From Flavivirga algicola (GTDB lineage Bacteria; Bacteroidota; Bacteroidia; Flavobacteriales; Flavobacteriaceae): 64,000 bases of DNA. Position 1 is the first letter of the stretch. The number at the start of each line of letters is the position of its first letter. The position numbers and the translations under genes were made by a program. Below are positions 1 through 64,000 of the stretch, in pieces. The notes beneath the pieces are model-generated. The model was not told the DNA's origin. It made no database searches and worked only from the letters and a program-made list of their open reading frames with translations. The stretch covers positions 186,001 through 250,000 of the forward strand of contig NZ_JABBHF010000003.1 in NCBI RefSeq assembly GCF_012910715.1, written 5' to 3'.

Positions 1-216
1 AAAAAAACTTTTGCCTCCAAATAGTTCTATTTCATCTTCATCCCTCTCGCCTTCGAGAGCCATAAACTCAATATGAGGGTGTAAATAAAATGAGTTCGCT
101 TTATCTATATTAGCATTATACTCGTTATAACTCAATTTCCATTTCAGGGTTTCTGTTTCGGCTTCTACTTTGGCAAAGTCTTCAAAAAAGATTCTTACAT
201 CTTCAATGTTCCTCAT
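1..216 (-). CDS. Unrecognised protein, N-terminal part only (cut by window edge)
   Basis: An open frame begins at the ATG at 216 and runs off the left edge, giving 72 codons without a stop. The peptide starts MRNIEDVRIFFEDFAKVEAE and is acidic and soluble-looking, with no signal peptide or membrane segment. I do not recognise the family. It lies downstream of metK on the same strand, but the metK terminator lies between them, so it is probably a separate transcription unit. Reading-frame continuity is the only support. Confidence 0.55.
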   Translation of the reverse strand, partial: MRNIEDVRIFFEDFAKVEAETETLKWKLSYNEYNANIDKANSFYLHPHIEFMALEGERDEDEIELFGGKSFF

Positions 217-345
217 TTAGATTGGTTTTGTTGAGATCGCTAATCTAATGGATTTTTAATTGTTTTAAAAGTGTTTATTGTTGTATGTAGTTCTATAAAT
301 AATGCTAAACAAAGACAGAATAAGTTTTATAAAAACAATGCAAAC

Positions 346-378
346 AAAAAAGACCGCCAATGTAGGCGGTCTTTAATA
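346..378 (-). terminator. Rho-independent terminator of metK
   Basis: A perfect 10-bp stem (349-358 with 365-374, AAAGACCGCC/GGCGGTCTTT) with a 6-nt loop is followed on the minus strand by a T run (complement of the A run at 346-350). It starts about 25 nt after the metK stop. Confidence 0.9.
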
Positions 379-398
379 AGATTTATAAAATGTTTGGT

Positions 399-1652
399 TT
401 ACAAACCAAACACTTCTTTTACTTTATCAACATAATCCAGTTTCTCCCATGTGAATAATTCGACGTCTAAAGTAGTCGCTTCACCATTAGGTTGTGTGAA
501 TGTTTTAGTAACGATTTCGTTGTTACGCCCCATATGTCCGTAAGCCGCCGTTTCGCTGTACATAGGTGACCGAAGTTTTAAGCGTTCTTCTATGGCAAAT
601 GGACGCATATCAAAAATTTCGGAAACTTTTTCGGCAATTTCACCATCAGTCATATTAAAAGGGCAGGTGCCATAAGTATCAATAAAAATACCCATAGGTT
701 CTACCACACCAATAGCATAACTAACCTGAACTAAAACCTCGTCGGCAACACCTGCAGCAACCAGATTTTTTGCAATATGTCGCGTTGCATAGGCTGCACT
801 TCTATCTACCTTACTCGGGTCTTTCCCAGAAAAGGCACCACCACCATGCGCACCTTTTCCGCCATAGGTGTCAACAATAATTTTTCTACCAGTTAAACCA
901 GTGTCTCCATGAGGGCCACCAATTACAAATTTCCCTGTTGGGTTTATGTGGTATTTAATGTCGTCATTAAACAAGACCTGAATTTGCTTAGGTAGTTTGG
1001 CAACAACACGTGGAATTAAAATGTCGACAATATCCTTTCTAATTTTTGCAAGCATGGTATCATCATCTCCAAAATCGTCATGCTGTGTAGATACTACAAT
1101 AGCATCAATACGTTGCGGAATATTGTCATCACTATACTCAATAGTTACCTGACTTTTAGAATCGGGACGTAAATAAGTAATGTCTTTGTTTTCTCTTCTT
1201 AATTCGGCAAGTTCTATCAAGATTCTATGCGACAGATCTAAAGCTAAAGGCATAAAGTTTTCGGTCTCATTGGTTGCGTATCCAAACATCATCCCTTGAT
1301 CCCCAGCGCCTTGTTGCTCTTTGCTTGCTCTATCGACACCTCTGTTAATATCGTCCGATTGTTCATGAATAGCAGACACTACACCACAAGAATTACCATC
1401 AAACATATACTCGCCTTTAGTGTAGCCAATTTTGTTTATGGTCTCTCTGGCAATTTTTTGTACGTCTAAATATGTTTTAGATTTTACTTCACCAGCAAGG
1501 ACAACTTGCCCTGTAGTAACCAGGGTCTCACAAGCTACTTTCGAGTCTGTATCGAAAGCTAAAAAATGGTCAATTAAAGCATCGCTAATTTGATCTGCTA
1601 CTTTGTCTGGATGTCCTTCGGAAACACTTTCCGAAGTAAATAAATAAGCCAT
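399..1652 (-). CDS. metK: S-adenosylmethionine synthetase
   Basis: This enzyme makes S-adenosylmethionine from methionine and ATP in the cytosol. The 417-residue protein has the family's landmarks: [12 protein letters not shown] near residue 14 (ATP/methionine site), [16 protein letters not shown] around 115-130, and the glycine-rich P-loop-like [19 protein letters not shown] near 270-290. Its length is close to that of other Bacteroidetes MetK proteins (bacterial norm about 380-420). It appears monocistronic, with a terminator just downstream and a SAM-II-type riboswitch upstream, so it is probably repressed by its own product. Function is secure. Confidence 0.98.
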
Positions 1653-1694
1653 AAATTGTATTTTATATTTAGGATTTGACGATAGCGTCGAAGG

Positions 1695-1830
1695 AAGTTT
1701 ACACTGCCTTTAGCATTTTTCAATTTTGAATTTGTTTCAGAATTTTTCGATTCTAAAGTTTTTCAAAAAAGATGCCGAAACAAGTTCAGCATAAAGAGGT
1801 TGCAATCAGTCAAATCTTTCCTCTGTTATT
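1695..1830 (-). promoter_or_regulatory. SAM-II-type riboswitch upstream of metK
   Basis: Read on the minus strand, the leader has a 5-bp P1 stem (AGAGG at 1824-1820 with CCTCT at 1799-1795). The loop is ATTTGACTGATTGCAA, matching the AUUU...UUGCA core of SAM-II (metA/SAM-alpha) RNAs. Further 3' comes GCTAAAGGCAGT at 1714-1703. There GCUAAA is conserved in SAM-II, and CAGT can pair with ACTG in the P1 loop, reproducing the P2 pseudoknot. Between P1 and GCTAAA is an insertion of about 75 nt containing its own hairpin (ATGCTGAA/TTCGGCAT). The match is by eye against remembered SAM-II structure; its position before metK supports it. Confidence 0.8.
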
Positions 1831-1936
1831 TGTGATGGCAAAAGTAAAAAAATAAAAGGAAATGAGGATTCGTTTTTATTTTTTTAAAAAATAAATTGGT
1901 TATTATATTTTAATTCCAAATATTTGTACAAACAAA

Positions 1937-1999
1937 ATGAAAAAGCAAATATTAAATATCGTTTCTTTTATCGTCATTGTGATTAGTTCGCAACGGTAG
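1937..1999 (+). CDS. ilv operon leader peptide
   Basis: This small frame begins at the ATG at 1937 and ends at TAG 1997-1999. It encodes MKKQILNIVSFIVIVISSQR, in which 9 of 20 residues are Ile, Leu or Val. It lies directly before a strong terminator hairpin and ahead of ilvD, the standard layout of a ribosome-mediated attenuator. The peptide itself is probably functionless. Stalling at its Ile/Val/Leu codons when charged tRNAs are scarce would leave GGAAG (1999-2003) free to pair with CTTCC (2035-2039) and prevent terminator formation. Codon content and layout are seen; the mechanism is inferred. Confidence 0.88.
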   Translation: MKKQILNIVSFIVIVISSQR

Positions 2000-2030
2000 G
2001 AAGCGCTATATGTAAATATTATAAATTTAA

Positions 2031-2059
2031 AAGCCTTCCGATTAAGGAAGGCTTTTTTA
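2031..2059 (+). terminator. Attenuator terminator of the ilv operon
   Basis: A perfect 9-bp stem AAGCCTTCC (2031-2039) / GGAAGGCTT (2046-2054) has a 6-nt loop and is followed by a T run (2053-2058). It lies 31 nt after the leader peptide stop codon. GGAAG at 1999-2003, overlapping the stop, can compete for the 5' arm as an antiterminator. Confidence 0.9.
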
Positions 2060-2304
2060 TTGCATATTTTTTAAATTTTGAACATCATAAAAATAATAGT
2101 TTAAATAGTTGTTTTACAGCGTGTTGTGTCATTTTGGGTGGTTGTGGATTTAACCATAAAAAACGAAAGAATAATATAAATAAAAACCTAATAAATTAAT
2201 TTCGAATATTATTTTGATTTGGTTGTAGGATTTTTAAAAGAATTCTTAAATCATTAAAATATTAAATTAAAAAAAGATAAAACGTAAAATTATCTGTAAC
2301 AAAG
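2060..2304 (+). other. Untranslated stretch between ilv attenuator and ilvD
   Basis: These 245 bases are very AT-rich and contain no convincing open frame or strong hairpin. They are presumably the 5' untranslated region of the read-through ilv mRNA, possibly with a secondary promoter, but I see no clear promoter motif. Confidence 0.4.
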
Positions 2305-3984
2305 ATGAAGGAACTTAATAAATTTAGTAAAACAGTAACTCAAGACTCAACGCAACCAGCAGCACAAGCCATGTTATATGCCATTGGCTTCTCTGATGAA
2401 GACTTTTTTAAACCCTTAATTGGTATTGCTAGTACAGGTTATGAGGGGAATCCTTGTAATATGCACTTAAATGATTTAGCAAAATTGGCAAAAGAAGGTA
2501 CTAAGAATGAAGATCTGGTCGGATTAATCTTTAATACCATTGGGGTCAGCGATGGTATTTCTATGGGAACTCCTGGGATGCGTTACTCGTTGCCTTCAAG
2601 AGATATTATTGCAGATTCTATGGAGACTGTTGTACAAGGTATGAGCTACGATGGTTTGATAACTGTTGTAGGCTGTGATAAAAATATGCCAGGAGCTTTA
2701 ATGGCGATGATTCGTTTAAACAGGCCTTCCATTTTAATTTTTGGAGGTACTACAGATTCTGGTTGCCATAACGGAAAGAAATTAGACATCGTGTCTTCTT
2801 TTGAAGCTTGGGGAAGTAAAGTAGCTGGGACCATGGAAGAAGAAGAATATAGAAGTGTGATAAAAAAGTCAATTCCCGGACAAGGCGCTTGTGGTGGCAT
2901 GTATACAGCTAATACTATGGCCTCTGCCATAGAAACTTTGGGAATGGCATTACCATATAATTCATCTAACCCAGCAAGTAGTGACCTTAAAAAACAAGAG
3001 TCTGTAAAGGCAGGTGAAGCAATGCGTTTATTGTTAGAAAAGGATATTAAGCCTTCAGATATTATTACTAGAAAATCTTTAGAAAATGCAATTAGAGTTG
3101 TTACTATTTTAGGAGGGTCTACAAATGCTGTACTGCACTTTTTGGCCATAGCCAGAGCTGCACAAATAGATTTCACGCTTAAAGACTTTCAGGCGATTAG
3201 TGATAGTACACCATACATTGCCGATTTAAAGCCTAGTGGTAAATATTTAATGGAAGATCTTCATGCTGTAGGAGGCGTTCCAGCAGTATTGAAATACTTG
3301 TTGAAAAAAGGGCTGTTACATGGTGATTGTTTAACGGTTACAGGAAAAACTTTAGCTGAAAATTTATTAGATGTTAAAGATTTAGACGAAGGTCAAGACA
3401 TTATTAAGACCATAGAAGAACCAATAAAAGCTACAGGGCATTTACGTATGCTATACGGAAATTTGGCAAAAGATGGAAGTGTGGCTAAAATTACTGGAAA
3501 GGAAGGTCTGAATTTTATTGGAAAGGCAAAGGTTTTCGATAGTGAATATGATGCGAATGATGGGATTCGTGATGGGAAAGTAGAAAAAGGAGATGTGGTG
3601 GTTATTCGTTATGAAGGGCCAAAAGGAGGTCCTGGAATGCCAGAAATGCTAAAGCCAACAGCCGCAATTATGGGTGCAGGATTAGGAAAAGAGGTTGCGT
3701 TGATTACAGATGGACGTTTCTCTGGAGGGACACATGGTTTTGTTGTAGGTCATATTACACCAGAAGCCCAAGATGGTGGAACCATAGCTTTGGTAAAAGA
3801 TGGTGATATGATTACCATTGATGCTGAAACTAATACAATTTCTTTAGAAGTTTCAGAAGAAGAACTAGAACAACGAAGACAAAATTGGACAGCACCTAAG
3901 TTAAAATTTGATAGAGGTGTTCTTTATAAATATGCAAGGTCAGTATCATCTGCATCTAAAGGCTGTGTTACTGATGAATTTTAA
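2305..3984 (+). CDS. ilvD: Dihydroxy-acid dehydratase
   Basis: It dehydrates 2,3-dihydroxy-isovalerate and 2,3-dihydroxy-3-methylvalerate to the 2-keto acids, the third step of valine/isoleucine synthesis. The 559-residue protein carries the three Fe-S cluster cysteines of the IlvD/Edd family: C51 in GNPCNMH, C124 in GCDKNMPG and C196 in [14 protein letters not shown]. The C-terminal half has the swivelling beta-barrel region with GRFSGGTHG. Length is normal. It is the first gene of the ilvDBNCA operon behind the leader-peptide attenuator, and ilvB follows after 11 nt. Confidence 0.97.
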
Positions 3985-3995
3985 TTTTTTTCGAT

Positions 3996-5732
3996 ATGAA
4001 AGAAACACAAACAATGGAAACAAGTAAAACCGACATTGCCCAAACAGAGCGCATTTGTGGTAGCGAAGCTATTATAAAATGTTTAATAGCTGAAGGTGTT
4101 GACATACTTTATGGATATCCTGGAGGAGCTATTATGCCCGTTTATGATGAATTATATAAATACAGAGATGAAATTCATCATGTATTGACACGTCATGAGC
4201 AAGGTGCTGCACACGCAGCTCAAGGATTTGCAAGAATATCGGGTAGAGTTGGTGTTGCTATGGCAACTTCAGGACCAGGAGCGACCAATCTTATTACTGG
4301 AATAGCAGATGCTCAAATCGATTCTACACCAATAGTATGTATTACTGGGCAAGTACCGTCTCATTTATTAGGTACCGATGCGTTTCAAGAAACAGATATT
4401 ATTGGTATTTCTACACCCGTTACCAAATGGAATCATCAGGTGACAAAAGCTTCGGAAATCCCAGAAGTTTTGGCAAAAGCGTTTTATATAGCTAAAAGTG
4501 GTCGTCCAGGACCAGTGTTAATTGATATCACTAAAGATGCTCAGTTTGGGGAACTTGATTTTAAATATGAAAAGTGCACAGGGGTAAGAAGTTATATTCC
4601 AACGCCAAAAACTAATGTAGAATCAGTGAATGCTGCTGCCAATTTAATTAATGCAGCAAAAAAACCAATGATTGTTTGGGGACAAGGTGTTATTTTAGGG
4701 GAAGCAGAAGCAGAATTGAAGGCAGTTATTGAAAAAACAGGTATTCCTTCGGCTTGGACCATTATGGGGGCTTCGGCTATACCAACATCACACCCTTTAA
4801 ACATTGGTATGGTTGGAATGCATGGTAATTATGCACCAAATAAGTTAACCAACGAATGTGACGTGCTTATCGCAATCGGGATGCGTTTTGATGACCGCGT
4901 TACAGGAGATTTAAATACCTATGCCAAACAAGCGAAAGTCATTCATTTTGAAATAGACCCAGCAGAAGTCAATAAAAATGTGCATGCAGATGTTGCCGTT
5001 TTAGGTAATTCTAAAGATAGTTTATCTCAATTATTACCATTGTTAAATGAGAATACGCATATAGAATGGTTACAAGAGTTTAAAGATTTGTATGCGATTG
5101 AATTTGACAAAGTCATTAAAAGTGACCTTCATCCAACCAAAGAGGGACTGACTATGGGTGAAGTATTGAAAGAAATAAACGTGCAAAGTAAAGGAGATGC
5201 CGCTATTGTATCGGATGTTGGACAACACCAAATGATTGCTTGCCGTTATTCAGAATTTAATAAAACGAAGAGTAATATAACTTCTGGTGGTTTAGGAACT
5301 ATGGGCTTTGCATTACCAGCGGCTATTGGTGCTAAAATGGCGGCACCAGAGCGTGAAGTCGTAGCAATAATTGGTGATGGTGGTTACCAAATGAATATTC
5401 AGGAGTTAGGAACCATATTTCAACAAAAAGTACCTGTAAAAATTGTGGTACTGAATAATGAATTTTTGGGAATGGTGCGCCAGTGGCAACAATTGTTTTT
5501 CGATAAGCGTTATGCGTCTACAGAAATGACAAACCCAGATTTTGTTACCATAGCAAAAGGATACCATATAGAAGGAAAACGTGTTGTAAAAAGAGAAGAG
5601 TTGGCAGATGCCATTAAAGAAATGATAGCATCTAAAGAGTCTTATTTCTTAGAGGTTTGTGTAGAAAAAGAAGACAATGTATTTCCAATGATTCCTTCTG
5701 GAGCATCGGTTTCAGATATTAGATTAAGTTAG
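3996..5732 (+). CDS. ilvB: Acetolactate synthase, large (catalytic) subunit
   Basis: This ThDP- and FAD-dependent enzyme condenses pyruvate with pyruvate or 2-ketobutyrate, the first common step of branched-chain amino acid synthesis. The 578-residue protein has the N-terminal Pyr domain with the catalytic Glu in LTRHEQGAAHAAQG, a middle domain, and the C-terminal ThDP site GDGGYQMNIQELGT followed by IVVLNN. The first Met gives a short extra N-terminus (MKETQTMETSK), and the Met at residue 7 is an equally possible start. It works with the ilvN product encoded next. Confidence 0.97.
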   Translation: MKETQTMETSKTDIAQTERICGSEAIIKCLIAEGVDILYGYPGGAIMPVYDELYKYRDEIHHVLTRHEQGAAHAAQGFARISGRVGVAMATSGPGATNLITGIADAQIDSTPIVCITGQVPSHLLGTDAFQETDIIGISTPVTKWNHQVTKASEIPEVLAKAFYIAKSGRPGPVLIDITKDAQFGELDFKYEKCTGVRSYIPTPKTNVESVNAAANLINAAKKPMIVWGQGVILGEAEAELKAVIEKTGIPSAWTIMGASAIPTSHPLNIGMVGMHGNYAPNKLTNECDVLIAIGMRFDDRVTGDLNTYAKQAKVIHFEIDPAEVNKNVHADVAVLGNSKDSLSQLLPLLNENTHIEWLQEFKDLYAIEFDKVIKSDLHPTKEGLTMGEVLKEINVQSKGDAAIVSDVGQHQMIACRYSEFNKTKSNITSGGLGTMGFALPAAIGAKMAAPEREVVAIIGDGGYQMNIQELGTIFQQKVPVKIVVLNNEFLGMVRQWQQLFFDKRYASTEMTNPDFVTIAKGYHIEGKRVVKREELADAIKEMIASKESYFLEVCVEKEDNVFPMIPSGASVSDIRLS

Positions 5733-5841
5733 TTATAAAATAAGAACAAAGAATATAGAACAAAGAGTGAAGACGATAACAACCTATTAAAGAATTACTG
5801 TCTCTTTCTCTTTTATCTTTTTTCTGTTATCTGTTAATAAA

Positions 5842-6375
5842 ATGAACGAAGAAATAAAATCATTTACGATTTCAATCTATACCGAAAATAATATCGGTCT
5901 ATTAAATCGTATATCTGCAATTTTTCAACGCAGACATATAAATATTGAAAGTTTAACAACATCGCAATCAGAAATTGAAGGCGTAAACAGATTTGTAATT
6001 GTTGTTAATATCACCGAATCTCAAGCTAAAAAGATTATAGGACAATTTCAGAAACAAATTGAAGTTATTCGTGCTTATTATCATACAGAAGAGCAAACCA
6101 TTTATCAAGAATCAGGTATGTTTAAAATAAAATCTGATTTGTTATTTGATGAACCTCAAATTCAGAATATAATTAAAGAAAGTAATGCCAGAATAGTTAC
6201 TGTAAACAAAGAGTTCTTTGTTTTGGAAAAATCTGGTAGAAGAAACGAAATAGAATCACTTCGCAGAGATTTAAATATTTTTGGGATCATGCAATTTGTA
6301 CGATCTGGACGCATTGCGGTAACTAAAGAAGAAATGAAAATCACAGAAATGCTTTTAGCATTTAATAACCAATAA
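5842..6375 (+). CDS. ilvN: Acetolactate synthase, small (regulatory) subunit
   Basis: This subunit activates the catalytic subunit and confers valine feedback inhibition. The 177-residue protein has an N-terminal ACT domain (about residues 7-80, with [20 protein letters not shown]) and the C-terminal ALS small-subunit domain ending in the segment around [13 protein letters not shown]. Length is typical of the short IlvN/IlvH class. A 109-nt spacer of low-complexity AT-rich sequence separates it from ilvB, the longest gap within this operon; no terminator is seen there. Confidence 0.95.
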
Positions 6376-6392
6376 CAACAATAAAAATTAAA

Positions 6393-7868
6393 ATGGGAAA
6401 TTATTTTAACACACTTTCATTAAGAGATAAACTAGATCAATTATCAAAGTGTAGATTTATGGATGCTTCAGAGTTTTCAGATGGAGTAGACGCTTTAAAA
6501 GGTAAAAAAATAGTCATAGTAGGATGTGGAGCACAAGGTCTTAATCAAGGTTTAAACATGAGAGATTCTGGATTGGATATTTCTTATGCTTTGCGTGATG
6601 CTGCAATCTCTGAAAAACGTGCTTCTTATGTTAATGCTACAGATAATGGTTTTACAGTAGGTACATACCAGGAGTTGATTCCATCTGCAGATTTAGTGTT
6701 AAACTTGACTCCAGATAAGCAACATACAAACGTTGTAAATGCAGTGATGCCTTTAATGAAGCAAGGAGCTACCTTATCATATTCTCACGGATTTAATATT
6801 GTTGAAGAAGGTATGCAAATTCGTAAAGATCTTACAGTTATTATGGTGGCGCCAAAGTGTCCTGGATCTGAAGTAAGAGAAGAGTACAAACGTGGTTTTG
6901 GTGTGCCAACACTTATAGCCGTTCATCCAGAAAATGACCCAGAAGGAAAAGGTTGGGCGCAGGCAAAAGCTTATGCAGCAGGAACAGGAGGCGATAGAGC
7001 AGGTGTTTTAGAATCATCTTTTGTTGCCGAAGTTAAAAGTGATTTAATGGGAGAACAAACCATTCTTTGTGGATTGCTACAAACTGGTTCTATTCTTTGT
7101 TTTGATAAAATGGTTGAAAAAGGAATAGATGCGGGTTATGCTTCTAAACTTATTCAATATGGTTGGGAAACTATTACTGAGGGTCTTAAATATGGTGGTA
7201 TTACTAACATGATGGATCGTTTATCTAACCCAGCAAAAATTAAGGCTTTCGAATTATCGGAAGAATTAAAAAACATCATGCGTCCTTTATTCCAAAAGCA
7301 TATGGATGATATCATGCTAGGGAATTTTTCTAAAGGAATGATGGAAGATTGGGCCAACGATGATAAAAATCTATTAGGTTGGAGAGCTGCTACAGGAGAA
7401 ACAGCTTTTGAAAAAACGCCAGCAGGAGATGTTGAAATCTCTGAGCAAGAATTTTACGATAACGGTGTGTTAATGGTGGCATTTGTAAGAGCAGGTGTTG
7501 AATTAGCTTTTGAAGCTATGACAGATTCTGGAATTATTGATGCATCTGCATACTACGAATCATTACATGAAACGCCACTTATTGCAAATACTATTGCAAG
7601 AAAGAAATTATATGAAATGAATCGTGTTATTTCTGATACAGCTGAGTACGGATGTTATTTGTTCGATCATGCTTGTAAGCCATTATTAGCCGATTTCATG
7701 AAAACTATCGATACTGATGTTATAGGAAAGGCTTATGCTAAAGACAATGGAGCTAGTGTTGATAACGCAAAATTAATTGAAGTTAATGCTGCGTTAAGAA
7801 ACCATCCTGTTGAAAAAATAGGAACCTTTTTAAGAGCGTCTATGACGGCTATGAAGCCTATAGTATAG
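6393..7868 (+). CDS. ilvC: Ketol-acid reductoisomerase, class II (long form)
   Basis: It isomerises and reduces acetolactate or acetohydroxybutyrate with NADPH and Mg2+. The 491 residues match the long class II enzyme (as in Escherichia coli) rather than the ~330-residue class I form. The Rossmann motif [17 protein letters not shown] lies near residue 45, and two successive KARI C-terminal knotted domains follow. The metal-site region includes ETAFEK and the E-rich helices after it. It sits 17 nt after ilvN in the ilv operon. Confidence 0.97.
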
Positions 7869-7884
7869 TTTAAAATAAATTAAT

Positions 7885-9150
7885 ATGAGTAAGGAAAACG
7901 TTATATATTTTCCTAGTATTGATAATATTAAAGTAGCTGCCGATACCATTAAAAAAGTATCGGCAGTTACGCCTTTAGGCCCTAGTGTAAGATATTCAAA
8001 TTATCATAGTGCCAATATCTTTTTAAAGCGTGAGGATCTTCAACAGGTTCGGTCTTATAAAATTAGAGGTGCTTATAATAAAATAAGCTCATTAACTACT
8101 AAAGAATCTAAAAAGGGTGTTGTTTGTGCCAGCGCTGGGAATCATGCACAGGGTGTTGCTTTATCTTGTAAACTGTTGGAGATTGAAGGTGCTATTTATA
8201 TGCCAGCTCCAACGCCAAATCAAAAAATAGAGCAGGTTAAAATGTTTGGTGGCGATTTTATAGATATTAAACTTATAGGAGATACGTTTGATGATGCTTA
8301 TCATGCAGCTATGTTAGAATGTGATGAGTTGCACAAAACATTTATTCATCCTTTCAACGATGAAAAAGTTATAGAAGGACAAGCTACCATAGGTCTGGAA
8401 ATTCTGGAACAATCGACAGCGCCTATCGATTATGTTTTTATTCCCGTTGGCGGCGGTGGTTTAGCCGCTGGATTATCTGCTGTTTTTAAACAATTGTCAC
8501 CTCATACTAAAATTATTGGAGTAGAGCCTGAAGGTGCGCCTTCTATGTCTGTATCGATTAAAAACAATAGCAATACAACATTAGAACAAATTGAAAAATT
8601 TATCGATGGAGCAGCCGTAAAACGTGTGGGAGACTTAACCTTTTCTATTTGTAAAGAGAACCTACATAATATGATAACGGTACCAGAAGGCAAAGTATGC
8701 GAGACTATTTTGGAGCTTTATAATAGAGATGCCATTGTTGTAGAACCAGCTGGAGCGTTAAGTATTTCTGCTTTAGATTTTTATGCTGAAGAAATAAAAG
8801 GAAAAAACGTCGTATGTGTTGTTAGTGGTAGTAACAATGATATTACCAGAACTTCTGAAATTAAGGAACGAGCCTTGCTGTACGCTAAATTAAAGCACTA
8901 TTTTATTGTGAAATTCCCACAACGTGCAGGAGCCTTAAAAGAGTTTGTGGCAGATATTTTAGGAGAGAATGATGATATTACCTATTTTCAATATGCAAAA
9001 AAAACGAATCGGGAAAATGGTTCCGCTGTGGTTGGTATTCAATTAAAATCTGTTGCCGATTTAGAACCTCTAATAACCAAAATGAAGCTTCGTAATTTTT
9101 ATGGTGATTATCTAAATGATAAACCAGATTTATTTCAGTTTTTGGTGTAA
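7885..9150 (+). CDS. ilvA: Threonine dehydratase (threonine deaminase)
   Basis: This PLP enzyme converts threonine to 2-ketobutyrate, committing carbon to isoleucine. The 421-residue protein shows the PLP-lysine motif RSYKIRGAYNKI, the substrate loop SAGNHAQG, and the glycine loop GGGGLAAG. A single ACT-like regulatory domain occupies the C-terminus from about residue 330 (FIVKFPQRAGALKEF). This is shorter than the 514-residue E. coli enzyme with two ACT-like domains and fits the short biosynthetic form. It is the last gene of the ilv operon, 16 nt after ilvC. No intrinsic terminator follows, only paired REP-like hairpins. Confidence 0.95.
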   Translation: MSKENVIYFPSIDNIKVAADTIKKVSAVTPLGPSVRYSNYHSANIFLKREDLQQVRSYKIRGAYNKISSLTTKESKKGVVCASAGNHAQGVALSCKLLEIEGAIYMPAPTPNQKIEQVKMFGGDFIDIKLIGDTFDDAYHAAMLECDELHKTFIHPFNDEKVIEGQATIGLEILEQSTAPIDYVFIPVGGGGLAAGLSAVFKQLSPHTKIIGVEPEGAPSMSVSIKNNSNTTLEQIEKFIDGAAVKRVGDLTFSICKENLHNMITVPEGKVCETILELYNRDAIVVEPAGALSISALDFYAEEIKGKNVVCVVSGSNNDITRTSEIKERALLYAKLKHYFIVKFPQRAGALKEFVADILGENDDITYFQYAKKTNRENGSAVVGIQLKSVADLEPLITKMKLRNFYGDYLNDKPDLFQFLV

Positions 9151-9156
9151 TTTATC

Positions 9157-9369
9157 TTGTCATTCCTGCGAAGGCAGGAGCCCTCTTGAATGTTAAGAAG
9201 TATTATTTTTCTTCTATACGTAATTTAAAATCGGTTGCCACTTTGATATAGAATGTTCCACAAGTTTTATGGATTAAAATGTTAAATAAACGACGATAAC
9301 GTTAATGAATTACTTATTTTATTATGTCTATCCTTAACTAGTAGATTCTTGCCTTCGCAGGAATGACAA
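9157..9369. repeat. Paired REP-like inverted repeats (213 bp)
   Basis: The left arm at 9157-9182 begins TTGTCATTCCTGCGAAGGCA. The right arm at 9344-9369 is its reverse complement for the outer 20 bases. The left arm can itself fold (TTCCTGC GAAG GCAGGA). The 161-bp interior between the arms has no gene. Near-identical arms recur at 42898-43113, and single arms at 41535-41560 and around 34319-34415. The element lies between ilvA and a convergent gene and could act as a processing or termination structure. Confidence 0.85.
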
Positions 9370-9409
9370 AGCTAATAGTTAGAAATTTAAATTAATTAAT
9401 ATAAACAAT

Positions 9410-10600
9410 TTATCCTTTCCAATATTGAATAGCTTCATGATGCATAGCGTCTAACGACAATTGAACAGCTCTGGCCGTATCGGCACCAGTAAATACATTT
9501 GAAATGGGTTGCTTATTTTCCAGAATAGAGTCTCTAAAGTCCACTAAAGCTTGCTTGCTAGGATCTAAATGAGACACTTTAATGGGATACCCTTTGCCTT
9601 GTAAATGACTATTTATGGTAGCTCCAGAAACACCATCAACATCTGCTATTTCTTTTTTATATCCTTTTTCATAATATATCCAGGCTTTGGTATAATCCAA
9701 TAGAATAGTACCCTTACTTCCATGTATTTTTATTTGATAATTACCTAAAGCATTACTAGTTAAACAGGTAAATTTAGCTTTTACGCCACTTGGGTATTCA
9801 TACAATAAATGGATGTTATCAAAAGTCTCTCTCCCGTCTTTCCAATAATCAATACCACCCATTCCCATTATTTTTTTAGGATTCTCACCTAAAACCCAGT
9901 GTACAAAATCAATTTGATGCGAGCAAAGTTCTGCAACCAATCCACCAGAATATTCCCTATACATACGCCAATTGATAGCGTGCTCTAAAGAAGCATCTGG
10001 AACAGGTCTTCTCCAGTTTCCATTTCTATTCCATTGGCATTCAAAAGAAGTTATCTGCCCAATCTCACCATTTTTCAGCATATCTACGACATGTTTGTAT
10101 AGTCTGGAGCTATGATATTGGTGGCCAGTTTGAAAGATGGTTTTCGAATTTGAAGCCTTTTCCACAAGATTATTAATACTATCAAATCCTTTTGCCATTG
10201 TTTTTTCACAATAGATATGTTTACCAGCATCTAGGGCGTCAAGTGCTATGTTAGAATGTGTACTAAATGGTGTCGCTATTAATACGGCATCAATATCTTT
10301 GTTGCCTAATAGTTTTTTATAATTGTTATAAGCTTCAACTTTATTTGAAGCTTTAGAAACCCCTTTTTCTAACCGGAAGGGTAAAATATCACAGACAGCA
10401 GACACACGCACGCCTTCAATTTTGTTTAGCACAGGGATAAGTCCGCCACCTCTATCTCCCGTACCTATGATTCCAATATTGATGGTATCATTAGAGCTAA
10501 ATTTTTTATTGATAGCTCCTAAAGTTGCTGTTCCAGCAATAATTCCTGCTGATGCCATGCTGCTTTTTGTAATAAATTCTCTTCTTTTCATTTGTTGCAA
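9410..10600 (-). CDS. Gfo/Idh/MocA-family oxidoreductase with Tat signal
   Basis: The 396-residue protein starts with a twin-arginine signal (KRREFITKSSMASAG), so it should be exported folded with its nicotinamide cofactor. The Rossmann fold follows (IGIIGTGDRGGG near residue 43). The usual EKP motif is changed to EKT (HIYCEKTMAKG), and a C-terminal substrate-binding domain follows with EHAINWRMYREYSGG. It is the last gene of a three-gene minus-strand operon with another Gfo/Idh/MocA protein and a DUF1080 protein, a combination that points to glycoside or sugar C3 oxidation/reduction in the periplasm. The exact substrate cannot be told. Confidence 0.88.
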   Translation of the reverse strand: MQQMKRREFITKSSMASAGIIAGTATLGAINKKFSSNDTINIGIIGTGDRGGGLIPVLNKIEGVRVSAVCDILPFRLEKGVSKASNKVEAYNNYKKLLGNKDIDAVLIATPFSTHSNIALDALDAGKHIYCEKTMAKGFDSINNLVEKASNSKTIFQTGHQYHSSRLYKHVVDMLKNGEIGQITSFECQWNRNGNWRRPVPDASLEHAINWRMYREYSGGLVAELCSHQIDFVHWVLGENPKKIMGMGGIDYWKDGRETFDNIHLLYEYPSGVKAKFTCLTSNALGNYQIKIHGSKGTILLDYTKAWIYYEKGYKKEIADVDGVSGATINSHLQGKGYPIKVSHLDPSKQALVDFRDSILENKQPISNVFTGADTARAVQLSLDAMHHEAIQYWKG

Positions 10601-10630
10601 TTTCTAATAACTGTGGGGATTGGTTCTAAC

Positions 10631-11977
10631 TTATACAGGCTTTATTTCCCAACCTGGCTCGTATGTTCTAGACCATAATTTCATGGCGTCTCTGTCATAA
10701 ATTCGTCCAGTAATCTCATCTACCTCAAAAGATTTATTAATTCTTGAACCAATATTGGCATAATGCGTAAGCATTTGACTAATAACACCTTGCTCTATTG
10801 GCGAAGTTAATGAATCTTTTCTTCTTATAGTTTGGAAAAAGTTAACAGCATGTCTTGTAGAAAGGCTGCCACCGCCTCCAAGTGCCACACCATCTTCGCC
10901 TCCATTTAAATTTCGACTGCGAATAACCTTACCTTTAAGGTCATATAATTTATAACCACCTCTATCTATAAAAACCATGCCTTTAGAACCATAGATCAAG
11001 GTACCCCTGCCGGCCCCATATTTATTGTATCCGTTTCTGCTTTGACCATCCCATTGAATGGTTTTGTTATTATTAAATCTAAAGGTAGCAAGCATGGTAT
11101 CGTACATTTCCCATCCGTCATCTTTATGCTGAAATTTTCCTGAATATACATCGACGTGTTCTGGATATTCAACATCTAAAGCCCAACGGGCAATATCTAA
11201 TTCATGGGTAGCGTTATTGCCAGTTTCAGCTGTTCCGTAATCCCATCCATACCAATGCCAGTTATAATTCCAAGTATCATGCATATATGCCTTTCTTGGA
11301 GCAGGACCTTGAAAAAGTTCCCAATCGAGCCCTTCAGGAGGGGCTGCTTTTACTGGAACAGGGACTTTACCTCTGGAGTTTGTATAAAAAGCAATGGCCT
11401 TATAGGCATCTCCAATGATGCCGTTATGAATATCTTTAATAATTTCGGTAGATTCTAATGAAGATCGTTGTTGGTTCCCCATTTGTACCAATTTATTATA
11501 TTTTTTTTGATAGGCAACGAGTAACTCTCCTTCTCTTGGATTATGGCTACAAGGCTTCTCTAAATAGACATGTTTATTAGCCTGCATGGCCATGCAGGCT
11601 CCTGGCGCATGCCAGTGGTCTGGCGTTGCCATAAAAACAGCATCTACTTTTTTATCATCTAAAACAACTCTAATATCGTTTTCTAATTTTGCGTTATGGT
11701 CCATCAATTTAGAAAAAGAGTTGGATGCCTTTTCTCGCTGACTTTTCATAACATCACATAAGTACATGAGTTCGATATTATTCTCTTTACTAGAAATGGC
11801 TTCCTTAAAGCCTCCTAAGCGTCTTCCTAAGCCTTGAATAGCTACATGAATCCTATCGTTAGCACCTATTATTCGTGAATAACTTTTTGCCGAGGCACTT
11901 GTTATTCCTCCTGTAAGTGTCACTCCAAGAGCTCCTGCTGATGCCTTTTTTAAAAAATCTCTTCTATTTGAACTCAT
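10631..11977 (-). CDS. Gfo/Idh/MocA-family oxidoreductase with Tat signal
   Basis: The 448-residue protein has a Tat signal (NRRDFLKKASAGALG) and a Rossmann domain ending in the canonical EKP motif (HVYLEKPCSHN). The long C-terminal domain has the tryptophan/glycine-rich stretch WNYNWHWYGWDYGTAETGNN typical of the larger secreted members in Bacteroidetes. Such proteins are thought to oxidise or reduce sugar hydroxyls using a tightly held NAD(P). It lies 30 nt upstream of the next gene and 16 nt after the DUF1080 gene, so the three are probably co-transcribed. Confidence 0.88.
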   Translation of the reverse strand: MSSNRRDFLKKASAGALGVTLTGGITSASAKSYSRIIGANDRIHVAIQGLGRRLGGFKEAISSKENNIELMYLCDVMKSQREKASNSFSKLMDHNAKLENDIRVVLDDKKVDAVFMATPDHWHAPGACMAMQANKHVYLEKPCSHNPREGELLVAYQKKYNKLVQMGNQQRSSLESTEIIKDIHNGIIGDAYKAIAFYTNSRGKVPVPVKAAPPEGLDWELFQGPAPRKAYMHDTWNYNWHWYGWDYGTAETGNNATHELDIARWALDVEYPEHVDVYSGKFQHKDDGWEMYDTMLATFRFNNNKTIQWDGQSRNGYNKYGAGRGTLIYGSKGMVFIDRGGYKLYDLKGKVIRSRNLNGGEDGVALGGGGSLSTRHAVNFFQTIRRKDSLTSPIEQGVISQMLTHYANIGSRINKSFEVDEITGRIYDRDAMKLWSRTYEPGWEIKPV

Positions 11978-11993
11978 TGTTCTATATGTTTTA

Positions 11994-13397
11994 TTAATTA
12001 AATTCTCTAACTTTTATACTTCTGTAATGTACCGTATCCCCATGATCTTGAAGTAAGATATGGCCACTAGGCCACTGTCCGAATTCTGGCCATTTTTTAT
12101 ACTTGCTGTAAGCTACAAGTGCTCTAAACATTTGTGAAGATCGATCGTATTCTATTACTTTTTCATTGTTTAGCCAATGCTCAACATGGCCTCCTTTAAC
12201 AACAATTCTTGCTTTGTTCCAAGCACCTATACCTTTAAATTGTTTGCTTCTTCCTTTTACGGAAAGGTTTTCGGCTGCAATTAAATCGTAAAGAGACCCT
12301 ACTGTTCTATTACCATTAACGCCAGCTTTTGCATCAGGGTGGTTTTTATCATCTAAAATTTGAAACTCACACCCTATCGCAGACCCAGTTCCTTTATTAA
12401 GCTCGGCGTCTACAAAATATTTAATACCACTATTGGCAGCTTTTGTGATTTTAAAATCTAGCTCTAATTCGAAGCTACTAAAAACTTTTTCGGTAACAAT
12501 GTCTCCTGGACCAGTTGATTCTGCGCCATCAGTTGCTAAAATAGTTAATTCGCCATTTTGGATGTCCCAACCAGACTGCGGAAAATGGTCCAACTTAGCG
12601 CCTCTCCAGCCTTTAGATGTTTTTCCATCCCAAAGCAAACGCCATCCATTATTTACTTCATTTTCTGTAAGCTGATTAACCAAATAACTCATTTCTTTTA
12701 CTTCAGGATCCGATGTCCAACGTTCTTTTTCTAAGTTGTTTGTTTTAATTCTAATATTTTTCCATTTAATATGTTTGCCTACTTGCTTTTCACTATAAAT
12801 ACTGTGTACCTGTAATGCTATAAACCCTGATGATGTTAAATCATCAACCAAGTTTGAGCATTGTACCCCATTTATCCATGTTCTAATAGTCGATCCAATA
12901 GCTTCGATTCGACATGTATTCCATACTCCATTTTTAAAAACTTTACTGCCTTTCGGATTTAAAGATAAAGGATATATCCAACCTCTTCTTCCCTCATCGT
13001 ATATCCCACCACTAAAAGCACGAGCTGTTGGGTCTAGTTCAAATTGATAGCCATGAACCTTTCCGTTTTTATATGACTTGGAACTATTGGACCTAAATTG
13101 AACACCCGAATTAGTTGTGGGGTCTAAAAGAACTTCAAATTCTAGAATAAAATCACCGTATGTCTTTTCAGTGCACAAAAAACTATTTGGTGTTTTGGCT
13201 TTTGTAGTGCCAATAATTTCACCATTAGCCACTTCATAAGTAGCGGTTCCATTTAATTGTTTCCAACCTTTTAAGTTCTTTCCGTTGAAAAGAGATATCC
13301 ATCCGTCTTGAGATGTTTGAGAATGAGCACTAATGCCTATAAGACTTATCAAAAGAAAACTAGAAAAAAAAAGAAGCTTAGATTGTATTGATTTCAT
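11994..13397 (-). CDS. Double DUF1080 (3-keto-disaccharide hydrolase family) protein
   Basis: The 467-residue secreted protein (signal peptide ending about SAHS at residue 26) has two DUF1080 beta-sandwich domains. The first covers about 31-217 (GWISLFNGKNLKGWKQLNG) and the second about 250-466 (GWRLLWDGKTSKGWRGAK to HGDTVHYRSIKVREF). Members of this Pfam family have been assigned to 3-keto-disaccharide hydrolysis. The co-operonic oxidoreductases fit a scheme in which one enzyme oxidises a glycoside at C3 and this one cleaves it. The double domain is longer than the usual ~250-residue form. It is the first gene of the operon, and a strong palindrome lies just upstream of its start. Confidence 0.88.
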   Translation of the reverse strand: MKSIQSKLLFFSSFLLISLIGISAHSQTSQDGWISLFNGKNLKGWKQLNGTATYEVANGEIIGTTKAKTPNSFLCTEKTYGDFILEFEVLLDPTTNSGVQFRSNSSKSYKNGKVHGYQFELDPTARAFSGGIYDEGRRGWIYPLSLNPKGSKVFKNGVWNTCRIEAIGSTIRTWINGVQCSNLVDDLTSSGFIALQVHSIYSEKQVGKHIKWKNIRIKTNNLEKERWTSDPEVKEMSYLVNQLTENEVNNGWRLLWDGKTSKGWRGAKLDHFPQSGWDIQNGELTILATDGAESTGPGDIVTEKVFSSFELELDFKITKAANSGIKYFVDAELNKGTGSAIGCEFQILDDKNHPDAKAGVNGNRTVGSLYDLIAAENLSVKGRSKQFKGIGAWNKARIVVKGGHVEHWLNNEKVIEYDRSSQMFRALVAYSKYKKWPEFGQWPSGHILLQDHGDTVHYRSIKVREFN

Positions 13398-13408
13398 TTG
13401 TATTTATA

Positions 13409-13430
13409 TTTTCGTGTACGTACACAAAAA
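13409..13430. promoter_or_regulatory. Palindromic operator candidate before the DUF1080 operon
   Basis: The core GTGTACGTACAC (13414-13425) is a perfect 12-bp palindrome. With flanks TTTT and AAAA it forms a 22-bp dyad with one mismatched pair. It lies 12 bp upstream of the minus-strand start codon at 13397, an apt place for a repressor. The core resembles sites of GntR-type regulators, but no such regulator gene is in the window. Confidence 0.6.
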
Positions 13431-13506
13431 TACAAATATTTATAACGAAAATCCAAATGTTAAGAGATATTAGAATGATCATTTTATTGTTAAAATAATT
13501 GCCAGT

Positions 13507-13520
13507 CGAAAACGATTTCG
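13507..13520. promoter_or_regulatory. Weak LacI-like operator candidate
   Basis: CGAAAACGATTTCG is an imperfect palindrome around a central CG, the general pattern of LacI-family operators. It lies in the 258-bp region between divergent genes (DUF1080 operon and gapN). No LacI gene is visible in the window and a single site is weak evidence. Confidence 0.25.
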
Positions 13521-13655
13521 TCGTAACTATTTTATTCCCATGTTATTATTTTGCTAAGAATATCGTATTAATTCTAATAAACCGATTTTATTTAAAAGTT
13601 TTTATTGATATTAAGGATATATTAGCTTTAGTCACAATTAATAAATTCAGGTAAA

Positions 13656-15248
13656 ATGAGTACTACTTTTTTAGAAATTCCAGAAGCTTATAAAATACAA
13701 TCTTTATTACATCAAAAAACCTATTTAGTTTCCGGCGAACTAAAACAATGGGAAGGTGATATAGCAGAAGTATATTCGACCATTTCTTCAACCGAAGATT
13801 ATAAACCAACTTTATTGGGGACCATTCCCCAACTTACAGAGAAAGAAGCTTTAGAGGCGTTAGATGCGGCATCAGCAGCATATGACAAAGGACAGGGGCT
13901 ATGGCCAACTATGAAGGTGGTAGATAGAATTGCTTGCATGGAAAAGTTTGTAGAGCAAATGAAAACCAAGCGAGAAGAGATTGTAAAGCTTTTAATGTGG
14001 GAAATAGGGAAAAACCTTCCAGACTCACAAAAAGAGTTTGATAGAACCATTGATTATATATACGATACTATTGAAGCTTATAAGCAGATAGATAGAGATT
14101 CGGCGAAATTTGAAAAGAATCAAGGGGTTTATGCGCATATACGCAGAGGACCGTTAGGAGTTGTTTTGTGTTTAGGACCTTATAACTACCCATTAAATGA
14201 AACGTTTACATTGCTTATTCCTGCGTTAATTATGGGTAATCCTGTTATTTTTAAACCAGCGAAGCTAGGTGTATTGTTAATTTCACCATTATTGGAAGCT
14301 TTCCAAAATAGTTTTCCTAAGGGCGTTGTAAATGTTATTTATGGTCGTGGCCGGGTATTGGCAACACCTATCATGCAATCGGGTAAAATTGATGTATTGG
14401 CACTAATTGGTAACAGCAAATCTGCAAATGCCATTCAAAATAATCATCCAAAAAAGAATAGGTTGCGTTTGGTATTAGGTCTAGAAGCCAAAAATCCAGC
14501 GATTGTTTTACCAGATGCCGATTTAGATTTGGCAGTGGACGAGTGTATAGCAGGTACCTTGTCTTTTAATGGGCAACGTTGTACTGCCTTAAAAGTATTG
14601 TATGTTCATGAATCTGTTGTAGATGATTTTAATAAACGATATTCGGCTAAAGTAGATGCGCTTAAATTTGGTAACCCGTGGGATTCTGATGTTAAGTTAA
14701 CGCCGCTTCCAGAAGTGAATAAACCTCCTTATATTAAGGAGTTGATAGATGATGCTCTAGAAAAAGGCGCAAAAATATTGAATGATAAAGGTGGGGAACT
14801 TAGTGAGAATTTTATTTTTCCAGCAGTCTTATACCCTGTTGATAAAAGCATGCGAATATTTAATGAAGAACAGTTTGGTCCATTAATACCTATCGTCCCG
14901 TTTACAGATATTGAAGAGCCATTAGATGATATGGCAGCTTCCAATTATGGGCAACAAGTAAGTTTGTTTGGTAAAGATATAAATACGTTATCACCATTAA
15001 TCGATACTTTGGTAAACTTGGTGTGTCGAGTTAATTTAAATAGTTCTTGCCAAAGGGGACCAGATGTTTATCCCTTTACGGGAAGAAAAGACTCTGCATT
15101 TAGTACTTTGAGTGTGCATGATGCTCTACGTTCTTTCTCTATAAGAACTTTTGTAGCATCAAAAGATAACGATTATAATAATACCATTTTAAAAGAGCTA
15201 TTAGAGAAAAAAACATCCAATTTTATAAGTACGGATTATATTTTATAA
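13656..15248 (+). CDS. gapN: Aldehyde dehydrogenase, GapN-like (non-phosphorylating GAPDH)
   Basis: This NAD(P)-dependent aldehyde dehydrogenase most resembles non-phosphorylating glyceraldehyde-3-phosphate dehydrogenase, which makes 3-phosphoglycerate and NADPH while bypassing ATP formation. The catalytic Cys is C309 in [12 protein letters not shown] and the general-base Glu is E277 in [10 protein letters not shown]. The Rossmann segment [18 protein letters not shown] is near residue 175. The 530-residue length is a little above the ~480 of typical GapN because of N-terminal and C-terminal additions. There is no signal peptide. Other aldehyde substrates cannot be excluded. Confidence 0.85.
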
Positions 15249-15293
15249 ACGGCATTTTATTATTTTTATGGCTCACAAAACAATATTTTAGGT

Positions 15294-15803
15294 ATGAAGA
15301 CATTTAAGTATTTGGTATTATCTTTTTTTTCGGTTTTACTATTAGCCTGTGGGGGTAAGGAAGAAAAAAAGAAAGAAGGTTTTAGTTATGAGAAAAAGGA
15401 GGAGACTTCTAAGAGCGTAGAGACAAAAAATTCTAATGAAATTGTTATTTCAGGAGACGATTTAATGAAGTTTGATAAAACCGAAATTAAAGTAAAAACA
15501 GGACAAAAAGTAAAAATTACGTTAAGGCATAAAGGAAAATTAGATGTAAATGTTATGGGGCATAATTTCGTGCTTCTTAAACAAGGTGTAGACTTAGCAG
15601 GGTTTGCTGCTAAGGCGGCTGTAGCTAAAGAGAATGAATATATACCAGAAAAGACAAAAGATGTTATAGCTTATACATCTTTAATTGGAGGTGGGCAAAC
15701 AACAACTGTTGAATTTGATGCTCCTGCAGTTGGGACATACGATTTTTTATGCAGTTTCCCAGGACATTATGGTATGATGAAAGGCAAATTTATAGTAGAG
15801 TAA
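15294..15803 (+). CDS. Azurin (blue copper lipoprotein)
   Basis: The 169-residue protein carries a lipoprotein signal (LLLACGGKE, Cys19), then a charged Lys/Glu linker and an azurin domain. Type 1 copper ligands are visible: His in GHNFVLL and the Cys-His-Met group in FLCSFPGHYGMMKGKF. It should shuttle electrons while anchored to a membrane facing the periplasm. It is 45 nt downstream of gapN on the same strand and may share its transcript. A possible electron partner is the periplasmic GMC dehydrogenase system encoded nearby, but that is speculation. Confidence 0.93.
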   Translation: MKTFKYLVLSFFSVLLLACGGKEEKKKEGFSYEKKEETSKSVETKNSNEIVISGDDLMKFDKTEIKVKTGQKVKITLRHKGKLDVNVMGHNFVLLKQGVDLAGFAAKAAVAKENEYIPEKTKDVIAYTSLIGGGQTTTVEFDAPAVGTYDFLCSFPGHYGMMKGKFIVE

Positions 15804-15859
15804 ATTAGAGATAATTAGAAGCGTAAACCGCAATCTTTATCTATTGAATTTTAGTAGAG

Positions 15860-15892
15860 CAATCCTGTATCAATTAAATACAGGATTGTTTT
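15860..15892 (+). terminator. Rho-independent terminator after azurin
   Basis: An 11-bp perfect stem CAATCCTGTAT (15860-15870) / ATACAGGATTG (15878-15888) with a 7-nt loop is followed by TTTT. It ends the gapN-azurin unit. Confidence 0.9.
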
Positions 15893-15949
15893 ACAACAAA
15901 TCTTGGCCTCACATAATATGACATCTTTTGCCATTCCCAGATCATACGT

Positions 15950-16492
15950 ATGAGAAATATTAAATTACTAATTGGGTTCTTAGTTATTCCTTTAACTGGA
16001 ATGTCTCAAGGTTCAAATGAATTGATTCTGAAAATCAGAGCTGAATTCCAACGCATCAATTCAGTCAAACATCTGGAAAAAATTGAATTGTTCAATGCAG
16101 ATTTTATGGATTATAGAACTGATGGCGGAGGAAAACTTACAGGTTTTTTTGAAAATGATCAATTGGTAAAAATTACTGAATGGATAGGGCCTTCTTACGG
16201 AACTATAATAACCGATTATTATTTGAAAGATGGAGAGCTGTTTTTTGCTTATCAACAAGAAAATAAGTTCAAAAATATAATTGATGAATCTGGAGAATGG
16301 ATTGGTCTGGATACTTCAGAACTGGACATCATATTTGAAGGAAGGTATTATTTTAATGATCGCATACTCATAAAAAAACTAATTAAAGGAAAACGTATGT
16401 TTGATAAGTTTTTTGATCAGGCTAAGTTTTTAGAACATACCAATTTAATAGTCCAAACATTGCTGAAAAGCAAGTTGACCAGAAAAAAATAA
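15950..16492 (+). CDS. Secreted protein of unknown function
   Basis: The 180-residue protein begins with a signal peptide (MRNIKLLIGFLVIPLTGMSQ, cleavage probably after SQ or the preceding Ser). The rest is a soluble region rich in Glu, Asp, Lys and aromatic residues (DYYLKDGELFFAYQQENKF), suggesting a small beta-rich fold. I do not recognise a family. It stands alone behind a terminator and converges with the minus-strand operon that ends at 16515, leaving only 22 bp between stops. Confidence 0.7.
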   Translation: MRNIKLLIGFLVIPLTGMSQGSNELILKIRAEFQRINSVKHLEKIELFNADFMDYRTDGGGKLTGFFENDQLVKITEWIGPSYGTIITDYYLKDGELFFAYQQENKFKNIIDESGEWIGLDTSELDIIFEGRYYFNDRILIKKLIKGKRMFDKFFDQAKFLEHTNLIVQTLLKSKLTRKK

Positions 16493-16514
16493 AATAATTT
16501 GTGCGTATTGGTGC

Positions 16515-17432
16515 TTAGAAGTTGGAGCTTTCTAAATAAGCATTTATGACCTTTTTTTCACCTTCTTTCCCGTCTACGGAATTTCCATGTTCCATGCCTA
16601 GAATACCATTGTATCCTTTGGAGTGAATATGCTTAAATACATTTTTGTAATTTATTTCTCCTGTTGTTGGTTCTTTGCGCCCTGGGTTATCACCAATTTG
16701 AAAATAGGCAATTTCACTCCAACACGCATCAATATTTGGAATTAGGTTGCCCTCTTGTATCTGTTGATGGTAAATGTCGAATAATATTTTACAAGATGGT
16801 GAATTTACCGCTTTACAAATTTGAAAAGCTTGAGGTGACCCTGTTAAAAATAATCCAGGATGGTCCCTGAAATTTAGAGGCTCCAAGACCATGGTTATTT
16901 GATGCGGTTCTAAAATAGCCGATGCTTGTTTTAGAGTCTCTATAACATGCTCTGTTTGGTAATCCATATGCTGCCTTAAATCTAAATGGCCTGGTACTAC
17001 AGTTATCCATTTTGCATTCACACGCTTAGCGACTTCAACAGACTGTCTTATTTCATTTAAGAATTCACGTCGCTTATCTATATTTCCACTTGCTAAATTA
17101 GGTGCTCTCCAATAAATTTTATGTGCAACAAATACACCCATAGTTATATTTCTGTCGGCCATGGTTTTGGCCATTTTTTCTTGAATTTCAACAGGGCGAT
17201 TTTTCATGTTATTATCTTCAAAAGCAGTAAAACCTTGATCAGCCATAAAGTTTAATTGATCAATAGGGTTATTGCCAACATGATGTTTGAACATGCCTAT
17301 ATGTGGTGCAAAATTTAATTTGAATGTATTTACATTGGGATTTAGTACATTCATGGCATTTACACCTGAAAGTCCCATGCCTATTAGTGAAGCAGCAGCC
17401 GTACTTTTTTTAATAAATGATCTCCTTTTCAT
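16515..17432 (-). CDS. TIM-barrel isomerase-like protein with Tat signal (hydroxypyruvate isomerase family)
   Basis: The 305-residue protein has a Tat signal (KRRSFIKKSTAAASLIG) followed by an AP-endonuclease-2-type TIM barrel. The metal-binding pattern of this fold is visible in VLEPLNFRDH, ILFDIYHQQIQEGNL, FQIGDNPGR and GILGMEHGNS. The family is annotated as hydroxypyruvate isomerase or sugar epimerase/isomerase; exported forms accompany sugar oxidation clusters in Bacteroidetes. It is the last gene of the six-gene minus-strand operon containing two GMC dehydrogenase pairs and a DUF1080 protein, so it may act on keto-sugars. The substrate is unknown. Confidence 0.82.
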   Translation of the reverse strand: MKRRSFIKKSTAAASLIGMGLSGVNAMNVLNPNVNTFKLNFAPHIGMFKHHVGNNPIDQLNFMADQGFTAFEDNNMKNRPVEIQEKMAKTMADRNITMGVFVAHKIYWRAPNLASGNIDKRREFLNEIRQSVEVAKRVNAKWITVVPGHLDLRQHMDYQTEHVIETLKQASAILEPHQITMVLEPLNFRDHPGLFLTGSPQAFQICKAVNSPSCKILFDIYHQQIQEGNLIPNIDACWSEIAYFQIGDNPGRKEPTTGEINYKNVFKHIHSKGYNGILGMEHGNSVDGKEGEKKVINAYLESSNF

Positions 17433-17469
17433 CTTAATAGATTGTTCGTCTTACTCTTACATATCACTG

Positions 17470-18279
17470 TTATTCTAACTCCAAAATTTCAATGTTTTTA
17501 AATTCTACAGGATGGCTTTCGCTTTGTAAAGAAATGTATCCCTTTTTTAAAGGTGCTCCTTCTTTGCTTTTCCAAAGGCCTTCATTAAAATCAACCGATC
17601 CGCCTATCTGTGGTTTTGTATAAGTGAATACAATATGGTCATTAATTAGATGCTTAATAATAGAATCGTTTCTAACTTCAATTTCAAGTTTAACCCATTG
17701 GTCTCCATGATATGTTTTTGAAGATGATTGAAAACAGTGATCGGTAGCAATGGAATCATTTATAACAACATGTGTGCCAGGCGTACATAAATTCGCAGTT
17801 GGTCGCTCTCCAGTTCCTAATCCTCCTAAAAGTTGTACTTCAATAGATACAGGAAAGTTTTGATCTAACCCCATATTTTTAGGATCTTCACAATGTATCA
17901 TGACACCGCTGTTTGCGGTTGCCCATGATGCCCCATCGCTTAATTGCTTTCCTGTAAAGCGATATTCCAATCGTAATTTATAATTAGAAAACGCTTTGTT
18001 GTAGTAAATATGACCAAATGTGGAATTAAACGTGTCGTCATATGCATCATAATTAACTTTAAGACAGCCATCTTCAGCGATAAAAGTATTTTTGTAATTG
18101 TCGCCAACAGGATGTCCTTTAATTTTTACAGTCCAATTATTTAAATCTTTACCATTAAATAAAGAAACCCATTTTTCTGTTAATATACTGGTTTCAATCT
18201 TTTTTGTGTCAGGTTTTTTTTTGCAACTTATTGTAAGTATAGTCAATACGCCGCAAAATAAGTATAAAAAAAATCTCAT
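17470..18279 (-). CDS. DUF1080 (3-keto-disaccharide hydrolase family) lipoprotein
   Basis: The start at 18279 (MRFFLYLFCGVLTILTISC) is preferred over an in-frame ATG 12 codons upstream, because it begins exactly at a lipoprotein signal with Cys19. That leaves 269 residues. One DUF1080 domain fills the mature protein, from WVSLFNGKDLNNWTVKIKG to KKGYISLQSESHPVEFKNIEIL, the typical C-terminal signature. It follows the GMC subunit-3 gene by 13 nt, so the substrate is plausibly the 3-keto-glycoside made by those dehydrogenases, cleaved in the periplasm. Confidence 0.88.
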   Translation of the reverse strand: MRFFLYLFCGVLTILTISCKKKPDTKKIETSILTEKWVSLFNGKDLNNWTVKIKGHPVGDNYKNTFIAEDGCLKVNYDAYDDTFNSTFGHIYYNKAFSNYKLRLEYRFTGKQLSDGASWATANSGVMIHCEDPKNMGLDQNFPVSIEVQLLGGLGTGERPTANLCTPGTHVVINDSIATDHCFQSSSKTYHGDQWVKLEIEVRNDSIIKHLINDHIVFTYTKPQIGGSVDFNEGLWKSKEGAPLKKGYISLQSESHPVEFKNIEILELE

Positions 18280-18292
18280 ATTGTATATAGTT

Positions 18293-18898
18293 TTATAAAG
18301 ACCATGCTTTACCATTAGTTAAATCTTCTACCGAAGCACACCCTATTTGAGCACCAGGAATAGGATCGTAGGTCAAAACATGTTCGCCAATTTGTTCACT
18401 GTTTTTATAAGCCCAGATAGCAATATTTCTCAAGCCTGAAAGCGTATTATAAATAATGGCATCTACATTATTTTCATCACTTTCATTTTCATAAATAACT
18501 CGTTGCTCTTTTGGTGCTTTTAAATACTTAGCGAGCAAAGTATCATAATCATTGTGCGCTAATTTAGAAACTCCTTCTTCGGGAATATTGAGGGCTTTCA
18601 TTATGGCGTTAATACCTTGTTTAAACTTATGTTGTTGTTTGTCTGTATAAACTTCATGAGCATATATATCTATAAATTCAGGAACATTAACGTCAAGAGC
18701 TCCAGGAGTAGCTTCTGTTTTTGGAAGTATGATATCTATTAAATTTTTTACAATAACGCCTTCGTCTATAGATAGGAATTTAGGCGTCCATAATTTTACT
18801 TCCGTATTACAGCTTTGTAGCAAACTCATAACACTGGGAGTCGCAATGGTGTAACCTAATGTGAGTCCTAATCCTTTTAGCGCATCTCTTCTATTCAT
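18293..18898 (-). CDS. Gluconate 2-dehydrogenase subunit 3-family protein (GMC partner)
   Basis: The 201-residue protein starts with a Tat motif and lipobox together (NRRDALKGLGLTLGYTIA then SLLQSC). It should be exported folded and lipid-anchored. This small subunit forms a complex with the Fe-S GMC dehydrogenase, and since the GMC protein has no signal of its own it is probably carried across by this subunit. The gene overlaps the GMC gene by 4 nt, implying translational coupling. It is a paralogue of the protein encoded at 20611-21228. Confidence 0.9.
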   Translation of the reverse strand: MNRRDALKGLGLTLGYTIATPSVMSLLQSCNTEVKLWTPKFLSIDEGVIVKNLIDIILPKTEATPGALDVNVPEFIDIYAHEVYTDKQQHKFKQGINAIMKALNIPEEGVSKLAHNDYDTLLAKYLKAPKEQRVIYENESDENNVDAIIYNTLSGLRNIAIWAYKNSEQIGEHVLTYDPIPGAQIGCASVEDLTNGKAWSL

Positions 18899-20586
18899 TT
18901 TTGTAAACTTTTAAATTGTTTAGCAGCGTGATTTGCTGCCCTGGCTGTTAAAGCCATATAAGTAAGTGATGGATTTTGACATCCAGAAGAAGTCATGCAA
19001 GATCCATCGGTTACATATACATTGGGTACGGTATGTATTTGGTTGTGTTTATTTAATATAGATGTTTTTGGATCCCACCCCATTCGAGCAGTTCCCATTT
19101 CATGGATTCCAATACCAGGAGCTGCTAAATTGTTTTGTGTGGTTATATCTTTAAAACCAGCTTTTCCTAACATGTCTACAGCCTGCTGAATCATATCTTC
19201 CCGCATTTTAAGTTCGTTTTCTTTCCATTCAGCATCAAATGTAATCGTAGGTAGGCCCCATTCGTCTAGCTTTTCGTAATCAAGTGTCATTTTATTGTCA
19301 TGATAAGGTAAGCACTCGCCAAAACCACCTAATCTCATGCGCCATTCTCCAGGTTCTAAAATTTTCTCTTTGAATTCTGCTCCATATGCTAACTCGGCAA
19401 TATGTTCGGAAAATCCCCCTCTGCCGCCGCCGCCTTGATAGCCATAGCCTCTCAAAAACTCTTTTTTATGGGTTTTTTTATCGCCTAAATTTCTAAATCT
19501 TGGAATGTAAATGCCATTTGGTCGTCTTCCTTTATAATACTTGTCGTGGAATCCATCAAATCTTCCTGAGGCACCTGCTCCTAAATGATGGTCCATAATA
19601 TTATGTCCTAACTCTCCAGAGTCATTACCTAACCCGTTTGGAAATCTATCAGATTTGGATTGTAATAATATGGATGTTGATGCCATGGAAGAGGCGCAAC
19701 AAAAAATAATATTTGCATTAAAGACAAGTGCCTCTTTGGTTTCGGCATCAATAACTTTTACGCCAGTAGCTTTTTTTAAAGACGCGTCATATATAATTTC
19801 ATGAACAATAGAGTTGGGTCTAAGCGTCATGTTACCAGTGAGTTCTGCTGCTGGTAATGTGGTGGAATTGCTACTAAAATAAGCACCAAAAGGACAGCCT
19901 CTCATGCATCTGGCTCTAAACTGGCATTTACTCCTTCCGTTGTAATTTTTGGTTCCTGTAATATTTGCAGAGCGTCCGATGGTGAGTAATCGGTCATCAA
20001 AATTTTCTGTAAGGCTATTTTTTAAATGTTTTTCTACGCAATTAAGTTCCATAGGAGGTGTAAAAACACCATCAGGAAGTTGCGAGAGTCCCAGTTTTTC
20101 TCCACTTACACCAATATAAGATTCTACATAATCATACCAGGGCGAAATATCTTTATAGCGAATGGGCCAATCAACACCGTGTCCGTCTTTTTTATTAGCC
20201 TCAAAATCCAGATCACTCAATCGATAACTTTGTCTGCCCCAAGTAATGGAACGGCCTCCTACATGGTAGCCTCGCATCCAATCGAAGCGTTTTGTTTCAT
20301 TGTAAGGATGTTTTAAATCGTTAACAAACCAGTGCTTGGTTGATGCTTTTGTTGTGTAGCGCGTTCTGCTTTGCTTTAATTGTTGTGCTTTGTCTTTTAT
20401 AGATGTTTGCCCTTTTAATTCGAAATCCCATGGATCCATATGCATGGTTGGGTAATCTTCAATGTGCTTAACCATAGGGCCTCTTTCCAAAACCAATGTT
20501 TTTAGTCCATTTTCGCAAAGTTCTTTGGCAGCCCATCCGCCCGAAATACCAGTGCCAATTACAATGGCGTCATAAGAATCTCTCAT
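18895..20586 (-). CDS. GMC-family FAD dehydrogenase, probable glycoside 3-dehydrogenase catalytic subunit
   Basis: The 563-residue flavoprotein has the FAD-binding motif YDAIVIGTGISGGWAAKE at its N-terminus. The C-terminal GMC signature is present (GIHEMGTARMGWDP, then GCQNPSLTYMALTARAANH). Cys221, Cys227 and Cys231 in CQFRARCMRGCP match the cluster-binding pattern of Fe-S-containing FAD glucose and glycoside dehydrogenases. There is no signal peptide, so export with subunit 3 is inferred. Oxidation of glycosides at C3 is the best guess because DUF1080 and isomerase-like genes follow. No cytochrome c subunit is encoded nearby. Confidence 0.88.
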   Translation of the reverse strand: MRDSYDAIVIGTGISGGWAAKELCENGLKTLVLERGPMVKHIEDYPTMHMDPWDFELKGQTSIKDKAQQLKQSRTRYTTKASTKHWFVNDLKHPYNETKRFDWMRGYHVGGRSITWGRQSYRLSDLDFEANKKDGHGVDWPIRYKDISPWYDYVESYIGVSGEKLGLSQLPDGVFTPPMELNCVEKHLKNSLTENFDDRLLTIGRSANITGTKNYNGRSKCQFRARCMRGCPFGAYFSSNSTTLPAAELTGNMTLRPNSIVHEIIYDASLKKATGVKVIDAETKEALVFNANIIFCCASSMASTSILLQSKSDRFPNGLGNDSGELGHNIMDHHLGAGASGRFDGFHDKYYKGRRPNGIYIPRFRNLGDKKTHKKEFLRGYGYQGGGGRGGFSEHIAELAYGAEFKEKILEPGEWRMRLGGFGECLPYHDNKMTLDYEKLDEWGLPTITFDAEWKENELKMREDMIQQAVDMLGKAGFKDITTQNNLAAPGIGIHEMGTARMGWDPKTSILNKHNQIHTVPNVYVTDGSCMTSSGCQNPSLTYMALTARAANHAAKQFKSLQK

Positions 20587-20610
20587 TTACATTTATTATG
20601 TTTAAAAAGT

Positions 20611-21228
20611 TTATAAAGACCAGGCGCGACCACCAGTTGCTTCATCAACTGAAATACATGCTTGATAATTACCAGGAATAGGATCGTATGCTAAAATATT
20701 TTCACCAACCTCCTCAGAAGTAAAATAACCAAATAATGTATAGTATTTGACTGATAACAAAAACTTGTATAAAGTATAGTTTTCTATTTTATCTTCTTTG
20801 ATTTTTGCTAAAGGTAGCTTTTGTTCTTTTAATAAGAGCTTAGAGTCTTCTTTTGGAATATTAAAACAGGCCGATAATAATTTTTCAAAATCTTCCTTTT
20901 TGCTTTCTAAGATAGAAATACTAATTTTTTTAGCAAAAATAGCGGCTCCCTTTTTGAAAAGTTCCTGATTCTCTTTCTTCTCTATGTCATGATACATTAA
21001 ATCTAAAAATTGAGGAATATTAACATCTAGAGCTCCAGGAATATCTGTAGTTGGTAAAATAATATCTGCTAAATGCGTTACCATATATTTTTCTTCAGGA
21101 GATAAAAATAAAGGTTTCCACGTTTCAGCTTCAGCTGTACAAGAAGCAAGTATATTGAGTATGGTTGGAGCGGCTACTGTGTAGCCTAAACTCATAGTTA
21201 AGTTTTTTAAAGCGGATCTTCTATTCAT
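20611..21228 (-). CDS. Gluconate 2-dehydrogenase subunit 3-family protein, second copy
   Basis: The 205-residue protein has the same design as its paralogue at 18293-18898: a Tat motif (NRRSALKNLTMSLGYTVA) running into a lipobox (ILASC), then a helical domain ending YDPIPGNYQACISVDEATGG. The gene follows its GMC partner by 4 nt. The two pairs probably arose by tandem duplication followed by divergence. Confidence 0.9.
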   Translation of the reverse strand: MNRRSALKNLTMSLGYTVAAPTILNILASCTAEAETWKPLFLSPEEKYMVTHLADIILPTTDIPGALDVNIPQFLDLMYHDIEKKENQELFKKGAAIFAKKISISILESKKEDFEKLLSACFNIPKEDSKLLLKEQKLPLAKIKEDKIENYTLYKFLLSVKYYTLFGYFTSEEVGENILAYDPIPGNYQACISVDEATGGRAWSL

Positions 21229-21232
21229 AACC

Positions 21233-22957
21233 TTAGCTTTTCTTATTTTTTTTAAATTCAGCAGCAGCGTGGTTGGCTGCTCTAGCAGTTAATGCCATAT
21301 AGGTTAACGATGGGTTTTGGCAAGCAGACGATGTCATGCAGGCGCCATCGGTAACATAAACATTAGGAACAGTATGAATTTGATTGTATTTGTTTAAAAC
21401 AGATGTTTTAGGATCGTGCCCCATTCTTGCTGTACCCATTTCATGAATACAGGCTCCTGGAACCGCTTTCCCTAGAAATCCTTGTACATTTTTATAGCCA
21501 GCAGCCTTAAGCATCGCTACGGCTTGATCCCTCATATCTTCTCGCATTTTAAGCTCATTTTCTTTGACTTCTGCGTCCATGTCTAAGGTTGGTAGTCCCC
21601 ATTCATCTAAAATATCATAATTTAAAGATACTTTATTTTCATGGTAAGGCAAGCACTCGCCAAAACCAGACATGCCTATGCGCCATGGTCCAGGTTTTAA
21701 AAGTTCATCTTTTAGTTCTTTTCCAAAACTTAGCTCTGAAACCGCACGTTGCCAACCTGTTCTACTGGCTCCACCTTGATAACCATAACCTCTAATAAAT
21801 TCTTTTTGCTTGGTTTTTTCATCAATATTCCTAAACCTTGGAATGTAAAAACCGTTAGGTTTTCTGCCTTTGTAGTACTGGTCGTTAAACCCTTCAATTT
21901 CGGCCGATGCTCCTACAGCATAATGATGATCCATAAGATTATGTCCAAGTTCCCCACTATCATTACCCAATCCGTTAGGGAATCTTTTAGATTTTGACTG
22001 TAATAAAATAGATGTAGATCCTAATGCAGATGCGCAACTAAATATAATAGATGCTTTAAAAAACAGCTTTTCTTTGGTCTCAGCATCAATAATTTTAACT
22101 CCAGAGGCTAAGCCAGTAGTCTCATCATAAACAATTTCATAAGCAATAGAGTTGGGGCGTAAATGCATATTCCCAGTTCGTTCTGCTGCTGGTAATGTTG
22201 AAGAATTGCTGCTAAAATAACCTCCAAAAGGACAGCCACGAATACATCTATTTCTGTATTGGCAATTAGACCTGCCCTCATGTGTTGCATTTCCTGTTAA
22301 ATGTGCTACTCTTCCTGGTGTTAAAACTCTACCATCATCAAATTGATCTTCTATATTTTTTTGTAAATCTTTTTCAACACAGTTTAATTCCATAGGGTCA
22401 GAGAGTTTACCATCTGGTAGTTGAGGAAGCCCTAGATTTTGACCAGAAACGCCAATGAATTCTTCTACTTTATCGTACCATGGAGCGATGTCTTTATAAC
22501 GAATAGGCCAATCGACACCATATCCATCTTTTTTATTGGCTTTAAAATCCATGTCACTCCACCTATAACTATGCTTGCCCCACATAATAGAACGGCCTCC
22601 AACATGATAACCGCGTATCCATAGATATTCTTTTACTTCATTATAGGGGTGTTTTGTATCATCTACAAACCAATGTTTCGTTTCTGGTTTTATAAGAGAT
22701 CCGTTCCATAGTCTACTTTGAACTTTTTGATTTTCTTTTTCTTTTTCAGATTCTTTTCCCCGATGCTTAAAATCCCAGGGGTCCATATGCATCGTGGGGT
22801 AGTCTTCAATATGTTTTACCATACGACCTCTGTCAAGAACCAATGTTTTTAATCCATTTTCGCAAAGTTCTTTAGCTGCCCATCCTCCGCTAATTCCAGT
22901 GCCTATCACTATGGCGTCATAAGCAGTAGGATATTCTTTTGTAATATCTTCAGTCAT
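21233..22957 (-). CDS. GMC-family FAD dehydrogenase, second copy
   Basis: The 574-residue protein has the FAD motif YDAIVIGTGISGGWAAKE near residue 13. Cluster cysteines Cys232, Cys238 and Cys242 lie in CQYRNRCIRGCP, and the C-terminal GMC signature is ACQNPSLTYMALTARAANH. It is clearly homologous to the GMC protein downstream but differs in the lid region around residues 65-95. It is the first gene of the operon and diverges from the AraC regulator gene across a 149-bp spacer. The differing lid suggests different glycoside substrates for the two copies. Confidence 0.88.
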   Translation of the reverse strand: MTEDITKEYPTAYDAIVIGTGISGGWAAKELCENGLKTLVLDRGRMVKHIEDYPTMHMDPWDFKHRGKESEKEKENQKVQSRLWNGSLIKPETKHWFVDDTKHPYNEVKEYLWIRGYHVGGRSIMWGKHSYRWSDMDFKANKKDGYGVDWPIRYKDIAPWYDKVEEFIGVSGQNLGLPQLPDGKLSDPMELNCVEKDLQKNIEDQFDDGRVLTPGRVAHLTGNATHEGRSNCQYRNRCIRGCPFGGYFSSNSSTLPAAERTGNMHLRPNSIAYEIVYDETTGLASGVKIIDAETKEKLFFKASIIFSCASALGSTSILLQSKSKRFPNGLGNDSGELGHNLMDHHYAVGASAEIEGFNDQYYKGRKPNGFYIPRFRNIDEKTKQKEFIRGYGYQGGASRTGWQRAVSELSFGKELKDELLKPGPWRIGMSGFGECLPYHENKVSLNYDILDEWGLPTLDMDAEVKENELKMREDMRDQAVAMLKAAGYKNVQGFLGKAVPGACIHEMGTARMGHDPKTSVLNKYNQIHTVPNVYVTDGACMTSSACQNPSLTYMALTARAANHAAAEFKKNKKS

Positions 22958-22990
22958 TATTTATAATATATGAGTGTTTTTTGATGAATC

Positions 22991-23057
22991 ATTAGGAATT
23001 TATAATTTGATAACTTTTCTTGTTAAAAACAGAGAAAAACGCGATTTAATTCCTAAT
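22991..23057. promoter_or_regulatory. Inverted repeat between GMC operon and araC-type gene
   Basis: ATTAGGAATT (22991-23000) and its reverse complement AATTCCTAAT (23048-23057) are separated by 47 bp in the divergent promoter region. This spacing would suit an AraC-type dimer or looping regulator controlling both directions. It is seen in sequence; the function is inferred. Confidence 0.4.
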
Positions 23058-23106
23058 AATTGGAAAATTAGTTAATTTGCACGATAATAATGTTTAAATT
23101 ATTTCA

Positions 23107-24138
23107 ATGAAAGCAAACATACAAGAAATTGAGCCTTATGAAGCGGACGGTGTTGTTTATCATGCAGATACTTGTTTGCCGTTAATTGATGCTTATAAGC
23201 GTAATAAATTAAAATTTAAAGCGCTAGCGAGACATACTTATCCAGGGGATAGATTGGACGAAAATACACTAGGGCTCAATAGTATTGGGTATTGGGATGC
23301 TAACGAGCCACAGGATTGGGGATTAGATTGGCACCGAAATGAGGGAATAGAGTTTCATTTTTTAGAATCGGGATCAATGCCGTATGCCCAAGAGAACAAA
23401 GAGGTTTTGTTGACTCCCAATCATTTAACAATTACACGTCCTTGGGAGGCTCATAAGGTGGGAAATCCATATATAGGCATGGGGAAATTTTATTGGGTTA
23501 TTATCGATTTGGGTGTGCGTAGGCCGCATCAGGATTGGGTCTGGCCAGATTGGATTACGTTGACGCCATCAGATTTAACAAGGCTTACCACTATTTTAAG
23601 ACAAAACGAAAAGTCTATTTGGAAAACAGACAAGCGTATTCGAGATTGTTTTTTAAGAATCAATAAAGCGATAGATACAGATGACAATGGTAACAATGCT
23701 TCAAGGATAAGATTGCTTGTAAATTATTTGTTGATTTTATTGCTAGATTTATTGAATACAGATGATATTGTTTTAAATGAGTCACTTACAGATAGTTCAA
23801 GGAGTGTGAAATTCTTTTTAAAAGAACTTGAAAAGAACCTTTCAGAGAATTGGACCATTGAGCTAATGGCACAGTCTGCTGGGGTTGGTTTGACACGATT
23901 TACACATCATTGTAAGCGGTTGACAAATTTGACGCCTATGCGTTATTTGACAATGAAAAGACTGGAAATGTCCAAAGAAGTGCTTCAGGAAAATCAAGAC
24001 TTGACAATTGCCGAAGTAGCCTATATGTGTGGATTTGCTACGGGTCAATATTTTGCCACGGTGTTTAAGAAGCATGAAAAATGTTCTCCTAATGAATATC
24101 GGTTAAAATGTGCCGCTCATAACCTCCAGCCAGCTTAA
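23107..24138 (+). CDS. AraC-family transcriptional regulator
   Basis: The 343-residue protein has an N-terminal cupin-like sensor domain (about 30-170) and a C-terminal double helix-turn-helix of the AraC type (about 235-335), with ENWTIELMAQSAGVGLTRFTHHCK and the second helix pair ending FATGQYFATVFKKHEKCSPNEYR. Such regulators usually bind a sugar or sugar acid and activate transport and catabolic genes. It sits between the divergent GMC operon and the downstream operon with the MFS transporter, making it the obvious regulator of both. Confidence 0.92.
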   Translation: MKANIQEIEPYEADGVVYHADTCLPLIDAYKRNKLKFKALARHTYPGDRLDENTLGLNSIGYWDANEPQDWGLDWHRNEGIEFHFLESGSMPYAQENKEVLLTPNHLTITRPWEAHKVGNPYIGMGKFYWVIIDLGVRRPHQDWVWPDWITLTPSDLTRLTTILRQNEKSIWKTDKRIRDCFLRINKAIDTDDNGNNASRIRLLVNYLLILLLDLLNTDDIVLNESLTDSSRSVKFFLKELEKNLSENWTIELMAQSAGVGLTRFTHHCKRLTNLTPMRYLTMKRLEMSKEVLQENQDLTIAEVAYMCGFATGQYFATVFKKHEKCSPNEYRLKCAAHNLQPA

Positions 24139-24230
24139 TTTGTGCTTAGAAGGCATTAGGGAGTGTTTAAATTCTTTCACTGAATAAAAATACACAGTAT
24201 TTTCAATTCAAATACATATTTTCACATAAT

Positions 24231-24248
24231 CATCTTATTGGTAAGATG
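24231..24248. promoter_or_regulatory. Short dyad before the isomerase-MFS operon
   Basis: CATCTTA TTGG TAAGATG is a perfect 7-bp inverted repeat with a 4-base centre, 20 bp upstream of the start at 24269. It may be an operator or a weak hairpin after the araC-type gene. It lacks a T run, so a terminator is unlikely. Confidence 0.35.
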
Positions 24249-24268
24249 TTTTAATTAAGAACATTTTT

Positions 24269-25225
24269 ATGAAACGAAGAGATTTTGTTGTGAAAACGGC
24301 TTCAGCAGGTGCTGCATTGTCGTTAATGGGTTTGTATGGATGCAAAAATTCCGAAAAAAAAGAAAAACCATCTGATCAGGTTGCGAAGGAAGACACCTTA
24401 TTTTTTAAGATATCCTTGGCGCAGTGGTCATTACATCGTGCCTTGTTTGGAAATAAAATGGACCATTTGGATTTTGCTGCCAAATCTAGAAGTTTTGGCT
24501 TGGATGGCTTAGAATATGTAAATGGGTTTTTTAAAGATAAGGCCAAAGAAATGTCCTATTTAAAAGAAATGAATCTAAGAGCTGATTCTGAAGGACAGCA
24601 AAATGTTTTAATTATGATCGATGGGGAAGGGATGCTTGCCAATGTCGATAATAAAGAGAGGCTTAAAGCTATCGAAAACCATTACAAATGGGTTGAAGCA
24701 GCCCATTTTCTAGGTTGTCATGCCATTCGAGTTAATCTGGCAGGTGGCGTAGATAAAAATGAAGCCGTAAAAGCAAGTATTGATTCTTTAAATAAGCTTT
24801 CTGAGTTTGCAAAAGGATCCAATATTAATGTTTTGGTTGAGAATCATGGTGGTTTTTCTTCAAATGGCCAGTGGATGGTCGATGTGTTTTCTCAAATTGA
24901 AAATAAGAATTGTGGAACCTTACCAGATTTTGGAAACTTCTGTATAGAAAAGAATAAAGATGGTGGGTGTGTTGAGGCTTATGATAGATACCAAGGGATG
25001 AAAGAGTTGTTGCCTTATGCCAAGGCAGTAAGCGCAAAATCTTATAATTTTAATGAAAAGGGAGAAGATACCGTCATAGATTATCTTAAAATGATGGAAA
25101 TGGTGAAAAAATCAGGTTATACAGGATTTGTTGGTGTTGAATATGAAGGTAATATATTGCCTGAAGAAAAAGGTATTGAACTAACCCGGGATTTGCTGAT
25201 GCGTGTCGGTAAACAACTTGCATAA
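24269..25225 (+). CDS. TIM-barrel sugar isomerase/epimerase-like Tat lipoprotein
   Basis: The 318-residue protein has a Tat motif (KRRDFVVKTASAGAALS) leading to a lipobox (LYGC, Cys26). It is therefore an exported, lipid-anchored AP-endonuclease-2-type TIM barrel. Characteristic strand ends include NVLVENHGGFSS, GTLPDFGNFCIEK and FVGVEYEGN, which carry the metal-binding Glu, Asp and His positions of the fold. It is the first gene of a six-gene operon running to 31018 that also encodes an MFS carrier, two Gfo/Idh/MocA enzymes, a cytosolic TIM barrel and a DUF1080 protein. Confidence 0.85.
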   Translation: MKRRDFVVKTASAGAALSLMGLYGCKNSEKKEKPSDQVAKEDTLFFKISLAQWSLHRALFGNKMDHLDFAAKSRSFGLDGLEYVNGFFKDKAKEMSYLKEMNLRADSEGQQNVLIMIDGEGMLANVDNKERLKAIENHYKWVEAAHFLGCHAIRVNLAGGVDKNEAVKASIDSLNKLSEFAKGSNINVLVENHGGFSSNGQWMVDVFSQIENKNCGTLPDFGNFCIEKNKDGGCVEAYDRYQGMKELLPYAKAVSAKSYNFNEKGEDTVIDYLKMMEMVKKSGYTGFVGVEYEGNILPEEKGIELTRDLLMRVGKQLA

Positions 25226-25248
25226 AAACTAATTAAACTAAATATATA

Positions 25249-26463
25249 ATGGAACAGATTAATAAAAATAGGTTGTTTTTAGCATCGTGTATTTCTTTGA
25301 TTGTAACGGCTATGACTTTTGCTATTAGAGCAGGTATCTTGGGACAGTTGGGAACGGATTTTGGATTGACGGATACGGAGCTTGGATGGGTGAATAGTAT
25401 GGCATTCTTAGGGTTTCCTATAGCTACGATTTTTGGAGGCCTGGTTTATAACTCACTTGGAGCTAGAAAATTAATGATTATTGCTTTCTTGTCTCATCTA
25501 TTGGGAATACTACTTACTATTTTTGCTGGTGGCTTTTGGACACTTTTAATTTCAACCTTTTTTATAGGATTTGCTAATGGTTCTGTAGAAGCAGCATGTA
25601 ATCCTTTAATTGCAGATATGTATACTGCAAACAGGACAACGATGTTGAATAAATTTCATGTTTGGTTTCCTGGAGGCATAGTGATTGGTGCCTTAGCATC
25701 TAAATTTATGACTGATACTCTTGGAAGCGACAGTTGGCAATGGCAAATAGGGATCATGCTTATTCCAACACTATTATACGGCTTTTTGTTTTTTGGACAA
25801 AAATTTCCAAAAAACGAAAATATTGTTTCTGATACAAAAGTGAATATAAAAAGTTTGCTTTCACCATTATTCATTTTTATGGTGATTTGTATGACATTAA
25901 CAGCAACAACCGAGTTAGGAACACAACAATGGGTTGAAAAAATTCTCGGAAATTCTGGAGCAAGTCCGATGTTGATTTTAGCTATGGTAACTGGTTTAAT
26001 GGCGGTTGGACGTTATTTTGCTGGTCCAATAATTCATAAATTAAATCCGCCAGGTGTATTGTTTATATCTGCTATCATTGCTTCTGTAGCAATATACCTA
26101 ATGAGTTCGGCAACAGGGGGAATGGTATATGTTTCTGCTATCTTATTTGCCATAGGCGTATGCTATTTCTGGCCAACTATGATTGGTTTTGTTAGTGAAT
26201 ATATACCAAAAACGGGTGCTTTGGGAATGTCGTTAATTGGTGGTGCAGGTATGTTTGCAACCAGTATTTGGCAACCAGTAATTGGCTCTTGGTTGGATAA
26301 TGCAAAATCGGCCGCCATAGATTCTGGGATTTCTGTAGAAGCAGCAGAGTTAATAGCAGGACAGGAAACACTGAGTAATATTGCTATTTTTCCAATGGTA
26401 TTGATCCTATTATTTGGAATCCTTTATACACAACGAAAAAAGTTAGAAGCTAAAAGAGTTTAA
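25249..26463 (+). CDS. MFS transporter
   Basis: The 404-residue protein has about twelve hydrophobic segments and the MFS loop signature near residue 70 (GLVYNSLGARKLM). It is an inner-membrane symporter, probably for the sugar product of the surrounding pathway. The position between an exported isomerase-like protein and cytosolic oxidoreductase and isomerase genes suggests that it imports a keto-sugar or monosaccharide released in the periplasm. The substrate cannot be deduced from sequence. Confidence 0.9.
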   Translation: MEQINKNRLFLASCISLIVTAMTFAIRAGILGQLGTDFGLTDTELGWVNSMAFLGFPIATIFGGLVYNSLGARKLMIIAFLSHLLGILLTIFAGGFWTLLISTFFIGFANGSVEAACNPLIADMYTANRTTMLNKFHVWFPGGIVIGALASKFMTDTLGSDSWQWQIGIMLIPTLLYGFLFFGQKFPKNENIVSDTKVNIKSLLSPLFIFMVICMTLTATTELGTQQWVEKILGNSGASPMLILAMVTGLMAVGRYFAGPIIHKLNPPGVLFISAIIASVAIYLMSSATGGMVYVSAILFAIGVCYFWPTMIGFVSEYIPKTGALGMSLIGGAGMFATSIWQPVIGSWLDNAKSAAIDSGISVEAAELIAGQETLSNIAIFPMVLILLFGILYTQRKKLEAKRV

Positions 26464-26471
26464 AATAAAAT

Positions 26472-27620
26472 ATGACAAGAAAATTAAGAATGGGAATGAT
26501 TGGTGGAGGCACTGGATCATTCATTGGAGATGTACACAGAAAAGCAGCATCCATTGATGGGGTGATAGATTTAGTGTGTGGTGCTTTTAGTAGTAGTGCA
26601 GAAAAATCGATAGCGTCAGGAAAAGCCTTATGTCTTTCTGAAGATAGATGCTATGGGAGTTACGAGGAAATGATCTTAAAAGAAAAAGAACTCCCCGAAG
26701 ATATACGTATGGATTTTGTAGCTATTGTAACGCCAAACCATATGCATTTTCCTCCAGCAAAATTCGCTTTAGAAAATGGTTTTCATGTGGTTTGCGATAA
26801 GCCCATGACGTTAACATTAGATGAGGCGATTGCATTAGAGAAGATTGTTAGTGAAAGCGGAAAATTATTTGCACTTACGCATAATTATACAGGGCATCCA
26901 TTAGTAAAACAAGCCAAAGCGATGGTTGCTAACGGTGATTTGGGAAATATTAGAAAAATACAGGTCCAATATTTACAGGGTTGGTTGTCTACGGCTGTAG
27001 AATCGACAGACAATAAACAAGCATCTTGGCGTGTAGATCCTAAACGTTCTGGAATTGGAGGGGCCTTGGGAGACATTGGAACCCATGCTGAAAACCTGGT
27101 GGAATATATCACAGGCTTGAAAATTGATGAATTGGCTGCCGATTTAGGCAAATTTGGAGCAGGCAGAATTTTAGATGATGATGGTAACTTGTTACTTCGT
27201 ATGGAAAATGGAGCCAAAGGAACGATGTCTATTTCTCAAATAGCTCTAGGAGAAGAAAATAATTTAGCGATTAAAGTATATGGAGAAAAGGGGAGTTTGG
27301 AATGGCATCAAGAGAACCCAAATCAATTAATTACACGTTGGCTTGAAGAGCCTGTTAAAGTCTTTACGCCAAATGGTAACGGACTATACCCAGAAGCATT
27401 AAATGTATCTAGAATTCCAGCAGGGCATCCAGAAGGTTACCTAGAAGCTTTTGCTACCATATATAAAAACTTTGCAAAACATTTAATGGCTGTTTTAAAA
27501 GGAGAAACGATCGATAAGCCAGATTACCCAACGGCTAAAGATGGCATTCGAGGAATGAAATTTATTTATGCTGCAGTAGAAAGTGATGCTAATAATGCCG
27601 CTTGGACAAAATTAAAATAA
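26472..27620 (+). CDS. Gfo/Idh/MocA-family oxidoreductase (cytosolic)
   Basis: The 382-residue protein has no export signal. It has a Rossmann domain starting RMGMIGGGTGSFIGDVHRK and the EKP-equivalent DKP (FHVVCDKPMTL). The C-terminal substrate domain has GGALGDIGTHAENLVEYITG, where Asp and His of the GDIGTH motif are the usual catalytic pair. It begins 8 nt after the MFS gene. It may reduce or oxidise the imported keto-sugar, complementing the exported family members. Confidence 0.9.
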   Translation: MTRKLRMGMIGGGTGSFIGDVHRKAASIDGVIDLVCGAFSSSAEKSIASGKALCLSEDRCYGSYEEMILKEKELPEDIRMDFVAIVTPNHMHFPPAKFALENGFHVVCDKPMTLTLDEAIALEKIVSESGKLFALTHNYTGHPLVKQAKAMVANGDLGNIRKIQVQYLQGWLSTAVESTDNKQASWRVDPKRSGIGGALGDIGTHAENLVEYITGLKIDELAADLGKFGAGRILDDDGNLLLRMENGAKGTMSISQIALGEENNLAIKVYGEKGSLEWHQENPNQLITRWLEEPVKVFTPNGNGLYPEALNVSRIPAGHPEGYLEAFATIYKNFAKHLMAVLKGETIDKPDYPTAKDGIRGMKFIYAAVESDANNAAWTKLK

Positions 27621-27707
27621 AACAATCTCCATACTGCTCTTTTGGTAGTTGGTAAGGAAAATATAACTAATAAAACTCCTTCCTTTTAGGGAGGTTAGAA
27701 TGAGAAT

Positions 27708-28760
27708 ATGAAAACAATAAAAGGACCAGCTGTTTTTTTAGCGCAATTTGCAGGAGATAAAGAACCATTCAATAGTTTGGATGGTATGTGTAAATGGGCT
27801 GCAGATTTAGGATATAAAGGCATTCAAATCCCAACATGGGAATCTGGTTTAATAGATGTGGAAAAAGCAGCAGAAAGTCAAACTTATTGCGATGAGTTGA
27901 AAGGGAAAGTAGAATCGTATGGTTTAGAAATTACAGAACTGTCTACACATTTGCAAGGACAGTTGGTCGCAGTAAATCCTGCTTATGATACGATGTTTGA
28001 TGGTTTTGCACCCGAACAGGTTAGAAATAATCCAAAAGCGAGAACAGAATGGGCGATCGATTTTGTGAAAAAATCTGGAACGGCTAGTGGAAGATTAGGC
28101 TTAAAAGCACATGCTACTTTTTCTGGAGCTTTGATGTGGCATACCATGTATCCATGGCCGCAACGTCCTAATGGACTAGTAGAAATGGGTTTCAAAGAAT
28201 TAGCAAACCGTTGGATTCCCATATTAAATCATTTCGACGAACATGGTGTCGATGTATGTTATGAAATTCACCCAGGAGAAGATATTCATGATGGCATCAC
28301 ATTCGAACGCTTTTTAGAAGCAACAAACAATCACAAAAGAGCTAATATACTTTATGATCCGAGCCATTATGTGCTTCAACAGTTAGATTATTTAACATTT
28401 ATAGATCATTACCACGAGCGTATTAAAGCTTTTCATGTTAAAGATGCCGAGTTTAATCCAACAGGAAAACAGGGTGTTTATGGTGGGTATGCCGATTGGA
28501 AAGATAGAGCTGGACGTTTTAGATCATTAGGAGATGGTCAGGTGGATTTTAAAGCAATTTTTTCAAAATTAACAAAATATGAATGTGATTTCTGGGCTGT
28601 TATGGAATGGGAATGTTGTATAAAATCTTCAGAGCAAGGAGCGAGAGAAGGTGCACCTTTCATAAAAAAGCATATCATTGAGGCTGCTGAAAAAGGATTT
28701 GATGATTTTGCTGGGGGAGATACAGATGACGAGCAATTAAAGAAAATACTTGGGCTATAA
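27708..28760 (+). CDS. Sugar phosphate isomerase/epimerase-like TIM-barrel protein (cytosolic)
   Basis: The 350-residue protein lacks a signal and has an AP-endonuclease-2-type TIM barrel with clear metal-site segments: VCYEIHPGEDIHDG, ILYDPSHYVLQQ, FHVKDAEFNPTG and AVMEWECC. Members act as isomerases or epimerases on sugars, and some open or eliminate keto-sugars. The 87-nt gap from the preceding gene holds a short CCTTCC/GGGAGG hairpin but no convincing terminator. It probably handles the keto-sugar together with the preceding oxidoreductase. Confidence 0.87.
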   Translation: MKTIKGPAVFLAQFAGDKEPFNSLDGMCKWAADLGYKGIQIPTWESGLIDVEKAAESQTYCDELKGKVESYGLEITELSTHLQGQLVAVNPAYDTMFDGFAPEQVRNNPKARTEWAIDFVKKSGTASGRLGLKAHATFSGALMWHTMYPWPQRPNGLVEMGFKELANRWIPILNHFDEHGVDVCYEIHPGEDIHDGITFERFLEATNNHKRANILYDPSHYVLQQLDYLTFIDHYHERIKAFHVKDAEFNPTGKQGVYGGYADWKDRAGRFRSLGDGQVDFKAIFSKLTKYECDFWAVMEWECCIKSSEQGAREGAPFIKKHIIEAAEKGFDDFAGGDTDDEQLKKILGL

Positions 28761-28832
28761 TAATGAAATGATTATTTATTTGATGCAGCATGCAATTGAA
28801 GCCCTAAAAGTGAAACTTAAAAACGATATATT

Positions 28833-29639
28833 TTGAATATAAAAGAAACGGCTTTGATAGTCATGCTGGTTTGTTTTTTTGCATGCACTAATAACAAAGA
28901 GAAAGAAAACAAATCGCCTACCGAGGTTAAGCCTGAGGTAGAACTGAAAGAGCCAACAAAGCCAGAAGAAACGGAACTTTATGAACCTGTCCCTCCAACA
29001 GTTAATCCTAAGGGGCAACATGGTACTCCGAGTGATGCTATTGTATTGTTTAATGGGGAAAATTTAGATAATTGGGAGCATACTAAAGATGGCAGTCCAG
29101 CAAAATGGATTTTAAATAAAGATGGCTCTATGACGGTTAAAGATAAATCTGGAGACATCCAAACGAAGCAGAAGTTTGGTAGTATACAATTGCATCTTGA
29201 ATGGCAATCTTCATCAGAGAAAAGAGCAAGTGGCCAAAATAGAAGTAACAGTGGTGTTTTTCTTCAAGAACGCTATGAAGTGCAGGTTTTGGATAATAAT
29301 GATAACGATACATATGTTAATGGGCAGGTTGGATCTATATACAAGCAATCCATTCCTTTAGTTAAGGCTTCAGTGCCAACTGGAGAATGGAATACCTATG
29401 ATATTATTTATCATGCTCCAGAATTTAATTTGGAAGGTGAAAAAACAAAATCGGCTACCATAACCGTATTGCATAATGGCATTTTAATTCAAGATCATTA
29501 TGAAATAAAAGGGACGACACCATATATTGGTTGGCCTAAAAATAACCCACACGGCAAAGGTTCACTAAAGTTACAAGATCATGGTGATAATAGTGGGGTA
29601 AGTTATAGAAATATTTGGATTCGAGAATTGGAAGATTAA
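28833..29639 (+). CDS. DUF1080 (3-keto-disaccharide hydrolase family) lipoprotein, TTG start
   Basis: The protein (268 residues) consists of a lipoprotein signal (VCFFAC, Cys18), a Glu/Pro/Lys-rich linker of about 50 residues, and one DUF1080 domain from IVLFNGENLDNWEHTKDG to LQDHGDNSGVSYRNIWIREL. A stop codon lies just upstream in frame and the first in-frame ATG (28863) would leave only seven residues before the lipidated Cys. TTG at 28833 is therefore the most sensible start. It should be anchored outside the inner membrane and cleave keto-glycosides, judging from family and neighbours. Confidence 0.85.
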   Translation: MNIKETALIVMLVCFFACTNNKEKENKSPTEVKPEVELKEPTKPEETELYEPVPPTVNPKGQHGTPSDAIVLFNGENLDNWEHTKDGSPAKWILNKDGSMTVKDKSGDIQTKQKFGSIQLHLEWQSSSEKRASGQNRSNSGVFLQERYEVQVLDNNDNDTYVNGQVGSIYKQSIPLVKASVPTGEWNTYDIIYHAPEFNLEGEKTKSATITVLHNGILIQDHYEIKGTTPYIGWPKNNPHGKGSLKLQDHGDNSGVSYRNIWIRELED

Positions 29640-29650
29640 ACACTTAAGTT

Positions 29651-31018
29651 ATGACAAATTTATCAAGACGATCTTTTTTGAAATCGACATCGGTGGCATC
29701 TGCTGGTGTGTTAATAATACCTGGGCTATTAGGTTTTTCACCTAGTAGTAAATTAAATATAGCCGTTGTTGGTGTGGGACATAGAGCGGGTTATAACATG
29801 AGAAAAGTAGCAAAAGGAAATAACATTGTGGCATTATGCGATGTCGATGATAATTTTTTGCAAAAGGCATCTGTTGCATTTCCCAAAGCTAAAACATTTA
29901 AAGATTTTAGAGTCATGCTGGATAAGGTGGCCAATGAAATTGATGCTGTAGTTGTTTCTACGCCCGACCATACGCATTTTCCGGTAACAATGGCAGCCAT
30001 GCAGCTAGGTAAACATGTATTTGTAGAAAAACCATTGGCGCATAATATCTGGGAATTACGAACTTTAAAAAAAGCAGCTAAGTATTATAAAGTCGTATCG
30101 CAAATGGGAAACCAAGGGCACACCACCCATGGTATTCGTCTGGTAAAAGAATGGTATGATGCTGGTGTTTTAGGAGATGTTAAAGAAGTGCATGCATGGC
30201 GTGGTGTTAATACATTTAAACCAGGGTTTTATTTTACTAAGCCAGCTAGTTTTCCACCTCCCAAAAATTCTATTCCTCCCACACTTGATTGGGATTTGTG
30301 GCAGGGTCCAGTAAAAGAAAGGCCTTTTAACAAAGCATACGCTCCAAAATCTTGGCGTGGATTTTACGATTTTGGAAGTGGTCAGCTGGGTGATTGGGCT
30401 TGTCATACCATAGATGCCCCTTATTGGGCATTAGATTTGGGGCAGCCTACCAAAGTTAAGGGGGAAATACCAGAAGGTAGTTTTAACGACCGGAACTTTA
30501 TGCCAGATTCTTCTGTGGTTACCTATAAATTTCCCAAACGCGGAAAAAAACCTCCTGTTACTTTAAAATGGCATGAAGGCTTTAGTGCTCCTGATATTGA
30601 AATAAGACCAGAATGGGGTGTTAGTAAATTGCCTGCGAATGGAGGTATGATTATGATTGGAAGTAAAAACACGCTTATTACAGGAGCAAGACCAGAAAAA
30701 CCAAAGTTACTCGTTCCTGAAGAGGAATGGCAAGCATTTTTGGCAAATGCTCCCGATCAAACTATTCCTAGAATTGAAGAAAATAATCCGCATAAAGAAT
30801 GGATTGATGCCATAAAAAATGATACATTGCCAGGGGCTAGTTTTGATTATGCAGCAGATTTGACCGAAATGGCTCTTGTTGGAGTTCTTGCTCAACGTTT
30901 TGGTGGTACGATAAAATATGACGCTAAAAAAATGAAGATAAAAAATCGTAAAGAATTAAATGCATATATCAAAGAGCCAGTAAGAGAAGGGTGGGCTTAC
31001 GGAGAGAATCTTTGGTAA
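29651..31018 (+). CDS. Gfo/Idh/MocA-family oxidoreductase with Tat signal
   Basis: The 455-residue protein has a Tat signal (SRRSFLKSTSVASAGV), a Rossmann domain (LNIAVVGVGHRAGYN) and the canonical EKP motif (HVFVEKPLAHN). A long C-terminal domain includes FYDFGSGQLGDWACHTIDAP, resembling the larger exported members. It ends the six-gene operon, 11 nt after the DUF1080 gene, and ends with REGWAYGENLW. It is a likely periplasmic glycoside C3 oxidase or its reverse. No intrinsic terminator is apparent after it. Confidence 0.88.
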   Translation: MTNLSRRSFLKSTSVASAGVLIIPGLLGFSPSSKLNIAVVGVGHRAGYNMRKVAKGNNIVALCDVDDNFLQKASVAFPKAKTFKDFRVMLDKVANEIDAVVVSTPDHTHFPVTMAAMQLGKHVFVEKPLAHNIWELRTLKKAAKYYKVVSQMGNQGHTTHGIRLVKEWYDAGVLGDVKEVHAWRGVNTFKPGFYFTKPASFPPPKNSIPPTLDWDLWQGPVKERPFNKAYAPKSWRGFYDFGSGQLGDWACHTIDAPYWALDLGQPTKVKGEIPEGSFNDRNFMPDSSVVTYKFPKRGKKPPVTLKWHEGFSAPDIEIRPEWGVSKLPANGGMIMIGSKNTLITGARPEKPKLLVPEEEWQAFLANAPDQTIPRIEENNPHKEWIDAIKNDTLPGASFDYAADLTEMALVGVLAQRFGGTIKYDAKKMKIKNRKELNAYIKEPVREGWAYGENLW

Positions 31019-31100
31019 AGAGCAATAAGAAAAGTTGCTTTTCTTTAAATGACTATAATTCAAAATTTTAGAACTGTGGTCGTTTTTTAATTAGTATTTA

Positions 31101-31108
31101 TACTTTTG
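31101..31108 (+). promoter_or_regulatory. Promoter -7 element of the arginine/proline operon
   Basis: TACTTTTG is an exact match to the Bacteroidetes -7 consensus TAnnTTTG. It lies 134 bp upstream of the first arginine leader peptide. The -33 element (TTTG-like) is poorly conserved, so the call rests on the -7 match and position. Confidence 0.55.
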
Positions 31109-31241
31109 TAGCTTCAAAAAGAAGTACTAAAAACTGAATATTTAAAAACAAAATCATTGTTATTCTAGGAAATTAATAATTTTTAGCAAATAGTTATTCT
31201 TTTTTGCTGGGTTTTTAAAAATAAAATTCTAGCTTTACCAC
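31109..31241 (+). other. Leader RNA segment upstream of the first arg leader peptide
   Basis: These 133 bases are AT-rich. They can form AGCAAA...TTTGCT (around 31180-31217) followed by GGGTTTTT, possibly an extra regulatory hairpin. No open frame is seen. Confidence 0.3.
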
Positions 31242-31316
31242 ATGAAAAATTTAAAAAGTAAAATACGTTACTCTGTTCCCGGTTTGCCCGCACGACGTCG
31301 CCGTCGTTGCATCTAG
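31242..31316 (+). CDS. Arginine leader peptide 1
   Basis: The frame has 25 codons including the stop at 31314-31316. The peptide starts MKNLKSKIRYSVPG and ends LPARRRRRCI, with five consecutive Arg codons (CGA CGT CGC CGT CGT at 31292-31306). It precedes an operon of arginine and proline genes and is embedded in a nested terminator, the hallmark of ribosome-mediated attenuation. The segment GGTTTGC (31281-31287) just before the Arg run pairs with GCAAACC after the stop. A ribosome stalled on Arg codons would cover it and block the terminator. The codon run is seen; the mechanism is inferred. Confidence 0.88.
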   Translation: MKNLKSKIRYSVPGLPARRRRRCI

Positions 31317-31357
31317 TCTTTATTTCCGCAAACCTAAAACGTAATTTTAATTTTTTT
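31260..31357 (+). terminator. Nested attenuator terminator overlapping arg leader peptide 1
   Basis: Three helices nest. The outer is AAAATACGTT (31260-31269) with AACGTAATTTT (31338-31348, one bulge). The middle is GGTTTGC (31281-31287) with GCAAACC (31328-31334), a perfect 7-bp helix. The inner is ACGACG (31292-31297) with CGTCGT (31302-31307) within the Arg codons. A run of seven T (31351-31357) follows. Termination is inferred from the T run. Confidence 0.7.
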
Positions 31358-31424
31358 CATAGTGTCCAAAACATATTTCATAGCATTTCAAAATTTAGTT
31401 AATTTCTTAGTTAACACATATATT

Positions 31425-31454
31425 ATGCGCCGTATTTTTCCGCGTCGCCCGTAA
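31425..31454 (+). CDS. Arginine leader peptide 2
   Basis: A ten-codon frame reads MRRIFPRRP then TAA, with four Arg among nine residues. It lies 109 nt after leader 1 and 86 nt before the first structural gene. Right at its end is a small stem, CGCCC (31446-31450) / GGGTG (31455-31459), before a T-rich stretch. The high Arg content so close to leader 1 suggests a second attenuation or stalling site. The frame is very short, so chance remains possible. Confidence 0.55.
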   Translation: MRRIFPRRP

Positions 31455-31539
31455 GGGTGTACTTCTATTTTTGAACTAGGTGAGTCCAGTTCAGCAATCA
31501 AAAAAAGGTTAAAGTTCAAATTAAAATAGATCCAAATAA

Positions 31540-32157
31540 ATGGAGATTGTAATTGCTAATAAATCACATACTAAGTACGCAGAAATTATTTGCGAAACTA
31601 TTGCAGAGTCAGCAAAAGTTAGAGGGACGGGTATTGCCAAACGTACACCAGAATATATCTCAACAAAAATAGAGAATGGTAATGCTGTTATAGCTTTAGA
31701 TGGTGACATATTTGCTGGTTTTTGCTATATAGAACTTTGGGGACACGGCAAGTTTGTTGCTAACTCAGGTTTAATTGTACATCCCGATTATAGAGGCAAA
31801 GGCTTGGCAAAAAAGATAAAACACAAAGTTTTTAAGCATTCGAGAACGAAGTTTCCAGATGCTAAAGTATTTAGTATCACAACGGGTTTGGCTGTTATGA
31901 AATTAAATAGTGATTTGGGGTATAAGCCCGTAACGTTTTCAGAATTGACAGACGATCAAACATTTTGGGACGGTTGTCAAACCTGTCAGAATTATGATGT
32001 TTTAACACGTACAAATCGTAAAATGTGTTTGTGTACAGGTATGTTGTATGATGCAAAAGCAAACGAAAAAGTAGAGTCAAAAAAAATAAAAGAAAAGGTT
32101 TTTAAAAGATTAAAGCATATTAAAGAAACCATGTTTTTAAAAAAAGATAAAAAATGA
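31540..32157 (+). CDS. GNAT acyltransferase, probable N-acylglutamate synthase
   Basis: The 205-residue protein has a GNAT fold with the acyl-CoA loop VHPDYRGKGLAKKIK (about residues 82-96). A distinctive C-terminal region has four cysteines, CQTCQNYD and KMCLCTG. As first gene of the arginine operon, overlapping argG by 4 nt, it most likely acylates glutamate (acetyl or succinyl), replacing classical ArgA/ArgJ, neither of which is present. A related Bacteroides protein has, as I recall, been assigned this role by mutant fitness data. The Cys group may bind metal. Confidence 0.82.
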   Translation: MEIVIANKSHTKYAEIICETIAESAKVRGTGIAKRTPEYISTKIENGNAVIALDGDIFAGFCYIELWGHGKFVANSGLIVHPDYRGKGLAKKIKHKVFKHSRTKFPDAKVFSITTGLAVMKLNSDLGYKPVTFSELTDDQTFWDGCQTCQNYDVLTRTNRKMCLCTGMLYDAKANEKVESKKIKEKVFKRLKHIKETMFLKKDKK

Positions 32158-33329
32158 AGAAATTAGTAATAGCATATAGTGGCGGATTAGATACATCTTA
32201 TTGTGCGGTTAGCTTATCTAAAACACACGAAGTACATGCGGTGAGTGTGAACACAGGAGGGTTTACAAAAGAAGAAATTGAGCATATTGAAAGCAATGCC
32301 TATAAAATGGGGGTCGCTACTTATAAAAATATAGATGCCGTAGCCACATTTTATCAAAAAGTAGTAAAGTATTTGATTTTTGGTAATGTTTTAAAAAATA
32401 ACACGTATCCGCTATCTGTAAGTGCAGAACGAATTATACAGGCTATCGAAATTGTAGAGTACGCAAAAAGTATAGGGGCAGGATATATTGCCCATGGTAG
32501 TACAGGAGCAGGAAATGATCAGGTGAGGTTTGATATGATTTTTCAAACATTGGCTCCAGAAATTGAGATTATTACGCCTATTAGAGATGAAAAATTAACA
32601 AGACAAGAAGAAATAGATTATTTAAAATCTAATGGTATTGATATGTCTTGGGAAAAAGCACAATATTCAATAAACAAAGGGCTTTGGGGAACGAGTGTTG
32701 GAGGTTCTGAAACGTTGACATCCGAAAAACCATTGCCTAGTGAGGCTTATCCATCGCAATTGGAAAAAGAAGGAGAGGAAAAAGTAACCCTCACATTTAA
32801 AAATGGTGAATTTATAGCATTGAATGGTAAAGAAAATACTTCAGAGGTTAATATTGAATTATTAAACGATATCGCTTCAGGTTATGCTATAGGAAGAGAT
32901 ATTCATGTAGGCGATACCATTGTTGGTATAAAAGGTCGTGTTGGTTTTGAAGCTGCCGCCGCTTTAATTACGGTAAAGGCACACCATTTATTGGAAAAGC
33001 ATACGCTCACCAAATGGCAGCTTCAACATAAAGAATACTTATCGAGCTTTTATGGCATGCATTTGCATGAAGGTCAGTATTTAGACCCTGTGATGAGAAA
33101 TATAGAAGCCTTTTTAGAAAGTAGTCAAGAAAAAGTAAGTGGTGATGTTATAGTCACTTTAAAACCCTATCATTTTTCATTAGATGGTATCGTATCCGAA
33201 CATGATTTAATGAACGCGAAATTTGGAAGCTACGGAGAGATCAATAAAGGATGGACCGCAGATGAAGCCAAAGGATTTATTAAAATTATTGGAAATCAAA
33301 ATAAAATATATCAACAAGTAAACTCATAA
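32154..33329 (+). CDS. argG: Argininosuccinate synthase
   Basis: It joins citrulline and aspartate with ATP to form argininosuccinate. The 391-residue protein has the PP-loop YSGGLDTSYCAVSL at its N-terminus and the family motif HGSTGAGNDQVRFD (around 117-130), which contacts citrulline and aspartate. TSVGGSETL and the C-terminal oligomerisation region follow. The start overlaps the GNAT gene (ATGA), implying coupled translation. Length suits the Bacteroidetes type. Confidence 0.97.
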   Translation: MKKLVIAYSGGLDTSYCAVSLSKTHEVHAVSVNTGGFTKEEIEHIESNAYKMGVATYKNIDAVATFYQKVVKYLIFGNVLKNNTYPLSVSAERIIQAIEIVEYAKSIGAGYIAHGSTGAGNDQVRFDMIFQTLAPEIEIITPIRDEKLTRQEEIDYLKSNGIDMSWEKAQYSINKGLWGTSVGGSETLTSEKPLPSEAYPSQLEKEGEEKVTLTFKNGEFIALNGKENTSEVNIELLNDIASGYAIGRDIHVGDTIVGIKGRVGFEAAAALITVKAHHLLEKHTLTKWQLQHKEYLSSFYGMHLHEGQYLDPVMRNIEAFLESSQEKVSGDVIVTLKPYHFSLDGIVSEHDLMNAKFGSYGEINKGWTADEAKGFIKIIGNQNKIYQQVNS

Positions 33330-33332
33330 GTT

Positions 33333-34310
33333 ATGATTGAAGTTGGCATTATAGGAGGCGCTGGTTATACAGCAGGAGAATTGGTTAGGTTATTAGTATC
33401 GCATCCAAAAACAAATATTAATTTTGTGTTCAGTACATCCAATGCTGGTAATAAAATTAGTCATATCCATCAAGATTTAGTGGGCTCTTTAGATTTGAAA
33501 TTCACAGATACCATTAACCCAGATGTCGATGTGTTATTTCTATGTTTAGGTCATGGTAATTCAGTAAAGTTTTTAGAGAACAATAGGTTTTCAGAGAAAA
33601 CTAAGATTATTGATTTAGGAAATGATTTTAGGTTGGAAAAAGATAAGATTTTTGATGGTAAGAACTTTGTATACGGTTTGCCAGAATTGCAAAAAGAAGC
33701 TGTTAAATCCGCTAGTTATATTGCCAATCCAGGCTGTTTTGCAACAGCTATTCAATTAGGATTACTGCCATTAGCTGAAAACAATTTATTAAACAGCGAT
33801 GTGCATATCAATGCTGTAACAGGTGCTACAGGAGCAGGTACGTCATTATCTGCAACGACGCATTATACATGGAGAGATAATAATTTTTCATATTACAAAC
33901 CCTTTACACATCAGCATTTAGGAGAAATTAACCAGTCTGTAAAACAATTGCAAAATGATTTTTCATCAGAGATTTTATTTATGCCAAACAGAGGGAATTT
34001 TTCAAGAGGTATTTTTGCGACACTTTATACAGATTTTGAAGGTACTGTAGAAGAAGCCATCACTATTTATAAAGACTTTTATAAAGATGCCAAGTTTACA
34101 TTTATTTCAGATAAAACCATTCATTTAAAACAAGTAGTTAATACTAATAAATGTATTATACATTTGCATAAACACAATGATAAATTATTGATTACAAGTG
34201 TGATTGATAACTTGTTAAAAGGCGCTTCGGGCCAAGCTATTCAAAATATGAATTTAATGTTTGGGTTAGAGGAGACAGAGGGATTACAATTAAAAGCTAC
34301 CTACTTTTAA
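33333..34310 (+). CDS. argC: N-acyl-gamma-glutamyl-phosphate reductase
   Basis: It reduces N-acyl-glutamyl phosphate to the semialdehyde with NADPH. The 325-residue protein starts with the Rossmann motif IGGAGYTAGELVRLL. The catalytic Cys lies in YIANPGCFATAIQLGLLPL, the ArgC signature, and the active-site loop around PFTHQHLGEINQ contains the conserved His. It follows argG by 3 nt. A REP-like hairpin pair occupies the 116-nt gap before proC. Confidence 0.96.
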   Translation: MIEVGIIGGAGYTAGELVRLLVSHPKTNINFVFSTSNAGNKISHIHQDLVGSLDLKFTDTINPDVDVLFLCLGHGNSVKFLENNRFSEKTKIIDLGNDFRLEKDKIFDGKNFVYGLPELQKEAVKSASYIANPGCFATAIQLGLLPLAENNLLNSDVHINAVTGATGAGTSLSATTHYTWRDNNFSYYKPFTHQHLGEINQSVKQLQNDFSSEILFMPNRGNFSRGIFATLYTDFEGTVEEAITIYKDFYKDAKFTFISDKTIHLKQVVNTNKCIIHLHKHNDKLLITSVIDNLLKGASGQAIQNMNLMFGLEETEGLQLKATYF

Positions 34311-34318
34311 TTAATACC

Positions 34319-34415
34319 TTTTTCATTTCCGCGGTTTATGCTGGACTCATTTCAGTAAGGCGGAAATCTTAAGGAATATTGATAAATAGATTTCCGCCTT
34401 CGCGGAAATGAAAAA
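34319..34415. repeat. REP-like inverted repeats between argC and proC
   Basis: The outer arms TTTTTCATTTCCGCG (34319-34333) and CGCGGAAATGAAAAA (34401-34415) pair perfectly, as do AAGGCGGAAATCT (34357-34369) and AGATTTCCGCCTT (34388-34400). The right copy folds as TTTCCGC/GCGGAAA, a compensated version of the TTCCTGC/GCAGGAA hairpin found elsewhere in the window. The left copy carries about 23 extra bases in its loop. Confidence 0.85.
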
Positions 34416-34426
34416 AAGAGAATAAA

Positions 34427-35221
34427 ATGAAAATAGCCATAATAGGAACCGGAAACTTAGGAAGTGCAATCGCTAAAGGACTTATAAAAAATAAGTCATT
34501 TACGTCGTTGTATTTAAGTGATAAAAACACATCGGCAGTAAAAGCTTTTGAAGAAGAACCTTATGTTACGATTACAAGTGACAATGTTGAGGCGGTTGAA
34601 GCATCCGATATTGTCATTTTTGCATTGCAACCCCGACATGTAGAAGGTGTTTTAAAAAGTGTTGCACCAAGTATAAACGCTAATCATATTATACTTTCGG
34701 TAGCTGCTGGTTTCGAGATTTCCAGAATAGAAAATATTATTGGGAATGATAAAAACATTATTCGTGTTATGCCAAATACGGCTATATCGATAGGAAAATC
34801 CATGACATGTCTTTCTGCGAACGATAAAGGCCAGGAAAAAATTGAATTGGCAAAAGATATTTTTAATCAGTTGGGAGTTACCATGGTTATTCCAGAAGAA
34901 CAACTACAGGCCGCAACAGTTATTTGTGCCAGTGGTATAGCGTTTTGGATGCGTTTGGTACGTGCCACGACCCAAGGAGCCATTCAATTAGGTTTTGAAG
35001 CACATGAAGCGCATGAATTGGCTGTTCAGACTTGTTTTGGTTCGGCCAGTTTATTAATTGAATCGGGAAGGCACCCCGAACAGGAGATTGACCGTGTAAC
35101 AACACCTAGCGGATGTACTATTGAAGGACTGAATGCTATGGAACATCAAGGTTTGAGCTCCGCTTTAATACAAGGTATTGTGTCCTCATTCGAAAAAATT
35201 AACCAAATTAAAAAGAATTAA
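34427..35221 (+). CDS. proC: Pyrroline-5-carboxylate reductase
   Basis: It carries out the last step of proline synthesis, reducing pyrroline-5-carboxylate with NAD(P)H. The 264-residue protein has the Rossmann motif IIGTGNLGSAIAKG and the C-terminal ProC signature region VTTPSGCTIEGLNAMEHQGL. It lies in the arginine operon between argC and argD. The stop codon is separated from the argD start by 1 nt. Confidence 0.95.
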   Translation: MKIAIIGTGNLGSAIAKGLIKNKSFTSLYLSDKNTSAVKAFEEEPYVTITSDNVEAVEASDIVIFALQPRHVEGVLKSVAPSINANHIILSVAAGFEISRIENIIGNDKNIIRVMPNTAISIGKSMTCLSANDKGQEKIELAKDIFNQLGVTMVIPEEQLQAATVICASGIAFWMRLVRATTQGAIQLGFEAHEAHELAVQTCFGSASLLIESGRHPEQEIDRVTTPSGCTIEGLNAMEHQGLSSALIQGIVSSFEKINQIKKN

Positions 35222-35222
35222 A

Positions 35223-36368
35223 ATGCCATTATTTGACGTTTACCCATTATACAATGTCACTCCTGTTTCAGGAAAGGACATTCTCGTTTATGATAACGAG
35301 GGCAGCGAATATTTGGATCTTTATGGCGGGCATGCCGTTATTTCTATAGGTCATGCACATCCAAATTATGTTGAAGCCATTACCAATCAGGTTAATGCAT
35401 TGGGGTTTTATTCCAATGCGATTCAAAACCCTTTGCAAAAACAACTAGCAGATAAAATTGAAGTATTATCTGGATGTAAGGATTATGAGTTGTTTTTATG
35501 TAATTCGGGAGCAGAAGCCAACGAAAATGCTTTAAAATTAGCTTCATTTAAAACAGGAAAGAAGCGTGTTGTAGCGTTTAGTAATGGGTTTCATGGACGT
35601 ACATCGGCGGCCGTGGCAGCAACCGATAATCAAAATATTATTGCACCAATAAATGCACAACAAGCTGTAACCATTTTACCTTTAAATGATATTGAAGGTG
35701 TTAAAAAAGAATTGGAAAAAGGAGATGTTTGTGCCGTCATTGTAGAGTTTATACAAGGTGTTGGTGGTTTAGATCAAGGTACAGCGGCATTTTTCGAGCA
35801 AGTCGATGCACTTTGTAAAGCCAATAATACCATGTTTATTGCTGATGAAATTCAGTGTGGTTATGGGCGTTCAGGCAAGTTTTTTTCGTTTCAACATTAC
35901 AACGTTACACCAGATATTATCTCCATGGCAAAAGGTATGGGAAATGGGTTTCCAATAGGTGGGATTTTAATTCATCCAGCTATCGAAGCTAAATTTGGTA
36001 TGTTAGGAACAACTTTTGGTGGGAACCATTTGGCATGTGCAGCAGGTTTAGCGGTTTTAAATACCATTGAAGAAGAAAATCTTATTGAAAATACGAATAA
36101 CATTTCGGAGTATTTTATTGAAAAAGCAAAAACCATTCCGCAGATAAAAAATATAAAAGGAAGAGGTTTGATGCTAGGTTTAGAATTCGATTTTGAAGTT
36201 GGAGACTTGCGCAAAGCATTAATATATAATCATAAAATATTTACTGGTGGCGCATCCAATAAAAAGTTGTTAAGAATATTACCGCCATTAACGATTAAAA
36301 AAGAGCACGTAGATCAATTTTTTATAGCATTGGCTAAAGTGTTGAAAGAAGTTGAAGCGTCTGTATAA
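35223..36368 (+). CDS. argD: N-acylornithine aminotransferase
   Basis: This class III PLP aminotransferase converts N-acyl-glutamate semialdehyde to N-acylornithine and could also act as ornithine aminotransferase. The start at 35223 (MPLFDVYPLYNVTP) is chosen over an in-frame ATG at 35178 inside proC, because it follows the proC stop and begins at the family's normal N-terminus, giving 381 residues. FLCNSGAEANENALKLA binds PLP phosphate, and the Lys lies in ISMAKGMGNGFPIGG. Confidence 0.93.
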   Translation: MPLFDVYPLYNVTPVSGKDILVYDNEGSEYLDLYGGHAVISIGHAHPNYVEAITNQVNALGFYSNAIQNPLQKQLADKIEVLSGCKDYELFLCNSGAEANENALKLASFKTGKKRVVAFSNGFHGRTSAAVAATDNQNIIAPINAQQAVTILPLNDIEGVKKELEKGDVCAVIVEFIQGVGGLDQGTAAFFEQVDALCKANNTMFIADEIQCGYGRSGKFFSFQHYNVTPDIISMAKGMGNGFPIGGILIHPAIEAKFGMLGTTFGGNHLACAAGLAVLNTIEEENLIENTNNISEYFIEKAKTIPQIKNIKGRGLMLGLEFDFEVGDLRKALIYNHKIFTGGASNKKLLRILPPLTIKKEHVDQFFIALAKVLKEVEASV

Positions 36369-36430
36369 AGAAGTAGAATTAATACTGAACTCGTATACTG
36401 AACATACTGGAAAAACCGAATACTAAAAAA

Positions 36431-37627
36431 ATGAATACACTATTATCCATAGAAAAAAGAAATGCTGTGTTACTTAGAATGGCAGAGCTTTTAGAACAAG
36501 AACGAAACGCAATTATTGCTATTAATAAAACGGATTTAGAAGCTTATAATGGAGATGATATTTCAATGTATGATAGGCTTAAAGTGGACGATGCCAAGGT
36601 GAATGAAATGATTGCTTCGGTAACACATTTGGCTTCTCAAGAAGACCCAGTGGGCGTGGAACGCTTTAGTTTTAAACATGATAATGGTATGCAGGTTTAT
36701 AATAAAACAGCATCGTTTGGAACTGTTTTGATTATTTACGAATCCAGACCAGATGTGACTGTTGAGGCAGCAGGTATCGCTTTTAAATCGGGTAATAAAA
36801 TATTACTAAAAGGCGGTAAAGAATCACTTAATTCAAATTTGAAAATTGTAACGTTGTGGCGCCAAGCTTTAAAAGAACATGAGGCTTCGACAGATTGGGT
36901 GGCGTATTTACAGTTTAACAGAACAGAAACACAAGCTTTTTTAGAGAAGCCAACACAGAAAGTTGACTTAATTGTTCCTCGAGGTGGCGAAAGATTAATC
37001 GCTTTTGTAAAGCAACATGCCACATGCCCTGTTATTGTTAGTGGGCGCGGTAATAATTTCGTGTATGTACACCCAGAGGCAGATCAACAAATAGCATTAG
37101 ACTTGATAGTGAATGGAAAAACAGCTAAAATATCAGCATGTAATGCCATTGATAAAGTGATAATAGATAAAAATTTACCTAATAAAAAAGATTTTATAGA
37201 AAACTTAATTTCTAAATTACAAGCATTTAATGTTGAAATCTTAGGTGATGAACATATTTGTGAATTTGATGAGGTAAAAGAAATATCTTCAAATGAAATC
37301 TGGTTCGAAGAGTTTTTGGATTATAAGATAGCTGTTGGAGAAATTGCTTCAAATGAAGAAGCTATAGCTATGATAAACAAGTACTCTGGTGGACATTCAT
37401 CAGTCATAGTCACAACCAACGAAGCTGAAGCGAAATTGTTTATGGAAAATGTAGATACGGCGGCGGTATATCACAATGCGTCCTCGCGTTTTACAGATGG
37501 TGGACAATTAGGACTAGGTGGAGAGTTGGCCATTAGCACAGATAAATTACACCAAAGAGGTCCTATAGGCTTGCAGCATTTGGTAACTAACAAGTGGTAT
37601 GTTCATGGCAATGGACAAACAAGGTAA
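36431..37627 (+). CDS. proA: Gamma-glutamyl phosphate reductase
   Basis: It reduces gamma-glutamyl phosphate to glutamate-5-semialdehyde in proline synthesis. The 398-residue aldehyde dehydrogenase-superfamily protein has VLIIYESRPDVTVEAAGI, the conserved GNKILLKGGKES and the catalytic Cys in ISACNAIDKVI. The C-terminal end includes FTDGGQLGLGGELAIST, the ProA signature. It precedes proB by 2 nt, reversing the usual proBA order. Confidence 0.95.
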   Translation: MNTLLSIEKRNAVLLRMAELLEQERNAIIAINKTDLEAYNGDDISMYDRLKVDDAKVNEMIASVTHLASQEDPVGVERFSFKHDNGMQVYNKTASFGTVLIIYESRPDVTVEAAGIAFKSGNKILLKGGKESLNSNLKIVTLWRQALKEHEASTDWVAYLQFNRTETQAFLEKPTQKVDLIVPRGGERLIAFVKQHATCPVIVSGRGNNFVYVHPEADQQIALDLIVNGKTAKISACNAIDKVIIDKNLPNKKDFIENLISKLQAFNVEILGDEHICEFDEVKEISSNEIWFEEFLDYKIAVGEIASNEEAIAMINKYSGGHSSVIVTTNEAEAKLFMENVDTAAVYHNASSRFTDGGQLGLGGELAISTDKLHQRGPIGLQHLVTNKWYVHGNGQTR

Positions 37628-37629
37628 CC

Positions 37630-38391
37630 ATGAAAAAGAAAAGAATATTACTTAAAGTAGGATCTAATACGCTTACCAAAGAAACCAATAACATTTCAAG
37701 AGGTAAGATTGAAGACATTGCAAATCAAATAGCGCAACTACAGGATACTTGCGAGTTTGTTATCGTAAGTTCTGGAGCTATAGCCGTAGCAAAGCAATTT
37801 GTGAAACTAGAAAGTAAGCAAAAAGACGTTTTTGTAAAGCAAGCCTTGGCATCTATTGGTCAGCCACACCTAATAAGGATTTATCAGGAGATTTTTAGAG
37901 AATATGGCTTGTTAACATCACAATGTCTATTGTCCTATTCAGACTTTGAAAAACAGGAAAGTAAAAGCAATATTGTGAATACGATTAATGTACTTGTTAA
38001 TAATAATTATATACCTATTATTAATGAAAACGATACGGTGGCTACTGACGAAATTAAGTTTGGAGATAATGATAAATTAGGGGCACTTACAGCGTCCCTT
38101 TTAAATGCCGATTTGTTTATAATAGCGACTAATACAAATGGGATTTATACCAAAGAATCTATTGAAAATGGCGTACCGAAAACCATTAAAGTTGTTTCAG
38201 ATTTATCTGAATTAAAAAAACAGGTTGTTAACTCAAAATCATCACACGGAAGTGGAGGCATGCAATCTAAAATAGAAGCCGCTTCAGTAACGAAAAAACA
38301 AAATATAGAAACATGGATTGTAAACGGATTGGAAGATGATTTTATAACCAACGCTATGGATAATAAAGTTCCGTTTACTAAAATAAAATAA
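37630..38391 (+). CDS. proB: Glutamate 5-kinase, short form without PUA domain
   Basis: It phosphorylates glutamate, the first step of proline synthesis. The start at 37630 (MKKKRILLKVGSNTL) is preferred to an upstream in-frame ATG within proA. This gives 253 residues, an amino-acid kinase domain only, lacking the C-terminal PUA domain of the ~367-residue E. coli enzyme. Motifs are VSSGAIAVAKQ, NENDTVATDEIKFGDND and the ATP-site segment SHGSGGMQSKIEAA. Feedback behaviour may differ in forms without PUA. Confidence 0.94.
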   Translation: MKKKRILLKVGSNTLTKETNNISRGKIEDIANQIAQLQDTCEFVIVSSGAIAVAKQFVKLESKQKDVFVKQALASIGQPHLIRIYQEIFREYGLLTSQCLLSYSDFEKQESKSNIVNTINVLVNNNYIPIINENDTVATDEIKFGDNDKLGALTASLLNADLFIIATNTNGIYTKESIENGVPKTIKVVSDLSELKKQVVNSKSSHGSGGMQSKIEAASVTKKQNIETWIVNGLEDDFITNAMDNKVPFTKIK

Positions 38392-38398
38392 TGGAGAC

Positions 38399-38431
38399 AG
38401 ACCTGTCAGGTTTTTAAAACCTGACAGGTCT
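38399..38431. repeat. Perfect inverted repeat between proB and argF'
   Basis: AGACCTGTCAGGTTTT (38399-38414) and AAAACCTGACAGGTCT (38416-38431) form a 16-bp perfect dyad around one T. Inside an operon it may act as an RNA processing or polarity element. The sequence resembles a repeat common in flavobacterial intergenic DNA. Confidence 0.8.
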
Positions 38432-38449
38432 TAAAATAACAATTAAACA

Positions 38450-39391
38450 ATGAAAAACTATACTTCCATACATGATATAGATAATATAGATTCATGGATT
38501 GAAGAAGCAAAAGCTTTAAAACAAGACCCTTTAAAACACGGGGAACTAGGAAAAAACAAAACCATTGGCTTATTATTCTTCAATTCCAGTTTGCGTACCC
38601 GTTTAAGTACTCAAAAAGCGGCATTAAACTTAGGAATGGATCCTATTGTTATGAATGTGTCTGGAGATGCCTGGGGTATCGAATTTGGAGATGGGACGGT
38701 TATGAACGGAAATACAGCAGAACATATAAAAGAGGCAGCAGCTGTCGTATCACAATACTGTGATATTATTGCAGTACGAGCATTTCCAACATTAACAGAC
38801 AAGGCAAAAGATGAAAGCGAGCAAGTTTTAAAATCGTTTGTTAAATATGCATCCGTTCCTATTGTAAATATGGAGAGTGCTACAGGGCATCCGTTACAAG
38901 GGTTAACCGATGCATTAACCATTTCAGAACATGCTAAAGTTGCAAAACCTAAAGTGGTGTTAAGTTGGGCGCCACATGTTAGAACCTTGCCTCATGCGGT
39001 AGCAAATAGTTTTGTACAAGCTATGCAGAAAATGGATGTCGAATTTGTAATTGCGCATCCTGAAGGTTACGATTTAAATCCTGAAATTACTGGTGATACA
39101 CCTATAATTTACAATCAGGAGGAAGCTTTTGCAAATGCTGATTTTGTGTATACTAAAAACTGGAGTTCATATACAGATTACGGAAAAATTTTAAATGAAG
39201 ATGCTAACTGGATGATTACTAAAGAAAAATTAGGGGACGCTAAATTCATGCATTGCTTACCAGTAAGGCGAAATGTAGTCGTAGAAGATGCAGTTTTAGA
39301 TAGTGATAGTTCGTTGGTTATTGAACAGGCGAATAACAGAACTTATGCAGCTCAGTTGGTACTAAAAAAACTATTGGAAAATTTAAAATAA
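38450..39391 (+). CDS. argF': N-acylornithine carbamoyltransferase (probably N-succinylornithine type)
   Basis: It carbamoylates N-acylornithine to N-acylcitrulline, a variant arginine route. The 313-residue protein has the carbamoyl-phosphate loop as FNSSLRTRLSTQKAALNLGM, like the Bacteroides fragilis succinyl enzyme, and HCLPVRRN near the C-terminus. At the specificity position (Pro90 in the B. fragilis enzyme, Glu92 in the Xanthomonas acetyl enzyme) it has Ala90 (NTAEHIKEA). As I recall, replacing that Glu by small residues switches the acetyl enzyme to succinylornithine, so succinyl specificity is favoured here. Confidence 0.92.
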   Translation: MKNYTSIHDIDNIDSWIEEAKALKQDPLKHGELGKNKTIGLLFFNSSLRTRLSTQKAALNLGMDPIVMNVSGDAWGIEFGDGTVMNGNTAEHIKEAAAVVSQYCDIIAVRAFPTLTDKAKDESEQVLKSFVKYASVPIVNMESATGHPLQGLTDALTISEHAKVAKPKVVLSWAPHVRTLPHAVANSFVQAMQKMDVEFVIAHPEGYDLNPEITGDTPIIYNQEEAFANADFVYTKNWSSYTDYGKILNEDANWMITKEKLGDAKFMHCLPVRRNVVVEDAVLDSDSSLVIEQANNRTYAAQLVLKKLLENLK

Positions 39392-39402
39392 TTAAAAAAA
39401 CC

Positions 39403-39421
39403 CCCTCTCCTTTGGAGAGGG
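39403..39421. repeat. Hairpin repeat before argB
   Basis: CCCTCTCC (39403-39410) pairs with GGAGAGGG (39414-39421) in the 43-bp gap between argF' and argB. There is no T run, so it is not a terminator. It belongs to the same kind of short hairpin inserts seen elsewhere in this operon. Confidence 0.7.
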
Positions 39422-39434
39422 CGGAGGGAGAAGC

Positions 39435-40211
39435 ATGGAAAAACTATCCATAGTAAAAATAGGAGGAAATATTATTGAAGACGAAACATCTTTAAAAGCC
39501 TTTTTAAAACTGTTTTCTAACTTAGAAGGAAAGAAGATCTTGGTACATGGTGGTGGCAAGCGCGCTACGCATATCGCTTCTAAGCTAGGTATAGAATCTA
39601 AAATGATAAACGGTAGGCGTATAACAGATGCCGAAACTTTAGAAGTAATCACTATGGTTTACGGTGGACTGGTTAACAAAAATATAGTAGCCAAACTCCA
39701 AGCTTTAAACACCAATGCTATTGGTTTAACAGGAGCCGACATAAATAGCATAGCATCAGATAAAAGGCCCGTAAAAGAGATCGATTTTGGGTTTGTTGGA
39801 GACGTTAAACAAGTCGCTCACGAATCTATAGATAAACTCATTCAGGCGAATTTCACACCAGTTTTTTGTGCTATCACGCATGATGGAAAAGGACAGTTAT
39901 TAAATACCAATGCAGATACCATTACCTCTCAAGTAGCCGTGGGGATGAGTCATTTGTACGAAACCTCTATTTATTATTGTTTTGAATTGAATGGCGTTCT
40001 GGAAGATATTAATGATAAGAACTCCGTTGTAAAACATATCGACTCAAAGACTTATAAAGAGTTGTTAGAAAAAGGGATCATTGCCGATGGGATGCTGCCA
40101 AAGCTAGAAAACTGTTTTGATGCATTAAATAATGGAGTAAGTACAATTAATATGGGAAATACATCGATGTTAACTCAAGAAAATGATAATTTTACAACCA
40201 TAACTTTATAG
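39435..40211 (+). CDS. argB: N-acylglutamate kinase
   Basis: It phosphorylates N-acylglutamate with ATP. The 258-residue amino-acid kinase has the nucleotide-binding KIGGNIIED and LVHGGGKRATHI near the N-terminus, and NGRRITDAETLEVITMV and the LTGADINSI segment typical of ArgB. Whether its substrate is acetyl- or succinylglutamate follows the operon's acyl group and cannot be decided from the sequence. It precedes argE by 1 nt. Confidence 0.95.
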   Translation: MEKLSIVKIGGNIIEDETSLKAFLKLFSNLEGKKILVHGGGKRATHIASKLGIESKMINGRRITDAETLEVITMVYGGLVNKNIVAKLQALNTNAIGLTGADINSIASDKRPVKEIDFGFVGDVKQVAHESIDKLIQANFTPVFCAITHDGKGQLLNTNADTITSQVAVGMSHLYETSIYYCFELNGVLEDINDKNSVVKHIDSKTYKELLEKGIIADGMLPKLENCFDALNNGVSTINMGNTSMLTQENDNFTTITL

Positions 40212-40212
40212 T

Positions 40213-41277
40213 ATGACGCAGCAAGAATTAACAAATGATGCCATATCACTTTTAAAAAAGCTGATAGAAACGCAATCATTTTCTTCAGAAGAAGATCAAA
40301 CAGCATTGCATATAGAAGATTGGTTCAAGCGTTATAAGATCGATTATAAAAGAACGCAAAATAATGTATGGGCTATCAATAAGTATTTTGACGAAAGTAA
40401 ACCAACGCTTTTACTAAATTCGCATCACGATACAGTTAAGCCCAATAGTGCCTACACTAAAAATCCATTTAAAGCTACAGTAGAAGATGGTAAACTGTAT
40501 GGTTTGGGAAGCAATGATGCGGGAGGCTGTTTGGTATCATTAATTGCTACATTTACGCATTTCTATAATCAAAAGAATTTAAAATATAACCTAGTCATAG
40601 TCGCTTCTGCGGAAGAAGAGAGTAGTGGGCCAAACGGACTAAATAGTATGTTGGCTATTATCCCAAAAGTAGATGTTGCGATTGTAGGTGAACCAACATT
40701 GATGAATTTAGCGGTGGCCGAAAAAGGCTTAGTGGTTTTTGATGCTGTGGTTAAAGGGACTCCTAGTCATGCCGCACACCCTAATGATAACAATGCCATT
40801 TACAATTCAATTGAAGTGCTGCAATGGTTTAAAGATTTTAAATTTGAAAAAGGATCGGAAGCTTTAGGAGATGTAAAATTAACCGTAACACAAATTAATG
40901 CAGGAAAACAACATAATGTTGTTCCAGCAGACGTACAATTAGTCATAGATGTTCGTGTAAATGATGCTTATAGCAATGCAGAGATAGCAGAAATATTGCA
41001 AAAGCAATCACCGTGTACAAGTATCACGCCCCGTAGTTTGCGTTTAAATTCATCGTGTATCCCTGTAGATCACGATTTGGTTAAAGCTGGTATAGCCATT
41101 GGTAGAACGACATATGGTTCACCAACCCTGTCAGATCAGGCAGTGCTATCATGTCCGTCTTTAAAATTAGGACCAGGAGATAGTACCCGTTCGCATTCGG
41201 CTGATGAGTTTATTTATGTGAATGAGATTGAAGAAGGAGTGGGTATTTATATTGAATTATTAGAGAAAGTGCTTTAA
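40213..41277 (+). CDS. argE: M20-family deacylase (N-acylcitrulline/N-acylornithine deacylase)
   Basis: It removes the acyl group, in this pathway most likely from N-acylcitrulline after the ArgF' step. The 354-residue metallopeptidase-family enzyme has the zinc-site motifs NSHHDTVKP and GLGSNDAGG and the catalytic Glu in ASAEEESSGPNGL. A lid domain (about 170-280) and the last ligand region (RSHSADEFI) follow. A chain of repeats separates it from argH. Confidence 0.92.
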   Translation: MTQQELTNDAISLLKKLIETQSFSSEEDQTALHIEDWFKRYKIDYKRTQNNVWAINKYFDESKPTLLLNSHHDTVKPNSAYTKNPFKATVEDGKLYGLGSNDAGGCLVSLIATFTHFYNQKNLKYNLVIVASAEEESSGPNGLNSMLAIIPKVDVAIVGEPTLMNLAVAEKGLVVFDAVVKGTPSHAAHPNDNNAIYNSIEVLQWFKDFKFEKGSEALGDVKLTVTQINAGKQHNVVPADVQLVIDVRVNDAYSNAEIAEILQKQSPCTSITPRSLRLNSSCIPVDHDLVKAGIAIGRTTYGSPTLSDQAVLSCPSLKLGPGDSTRSHSADEFIYVNEIEEGVGIYIELLEKVL

Positions 41278-41291
41278 AGTAACAAGATAAA

Positions 41292-41502
41292 AGAACCAAG
41301 AATCAAGACTAGATATTGGTTAATCGAGTAACAGTTTAAGACAAAAAGAAACGTATTGTTACTCTGAGCGCAGTCGAAGGATCTCAAACAAAATAAAAAG
41401 TATAAAAAAGAATTAAGAATATAGAATCAAGAAGCAAAATATAAATGTAGTTCATTAACAGTCTTTGCTCTAAAAGCGAAGTGGTCTTAATATCTTGGTT
41501 CT
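41292..41502. repeat. Imperfect inverted repeat between argE and argH
   Basis: AGAACCAAGAATCAAGAC (41292-41309) is the imperfect complement of GTCTTAATATCTTGGTTCT (41484-41502). Between the arms, at 41361-41385, lies CTCTGAGCGCAGTCGAAGGA, another sequence common as an intergenic repeat in flavobacteria. No gene is seen in this 296-bp gap. Confidence 0.55.
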
Positions 41503-41534
41503 AAATTTTAAGAATATTAGTGAAGTTAAAAAAA

Positions 41535-41560
41535 GATTCCCGTCTTCACGGGAATGACAA
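41535..41560. repeat. Single REP-like hairpin before argH
   Basis: GATTCCCGTCTTCACGGGAATGACAA matches the right arm of the repeats at 9344-9369 and 43088-43113, with compensated changes in the stem (TTCCCGT/ACGGGAA). It ends 13 bp before the argH start and overlaps a spurious N-terminal extension of that frame. Confidence 0.8.
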
Positions 41561-41573
41561 AAATATAATAAGG

Positions 41574-42848
41574 ATGAAACTCTGGGATAAAGGTATATCA
41601 ATCGACAAAAAAATAGAACAATTCACCGTTGGAAACGATAGAGAAATAGATATTCATATCGCCAAATATGATATTATAGCATCTAAGGCGCATGCAAAAA
41701 TGCTTCAAAAGATCGGTATCATTACTGTTGAAGAATTGGTTGAATTATTGGGAGGGTTGAAGGTTTTAGAAACCCAGATTGAAAATGGCACCTTTGTTAT
41801 CGATTCTCAATTTGAAGATGTACATTCTAAAATAGAATTCGAACTTACTAAATCATTGGGAGAAGTAGGTAAAAAAATCCATACCGCACGCTCTAGAAAC
41901 GATCAGGTTTTAGTGGCTTTACATTTGTATTATAAAGAAAATTTAGGCATAGTAAAAGAAAAAACAAAAGAGCTGTTTACAACACTTCTTGGGTTAGCAG
42001 AAACCTATAAAGACAAGGTGTTACCGGGGTATACCCATTTACAAGTAGCGATGCCATCGTCATTCGGATTATGGTTTTCAGCCTATGCAGAGCTCATGAT
42101 AGATGATGTGTATTTGCTTAATGCAGCCATTCAAACAGTAAATCAAAATCCATTGGGATCTGCCGCAGGTTACGGAAGCTCATTTCCTATTGATAGAGAA
42201 TTAACCACCAAAGAAATGCAATTTTCTACTCTAAAGTATAATGTTGTAGCAGCTCAAATGAGTCGTGGTAAGAGTGAGCGAACCATAGCAACTAGTTTAG
42301 GAAGTTTGTGCAATACCATGTCTCGTTTCGCTATGGACATCTGTTTGTATATGAGTCAGAACTTCGGATTTATTTCCTTCCCAGACGAATTAACTACAGG
42401 TAGTAGCATTATGCCCCATAAAAAGAATCCAGACGTATTTGAATTGATTCGAGGCAAGTGTAACAAAATTCAAGCATTGCAAAGTGAAATGATTTTAATA
42501 ACCAATAATTTACCAAGTGGTTATCATAGAGATTTTCAGTTATTAAAAGAGAATATAATAGCTGCGTTCGAAGAGATTAAAGACATTCTGGATATTTTTA
42601 ATTATTCCATTCAACAAATCATTGTAAAAGATGTGGATATTAATAGTGATTTGTATAAATATCTATTTACAGTAGATAATATAAACACACTGGTTGTTGA
42701 AGGACAGAGTTTTAGAGAAGCTTACCAGAAAATTGGCGGACAGGTACAAGATGGTACCTATGTTCCTGATACTTCTAAACATCACACACATATTGGAAGT
42801 ATCCATAATTTGAGTTTAGATAAGATTCGAGCTAAGTTTCCTGATTAA
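41574..42848 (+). CDS. argH: Argininosuccinate lyase
   Basis: It cleaves argininosuccinate to arginine and fumarate, the last step. The start at 41574 (MKLWDKGISIDKKI) is chosen because it has an AAGG-like sequence upstream and begins at the family N-terminus; the longer frame from 41520 reads through a REP-like repeat. That leaves 424 residues. Motifs are HTARSRNDQVLVALHLYYKE, GYTHLQVAMP and the catalytic signature TGSSIMPHKKNPD. It is the last gene of the operon. Confidence 0.95.
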   Translation: MKLWDKGISIDKKIEQFTVGNDREIDIHIAKYDIIASKAHAKMLQKIGIITVEELVELLGGLKVLETQIENGTFVIDSQFEDVHSKIEFELTKSLGEVGKKIHTARSRNDQVLVALHLYYKENLGIVKEKTKELFTTLLGLAETYKDKVLPGYTHLQVAMPSSFGLWFSAYAELMIDDVYLLNAAIQTVNQNPLGSAAGYGSSFPIDRELTTKEMQFSTLKYNVVAAQMSRGKSERTIATSLGSLCNTMSRFAMDICLYMSQNFGFISFPDELTTGSSIMPHKKNPDVFELIRGKCNKIQALQSEMILITNNLPSGYHRDFQLLKENIIAAFEEIKDILDIFNYSIQQIIVKDVDINSDLYKYLFTVDNINTLVVEGQSFREAYQKIGGQVQDGTYVPDTSKHHTHIGSIHNLSLDKIRAKFPD

Positions 42849-42897
42849 TTTGATTGAAATAATTCTTAGGTGCAGAGCATCTCGGTTTCTGCTAGTC

Positions 42898-43113
42898 TTG
42901 TCATTCTTGCGAAAGCAGGAATCTACTTAAATATTAGAAACCAAAATTACTCCTTAATTTTTATTAAAATACTAGTTGTTCAAAATTATTTGTAACACTA
43001 TTGCAGAATACTTTTAGGTTTTATCAGCTAAATTCTAAAAACCTTACAAGTATATTTTATATCTATGAAGTTTTTATTTACTATGTGGATTCCTGCTTTC
43101 GCAAGAATGACAA
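42898..43113. repeat. Paired REP-like inverted repeats (216 bp)
   Basis: The left arm at 42898-42923 (TTGTCATTCTTGCGAAAGCA plus GGAATC) is a perfect 26-bp inverted match to the right arm at 43088-43113. Each arm also folds on itself. The total length is nearly that of the 213-bp element at 9157-9369, though the interiors look unrelated. It lies between argH and the TetR gene. Confidence 0.88.
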
Positions 43114-43173
43114 AACGTATTTAATTCATATTCTTTAACTCATCAGAAAATATAATTAAACATTTGGCTATTT

Positions 43174-43189
43174 CTAAGCAATTGATTAG
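43174..43189. promoter_or_regulatory. Probable TetR operator at its own promoter
   Basis: CTAAGCAATTGATTAG is a near-perfect palindrome 22 bp upstream of the TetR start. It differs by one base from the 16-bp core of the perfect palindrome at 43797-43814 before the next gene, suggesting autoregulation. Confidence 0.78.
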
Positions 43190-43211
43190 TTTTGTTTGCT
43201 TATTAACAATT

Positions 43212-43778
43212 ATGGCTAGAAAAAAGGAATATATTGAAGAAGAAGTTATAGAAAAGGCTATGAACTTATTTTGGCGTAATGGTTACGAAACCACTTCTGT
43301 TCGAATGCTAGAAAAAGAAATGGGAATTAACCAGTTTTCTATGTATTCTAGTTTTGGAAACAAGCAAGGCGTCTTTTTAGAGAGCATAAAATGTTATAAG
43401 AAAAAGGCAAAAGAAGAACTTTTCGATAAACTTAAACAATCCACTAATGGTATAGAAGCTATAAAAGAATACTTCTATAATTTCATTGAATTTTCTAAAG
43501 AGACAAGGCTTAATAAAGGTTGCCTGTTGACAAATACGGTTAACGAGTTGGGTGAATATGCCGATACTCTGATTATGTCTGAAATTGTAAAATTTGCTAC
43601 CGATGTTAAATCACATATCATAGAAAAACTAGAAACAGACAAACAAAAAGATTCAGAAACAATAAGCAAACAAGCCAATTATTTAATGGTTTCTTTACAA
43701 GGATTATCCGTTGCTTCTAAAATGTTTGAAAAACAACAAATAGAAGATTTCATTGAAAGTGTTTTCGAAAACTTATAA
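43212..43778 (+). CDS. TetR/AcrR-family transcriptional regulator
   Basis: The start at 43212 (MARKKEYIEEEVIEKAMNLF) is the usual TetR N-terminus; a longer frame begins at a TTG at 43164 and would include the operator. The 188-residue protein has the HTH at about residues 10-55 (NGYETTSVRMLEKEMGINQF then SMYSSFGNKQGVF) and a helical ligand domain with GCLLTNTVNELG, a pattern of the subfamily including YcdC/AcrR-like regulators with Cys near the effector site. It likely represses itself and the CMD gene downstream. Confidence 0.93.
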   Translation: MARKKEYIEEEVIEKAMNLFWRNGYETTSVRMLEKEMGINQFSMYSSFGNKQGVFLESIKCYKKKAKEELFDKLKQSTNGIEAIKEYFYNFIEFSKETRLNKGCLLTNTVNELGEYADTLIMSEIVKFATDVKSHIIEKLETDKQKDSETISKQANYLMVSLQGLSVASKMFEKQQIEDFIESVFENL

Positions 43779-43796
43779 ACTTTTTTTTAATTCAAA

Positions 43797-43814
43797 ACTA
43801 AGCAATTGCTTAGT
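43797..43814. promoter_or_regulatory. Perfect 18-bp palindromic operator before the CMD gene
   Basis: ACTAAGCAATTGCTTAGT is a perfect 18-bp palindrome 26 bp upstream of the CMD-family start. With the related site at 43174-43189 it defines the likely recognition sequence of the adjacent TetR protein. Confidence 0.82.
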
Positions 43815-43840
43815 AATAATAATCTAAATAAATAATAACT

Positions 43841-44413
43841 ATGAATACAATTAAAATGACAAATTTAGAACTAAAAACTGTTGAAACAGCCAATGCTATT
43901 TCAAGCGAAATTTTAAAAACTACCCAGAAAAAATTAGGTTTTATTCCTAATATGTATGCAGGTATGGCAAATAATACGGCGCTGTTAGATGGATATGTTG
44001 CAGCTTATAATTCATTTAGAGTTCATTCTGGTTTTACACCTCAAGAACAAGAAGTGGTGTTTTTATCTATTGCTTATGTAAATAACTGCGACTATTGTAT
44101 GGCTGCTCATAGTTTTGTAGGGGATCATATGACACATGTACCTAAAGAAGTAACCGATGCGATTAGAAACAATTCTGAAATACCAGATGCTAAACTTAAA
44201 GCATTAAGTTTATTTGCAAAAGAGGTGACTATAAGTCGAGGACTGCCTTCAGAAGTAGATATTGAGAGTTTTTTAAACGCAGGGTACACCCAAAACCATA
44301 TTTTAGGTGTTATTTCTGGAGTAGGCGTTAAAACAATGAGTAATTACTTCAATCATATTTTTAAAACATCTGTAGATGCTATTTTTAAAGATAGAATTTG
44401 GAAAAAGTACTAA
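43841..44413 (+). CDS. Carboxymuconolactone decarboxylase/AhpD-family protein
   Basis: The 190-residue protein has the AhpD-type redox motif, Cys83 and Cys86, in NNCDYCMAAHSFVG with the downstream His, so it is more likely a peroxidase-related alkylhydroperoxidase than a true decarboxylase. The fold is all-helical. It is the apparent target of the TetR regulator upstream, because both promoters carry the same palindrome. A response to a reactive or electrophilic compound is a plausible role. A terminator closes the unit. Confidence 0.92.
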   Translation: MNTIKMTNLELKTVETANAISSEILKTTQKKLGFIPNMYAGMANNTALLDGYVAAYNSFRVHSGFTPQEQEVVFLSIAYVNNCDYCMAAHSFVGDHMTHVPKEVTDAIRNNSEIPDAKLKALSLFAKEVTISRGLPSEVDIESFLNAGYTQNHILGVISGVGVKTMSNYFNHIFKTSVDAIFKDRIWKKY

Positions 44414-44441
44414 TTGTATTCGATCTTTCCTGTGATGATTT

Positions 44442-44472
44442 AAACGCGAACATTTTAAATGTTTGCGTTTTT
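44442..44472 (+). terminator. Rho-independent terminator after the CMD gene
   Basis: AAACGCGAACATTT (44442-44455) pairs with AAATGTTTGCGTTT (44457-44470), with one G-T pair and a T run at the end. It follows the stop codon by about 30 nt. Confidence 0.85.
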
Positions 44473-44593
44473 GATTTAACAATTTACATATAGGAGATGT
44501 TTATAACTAAATTTATTGATAAACTTATAATTACAAATAAATATTAAGTAAATTACAACCTGTATTAAAGTCTTCTGGTAAAATAAGTTTAAA

Positions 44594-45460
44594 ATGAGAA
44601 AAGGACTCGTATTTCTTAGTTTTTGTTTGTTGTTTTCTTTGATAAATTCTGCACAAACAGGAAAAGTATTCGATCAATTATCGCAGCCAAGTAAAATCTT
44701 AAAAGGCGATCGAAACTTTGCGATCTATTTGCCGCCAGATTATGAAACGTCGCAAAGGAGTTACCCCGTTTTATACTTATTACATGGTGCTACCGATAAC
44801 CATACAGGTTGGATACAGTTTGGAGAAGTATTAAGGATAGCCGATAAAGCTATAAAAGAAGGTAAGGCAACCCCCATGATAATAGTCATGCCCGATGCCG
44901 ATACCAAAAGAATGGGGTACTTTAATGATATACGAGGTGATTGGAATTATGAAGACTATTTTTTTGAAGAGTTTATGCCTTATGTAGAAAAGACCTATCG
45001 CATAAAAAGTGAAAAACGTTATAGAGCTGTTGCTGGATTATCTATGGGAGGCGGTGGCACTTTTATGTATGCATTGCACCATCCAGAATTATTTTCATCT
45101 GCTTGTCCGTTAAGTGCTTATACAGGACCAAAATCTGTTGAAGACGTAAAAAATAGAGCAAAACGATATTATAACTATGAAGTCAGTGATGCAGATGCCG
45201 AAAAATATTTATCAAAGCATAGTGCATTACCTCTAATAGAATCTATGACCAAAAAACAAATTGAATCTGTAAAATGGTATATTGATTGTGGTGACGACGA
45301 TTTTTTATATGAAGGAAATAGCTTGATTCATATAGCATTTCGTAAAAAGGAAGTCCCCCATGAGTTTAGAATTAGAGATGGAGGACATTCGTGGACTTAT
45401 TGGCGCGAATCACTTCCTGAAGTTTTAGAATTTGTATCGGATACATTTCACCAGAAGTAA
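44594..45460 (+). CDS. Secreted esterase (CE1/esterase D-like alpha/beta hydrolase)
   Basis: The 288-residue protein has a signal peptide (MRKGLVFLSFCLLFSLINSA). The alpha/beta hydrolase fold of the putative-esterase family shows the nucleophile Ser150 in GLSMGGGGT, the acid region DCGDDDFLYEGN and the His in RDGGHSWTYW. Such enzymes remove acetyl or feruloyl groups from polysaccharides, or act on other esters. It is alone between a terminator and the N-glycan locus and could belong functionally with either. Confidence 0.88.
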   Translation: MRKGLVFLSFCLLFSLINSAQTGKVFDQLSQPSKILKGDRNFAIYLPPDYETSQRSYPVLYLLHGATDNHTGWIQFGEVLRIADKAIKEGKATPMIIVMPDADTKRMGYFNDIRGDWNYEDYFFEEFMPYVEKTYRIKSEKRYRAVAGLSMGGGGTFMYALHHPELFSSACPLSAYTGPKSVEDVKNRAKRYYNYEVSDADAEKYLSKHSALPLIESMTKKQIESVKWYIDCGDDDFLYEGNSLIHIAFRKKEVPHEFRIRDGGHSWTYWRESLPEVLEFVSDTFHQK

Positions 45461-45898
45461 GCAAAGCTGGAAAGTTTAATTTTATTACTTCTGACTAAGA
45501 TTATAAAATTAAGTTTCCTAGTCGTTCATAACAAAAGTATATGTGGTTTAAAATCATATAAATATCACTTATGGTTATCTGGAATACTTTAAAATAGAAA
45601 AGTGTATAAAATGTACTTTTTACAAACCTCAACCATTTTAATTTGTTATTAATTCTAACATCAATTTTTATTGGTCTTTTCAAAACTGTTGTTGGTCGAT
45701 AACTTTAATAGTCTAAATTTGATTTACCATACATTTATTAGCTGTAAGTAAAATTAACAGAAGCCCCATAAAAGTATTATGTTCAAGAATTAGGAGCTAA
45801 TAGAGTTGGTTTTAGAGCTGATTTAAATATCAGTGCAAAATCTAAATCAATACATCGTGCTATCATTATAAACAAATTGTGAGAGAGTTAAGTTAATT
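45461..45898 (+). other. 438-bp region with a promoter candidate before the first GH92 gene
   Basis: No gene is apparent. TAAATTTG at 45714-45721 matches the TAnnTTTG promoter element, with TTG at 45692-45694 at a suitable distance for the -33 box. At 45768-45881 a 37-codon open stretch without a start codon encodes GANRVGFRADLNISAK, vaguely recalling YceI proteins. It could be a gene relic, but evidence is weak. Confidence 0.4.
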
Positions 45899-48800
45899 AT
45901 GAGAAAAAGCATTGCTATATTGGGTGGACTATTAGTTCTTTTTTCTTGTCAGAAGAAAACATTAAAAAATCTAACCGATTATGTAGATCCTATGATTGGG
46001 ACTTCTGCACATGGTCATACATTCCCAGGGGCTACAACACCGTTTGGAATGGTGCAATTAAGTCCGTCAAATGACTTTAAGGCTTGGGATTGGTGTTCTG
46101 GATACCATTATTCCGATTCTATTATTAAAGGTTTTGCACATAATCATATTAGTGGTGCAGGCTTATCTGGATTAGGCGATATTTTGTTAATGCCTACAAT
46201 GGACAAAAAGACAACAAAATCGGGTTCTGATGCCTTAGTAGATACTAGTTACCGATCGCGTTTTTCGCATAAAACGGAACAGGTCCGAGCTGGTTATTAT
46301 ACCGTCAAATTAGACGATTATAATATTAAAGTAGAATTAACGGCAACCCTCCGAACGGGTTTTCATAAATATACATTTAATAAAGCTGGTGTTGCAGATA
46401 TTATTATAGACCCAACACATGCTATAATGGAAAGAGCTGCTGAAACAGGTATTCAAGTGGTTTCTAATACCGAAATAAGAGGTTTTAAACGTGTTGATGC
46501 TGGTAGTGGTAAAAACCGCTATACCTATTTTAGTGCTAAATTTTCAAAGCCTTTTAAAAAAGCAACAGTTACCAATAAGGATGAGGAAGTCGAAACGATT
46601 AGCTTAACAGCCCTCAAAGCCAAAAGTTATGTTTCTTTTAATGTTGAAAAAGATGAGCAAATTGAAGTTTCGGTGACATTATCACCAATAGATTACGATG
46701 GTGTTGAAAAAAATTTCATAGCAGAAGCCAAAGGAAAATCCTTTGATGATGTTTTAAAGGAGTCTACAAAAGCATGGAACAACGTTTTAAATAAAATAGT
46801 GATTAGTGAAACGAGTTCAGAAGCTAAAAAAAGAACGTTTTACACAGCTATGTACCATGCGTTCATTTCACCTAATATTATTTCAGATGTAGATGGTCGT
46901 TATGCTGTTGAAGGTAAGTCATATAAATCTGAAATCCCGCAGTATAGTAACTATTCAACCTGGGATACCTATAGGGCTTTACATCCTTTATTAACTATTA
47001 TAGAACAACAAGAAACCTCAAAGATGATTAATAGCTTGATCTCCAGAGATACCCAAACTGGTGTTGGACAGCCAGTTTGGGAACTTGTAGGTTTCGATAA
47101 TGCCTGTATGATAGGTTATACAACCTCATCAGTTATTGGAGATGCTGTATTAAAAGACATTAAAGGTATTAATTACGATGAGGCTTTTAATTCTATGTAT
47201 AAATCTGCATTTAATCTAACAAAGCACAGTGCCGTATATGATGTTAGTGGATTAGAAGATTATATTAATTATGGCTATGTCACTGCAGAAACAGGAAGCT
47301 CGGTATCCAAAACAACAGAATATAATTACCATGATTATGTGATAGCAAAAGTTGCTGAAAAACTGGGGAAAGCTAAAGAAGCCGAGGTATTTTATAAAAG
47401 AAGTCTGGGGTATAGAGCTTTGTTTCATCCAGATGATGGCTATTTGTACCCAGTTTATAGCACTGGTAAGATGCGTAAATTAGACTTGACTACATGGGAT
47501 AACCTCATTCCTAATTATGTTTCCGGGAACATTTGGGCCTATTCGGCATACACACCACATGACATGAAAGGCGCTATTCAATTGCATGGAGGCAAAGAAA
47601 AATATGCAGAATGGTTAGACAACATCTTTTCGGATACATTATCAATAGGAGGTGCGCAACATGTTGATATTTCTGGATTTATTGGTAAGTATGGTCATGG
47701 AGATGAACCAGGGCATCAAATGCCTTATTTATATAATTACGTAGGACAACCATGGAAAAGTCAAAAGTATATTAATGAGGTCGTCACCACAATGTATTCC
47801 GACAAGCCCGATGGATTGATTAACAATGAAGATTTAGGACAGATGTCTGCCTGGTATATTTTTAGTACGTTAGGATTTTACCCTGTAGCACCAGCAAGTC
47901 TTAATTATCAATTAGGCGCTCCATACCATGAACATGCCACTATTAATTTAGAGAATGGTAATACGTTTACGGTAAAAGCGATCAATCTATCTGATGACAA
48001 TTTTTATGTGCAATCTGTTAAACTTAACGGAGAAACATATGGCAAAAGCTATATAAGCCATCAGGATATCATGGCTGGTGGTGTTTTAGAATTTACTATG
48101 GGAGCATTACCCAATAAAGATTGGGGAAGTTTGGATGAAAGTGCATCCATAGGAGCAGTTTTTAAAGAAAAACCAGAAGTATTAGTAAAAGCGACAGCTT
48201 CACCCTACGATACAAATAACTCATTCTTCTTTTCTAACAAACATACAGCAACTTTAAAAAGTAATGATAGTGAAGCTGCTATTTATTATACAACAGATGG
48301 CTCAATTCCAACGAAGGCCTCTAAGAAATATGAGTATCCATTCGAAATAAAAGAGAACTGCATTTTAAAAGCAGCCGCTGTAATGGAAGGTTTAAATATG
48401 AGTAAGGTATATGAAAAGCCTTTATTTAAAAGTGTTTTTCCATTACTAAAAGATGGATATCCTAAATATACCATGAACAATTGGTCTGAACCCAATTACG
48501 GAAAATCGAATGGTAAAATGCTGTTTGATGAGATTGTTGGTTCCAAAAGTTATGGAGACGCCAAGTGGACGGGTCTAAAAACAGGTTTTGATGTCGATAT
48601 TGATTTGGGACAAAAAGCATGGGTTGAATATGTTTCTGTAGGTGTTTTAACAGATATTGGCTCTTGGATTTTCCCTGCGAAATCCGTTCAGGTTTATGGG
48701 GGAGCTTCTAAGCAAAATTTAAAACTTATAGGAGAGATAAGCGTTCCAAAAACAGATAGTTATCCCAAAGAAGTAAATCGTCATACCGTGCCATTAAAAA

Positions 48801-48916
48801 AAGGTTCTTACGAATATTTAAAAGTTAAAATAATCCCCTTTGGTGTAGCACCCGAATGGCATGGAGCGGTAGGTAAAAAGGTTTGGTTGTTTGTAGATGA
48901 AATTATGGTGTACTGA
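45899..48916 (+). CDS. GH92-family lipoprotein with C-terminal accessory domains, catalytic acid missing
   Basis: The 1005-residue lipoprotein (LFSC, Cys17) has a GH92 alpha-mannosidase catalytic region (about 25-745), with DYVDPMIGTSAHGHTFPGA, YSTWDTYRALHPL, YGHGDEPGHQMPYLYNY and NNEDLGQMSAWYIF. Where family members have the proton-donor Glu in EGNAW, this protein has Ser542 (YVSGNIWAYSAYTPHD). Other GH92 members with a changed acid act on mannose-phosphate linkages, as I recall. The C-terminus adds a chitobiase-type domain (YYTTDGSIPTKAS, about 755-850) and an F5/8-like domain (860-1005). Confidence 0.9.
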   Translation: MRKSIAILGGLLVLFSCQKKTLKNLTDYVDPMIGTSAHGHTFPGATTPFGMVQLSPSNDFKAWDWCSGYHYSDSIIKGFAHNHISGAGLSGLGDILLMPTMDKKTTKSGSDALVDTSYRSRFSHKTEQVRAGYYTVKLDDYNIKVELTATLRTGFHKYTFNKAGVADIIIDPTHAIMERAAETGIQVVSNTEIRGFKRVDAGSGKNRYTYFSAKFSKPFKKATVTNKDEEVETISLTALKAKSYVSFNVEKDEQIEVSVTLSPIDYDGVEKNFIAEAKGKSFDDVLKESTKAWNNVLNKIVISETSSEAKKRTFYTAMYHAFISPNIISDVDGRYAVEGKSYKSEIPQYSNYSTWDTYRALHPLLTIIEQQETSKMINSLISRDTQTGVGQPVWELVGFDNACMIGYTTSSVIGDAVLKDIKGINYDEAFNSMYKSAFNLTKHSAVYDVSGLEDYINYGYVTAETGSSVSKTTEYNYHDYVIAKVAEKLGKAKEAEVFYKRSLGYRALFHPDDGYLYPVYSTGKMRKLDLTTWDNLIPNYVSGNIWAYSAYTPHDMKGAIQLHGGKEKYAEWLDNIFSDTLSIGGAQHVDISGFIGKYGHGDEPGHQMPYLYNYVGQPWKSQKYINEVVTTMYSDKPDGLINNEDLGQMSAWYIFSTLGFYPVAPASLNYQLGAPYHEHATINLENGNTFTVKAINLSDDNFYVQSVKLNGETYGKSYISHQDIMAGGVLEFTMGALPNKDWGSLDESASIGAVFKEKPEVLVKATASPYDTNNSFFFSNKHTATLKSNDSEAAIYYTTDGSIPTKASKKYEYPFEIKENCILKAAAVMEGLNMSKVYEKPLFKSVFPLLKDGYPKYTMNNWSEPNYGKSNGKMLFDEIVGSKSYGDAKWTGLKTGFDVDIDLGQKAWVEYVSVGVLTDIGSWIFPAKSVQVYGGASKQNLKLIGEISVPKTDSYPKEVNRHTVPLKKGSYEYLKVKIIPFGVAPEWHGAVGKKVWLFVDEIMVY

Positions 48917-48948
48917 ATTTTGAAGCCTAAAAATTAACTAACTATAAT

Positions 48949-50253
48949 ATGATGACCGACGATAAAGTTATTGTTCCCAAAAAAGTAATTGTTCCGTTTA
49001 TTTTAGTAACCTCTCTATTTGCATTATGGGGATTTGCCAATGCCGTTACAGATCCTATGGTAACGGCGTTTAAAAAGGTTTTGGAATTAACAAACTCTCA
49101 AGCTTCGTGGGTGCAAATGGCATTTTATGGCGGTTATTTTTGTATGGCCTTGCCTGCTGCGTTGTTTATTAGAAAGTATTCATATAAAACAGCGATTTTA
49201 ATAGGGCTCATTTTATATTCTGGAGGCGCCTTATTATTCTTTCCTGCTGCAACTAATGAAGAATTTTGGGTGTTCTGTGTCGCCCTATACATTCTAACCT
49301 TTGGCCTTGCATTTTTAGAAACAGCAGCAAACCCATATATATTGGCTATGGGGTCTAGAAAAACAGCAACACAAAGACTGAATTTGGCACAAGCATTTAA
49401 CCCAGTTGGTTTATTGGCGGGTTTATTGGTGGCACAGCATTTTGTATTGAAGAACCTTCAGTCTGATGATATTGAAAATTTCTCAATGTTAGATACTGCT
49501 AAAAAGGCCCTTATAAGAACGTCTGATTTGATGGTTATCCGTAATCCTTATGTTACTTTAGGATTGGTCATTTTGATTTTTTTATTACTAATTGCAATTA
49601 TAAAAATGCCCAAATTTAAAGATGAAGGCGGCATACCTAGTTTGGGAAGGACGTTTTCTGGTCTATTCAAAAATAGTAACTATGTATATGGCGTTTTATC
49701 ACAAGCACTATATGTAGGTGCTCAAATTATGTGTTGGACTTATATTTATCAGTATGCTGAAGGGATAGGGATACCTAGTGAAACTGCAGCAAACTATCAG
49801 CTTATAGCTTTTATTCTATTTTTAGTTGGAAGATGGATCGGTACAGCACTATTACGATATATTAATTCAGGTAAATTATTGATGTTGTTTTGTATTCTGG
49901 CACTTATATGTACTGCAGGCACCATCTTTATTGAAGGAATAGCTGGGTTATATTGTCTTGTTGCTATTTCGTTTTTTATGTCTTTAATGTTCCCGACCAT
50001 TTATGGTATTGCCTTAGATGGACTAGGGGAAGAAGCGTCTAAAATTGGGGCTGCGGGATTAGTTATGGCCATAGTTGGGGGCGCTTTAATGCCTCAATGG
50101 CAAGCCATGATTATGGATATTGGTGGTGAAAAAGTGAATGATACAACTATATTGGGCGTATCTGAAGTTAATTTCTCTTTTGTTTTACCTTTAATATGCT
50201 TTTTGTTTATAGCATTGTATGGTAAAAAAGCCAGTAAAACTGTAGTTGATTAA
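48949..50253 (+). CDS. FucP-type sugar MFS transporter
   Basis: The 434-residue inner-membrane protein matches the fucose/GlcNAc/glucose:H+ symporter family, with FALWGFANAVTDPMVTAFKK at the first helix and FLETAANPYILAMGS near residue 125. Twelve helices are expected. The family includes NagP-like GlcNAc permeases in Bacteroidetes. Next to GH92 and other N-glycan genes it may import a monosaccharide such as GlcNAc, mannose or fucose. It converges with the two-component genes. Confidence 0.9.
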   Translation: MMTDDKVIVPKKVIVPFILVTSLFALWGFANAVTDPMVTAFKKVLELTNSQASWVQMAFYGGYFCMALPAALFIRKYSYKTAILIGLILYSGGALLFFPAATNEEFWVFCVALYILTFGLAFLETAANPYILAMGSRKTATQRLNLAQAFNPVGLLAGLLVAQHFVLKNLQSDDIENFSMLDTAKKALIRTSDLMVIRNPYVTLGLVILIFLLLIAIIKMPKFKDEGGIPSLGRTFSGLFKNSNYVYGVLSQALYVGAQIMCWTYIYQYAEGIGIPSETAANYQLIAFILFLVGRWIGTALLRYINSGKLLMLFCILALICTAGTIFIEGIAGLYCLVAISFFMSLMFPTIYGIALDGLGEEASKIGAAGLVMAIVGGALMPQWQAMIMDIGGEKVNDTTILGVSEVNFSFVLPLICFLFIALYGKKASKTVVD

Positions 50254-50268
50254 TAATGGCATAGACAT

Positions 50269-50305
50269 CATCTTGACTTTTAGGTTTCATTAAAAAATCA
50301 AGATG
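50269..50305. terminator. Bidirectional terminator between the transporter and LytTR genes
   Basis: CATCTTGA (50269-50276) pairs with TCAAGATG (50298-50305). TTTT and AAAA inside extend the stem with a small bulge. It lies between convergent stop codons and can serve both directions, though the T runs are short. Confidence 0.55.
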
Positions 50306-50318
50306 AAGTTACTAAAAC

Positions 50319-51041
50319 TTATTCATTCAAGGCATTACTCTTTAAGATAATACTTTTTACTTCGTTTAAATAGCTTCTGCCAATAGTATACCTAATACCT
50401 GCTATTTCAACGCTATTGCCTTCAACAGTTTCAACCTTCTCAATTGGAATGGTATACGAACGGTGAATCCTTATAAACCTATCAGAGGGTAATTCATCAG
50501 TAAAACTCCCTAAAGTTTGATGTACAATATACCTGTTTGTATGTGTATTTATCTTTATGTAATCTTTTAAGCTTTCTACAGATAAGATTTCATCCAAATA
50601 GACTTTAGCCATCTTCTTTTTATCAACTTTAACAAAGATAAAAGCCCTTTCGTTATGTGTAGCAGCAACACCTTTAGTTTGATTATTTGCTTTAAAAGCT
50701 TTATTTATGGCCATAATAAACCTGTGAAAAGGGATGGGTTTAACTAAATAATCCAAAACCTCTAATTCGTAACTTTCAACAGCAAATTCTTCATGGGCAG
50801 TTGTTATAATTGTAAGCGGTTTATTATCTAAGCTTTTTAAAAGATTCAGACCATCTAATAAAGGCATGTTGATATCTAAAAAGAGTAAATCAACAGTGTT
50901 TTTTCTTACGTAATCAATACTTTCTACGGCATTACTAAAAGTATTTAACAATTCTAATCCTTTGGTTTCTTCTATATAACTTTTAATAACGTTAATAGCC
51001 AATGGTTCATCGTCCACTATAACACATTTCAAACTCATCAC
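50319..51041 (-). CDS. LytTR-family response regulator
   Basis: The 240-residue protein has a receiver domain (about 5-120) with the phospho-acceptor Asp56 in FLDINMP, acidic VDDEP near the N-terminus and the Lys in LVKPIPF. A LytTR DNA-binding domain (about 140-235) follows, with ESLKDYIKI and FIRIHRSYTIPI. The gene overlaps its histidine kinase by 4 nt. It may control the flanking sugar-transport and glycosidase genes, or be unrelated to them. Confidence 0.93.
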   Translation of the reverse strand: MMSLKCVIVDDEPLAINVIKSYIEETKGLELLNTFSNAVESIDYVRKNTVDLLFLDINMPLLDGLNLLKSLDNKPLTIITTAHEEFAVESYELEVLDYLVKPIPFHRFIMAINKAFKANNQTKGVAATHNERAFIFVKVDKKKMAKVYLDEILSVESLKDYIKINTHTNRYIVHQTLGSFTDELPSDRFIRIHRSYTIPIEKVETVEGNSVEIAGIRYTIGRSYLNEVKSIILKSNALNE

Positions 51042-52117
51042 ACTTTAATTTTAAGATTCACAATATATTCTTTCCCGTCATTATTGATATCAAGATAATA
51101 TTCACCTTCATCATAACCTAATTCCAATCTTTTTTTAACATTTCCAATACCAATACCTCCTTGCAACGTTTCAATAGCGTTATAATTTTTTTCAGTTGCA
51201 ATTGGGTTTGAAACTCTAAAATGGAGGAAATTTTCAATAACATTAAAATCGATATCAATATTTACTTCCCCTACATTTTTATTGGCACCATGTTTAAAAG
51301 CATTTTCTATAAAAGCTAATAATAACATCGGAGCAATTTCCTTATCCTCTATTTCTCCAGATATATTCATATTAATTTTTAGTTGATCGCCATACCTTAT
51401 ACGTTCTAAATCCAAATAATTTTGAAGACATATTATTTCCTTGGTTAAGCTCTGTCTTTCTTGTTTTGTATCGTACAAAAGATATCGCATTAATTCTGAT
51501 AATTTAAGAATGATTTTCGGGGCTTTATCAGATTTCTCAATAGTCAAAGAATAAATATTATTTAAAGTATTAAAGAAAAAATGTGGAGAAACTTGGGTTC
51601 TTAGTAATCGTAATTCGGTTTCTAATTGCAATCTTTCCATATCAACCAATCTTTTATGCTCTCTAATCCAATCAAAAGTGACTTTTATTGCCGCAACAAA
51701 AGCAACAACATATAGCTCACCCAACATCATTTCAATAGCATAATTTAAAGTTAAGGTTGATGTTACCTCGGGACCTTCTGGCCATACATTATTGCTTACT
51801 AAAAAAAATGTTAAGTTGAATTTTAAAATTAGCATGAAAAATAAAGAAGCAATAAGGGCCATGCTATAGATAATGTATTTACGCGTATAAATAAACTTTG
51901 GCATTAAGTAGTAAATATTAAAATAGCATAAGGTCATATGAATGGAAAAACCTAGAAGCGTGGTTTTAAAAGCATATTCATAGTCATTAAAATAACTACC
52001 CCATCTAAAGGTGGTAAATAAAAAGTAGACCAGCCAAAATATAACATGATGCTTTAATGTGATATTAAAATTATTGCTGTCATTTATATTAATAATATCC
52101 TTGATTTTTTGAGACAT
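51038..52117 (-). CDS. Sensor histidine kinase, LytS/YehU type
   Basis: The 359-residue membrane protein has about four N-terminal helices (about 23-145), followed by the His_kinase domain with the phospho-acceptor His179 in QVSPHFFFNTLNNIYSLT and an ATPase domain with LLLAFIENAFKHGANK. There is no large periplasmic sensor domain, so the signal probably comes through the membrane segments. It diverges from the sodium:solute symporter gene, with 318 bp between. Confidence 0.93.
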   Translation of the reverse strand: MSQKIKDIININDSNNFNITLKHHVIFWLVYFLFTTFRWGSYFNDYEYAFKTTLLGFSIHMTLCYFNIYYLMPKFIYTRKYIIYSMALIASLFFMLILKFNLTFFLVSNNVWPEGPEVTSTLTLNYAIEMMLGELYVVAFVAAIKVTFDWIREHKRLVDMERLQLETELRLLRTQVSPHFFFNTLNNIYSLTIEKSDKAPKIILKLSELMRYLLYDTKQERQSLTKEIICLQNYLDLERIRYGDQLKINMNISGEIEDKEIAPMLLLAFIENAFKHGANKNVGEVNIDIDFNVIENFLHFRVSNPIATEKNYNAIETLQGGIGIGNVKKRLELGYDEGEYYLDINNDGKEYIVNLKIKV

Positions 52118-52435
52118 AGTCCTATTTGGTTTTATGACGTTTAGCTTTCTACGGTTGTTGTTGGTCTAAAAATGTTCGCATAGAAAGTAAAATTATAAAT
52201 ATTTAATATTATTAACAGATACACTAAAAAATTATAGGAAAGGAATGTGTTTTTTAATGTGTATTATAACAAATATAAGTAGAACAAATATAAAAAATTA
52301 CTCTATTACTTCTTGTTTTTTCTTTTCTCAAGCCATATGATGTTTGCAGTCATTGTATTGTGTTAAGTGTGATTGTTTGTGTTTTTTAATGATGATTGTA
52401 GAGTAAACATTTTTAATGTTTTTAAATAAGAATGA
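52118..52435. other. 318-bp divergent promoter region
   Basis: This stretch lies between the histidine kinase and symporter genes and must hold promoters for both. It is very AT-rich with no open frame, and I find no unambiguous TAnnTTTG element or strong dyad. Confidence 0.4.
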
Positions 52436-54331
52436 ATGAATTTAGCAACCATAGACATTGTTATTATTTTAGGCTATATAGTAATAACAGTTTTATTTGG
52501 GTTATACGTATCAAAAAAAGCGTCGAAAAATTTAAAATCTTATTTTCTTGGTGGTAATGAAATCCCTTGGTATTACTTAGGATTATCAAATGCTTCAGGG
52601 ATGTTTGATATTTCTGGCACTATGTGGGCCGTAACCATTATGTTCGTTTATGGCTTAAAAAGTGCTTGGTTACCTTGGTCTTGGCCTGTATGGAATCAAG
52701 TATTTATGTTTGTTTTTCTTGCAGCTTGGTTAAGAAGGTCTAATACTATGACAGGTGCCCAATGGATTAGCTATCGTTTTGGTCATGGTATGGGAGCCAG
52801 GCTATCGCATATTATAGTTACCATATTTGCCATTATAAGTACCTTAGGGTTCATGGCTTACTTTTTTGAGGGGATAGGGAAGTTTGTTGTCATTTTTTTT
52901 CCTTGGGATTTATCATTTAATATGGGAATGTTTCTGGTTTCTTCAGAACAGGCATACGCACTTATAATTATAGGAATCACAACCTTATACACGCTTAAAG
53001 GAGGTATGTATAGTGTTGTAGCCACAGAAGTATTGCAATTTGTAATTATGACTATCTCATGCTTTGTTATTGGCTACATAGCATTTAACTCAGTAAGCTA
53101 CGAGCAAATAGATGCAGCAGTACCAAAAAATTGGAAGGATTTATCTTTTGGAATGAACTTAGATATAGATTGGACGGGATATATCGATAGTGTAAACCAA
53201 AAAATAGAAAAAGATGGTTTTTCTTTATTTGGCTTTTTGTTTATGATGATGATTTTTAAGGGTATCTTTGCAAGCCTTGCAGGTCCTGTCCCAAGTTATG
53301 ATATGCAACGTGTTTTGTCAACAAAAAATGAAGTAGAAGCCTCTAAAATGAGTGCTTTAACTATAGTCGTCCTTTCCGTTCCTAGATATTTAATGATTAC
53401 GGGGTTTGCAATACTGTGTCTGGTTTACATGGGACCAGAATTGCAGGCTATGGGCTCTGGTTTTGACTTTGAAACGATACTGCCAGAAGCCATACAGCGT
53501 TTTGTTCCTATAGGTGTTAAAGGTCTGTTGTTAGCGGGGTTATTGGCAGCGTTTATGGGAACGTTTGCAGCATTTATAAATGCGGCGCCAGCATATATCG
53601 TCAACGACATATATAAAAAATATATCAATCCAAATGCTTCCAGTAAAACCTATATTAGATACAGTTACTTGTCATCTTTTTTGCTTGTTGCCCTTGGGGT
53701 TATTGGTGGTTTCTTTGCCTCATCAATCAATGCATTAACCATATGGTTGACTTTTGGTTTATATGGAGGCTATGCTGCCGCTAATGTATTAAAATGGGTC
53801 TGGTGGCGATTTAATTCATACGGTTATTTTGGAGGTATGTTGGCAGGGCTTATAGCATCTACGATTTTGCCAGAAGTATTTTCGGATGTATCGTCAATCT
53901 ATTTATTCCCTTATGTATTGGTCGTTTCCTTTATTGGTTGCTTTATTGGTGTTTATTCATTTAAAGCAGATGATAGGGAAGTGCTAAAATATTTTTATAA
54001 AACAACAAAGCCCTGGGGTTTTTGGAAACCCATAATAAATGAAATTAAAAAATCCGATCCTGATTTTCTTCCAAACAAATCGTTTAAATCAGATATTTTT
54101 AATTGTGTTATAGGAATCATTTGGCAGATGACCTTTGTTTTGGCTCCCATGTATTTAATACTTAAAGAATATAATAGTTTGTATATTGTTATAGGAACTA
54201 TGGTAACAACCTCGTTTATCTTAAAAAAAACCTGGTATGATAAATTGCATATAAAAAAGACAAATATTAATATATCTAACGTAATAAAAGAGAATGAAAC
54301 TACCTTGGCAGGAAAGACCACAAAAGTGTAA
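52436..54331 (+). CDS. Sodium:solute symporter (SSS family)
   Basis: The 631-residue inner-membrane protein has the SSS signature region ([22 protein letters not shown] near residue 40 and the helix [12 protein letters not shown] around 285) and at least thirteen hydrophobic segments. Its C-terminal ~100 residues form a cytosolic domain plus extra helices. GH130 overlaps its end by 38 nt, so the two are translated together. This suggests that it imports the oligosaccharide split by that phosphorylase, for example mannosyl-GlcNAc. The substrate is inferred only from context. Confidence 0.9.
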
Positions 54332-55256
54332 GGACGTTGTATGGAGGTATACTGAAAACCCAATCGTAGAAAGGGATGCTATACCTACATCGAATAGCAT
54401 TTTTAATAGTGCTGTAGTGCCTTTTGAAAACGGTTATGCAGGTGTTTTTAGATGTGATAATAAAGCCGTGCAAATGAATATTTTTGCAGGTTTTAGTAAA
54501 GATGGAATCCATTGGGATATCAATCATCAACCCATTAATTTTAAAGCTGGGGATATTGACAAGGTTCACGGAGATTATAAATACGACCCAAGAGTTGTTT
54601 TTATAGAAGATCGTTACTGGATTACTTGGTGTGAAGGACATAACGGACCTACAATTGGAGTGGGGTACACATTTGATTTTAAAGTTTTTTTTCAGTGTGA
54701 AAATGCTTTTCTGCCCTTTAATAGAAATGGCGTATTATTTCCAGAAAAAATTAATGGGAAATATGCCATGATGAGCAGGCCTAGCGATAATGGACATACA
54801 CCTTTTGGTGATATCTATTTAAGTTATAGCCCAGATATGAAATATTGGGGTGAGCATAGGCATATCATGTCTCCAACACCCTTTAAGGACAGTGCTTGGC
54901 AATGTACAAAAATTGGAGCAGGATCTGTTCCTTTTTTAACAGACGAAGGTTGGCTTATGTTTTACCATGGTGTTATTACTACCTGTAGCGGTTTTAGATA
55001 TGCTATGGGATCGGCTATTTTAGATAAAGAAAACCCAAATATGGTAAAATATAGAACACAACCCTACCTTTTAACCCCTTCAGAATTATATGAACAAGTA
55101 GGAGATGTCCCTAATGTTATTTTTCCATGTGCTACATTACAAGATATAAAAGCCGATAAGGTTGCTATCTATTACGGAGCGGCTGATACAGTCGTTGCTT
55201 TGGCCTTTGGTTATATAAGTGAGATTTTGGAGTTTACTAAACAAAATACATTATAG
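54294..55256 (+). CDS. GH130-family mannoside phosphorylase (cytosolic)
   Basis: The 320-residue protein has no signal peptide and belongs to GH130. It starts [10 protein letters not shown] as usual, has the catalytic-Asp segment [20 protein letters not shown], and carries likely phosphate- and sugar-binding segments [15 protein letters not shown] and [17 protein letters not shown]. The Arg, Lys and His pattern favours a phosphorylase over a beta-1,2-mannosidase. In N-glycan pathways such enzymes convert Man-beta-1,4-GlcNAc to mannose-1-phosphate and GlcNAc. It overlaps the symporter gene by 38 nt. Confidence 0.85.
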
Positions 55257-55258
55257 CC

Positions 55259-56341
55259 ATGGGACTGTTAAATAGTAAATATACTTGGGTTAAAACAATA
55301 AGTGTTCTTTTTGTTTTTGTGATTTTTATACTATTAAATAATAATCTTGAAGCTCAAAACAAAATTCAGAAAAATATTCCTAAAACATATATAGCCAATC
55401 ATGCAAAAGACATAATAAACATTGATGGCTTAGGTAATGAGTCCTCTTGGCAGAACGCTGAATTTTCAGATCTATTTATTGATATTGAAGGTGTTAAGAA
55501 ACCAGCCTATTCCACAAAGTTTAAAATGCTTTGGGATGAAAGCAATATCTATTTTTTTGCCGAACTGGAAGATCCGCACATCTGGGCAACCCTTAAAAAA
55601 AGGGATACCATTATTTTTCACAATAACGATTTTGAGATTTTTATTGATCCAGATGGCGACTCTCATAACTATTATGAGTTTGAATTTAATGCACTAAATA
55701 CGCTATGGGATTTATTCCTCACAAAACCATATAGAGAGGGTAATGCCGTTTTAAATGATTGGGAAGCAAAAGGACTAAAATCTGCTGTTTATATAGATGG
55801 GACATTGAATAACCCAATCGATACGGATAAAAAATGGAGCATAGAAATAGCCATTCCTTTAAACGTTTTTAAAACATCTTATTTTGAAAACATAGTACTT
55901 AAAGATCATTTTTGGCGTATGAATTTTTCCAGGGTTTTTTGGGAGTTTCAAATAGAGAATGGTAAATACCAACGTAAAACTAATGCCGAAGGAAAACTTT
56001 TGCATGAAAAGAATTGGGTATGGTCTCCACAAGGCGTTGTGGCAATGCATCAACCAGAAACTTGGGGCTACATATATTTCTCTCCGAGCAAAACGAATAA
56101 TAAAATCCCGTTCAATATTCCCAACGATGAGCATATAAAATGGTATTTATATAAACTCCACAAGCTTATAAAAAATAAAAATACAGACATGAACCTTATT
56201 GAAGCCCCAACTACTATTGTAAATAAGATAATAACCCCCAAATTTCAAACGCACGAATCAGGTTATAACATTTGGGTTAAAAGTCCGTTTTCAGGACAAA
56301 AAATATTAATTACCGAAGACGGAAAAATTATGATCAAATAA
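55259..56341 (+). CDS. Secreted carbohydrate-binding family 9-like protein
   Basis: The 360-residue protein has an N-terminal hydrophobic signal (about 10-32, ending NLEAQ). A CBM9-like beta-sandwich (about 45-240) follows, with FKMLWDESNIYFFAELEDPH, NDFEIFIDPDGDSHNYYEFE and WSIEIAIPL. The remaining 120 residues are of unclear fold. Such proteins bind glycans at the cell surface or in the periplasm, and catalytic activity is not known. It sits 2 nt after GH130 in the N-glycan operon. Confidence 0.85.
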   Translation: MGLLNSKYTWVKTISVLFVFVIFILLNNNLEAQNKIQKNIPKTYIANHAKDIINIDGLGNESSWQNAEFSDLFIDIEGVKKPAYSTKFKMLWDESNIYFFAELEDPHIWATLKKRDTIIFHNNDFEIFIDPDGDSHNYYEFEFNALNTLWDLFLTKPYREGNAVLNDWEAKGLKSAVYIDGTLNNPIDTDKKWSIEIAIPLNVFKTSYFENIVLKDHFWRMNFSRVFWEFQIENGKYQRKTNAEGKLLHEKNWVWSPQGVVAMHQPETWGYIYFSPSKTNNKIPFNIPNDEHIKWYLYKLHKLIKNKNTDMNLIEAPTTIVNKIITPKFQTHESGYNIWVKSPFSGQKILITEDGKIMIK

Positions 56342-56343
56342 AT

Positions 56344-57444
56344 ATGACTATGAAACTGTTTAAAACCATATTTTTTATTGTTACAGCCTTAATAACTGGA
56401 TGTACTTCACCAAACAAAAAAGAGGATACCATGTCTAAAGAAGTCGAAAACATACACCCCACTTTTAAATATTGGTCCTGGTACGGAGCTGGTGTAGAAA
56501 AAACAGATGAAGACCACAGAATATGGTTTAAGAAATTGGCCCAAAATGGTATTGATGCGGTATTAATAGATACACAGGCAGATGCAAAAAGGCTAGAGAA
56601 AGTAGCCCCGTTAGCCTTAGAAGAAGGCTTAGAGGTTCATGCATGGATGTTTACTATGAACCGTCCAGGAGATACTGTTGCATTGAAACACCCAGATTGG
56701 TATATGGTAAGCAGAAGTGGGAAATCCTGCTTTGATGATCGCCCCTATGTCGATTATTACCAATGGTTGTCCCCGAGCCACCCAGAAGCACGCCAACATG
56801 TATGGAATTTGGTTGAAAGCATCGCTAAAATAGAAGGTATTACCAGTGTTCATTTAGATTATATAAGATATCCAGATGTGTACTTGCCAATTGGGTTATT
56901 GCCTAAATACAATTTAGTCCAAAATGAAGAACTTCCTGATTTCGATTTTGATTATTCGGAGGCTGCTGTAGAAAAATTTAAAAAATTATACGGAAAAGAT
57001 ATCAGAAAAGCAGAAGTTCCAGCTATAGATATTGAATGGAAACAATTTAGATTAAATGAAATAAAAGCTGTTGTTGATGGAGCATATGATATAGCCCATA
57101 AACACGGGAAAGAACTAACAGCTGCTGTTTTTCCTTATCCAGAAATGGCCGATCACATGGTTCGCCAACGTTGGGACAAATGGAAAGTAGATCATGTTTT
57201 GCCCATGATTTACAACAATTTTTATAATGAAGGATTAGATTGGGTGAAGTTTGCTTCCCAACAAGGCATCGAAGATTTAAAAGGAAAAAACACCAAATTA
57301 CATACAGGCTTATACATACCTGAAATGACAGCCGACGAGGTTACCACTGCCATCGAAACAGTAAAAGAAAGTGGTGCATCAGGTGTAGCCCTTTTTGATA
57401 TTAAAGAGCATCATTTTGAAGCCATAAAAGCATCAAAAAAATAA
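56344..57444 (+). CDS. GHL10-type TIM-barrel lipoprotein, putative glycoside hydrolase
   Basis: The 366-residue lipoprotein (LITGC, Cys20) has a TIM-barrel of the family 10-like glycosyl hydrolase group. HLDYIRYPDVY is the most telling motif, with EVHAWMFTMNR and MIYNNFYNEGLDW in later strands. Members have poorly known activities. Its position between a CBM9-like gene and a GH92 gene suggests a glycosidase acting on the N-glycan core or another linkage, but this is inference. Confidence 0.8.
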   Translation: MTMKLFKTIFFIVTALITGCTSPNKKEDTMSKEVENIHPTFKYWSWYGAGVEKTDEDHRIWFKKLAQNGIDAVLIDTQADAKRLEKVAPLALEEGLEVHAWMFTMNRPGDTVALKHPDWYMVSRSGKSCFDDRPYVDYYQWLSPSHPEARQHVWNLVESIAKIEGITSVHLDYIRYPDVYLPIGLLPKYNLVQNEELPDFDFDYSEAAVEKFKKLYGKDIRKAEVPAIDIEWKQFRLNEIKAVVDGAYDIAHKHGKELTAAVFPYPEMADHMVRQRWDKWKVDHVLPMIYNNFYNEGLDWVKFASQQGIEDLKGKNTKLHTGLYIPEMTADEVTTAIETVKESGASGVALFDIKEHHFEAIKASKK

Positions 57445-57452
57445 ATTGAAGT

Positions 57453-59726
57453 ATGAAAACACGATGTGTTTATTTCTTTGTTCTACTTTCCTTATACGCA
57501 TGTAAGAAAGAAACACAATATGTACCTAACACAAAAATGTTAGTAGATTATGTAAATCCATTTATTGGTACTGATGGCCCAGGAAATACGTATCCAGGAG
57601 CCACCGTGCCTTTCGGCATGGTACAGTTAAGTCCAGATATTGGAATTCCAGGCTGGGATAGAATAGCAGGCTATTATTATCAAGACTCAATTATTACGGG
57701 TTTTTCGCATACACACCTTACAGGAACAGGGGCAGGAGATTTATATGATATTCTGGTCATGCCAATCAATAGCCGTTCAAATAAAAGAATTGAAGAAAAT
57801 AATTTCAAACCGTTCTCATCTTTCAATCATAAACAAGAAGAGGCATCACCAGGTTATTATACAGTAGATTTGTTAGATTACGGTATAAAAGCTGAATTAA
57901 CTGCAACAGCAAGGGTTGGGATACATCGTTATACATTTCCAAAAGATAAAGACACCGAAATACATGTCGATTTAGGATACACTATAAACTGGGACAAGCC
58001 AACCGCTATTCACATTGAAAAAGTAAATGATTCTACCATTCAAGGATATCGTATGTCAACAGGGTGGGCTAGGAACCAAAAAGTGTATTTCCAGATGCAG
58101 TTTTCTAAACCGTTTTCTTCATATGGCTACTATGAAGAAAAAGCGATTAATGTAAATCCGATTAAAGGAAATACTAGAGTTGTTCTTAAATATGATGTCG
58201 AAGCGGGTGATAAAATAGTAGTTAAAACAGGTTTGTCCACCACAAGTTGTAAAGCGGCAGCTCACGCTATAAAAATAGAAGCTATGGGGTTCGATTTTGA
58301 TGCGCATCGAGACAAAGCCAGATTAACATGGGAAAAAGAACTTCAAAAAATAAAAATTACATCCTCAGACAAAGACAAGAAAAGCGTCTTTTACACAATG
58401 CTGTACCAATCGATGTTGGCACCAACATTATTGAGTGATATAGATGGCAGTTATAAAGCTGCTAATGATGAATATGGCTTGTACAAAACGGGTAAAGACA
58501 GTCTGGCTAAAGCTAATGGTTTTAATAGATATGATACTTTTTCATTATGGGACACCTTTAGGGCAGCACACCCTTTATATACAATTACACAACCAGAGCG
58601 TGTATCAGATATGATAAAATCGCTTTTAGCTCATTATAAAGAAACCGATGAGCTTCCTGTATGGTCTTTACAAGGTAGTGAAACGAATATGATGATTGGT
58701 TACCATGCAGTACCCGTTATTGTAGACGCCTATTTTAAGGGCTTCGATTTCGATTCAGAACTAGCATATAAAGCCTGTAAAGAAAGTGCTATGATTCAAG
58801 ATAGGCAAGTAGATATATACATGGAAAAAGGCTATGTGCCTGTGGATGATCAACACGAAAATTGGTCAGTTTCTAAAACCTTGGAATATGCCTATGATGA
58901 TTGGTGCATTGCTATGTTTGCAAAAGATTTAGGCAAACATGATGACTATGAATATTTTTTAAAACGTTCTGAAAACTGGGCAAATCTATACAATGAGAAG
59001 ACAACTTGGATTCAGCCTAAAGACACAAAAGGAACGTTTGTAAAGCCTTTCATTCCCAAACAATACACACCTTATTTTTGTGAAAGTAATGCATGGCAAT
59101 ATTATTGGTTTGTACCTCATAATATCGATGCGTTAATTGATAAAACAGGAGGAAAAGAACGTTTTGAACAAAAACTGGATTCTATGTTCAGTTATTATCC
59201 TGGGCCAGAAGATAAACTGCCTCTTTTTAGTACAGGTATGATAGGGCAATATGCCCATGGGAACGAACCGAGTCATCATGTCGCATACCTATATAATTAT
59301 TTAAACAACCCTTCCAAAACACAAAAATTAATACGCCAAATTTTAGAGAATCAATATAAAAACAAACCCAATGGACATTGTGGTAATGAAGATTGTGGGC
59401 AAATGTCTTCATGGTATATATTTAGCTCATTGGGATTTTATCCAGTAAATCCAGCCCAGGGTATTTATCATATTGGCATCCCATTATTTGAAGAAGCAAT
59501 AATTCAAGTACCAAATGGAAAAACGTTTAAAGTAATAGCATCAAATTTTTCTAAAGAAAACAACTATGTAAAGCAGGTTTTTTTAAACGGAAAACCACTC
59601 CAAAGAATTTACATAGCCCATAAAGAAATTGTTAACGGTGGTGTTTTGGAATTTGTTATGACCAACACTGCCAATAATAACGATTTTAAGAAACTAGAAA
59701 CACCTAACCCCAATAAAGTGTATTAG
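57453..59726 (+). CDS. GH92 alpha-mannosidase lipoprotein
   Basis: This calcium-dependent inverting exo-alpha-mannosidase probably trims alpha-mannose from high-mannose N-glycans. The 757-residue lipoprotein (LYAC, Cys17) contains the full set of motifs: DYVNPFIGTDGPGNTYPGA, FSLWDTFRAAHPLYTI, the proton-donor Glu544 in CESNAWQYYWFVPH, YAHGNEPSHHVAYLYNY and CGNEDCGQMSSWYIF. Length is typical of single-domain GH92. It is 8 nt after the GHL10 gene and 2 nt before the glycosylasparaginase. Confidence 0.95.
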   Translation: MKTRCVYFFVLLSLYACKKETQYVPNTKMLVDYVNPFIGTDGPGNTYPGATVPFGMVQLSPDIGIPGWDRIAGYYYQDSIITGFSHTHLTGTGAGDLYDILVMPINSRSNKRIEENNFKPFSSFNHKQEEASPGYYTVDLLDYGIKAELTATARVGIHRYTFPKDKDTEIHVDLGYTINWDKPTAIHIEKVNDSTIQGYRMSTGWARNQKVYFQMQFSKPFSSYGYYEEKAINVNPIKGNTRVVLKYDVEAGDKIVVKTGLSTTSCKAAAHAIKIEAMGFDFDAHRDKARLTWEKELQKIKITSSDKDKKSVFYTMLYQSMLAPTLLSDIDGSYKAANDEYGLYKTGKDSLAKANGFNRYDTFSLWDTFRAAHPLYTITQPERVSDMIKSLLAHYKETDELPVWSLQGSETNMMIGYHAVPVIVDAYFKGFDFDSELAYKACKESAMIQDRQVDIYMEKGYVPVDDQHENWSVSKTLEYAYDDWCIAMFAKDLGKHDDYEYFLKRSENWANLYNEKTTWIQPKDTKGTFVKPFIPKQYTPYFCESNAWQYYWFVPHNIDALIDKTGGKERFEQKLDSMFSYYPGPEDKLPLFSTGMIGQYAHGNEPSHHVAYLYNYLNNPSKTQKLIRQILENQYKNKPNGHCGNEDCGQMSSWYIFSSLGFYPVNPAQGIYHIGIPLFEEAIIQVPNGKTFKVIASNFSKENNYVKQVFLNGKPLQRIYIAHKEIVNGGVLEFVMTNTANNNDFKKLETPNPNKVY

Positions 59727-59728
59727 TA

Positions 59729-60715
59729 ATGAAGAAAATAGTAGCAAGTCTTGGTTTAGTGGTATTAACAGTAATGCTTTTAATTGGTGTTAAATACCAA
59801 AATAAAGCGGCAGATTTAAATAAGCAGTCAATCATTAAACCTGTTGTAATTTCTACTTGGAATCATGGTGTCTTAGCCAATGATGCCGCTTGGAAAATTT
59901 TGATTAATAATGGAGATGCTCTGGACGCCGTAGAGCAAGGTGTAAGAACGGCCGAAGCCAATCCAGATGTTCAAACAGTTGGATTGGGAGGTTTTCCGGA
60001 CAGAGAGGGGCATGTTACTTTAGATGCTTGTATCATGGACCACCATAACAATTGTGGTTCGGTAGCATTTTTACAACATATAAAACACCCTATTTCTGTA
60101 GCAAGAAAAGTTATGGAAGAAACCCCGCATGTGATGTTGGTAGGAGAAGGTGCTTTAAAATTTGCATTAGAACAAGGGTTTCAAAAGGAAAATTTACTAA
60201 CTGAAAAATCAAAGCAAGCCTATGAGGTATGGTTGGAAAAATCAGATTACAAACCCATTATAAATATTGAAAATCACGATACTATAAGCATGCTGGCTTT
60301 AGATGAAAATGGGAATCTTTCAGGCGCCTGTACAACAAGTGGGGCCTCATGGAAAATGCATGGACGTGTTGGGGATTCTCCTATTATTGGGGCAGGGTTA
60401 TTTTTAGACAATGAGGTTGGTGCCGCTGCAGCTACGGGAATGGGAGAAGCCATGATGAAGACCGCAGGGAGTGCTATGGTGGTTGAATTAATGCGCCATG
60501 GAAGATCGCCTTATGAAGCTTGCAAGGAAGTTGTAGAACGCATTTATAAGATTTATAAAAATGAACCCGACTTAGAATGGTTGCAAGTGGGTTTTATAGC
60601 ATTAAATAAACAAGGCGAATACGGATCCTATTGTCTGCGTCCTGGTTTCAATTATGCCGTTCAAACCAATACAATTAAAAATAAACTGATCAATGCAGAT
60701 TTTAAGATACAATAA
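59729..60715 (+). CDS. N4-(beta-N-acetylglucosaminyl)-L-asparaginase (glycosylasparaginase)
   Basis: This Ntn-hydrolase splits GlcNAc-Asn into aspartate and a glycosylamine. The 328-residue precursor has an N-terminal signal (about 1-25). The autocleavage site is before Thr185 in NHDTISMLALDENGNLSGAC, which becomes the nucleophile of the beta chain, and GRVGDSPIIGAGLFLDNEVG is the family glycine-rich segment. It probably acts in the periplasm. The next GH92 start lies within its last codons (23-nt overlap). Confidence 0.94.
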   Translation: MKKIVASLGLVVLTVMLLIGVKYQNKAADLNKQSIIKPVVISTWNHGVLANDAAWKILINNGDALDAVEQGVRTAEANPDVQTVGLGGFPDREGHVTLDACIMDHHNNCGSVAFLQHIKHPISVARKVMEETPHVMLVGEGALKFALEQGFQKENLLTEKSKQAYEVWLEKSDYKPIINIENHDTISMLALDENGNLSGACTTSGASWKMHGRVGDSPIIGAGLFLDNEVGAAAATGMGEAMMKTAGSAMVVELMRHGRSPYEACKEVVERIYKIYKNEPDLEWLQVGFIALNKQGEYGSYCLRPGFNYAVQTNTIKNKLINADFKIQ

Positions 60716-63032
60716 AAGCAAACGAATAAAAAGAAGTGTAAGGCTTGCCATGGCTTGTCTTTTAATGTTTTCATGTAGTGATGTTAAAAAACAAAAGGAA
60801 GTATTTACAAAAGTCGATTTAATAGACTATGTGAATCCGCTTATGGGAACGGATTCGGACTTTAGTCTTTCTAATGGAAATACATATCCTGCAATTGCTA
60901 GACCCTGGGGAATGAATTTTTGGACACCAATGACCTCTAAAATGGGTGATGGCTGGACTTATAAATACCGTGATAAAAAAATAAGAGGCATAAAACAGAC
61001 CCACCAACCGAGTCCCTGGATTAATGATTATGCTGCATTTTCACTCATGGCTATTACAGGTGATTTGAAATTTCAAGAAGACGAACGAGCATCTTATTTT
61101 TCACATAAAGCCGAAACGGTAAGACCAGATTATTATAGTGTGTATTTGGCAGACTACGATGTGGTTGCTGAGGTAACTCCAACTGAACGTGCTGCCCAAT
61201 TCCGATTTACATTTCCAGAAACCGATAACGCTTATATCATGTTAGATGCCTTTTTTAAAGGTTCTATGGTTAAAATTATCCCAGAAGAGCGAAAAATTAT
61301 TGGGTATTGTAGAAATAATAGTGGTGGCGTTCCAGATAATTTTCATAATTATTTTGTAGCAGAGTTTGATAAGGATTTTGAGTTAAACCATACCTGGGGA
61401 GACCATTGGAGGCTTATAGAGGACTCAACCGAAAATAAAGGTGAACATGTAGGGGCTATTATTGGTTTTAAAACCAAACGTGGTGAACAAATTCATGTAA
61501 AAGTAGCGTCTTCTTTTATTAGCCAAGAGCAAGCACAACTAAATCTTGAGAGAGAAATAGGGAGCAAAACTTTTAATCAAGTAAAGACAGAAGCAGCTAA
61601 AGCATGGGAAAATGAGCTGGGTAGAATTGAAGCCTATTCTTTGAATGAAACGCAATTAAAAACATTTTACTCTTGTCTGTATCGAGTGCTTTTGTTTCCA
61701 AGAAAATTCTATGAATTTGATACTAATAATAACGTTGTGCATTACAGTCCCTATAATGGAAACATATTACCAGGTTATATGTTTACAGATAATGGTTTTT
61801 GGGATACATTTCGAGCCGTATTTCCATTTTTTAATATGATGTATCCCGAATTAAATGGTCAAATTATGGAAGGTTTGGTAAACACTTATAAAGAATCGGG
61901 GTGGTTACCTGAATGGGCAAGTCCCGGACATAGAGATTGTATGATTGGATCAAATTCTGCACCTATAATTGCAGATGCCCATTTGTCAGGAATAGAAGGG
62001 TTTGATAAAGAATTATTATTGGAAGCTATTATAAAAAATGCCACTGTGGCCAATGGTCGTCCGGTAAATAGTGTTGGTCGTGCAGGTATCGATTATTATA
62101 ATGAGTTGGGCTATGTGCCGTATGATGTTGGTATTAACGAAAATGCGGCGAGAACTTTAGAATATGCTTACGCAGATTTTACAATTGCACAAATGGCAAA
62201 GTCACTTGGGAAGGAGGATGTGGCCGAAAAATATTATAAAAAATCATTGAATTATAAACATCTTTTTGACCCTTCGAACAATTTAATGCGCGGAAAAAAT
62301 AAAGATGGAAGTTTTCAATCGCCATTTAATCCTTTAAAGTGGGGCGATGCATTTACAGAAGGCAATAGTTTACACTATACATGGAGTGTTTTTCATGATG
62401 TGCAAGGGTTGATTGATTTAATGGGAGGCGACGAAAAATTTGTAAATGCTTTAGACAATGTTTTTAATATGCCTCCAGATTTTGATGCTTCGTATTACGG
62501 ATTTACAATTCATGAAATCCGTGAAATGCAGATTGTAAATATGGGCAATTATGCACATGGGAATCAGCCCATACAGCATATGGTGTATTTGTATAATTAT
62601 GCCAAACAACCCTGGAAAACACAAACGAAGGTTCGTGATATTATGAATAAATTGTATTTGCCAACTCCCGATGGATATTGTGGAGATGAAGATAACGGAC
62701 AAACATCTGCCTGGTATGTTTTTAGTGCCTTAGGGTTTTATCCTGTAGCACCAGCAACCAATCAATACATTATAGGAAGCCCACTTTTTGATGTGGTAAA
62801 ATTGCACTTGCAAAACGGAAATACATTTACAATTTCTGCCAATAATAATCAAAAGAACCATCATTTTATTCAAAACGCAAATTTGAATGGTAAAGGTTTT
62901 AACCAAACCTGGATTGATACACAAACCATTCAAAATGGTGGAAATTTAAAATTTAATATGGGAGACCAACCAAATATGAGCTGGGGCATTTCAACAGAGG
63001 TTGCCCCTTATTCACTGAGTAATAAAAAATAA
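60693..63032 (+). CDS. GH92-family lipoprotein, divergent member
   Basis: The 779-residue lipoprotein (FSC, Cys28) keeps the GH92 layout: DYVNPLMGTDSDFSLSNGNT, WDTFRAVFPFF, the proton-donor Glu556 in TEGNSLHYTWSVFHD, and CGDEDNGQTSAWYVF. It differs from the other two in having HGNQPIQH in place of HGNEPSHH and in the substrate loop IKQTHQPSPWINDY. It belongs to a different subgroup and may have a distinct linkage preference. It overlaps the preceding asparaginase gene by 23 nt. Confidence 0.93.
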   Translation: MQILRYNKSKRIKRSVRLAMACLLMFSCSDVKKQKEVFTKVDLIDYVNPLMGTDSDFSLSNGNTYPAIARPWGMNFWTPMTSKMGDGWTYKYRDKKIRGIKQTHQPSPWINDYAAFSLMAITGDLKFQEDERASYFSHKAETVRPDYYSVYLADYDVVAEVTPTERAAQFRFTFPETDNAYIMLDAFFKGSMVKIIPEERKIIGYCRNNSGGVPDNFHNYFVAEFDKDFELNHTWGDHWRLIEDSTENKGEHVGAIIGFKTKRGEQIHVKVASSFISQEQAQLNLEREIGSKTFNQVKTEAAKAWENELGRIEAYSLNETQLKTFYSCLYRVLLFPRKFYEFDTNNNVVHYSPYNGNILPGYMFTDNGFWDTFRAVFPFFNMMYPELNGQIMEGLVNTYKESGWLPEWASPGHRDCMIGSNSAPIIADAHLSGIEGFDKELLLEAIIKNATVANGRPVNSVGRAGIDYYNELGYVPYDVGINENAARTLEYAYADFTIAQMAKSLGKEDVAEKYYKKSLNYKHLFDPSNNLMRGKNKDGSFQSPFNPLKWGDAFTEGNSLHYTWSVFHDVQGLIDLMGGDEKFVNALDNVFNMPPDFDASYYGFTIHEIREMQIVNMGNYAHGNQPIQHMVYLYNYAKQPWKTQTKVRDIMNKLYLPTPDGYCGDEDNGQTSAWYVFSALGFYPVAPATNQYIIGSPLFDVVKLHLQNGNTFTISANNNQKNHHFIQNANLNGKGFNQTWIDTQTIQNGGNLKFNMGDQPNMSWGISTEVAPYSLSNKK

Positions 63033-63041
63033 GAAATATTT

Positions 63042-64000
63042 ATGAACCTACCTTTTTATATAAAATATACGTGTTGCCTTATTGTTTTTTTGTTTTGGAC
63101 CCAAGCTAATAGTCAGCATAATGATAAATCATTAAAAATAGAAGTTTTTAAAAATCGTCTTATAAATTTTGGAGGAGAGACAGGGGATACCACAACTGTA
63201 AAGAGGCTTCAAAACGGACGTATTGTATTTAAAAAAGTAACAGTACCGATTTATAAAAAAGGGACAGATGTTTCCATTAAAGTGAAACTAAGATCTAATG
63301 GCGATAAATGGGATAAATCGGGCTCCTGTTTTGTAGTGACTGATAGAGGGCAAATAGATATTATCGATGTTGCTTTAGGAAAAGAAAAATTTCCTGAAAA
63401 TTCGAATGTCCTTGAAGATTTTCAAGGCGTTTTAAAAACAAAGAATTATACGCCTGCCATAGAATTAATGCGATTCATGACGCCTTTTGGAGTAGGGTAC
63501 TATAGTGATGAAGAGAAACATCCAAGAATTAAATATAACAGACCTGTTTATGTGCCGAAATGGGAAGAGGAAGTGGTATGGGAAAGTGATATTTCAGAAC
63601 TAGAATCTTTAGTGACAGGTGAATTTTATATTGGTGTTTGGATCGATACCTGGACACCTGAAGGTTATGTTGTAGATGTTTCTTTACAATACTCTGGAAG
63701 GCAAAGACACAAGCTAAAAGTGATGCCATTAATGAATACAGTTTATTATGTTGATGGACAAAAAATACCAGACTTATTCTCTCAGTCAACCTTAGATCTG
63801 GATTTTTTTGTACCCAAAAATTTAAAAAACGTTCAATTATATTATACGACAACAGGTCACGGAGGTCATAGTGGTGGCGATGAATTCATTAAATTAAGAA
63901 ATGAAGTGTTTTTTGATTCAAAATTGGTTATTAATAAAATCCCTTGGCGAGATGATTGTGCTTCCTTTAGAAGGTTTAACCCGTCTTCTGGGGTCTGGAC
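63042..64000 (+). CDS. PNGase F-like peptide:N-glycosidase (cut by window edge)
   Basis: This amidase would release whole N-glycans from asparagine. The frame starts at 63042 with a signal peptide (about 1-24, ending ANSQ) and runs off the right edge after 319 codons. Similarity to Elizabethkingia PNGase F is visible in both jelly-roll domains: KWDKSG with Asp91 (Asp60 of PNGase F), RFMTPFGVG, and GGDEF with Glu281 (Glu206). The position of Glu118 carries Asp202 (WIDTW). C-terminally, IPWRDDCASFRRFNPSSG resembles PNGF-II-like relatives. The next gene cannot be seen. Confidence 0.87.
   Translation, partial: MNLPFYIKYTCCLIVFLFWTQANSQHNDKSLKIEVFKNRLINFGGETGDTTTVKRLQNGRIVFKKVTVPIYKKGTDVSIKVKLRSNGDKWDKSGSCFVVTDRGQIDIIDVALGKEKFPENSNVLEDFQGVLKTKNYTPAIELMRFMTPFGVGYYSDEEKHPRIKYNRPVYVPKWEEEVVWESDISELESLVTGEFYIGVWIDTWTPEGYVVDVSLQYSGRQRHKLKVMPLMNTVYYVDGQKIPDLFSQSTLDLDFFVPKNLKNVQLYYTTTGHGGHSGGDEFIKLRNEVFFDSKLVINKIPWRDDCASFRRFNPSSGVW

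Follow-up and report, generated by a model that had tools for sequence, protein, structure and literature searches.

Two short reading frames rich in arginine codons stand one behind the other upstream of an arginine/proline operon in Flavivirga algicola, and the question raised by this locus is whether they sense charged Arg-tRNA and, if so, whether they read one signal or two. An earlier note on this DNA had described them as arginine-rich leader peptides at 31242-31316 and 31425-31454 that could give a graded or two-input response. We analyzed the window, the whole stretch of 64,000 nucleotides in which the locus lies, together with genomes of relatives; L and G numbers below denote loci and genomes, and all window coordinates are on the + strand.

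Tandem arginine leaders before an arginine/proline operon

Both leader ORFs are present in the order that had been described. Leader peptide 1 (MKNLKSKIRYSVPGLPARRRRRCI, 31242-31316) carries the run of five consecutive Arg codons (CGA CGT CGC CGT CGT) near its C-terminus; the run is not the literal end of the ORF, as the earlier note had put it, since Cys-Ile follows. The second ORF, 31425-31454, reads MRRIFPRRP with the reported four Arg in nine residues, and its frame is open upstream to a GTG at 31362, giving a 30-residue ORF (MSKTYFIAFQNLVNFLVNTYIMRRIFPRRP, 31362-31454) of which the shorter ORF is the C-terminal part. In 86 of 87 distinct loci this frame runs without a stop over 22 or more codons before hairpin A, the hairpin at the leader-2 end, compared with 17 and 22 loci for the other frames. 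An ATG, GTG or TTG stands at codon -30 to -23 in 74 of the 87 loci (31, 22 and 21, respectively), the starts cluster at -29/-28 (48) and -25/-24 (20), and CTG is absent from codons -34 to -21. Because of this pile-up of start codons and the absence of CTG, GTG 31362 is the likelier start; the leader-2 ORF itself stands, but the ATG at 31425 probably truncates it.

The gene order behind the leaders is GNAT-argG-argC-proC-argD-proA-proB-argF-argB-argE-argH, the first gene encoding a GNAT-family acetyltransferase (31540-32157; Pfam PF00583, E 4e-7) and the arg/pro cluster extending over 32154-42848 (with argF entered as argF'). These are arginine and proline genes, as had been proposed, according to family matches: argC, argB and an N-acetylornithine-type carbamoyltransferase pass NCBIfam cut-offs, argG and an ArgE/DapE-type deacylase match NCBIfam families with scores below the cut-offs, and proC (P5CR_dimer), argD (class-III aminotransferase), proA (Aldedh), proB (AA_kinase) and argH (Lyase_1) match in Pfam, the exact names of these last five being our own assignment beyond the Pfam family. 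Of 105 fetched loci, some of them repeats, 103 have the GNAT gene as the first window gene found behind the element.

The tandem arrangement is conserved in Flavobacteriaceae. In a first survey, the GNAT protein was searched against 60 relatives, 34 of which had a match, and upstream DNA was read. The GNAT bait was also used on GTDB species genomes, and the 480 nt upstream were scanned in the best 80 of 146 stretches, a set spanning about 20 named genera, including Flavivirga, Algibacter, Confluentibacter, Mariniflexile, Hyunsoonleella, Aestuariivivens, Polaribacter, Ulvibacter and Olleya. Among these best 80 of 146 loci, leader 1 was detected in 73 (a count that includes at least one misassigned ORF, the leader-2-type ORF of L261), leader 2 in 63, hairpin B, which follows leader 2, in 72, both leaders in 57, and both leaders with hairpin B in 50. 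The same detector reported leader 1, leader 2, hairpin B and both leaders 12, 52, 0 and 1 times in 800 dinucleotide shuffles and 1, 1, 0 and 0 times in 80 reverse complements. Many of the 17 loci lacking a detected leader 2 belong to Polaribacter. In a sample of 149 family genomes, which overlaps the 80 named loci so that the two sets are not independent, an exact pattern of leader-2 end plus hairpin B was found in 79, and a reversed control pattern matched once. The pattern occurs once per genome in 78 of the 79; G141 has a second match (L112) with no window gene found behind it. All 79 genomes are among the 102 that contain argG and none is among the 47 without it. Of the 23 argG genomes lacking the exact pattern, 11 have a relaxed hairpin B with a stem of 5 pairs or more, so that the hairpin is present in about 90 of the 102 argG-bearing genomes. 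The remaining 12 were classified by eye: L185 has a decayed hairpin B; L142, L187, L190 and L194 have a hairpin without the B loop; L128 and L193 have a terminator-like hairpin instead; L196 has leader 1 with no recognisable leader 2; L183 has an Arg-bearing ORF and no clear hairpin B; L135 (G160), which was left out of the relaxed search, has a leader of the type seen in genus g146 (guessed to be Flavobacterium); and in L181 and L184 the leader type was not assignable. Within the genus, 9 of 11 relatives have both leaders (L002-L009, L126), and among these the Arg codons change synonymously and the number of Arg varies in frame. Disruption of the leader-2 frame in close relatives, which the earlier note had named as evidence against its reading, is mostly not seen, given the 86 open frames of 87; the exceptions are G010 (L010), with leader 2 and no leader 1, and G005 (L127), with another kind of leader. 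The leader-1 and leader-2 units can occur apart.

A leader-1 homologue with an ATG start and at least two Arg in its last 12 residues is found in 44 of the 87 loci, 6 of them with odd positions or without the expected leader-2 start; GTG-started forms also occur (L035, L023). Arg accounts for 221 of 971 leader-1 codons in these 44 loci (22.8%, a fraction inflated by the Arg criterion) versus 2.6% in 13 window genes, and for 235 of 2002 leader-2 codons (11.7%), counted in 74 of the 87 loci with two pattern-selected codons left out. CGU and CGC make up about 85% of the leader Arg codons (187 of 221 in leader 1; 200 of 235 in leader 2, whose C-rich ending is partly forced by hairpin A), whereas they are only 39 of 114 Arg codons in the 13 window genes, where AGA is commonest. 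In leader 1, third codon positions change somewhat more than the other two (1057 versus 794 and 762 in 18 sequences; 1553 versus 1009 and 1054 in 22), and within the genus the differences are small (22, 29, 28). Across about 20 named genera both leaders stand before an arginine operon and keep Arg codons while most other residues vary, which bears out this part of the earlier proposal.

A putative promoter -7-like element (TAGCTTTA, 31230-31237) begins 12 nt before leader 1 and is a near match to TAnnTTTG, the Bacteroidota promoter consensus. In 18 of the 44 loci an exact TAnnTTTG starts 9-18 nt ahead of the leader-1 ATG (in 37 of 44 a TAnnTTTN), compared with 16 of 1740 random positions. Where leader 2 starts with ATG, the exact element precedes it in 17 of 28 loci failing the leader-1 criterion and in 0 of 5 tandem loci, so that a promoter-like element stands before whichever leader comes first.

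RNA structures of the leader region

Hairpin A (CGCCC-GTAA-GGGTG, 31446-31459) is formed by the last Arg/Pro codons of leader 2 and carries the stop codon in its loop; neither it nor the hairpin behind it figures in the earlier note. In the alignment, 95.5% of its cells are paired, and its arms are nearly invariant, partly owing to locus selection, so that covariation gives it no support; it was also recovered by folding prediction. A spacer of 54% U and no clean U run (31460-31471) separates it from hairpin B (TGAACT-A-GG-TGAGT-CC-AGTTCA, 31472-31493), and the distance from the GGG of A to the GG of B is 20-24 nt in 81 loci. Hairpin B consists of a variable 6-bp stem, a bulged A, 2 bp and the pentaloop UGNGY. 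RNAalifold on 84 pattern-selected elements gave the same hairpin B as the hand drawing. This alignment (A1) holds 84 of the 87 loci, chosen by exact pattern, and the invariance of CGCCC, GGG and GGTG.GTCC within it is therefore by construction. In the 12-pair structure, 95.9% of cells pair across the 84 elements, 65 cells are changed on both sides versus 19.1 in shuffles (0 of 500 shuffles reached this number), and sliding the structure by 1-3 columns lowers pairing to 14-63%; six of the eight pairs of hairpin B are changed on both sides in some species. In addition, the inner GG/CC becomes GA/UC in the argG-anchored loci L131, L188 and L180, which supports the two-pair inner helix and the UGNGY loop. 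Hairpins A and B together fold moderately better than shuffles (z -2.3), and the leader-2 region of the window hardly better (z -1.5).

A model of A plus B (R1), run with stricter filters on 196 genomes of the order, matched 13 genomes, once each and all Flavobacteriaceae, and gave no match in 17 listed genomes of g146. A B-only model, insensitive to forms with longer bulges, was run on 38 genomes; its 8 matches below E 0.01 all lie at the arg leader, and the weaker ones (E 0.07-1) include some arg sites. Among 4227 Rfam models scanned over window positions 28000-45000 at E<=1, the only match was a below-threshold GlmZ at 44372, and a scan of seven relatives at E<=0.1 gave none; hairpin B is without an Rfam relative.

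Several roles for hairpin B were considered. SD-like pairing of its loop (AGGUG..UCC) with the 16S rRNA 3' end is disfavoured by the joint change of GG/CC to GA/UC in L131, L188 and L180. A binding site for the first gene's product is disfavoured by L126, which keeps A and B before another GNAT gene, and by L091 (G117), which keeps B where GNAT was not found. As to a regulon element, every strong match of the B-only search of 38 genomes lay at the arg leader. As to a pseudoknot of the B loop with the CGCC of A, L020/L133 keeps B without the CGCC. An outer helix around A competing with B, in which leader codons would pair with the A-B spacer and B arm across the family, was unsupported, 1486 of 2000 permutations being as good. 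The sequence TAGGTGNGTCC occurs twice in the window's own genome, the second copy lying inside a galactokinase-like gene on the opposite strand.

In the leader-1 region, a possible long-range helix, H1, would join 31257-31269, about the leader-1 codons for K-S/N-K-I-R, to 31338-31351, which runs into a U7 tract (31351-31357) before the leader-2 start. This tract may be a terminator-like tail or part of the leader-2 initiation region, and its position is T-rich in 38 aligned tandem loci (alignment A2, 38 of the 44). Support for H1 is mixed. In H1, 81.6% of cells are paired versus 40-51% in slid versions, a pair count not independent of the helix, which was drawn by hand from the sequences, and its both-side changes do not exceed those of the slid versions (6 pairs versus 3-7; 19 cells versus 8-25). 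Its own arms beat swapped arms (0 of 2000 permutations as good, in a test inflated by relatedness), an advantage missing within the genus, where L001 ranks 25th of 38. RNAalifold on the leader-1 region predicted no pairs, and in a control 34 of 500 shuffles reached the both-side pair number and 170 of 500 the pair types. The region 31236-31370 folds at -27.4 kcal/mol (z -3.9), with the best fold in another register than H1.

Other arrangements were seen in relatives. By eye, L135-L140 of g146 have, upstream of GNAT, a leader with CGG and AGA Arg codons and a C-terminus around SPEVRM, lying over a hairpin like TACTTC-TCCC-GAAGTA, and no hairpin B; L141, of another family, has upstream of GNAT an Arg-rich leader ending YRRRPVRV, followed by a terminator-like hairpin (AATGGT-TACGT-ACCATT plus TTATTT); and L146-L148 show no leader ORF upstream of GNAT and palindromes like AGATAAAATATCT instead, which could be bound by a transcription factor acting on the arg operon. 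In L126-L129 the original GNAT was not found before argG: in L126 another GNAT gene (Pfam PF00583) takes its place behind an intact leader of the original type, and L127/L128 have a leader of another type. A recurrent stretch like AACGAAAGGGGCTYRYGCCGACGATTTAGAGTTA lies upstream of the leader in L192/L261, L181 and L193, and one of its frames reads ERGLCRRFRV in L261. The sequence TTCTATTT follows leader stops in 12 of 87 loci and in 4 of 44, where shuffling gives means of 0.3 and 0.1, standing at 31460-31471 in the window and after leader 1 in relatives, as if the two leader units were related.

A proposed ribosome-sensed switch and its alternatives

We consider it probable, with moderate confidence, that the element switches the arg/pro operon in response to arginine starvation, which ribosomes would sense at two units placed one after the other. 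Transcription would start, probably just before leader 1, and ribosomes would translate leader 1 and then leader 2. When charged Arg-tRNA is scarce, mainly that reading CGU/CGC, they would stall on the Arg codons at the ORF ends, and when it is plentiful they would pass over these codons and be released. On leader 2, a stalled ribosome would cover hairpin A, which is folded from the same codons, and one stalled on leader 1 may be expected to disturb folding there, including that of H1. With these structures held open, transcription would continue into the operon. Arg codons occur in both leaders, so that a single input read twice in a row is simpler than the graded or two-input response that had been suggested; placed in series, the two units would make the answer to that one signal sharper or deeper. 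The layout does not dictate the sign of the response, because hairpin A overlaps the stop codon and a ribosome would cover it for a while in either state. The mixed support for H1, the slight folding advantage of the leader-2 region and the change of one leader-2 Arg codon to Cys in L005 also count against the switch.

The control codons before their own biosynthetic operon agree with the leader attenuator that had been proposed, but a terminator-antiterminator pair common to the family was not found for leader 2, for which one family-wide helix was tested. A T5 run follows hairpin B in 6 of 81 loci, and with so few U runs behind it hairpin B is not an ordinary intrinsic terminator. For leader 1, the terminator candidate is H1 with the U tract. 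L127, L128 and L193 have, in place of hairpin B at this locus, a hairpin with a U-rich stretch behind it. In L128, a shortened transcript is predicted to pair the leader codons with the 5' arm of the replacing hairpin, which looks like ordinary attenuation in a single lineage whose folds are near those of shuffles (z -1.5 and -0.6). L126 carries both leaders, A and B before a different GNAT gene, so that the element does not depend on the original GNAT. We class the element as acting in the manner of a leader-peptide attenuator and do not count it as proven to be of the trp/his type. A bolder form of this reading, which we offer tentatively and think doubtful as a whole, is a family-wide serial double gate for one amino acid in which leader 1 would control whether transcription or translation gets as far as leader 2 and leader 2 whether it gets to the operon, with hairpin B a new cis-acting RNA dedicated to the operon, itself no terminator, that would act on the ribosome, RNA polymerase or Rho.

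A serious rival, possible although we would not expect it, is that stalling, instead of acting on an intrinsic terminator, determines how stable the mRNA is or whether Rho gains access to it. Release at the stop would then uncover a site for loading or cleavage in the region of the two hairpins and the G-poor sequence that leads up to the first gene, and a stall would mask it. Both leaders have their Arg codons no more than a few codons away from the stop, the stretch from B to GNAT has 15% C and 6% G versus 8-26% G before seven other window genes, and the scarcity of U runs after B fits as well; in speF, Rho and RNase G are described as acting with an arginine-sensing ORF (PMC6386406). The terminator-like hairpins found at the same place in a few relatives speak against this rival.

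It is unlikely, in our view, that hairpin B is the true sensor or effector, as an RNA bound by a ligand, a protein or the polymerase, with the ORFs only timing its folding. Its near-fixed loop in a compensated stem and its normal occurrence as a single copy per genome by the arg operon would suit such a role, but L128, L142 and L145, judged by eye, keep Arg-bearing leaders without the B loop, the g146 leader has no B at all, and a dedicated binder for a single site would be unusual.

A different kind of sensing, in which a nascent peptide ending in RRP would respond to free arginine or a related metabolite and stall at Pro-stop, seems to us quite improbable. TnaC and SpeFL are arrest peptides to which such a model may be likened. 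In leader 2 a stop directly follows R-P in 79 of 87 loci, a feature that the search pattern did not fix, although it did fix the terminal R-P; 8 of the 87 lack this stop, however, and the R-P is also forced by hairpin A. The remaining residues vary, and the leader-2 codon positions change almost equally family-wide (7330, 7620 and 7575, in pairs of 40 sequences; 92, 112 and 129 within the genus, where differences are small), so that Arg codons seem to be kept rather than a peptide. No conserved peptide beyond the control codons was found in the 87 loci and the 40-sequence codon comparison. The variation of the other residues thus favours Arg-codon (tRNA) sensing. Finally, that the leaders are chance open frames over an RNA conserved for something else is hardly credible, for the little third-position bias of leader 2 would allow it but the frame, start and Arg enrichment tests contradict it.

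Comparison with known systems

The literature that we searched says little about how Bacteroidota control their amino-acid operons. The search, which is no proof of absence, found neither an arginine leader for arginine biosynthesis in Bacteroidota nor tandem leaders for the same amino acid. If the proposed switch is correct, a large bacterial family would for the most part regulate its arginine synthesis in this way, with the unusual feature that two leader peptides in series serve a single amino acid, and its natural variants (leader 1 only, leader 2 only, hairpin B replaced by a terminator-like hairpin) are ready-made comparisons.

An Arg-type T-box riboswitch would also sense Arg-tRNA, but the Rfam scans of window positions 28000-45000 and of seven relatives contained no T-box match. 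The trp and his attenuators have a short ORF rich in codons for their own product, near the promoter and before the biosynthetic operon. The flavobacterial locus likewise has short Arg-rich ORFs near a putative promoter before an operon making arginine; unlike trp and his, it has two ORFs in series with the Arg codons at their ends, a stop codon inside a hairpin and an extra hairpin with a near-fixed loop, and a family-wide terminator-antiterminator pair was not found.

In the same family, leader-peptide attenuation has been inferred before amino-acid operons of Flavobacterium psychrophilum (PMC9723704); the idea is the same, and the available part of that text names no arginine operon, tandem leaders or hairpin of this kind. 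The main texts of PMC4833913 and PMC2965389 do not mention arginine. Salmonella orf34 senses arginine for speF by two Arg codons (PMC6386406), and resembles the present leaders in carrying Arg codons in a leader ORF; it differs in being one ORF of conserved sequence that controls ornithine decarboxylase, not arginine biosynthesis, through Rho and RNase G. In Salmonella mgtCBR, the tandem leader ORFs mgtM and mgtP answer ATP and Pro-tRNA (PMC3641672). Here too two leader ORFs stand in tandem before one operon, in 57 of the best 80 of 146 loci, but in an unrelated phylum, and both flavobacterial leaders are Arg-rich, which argues against different signals.
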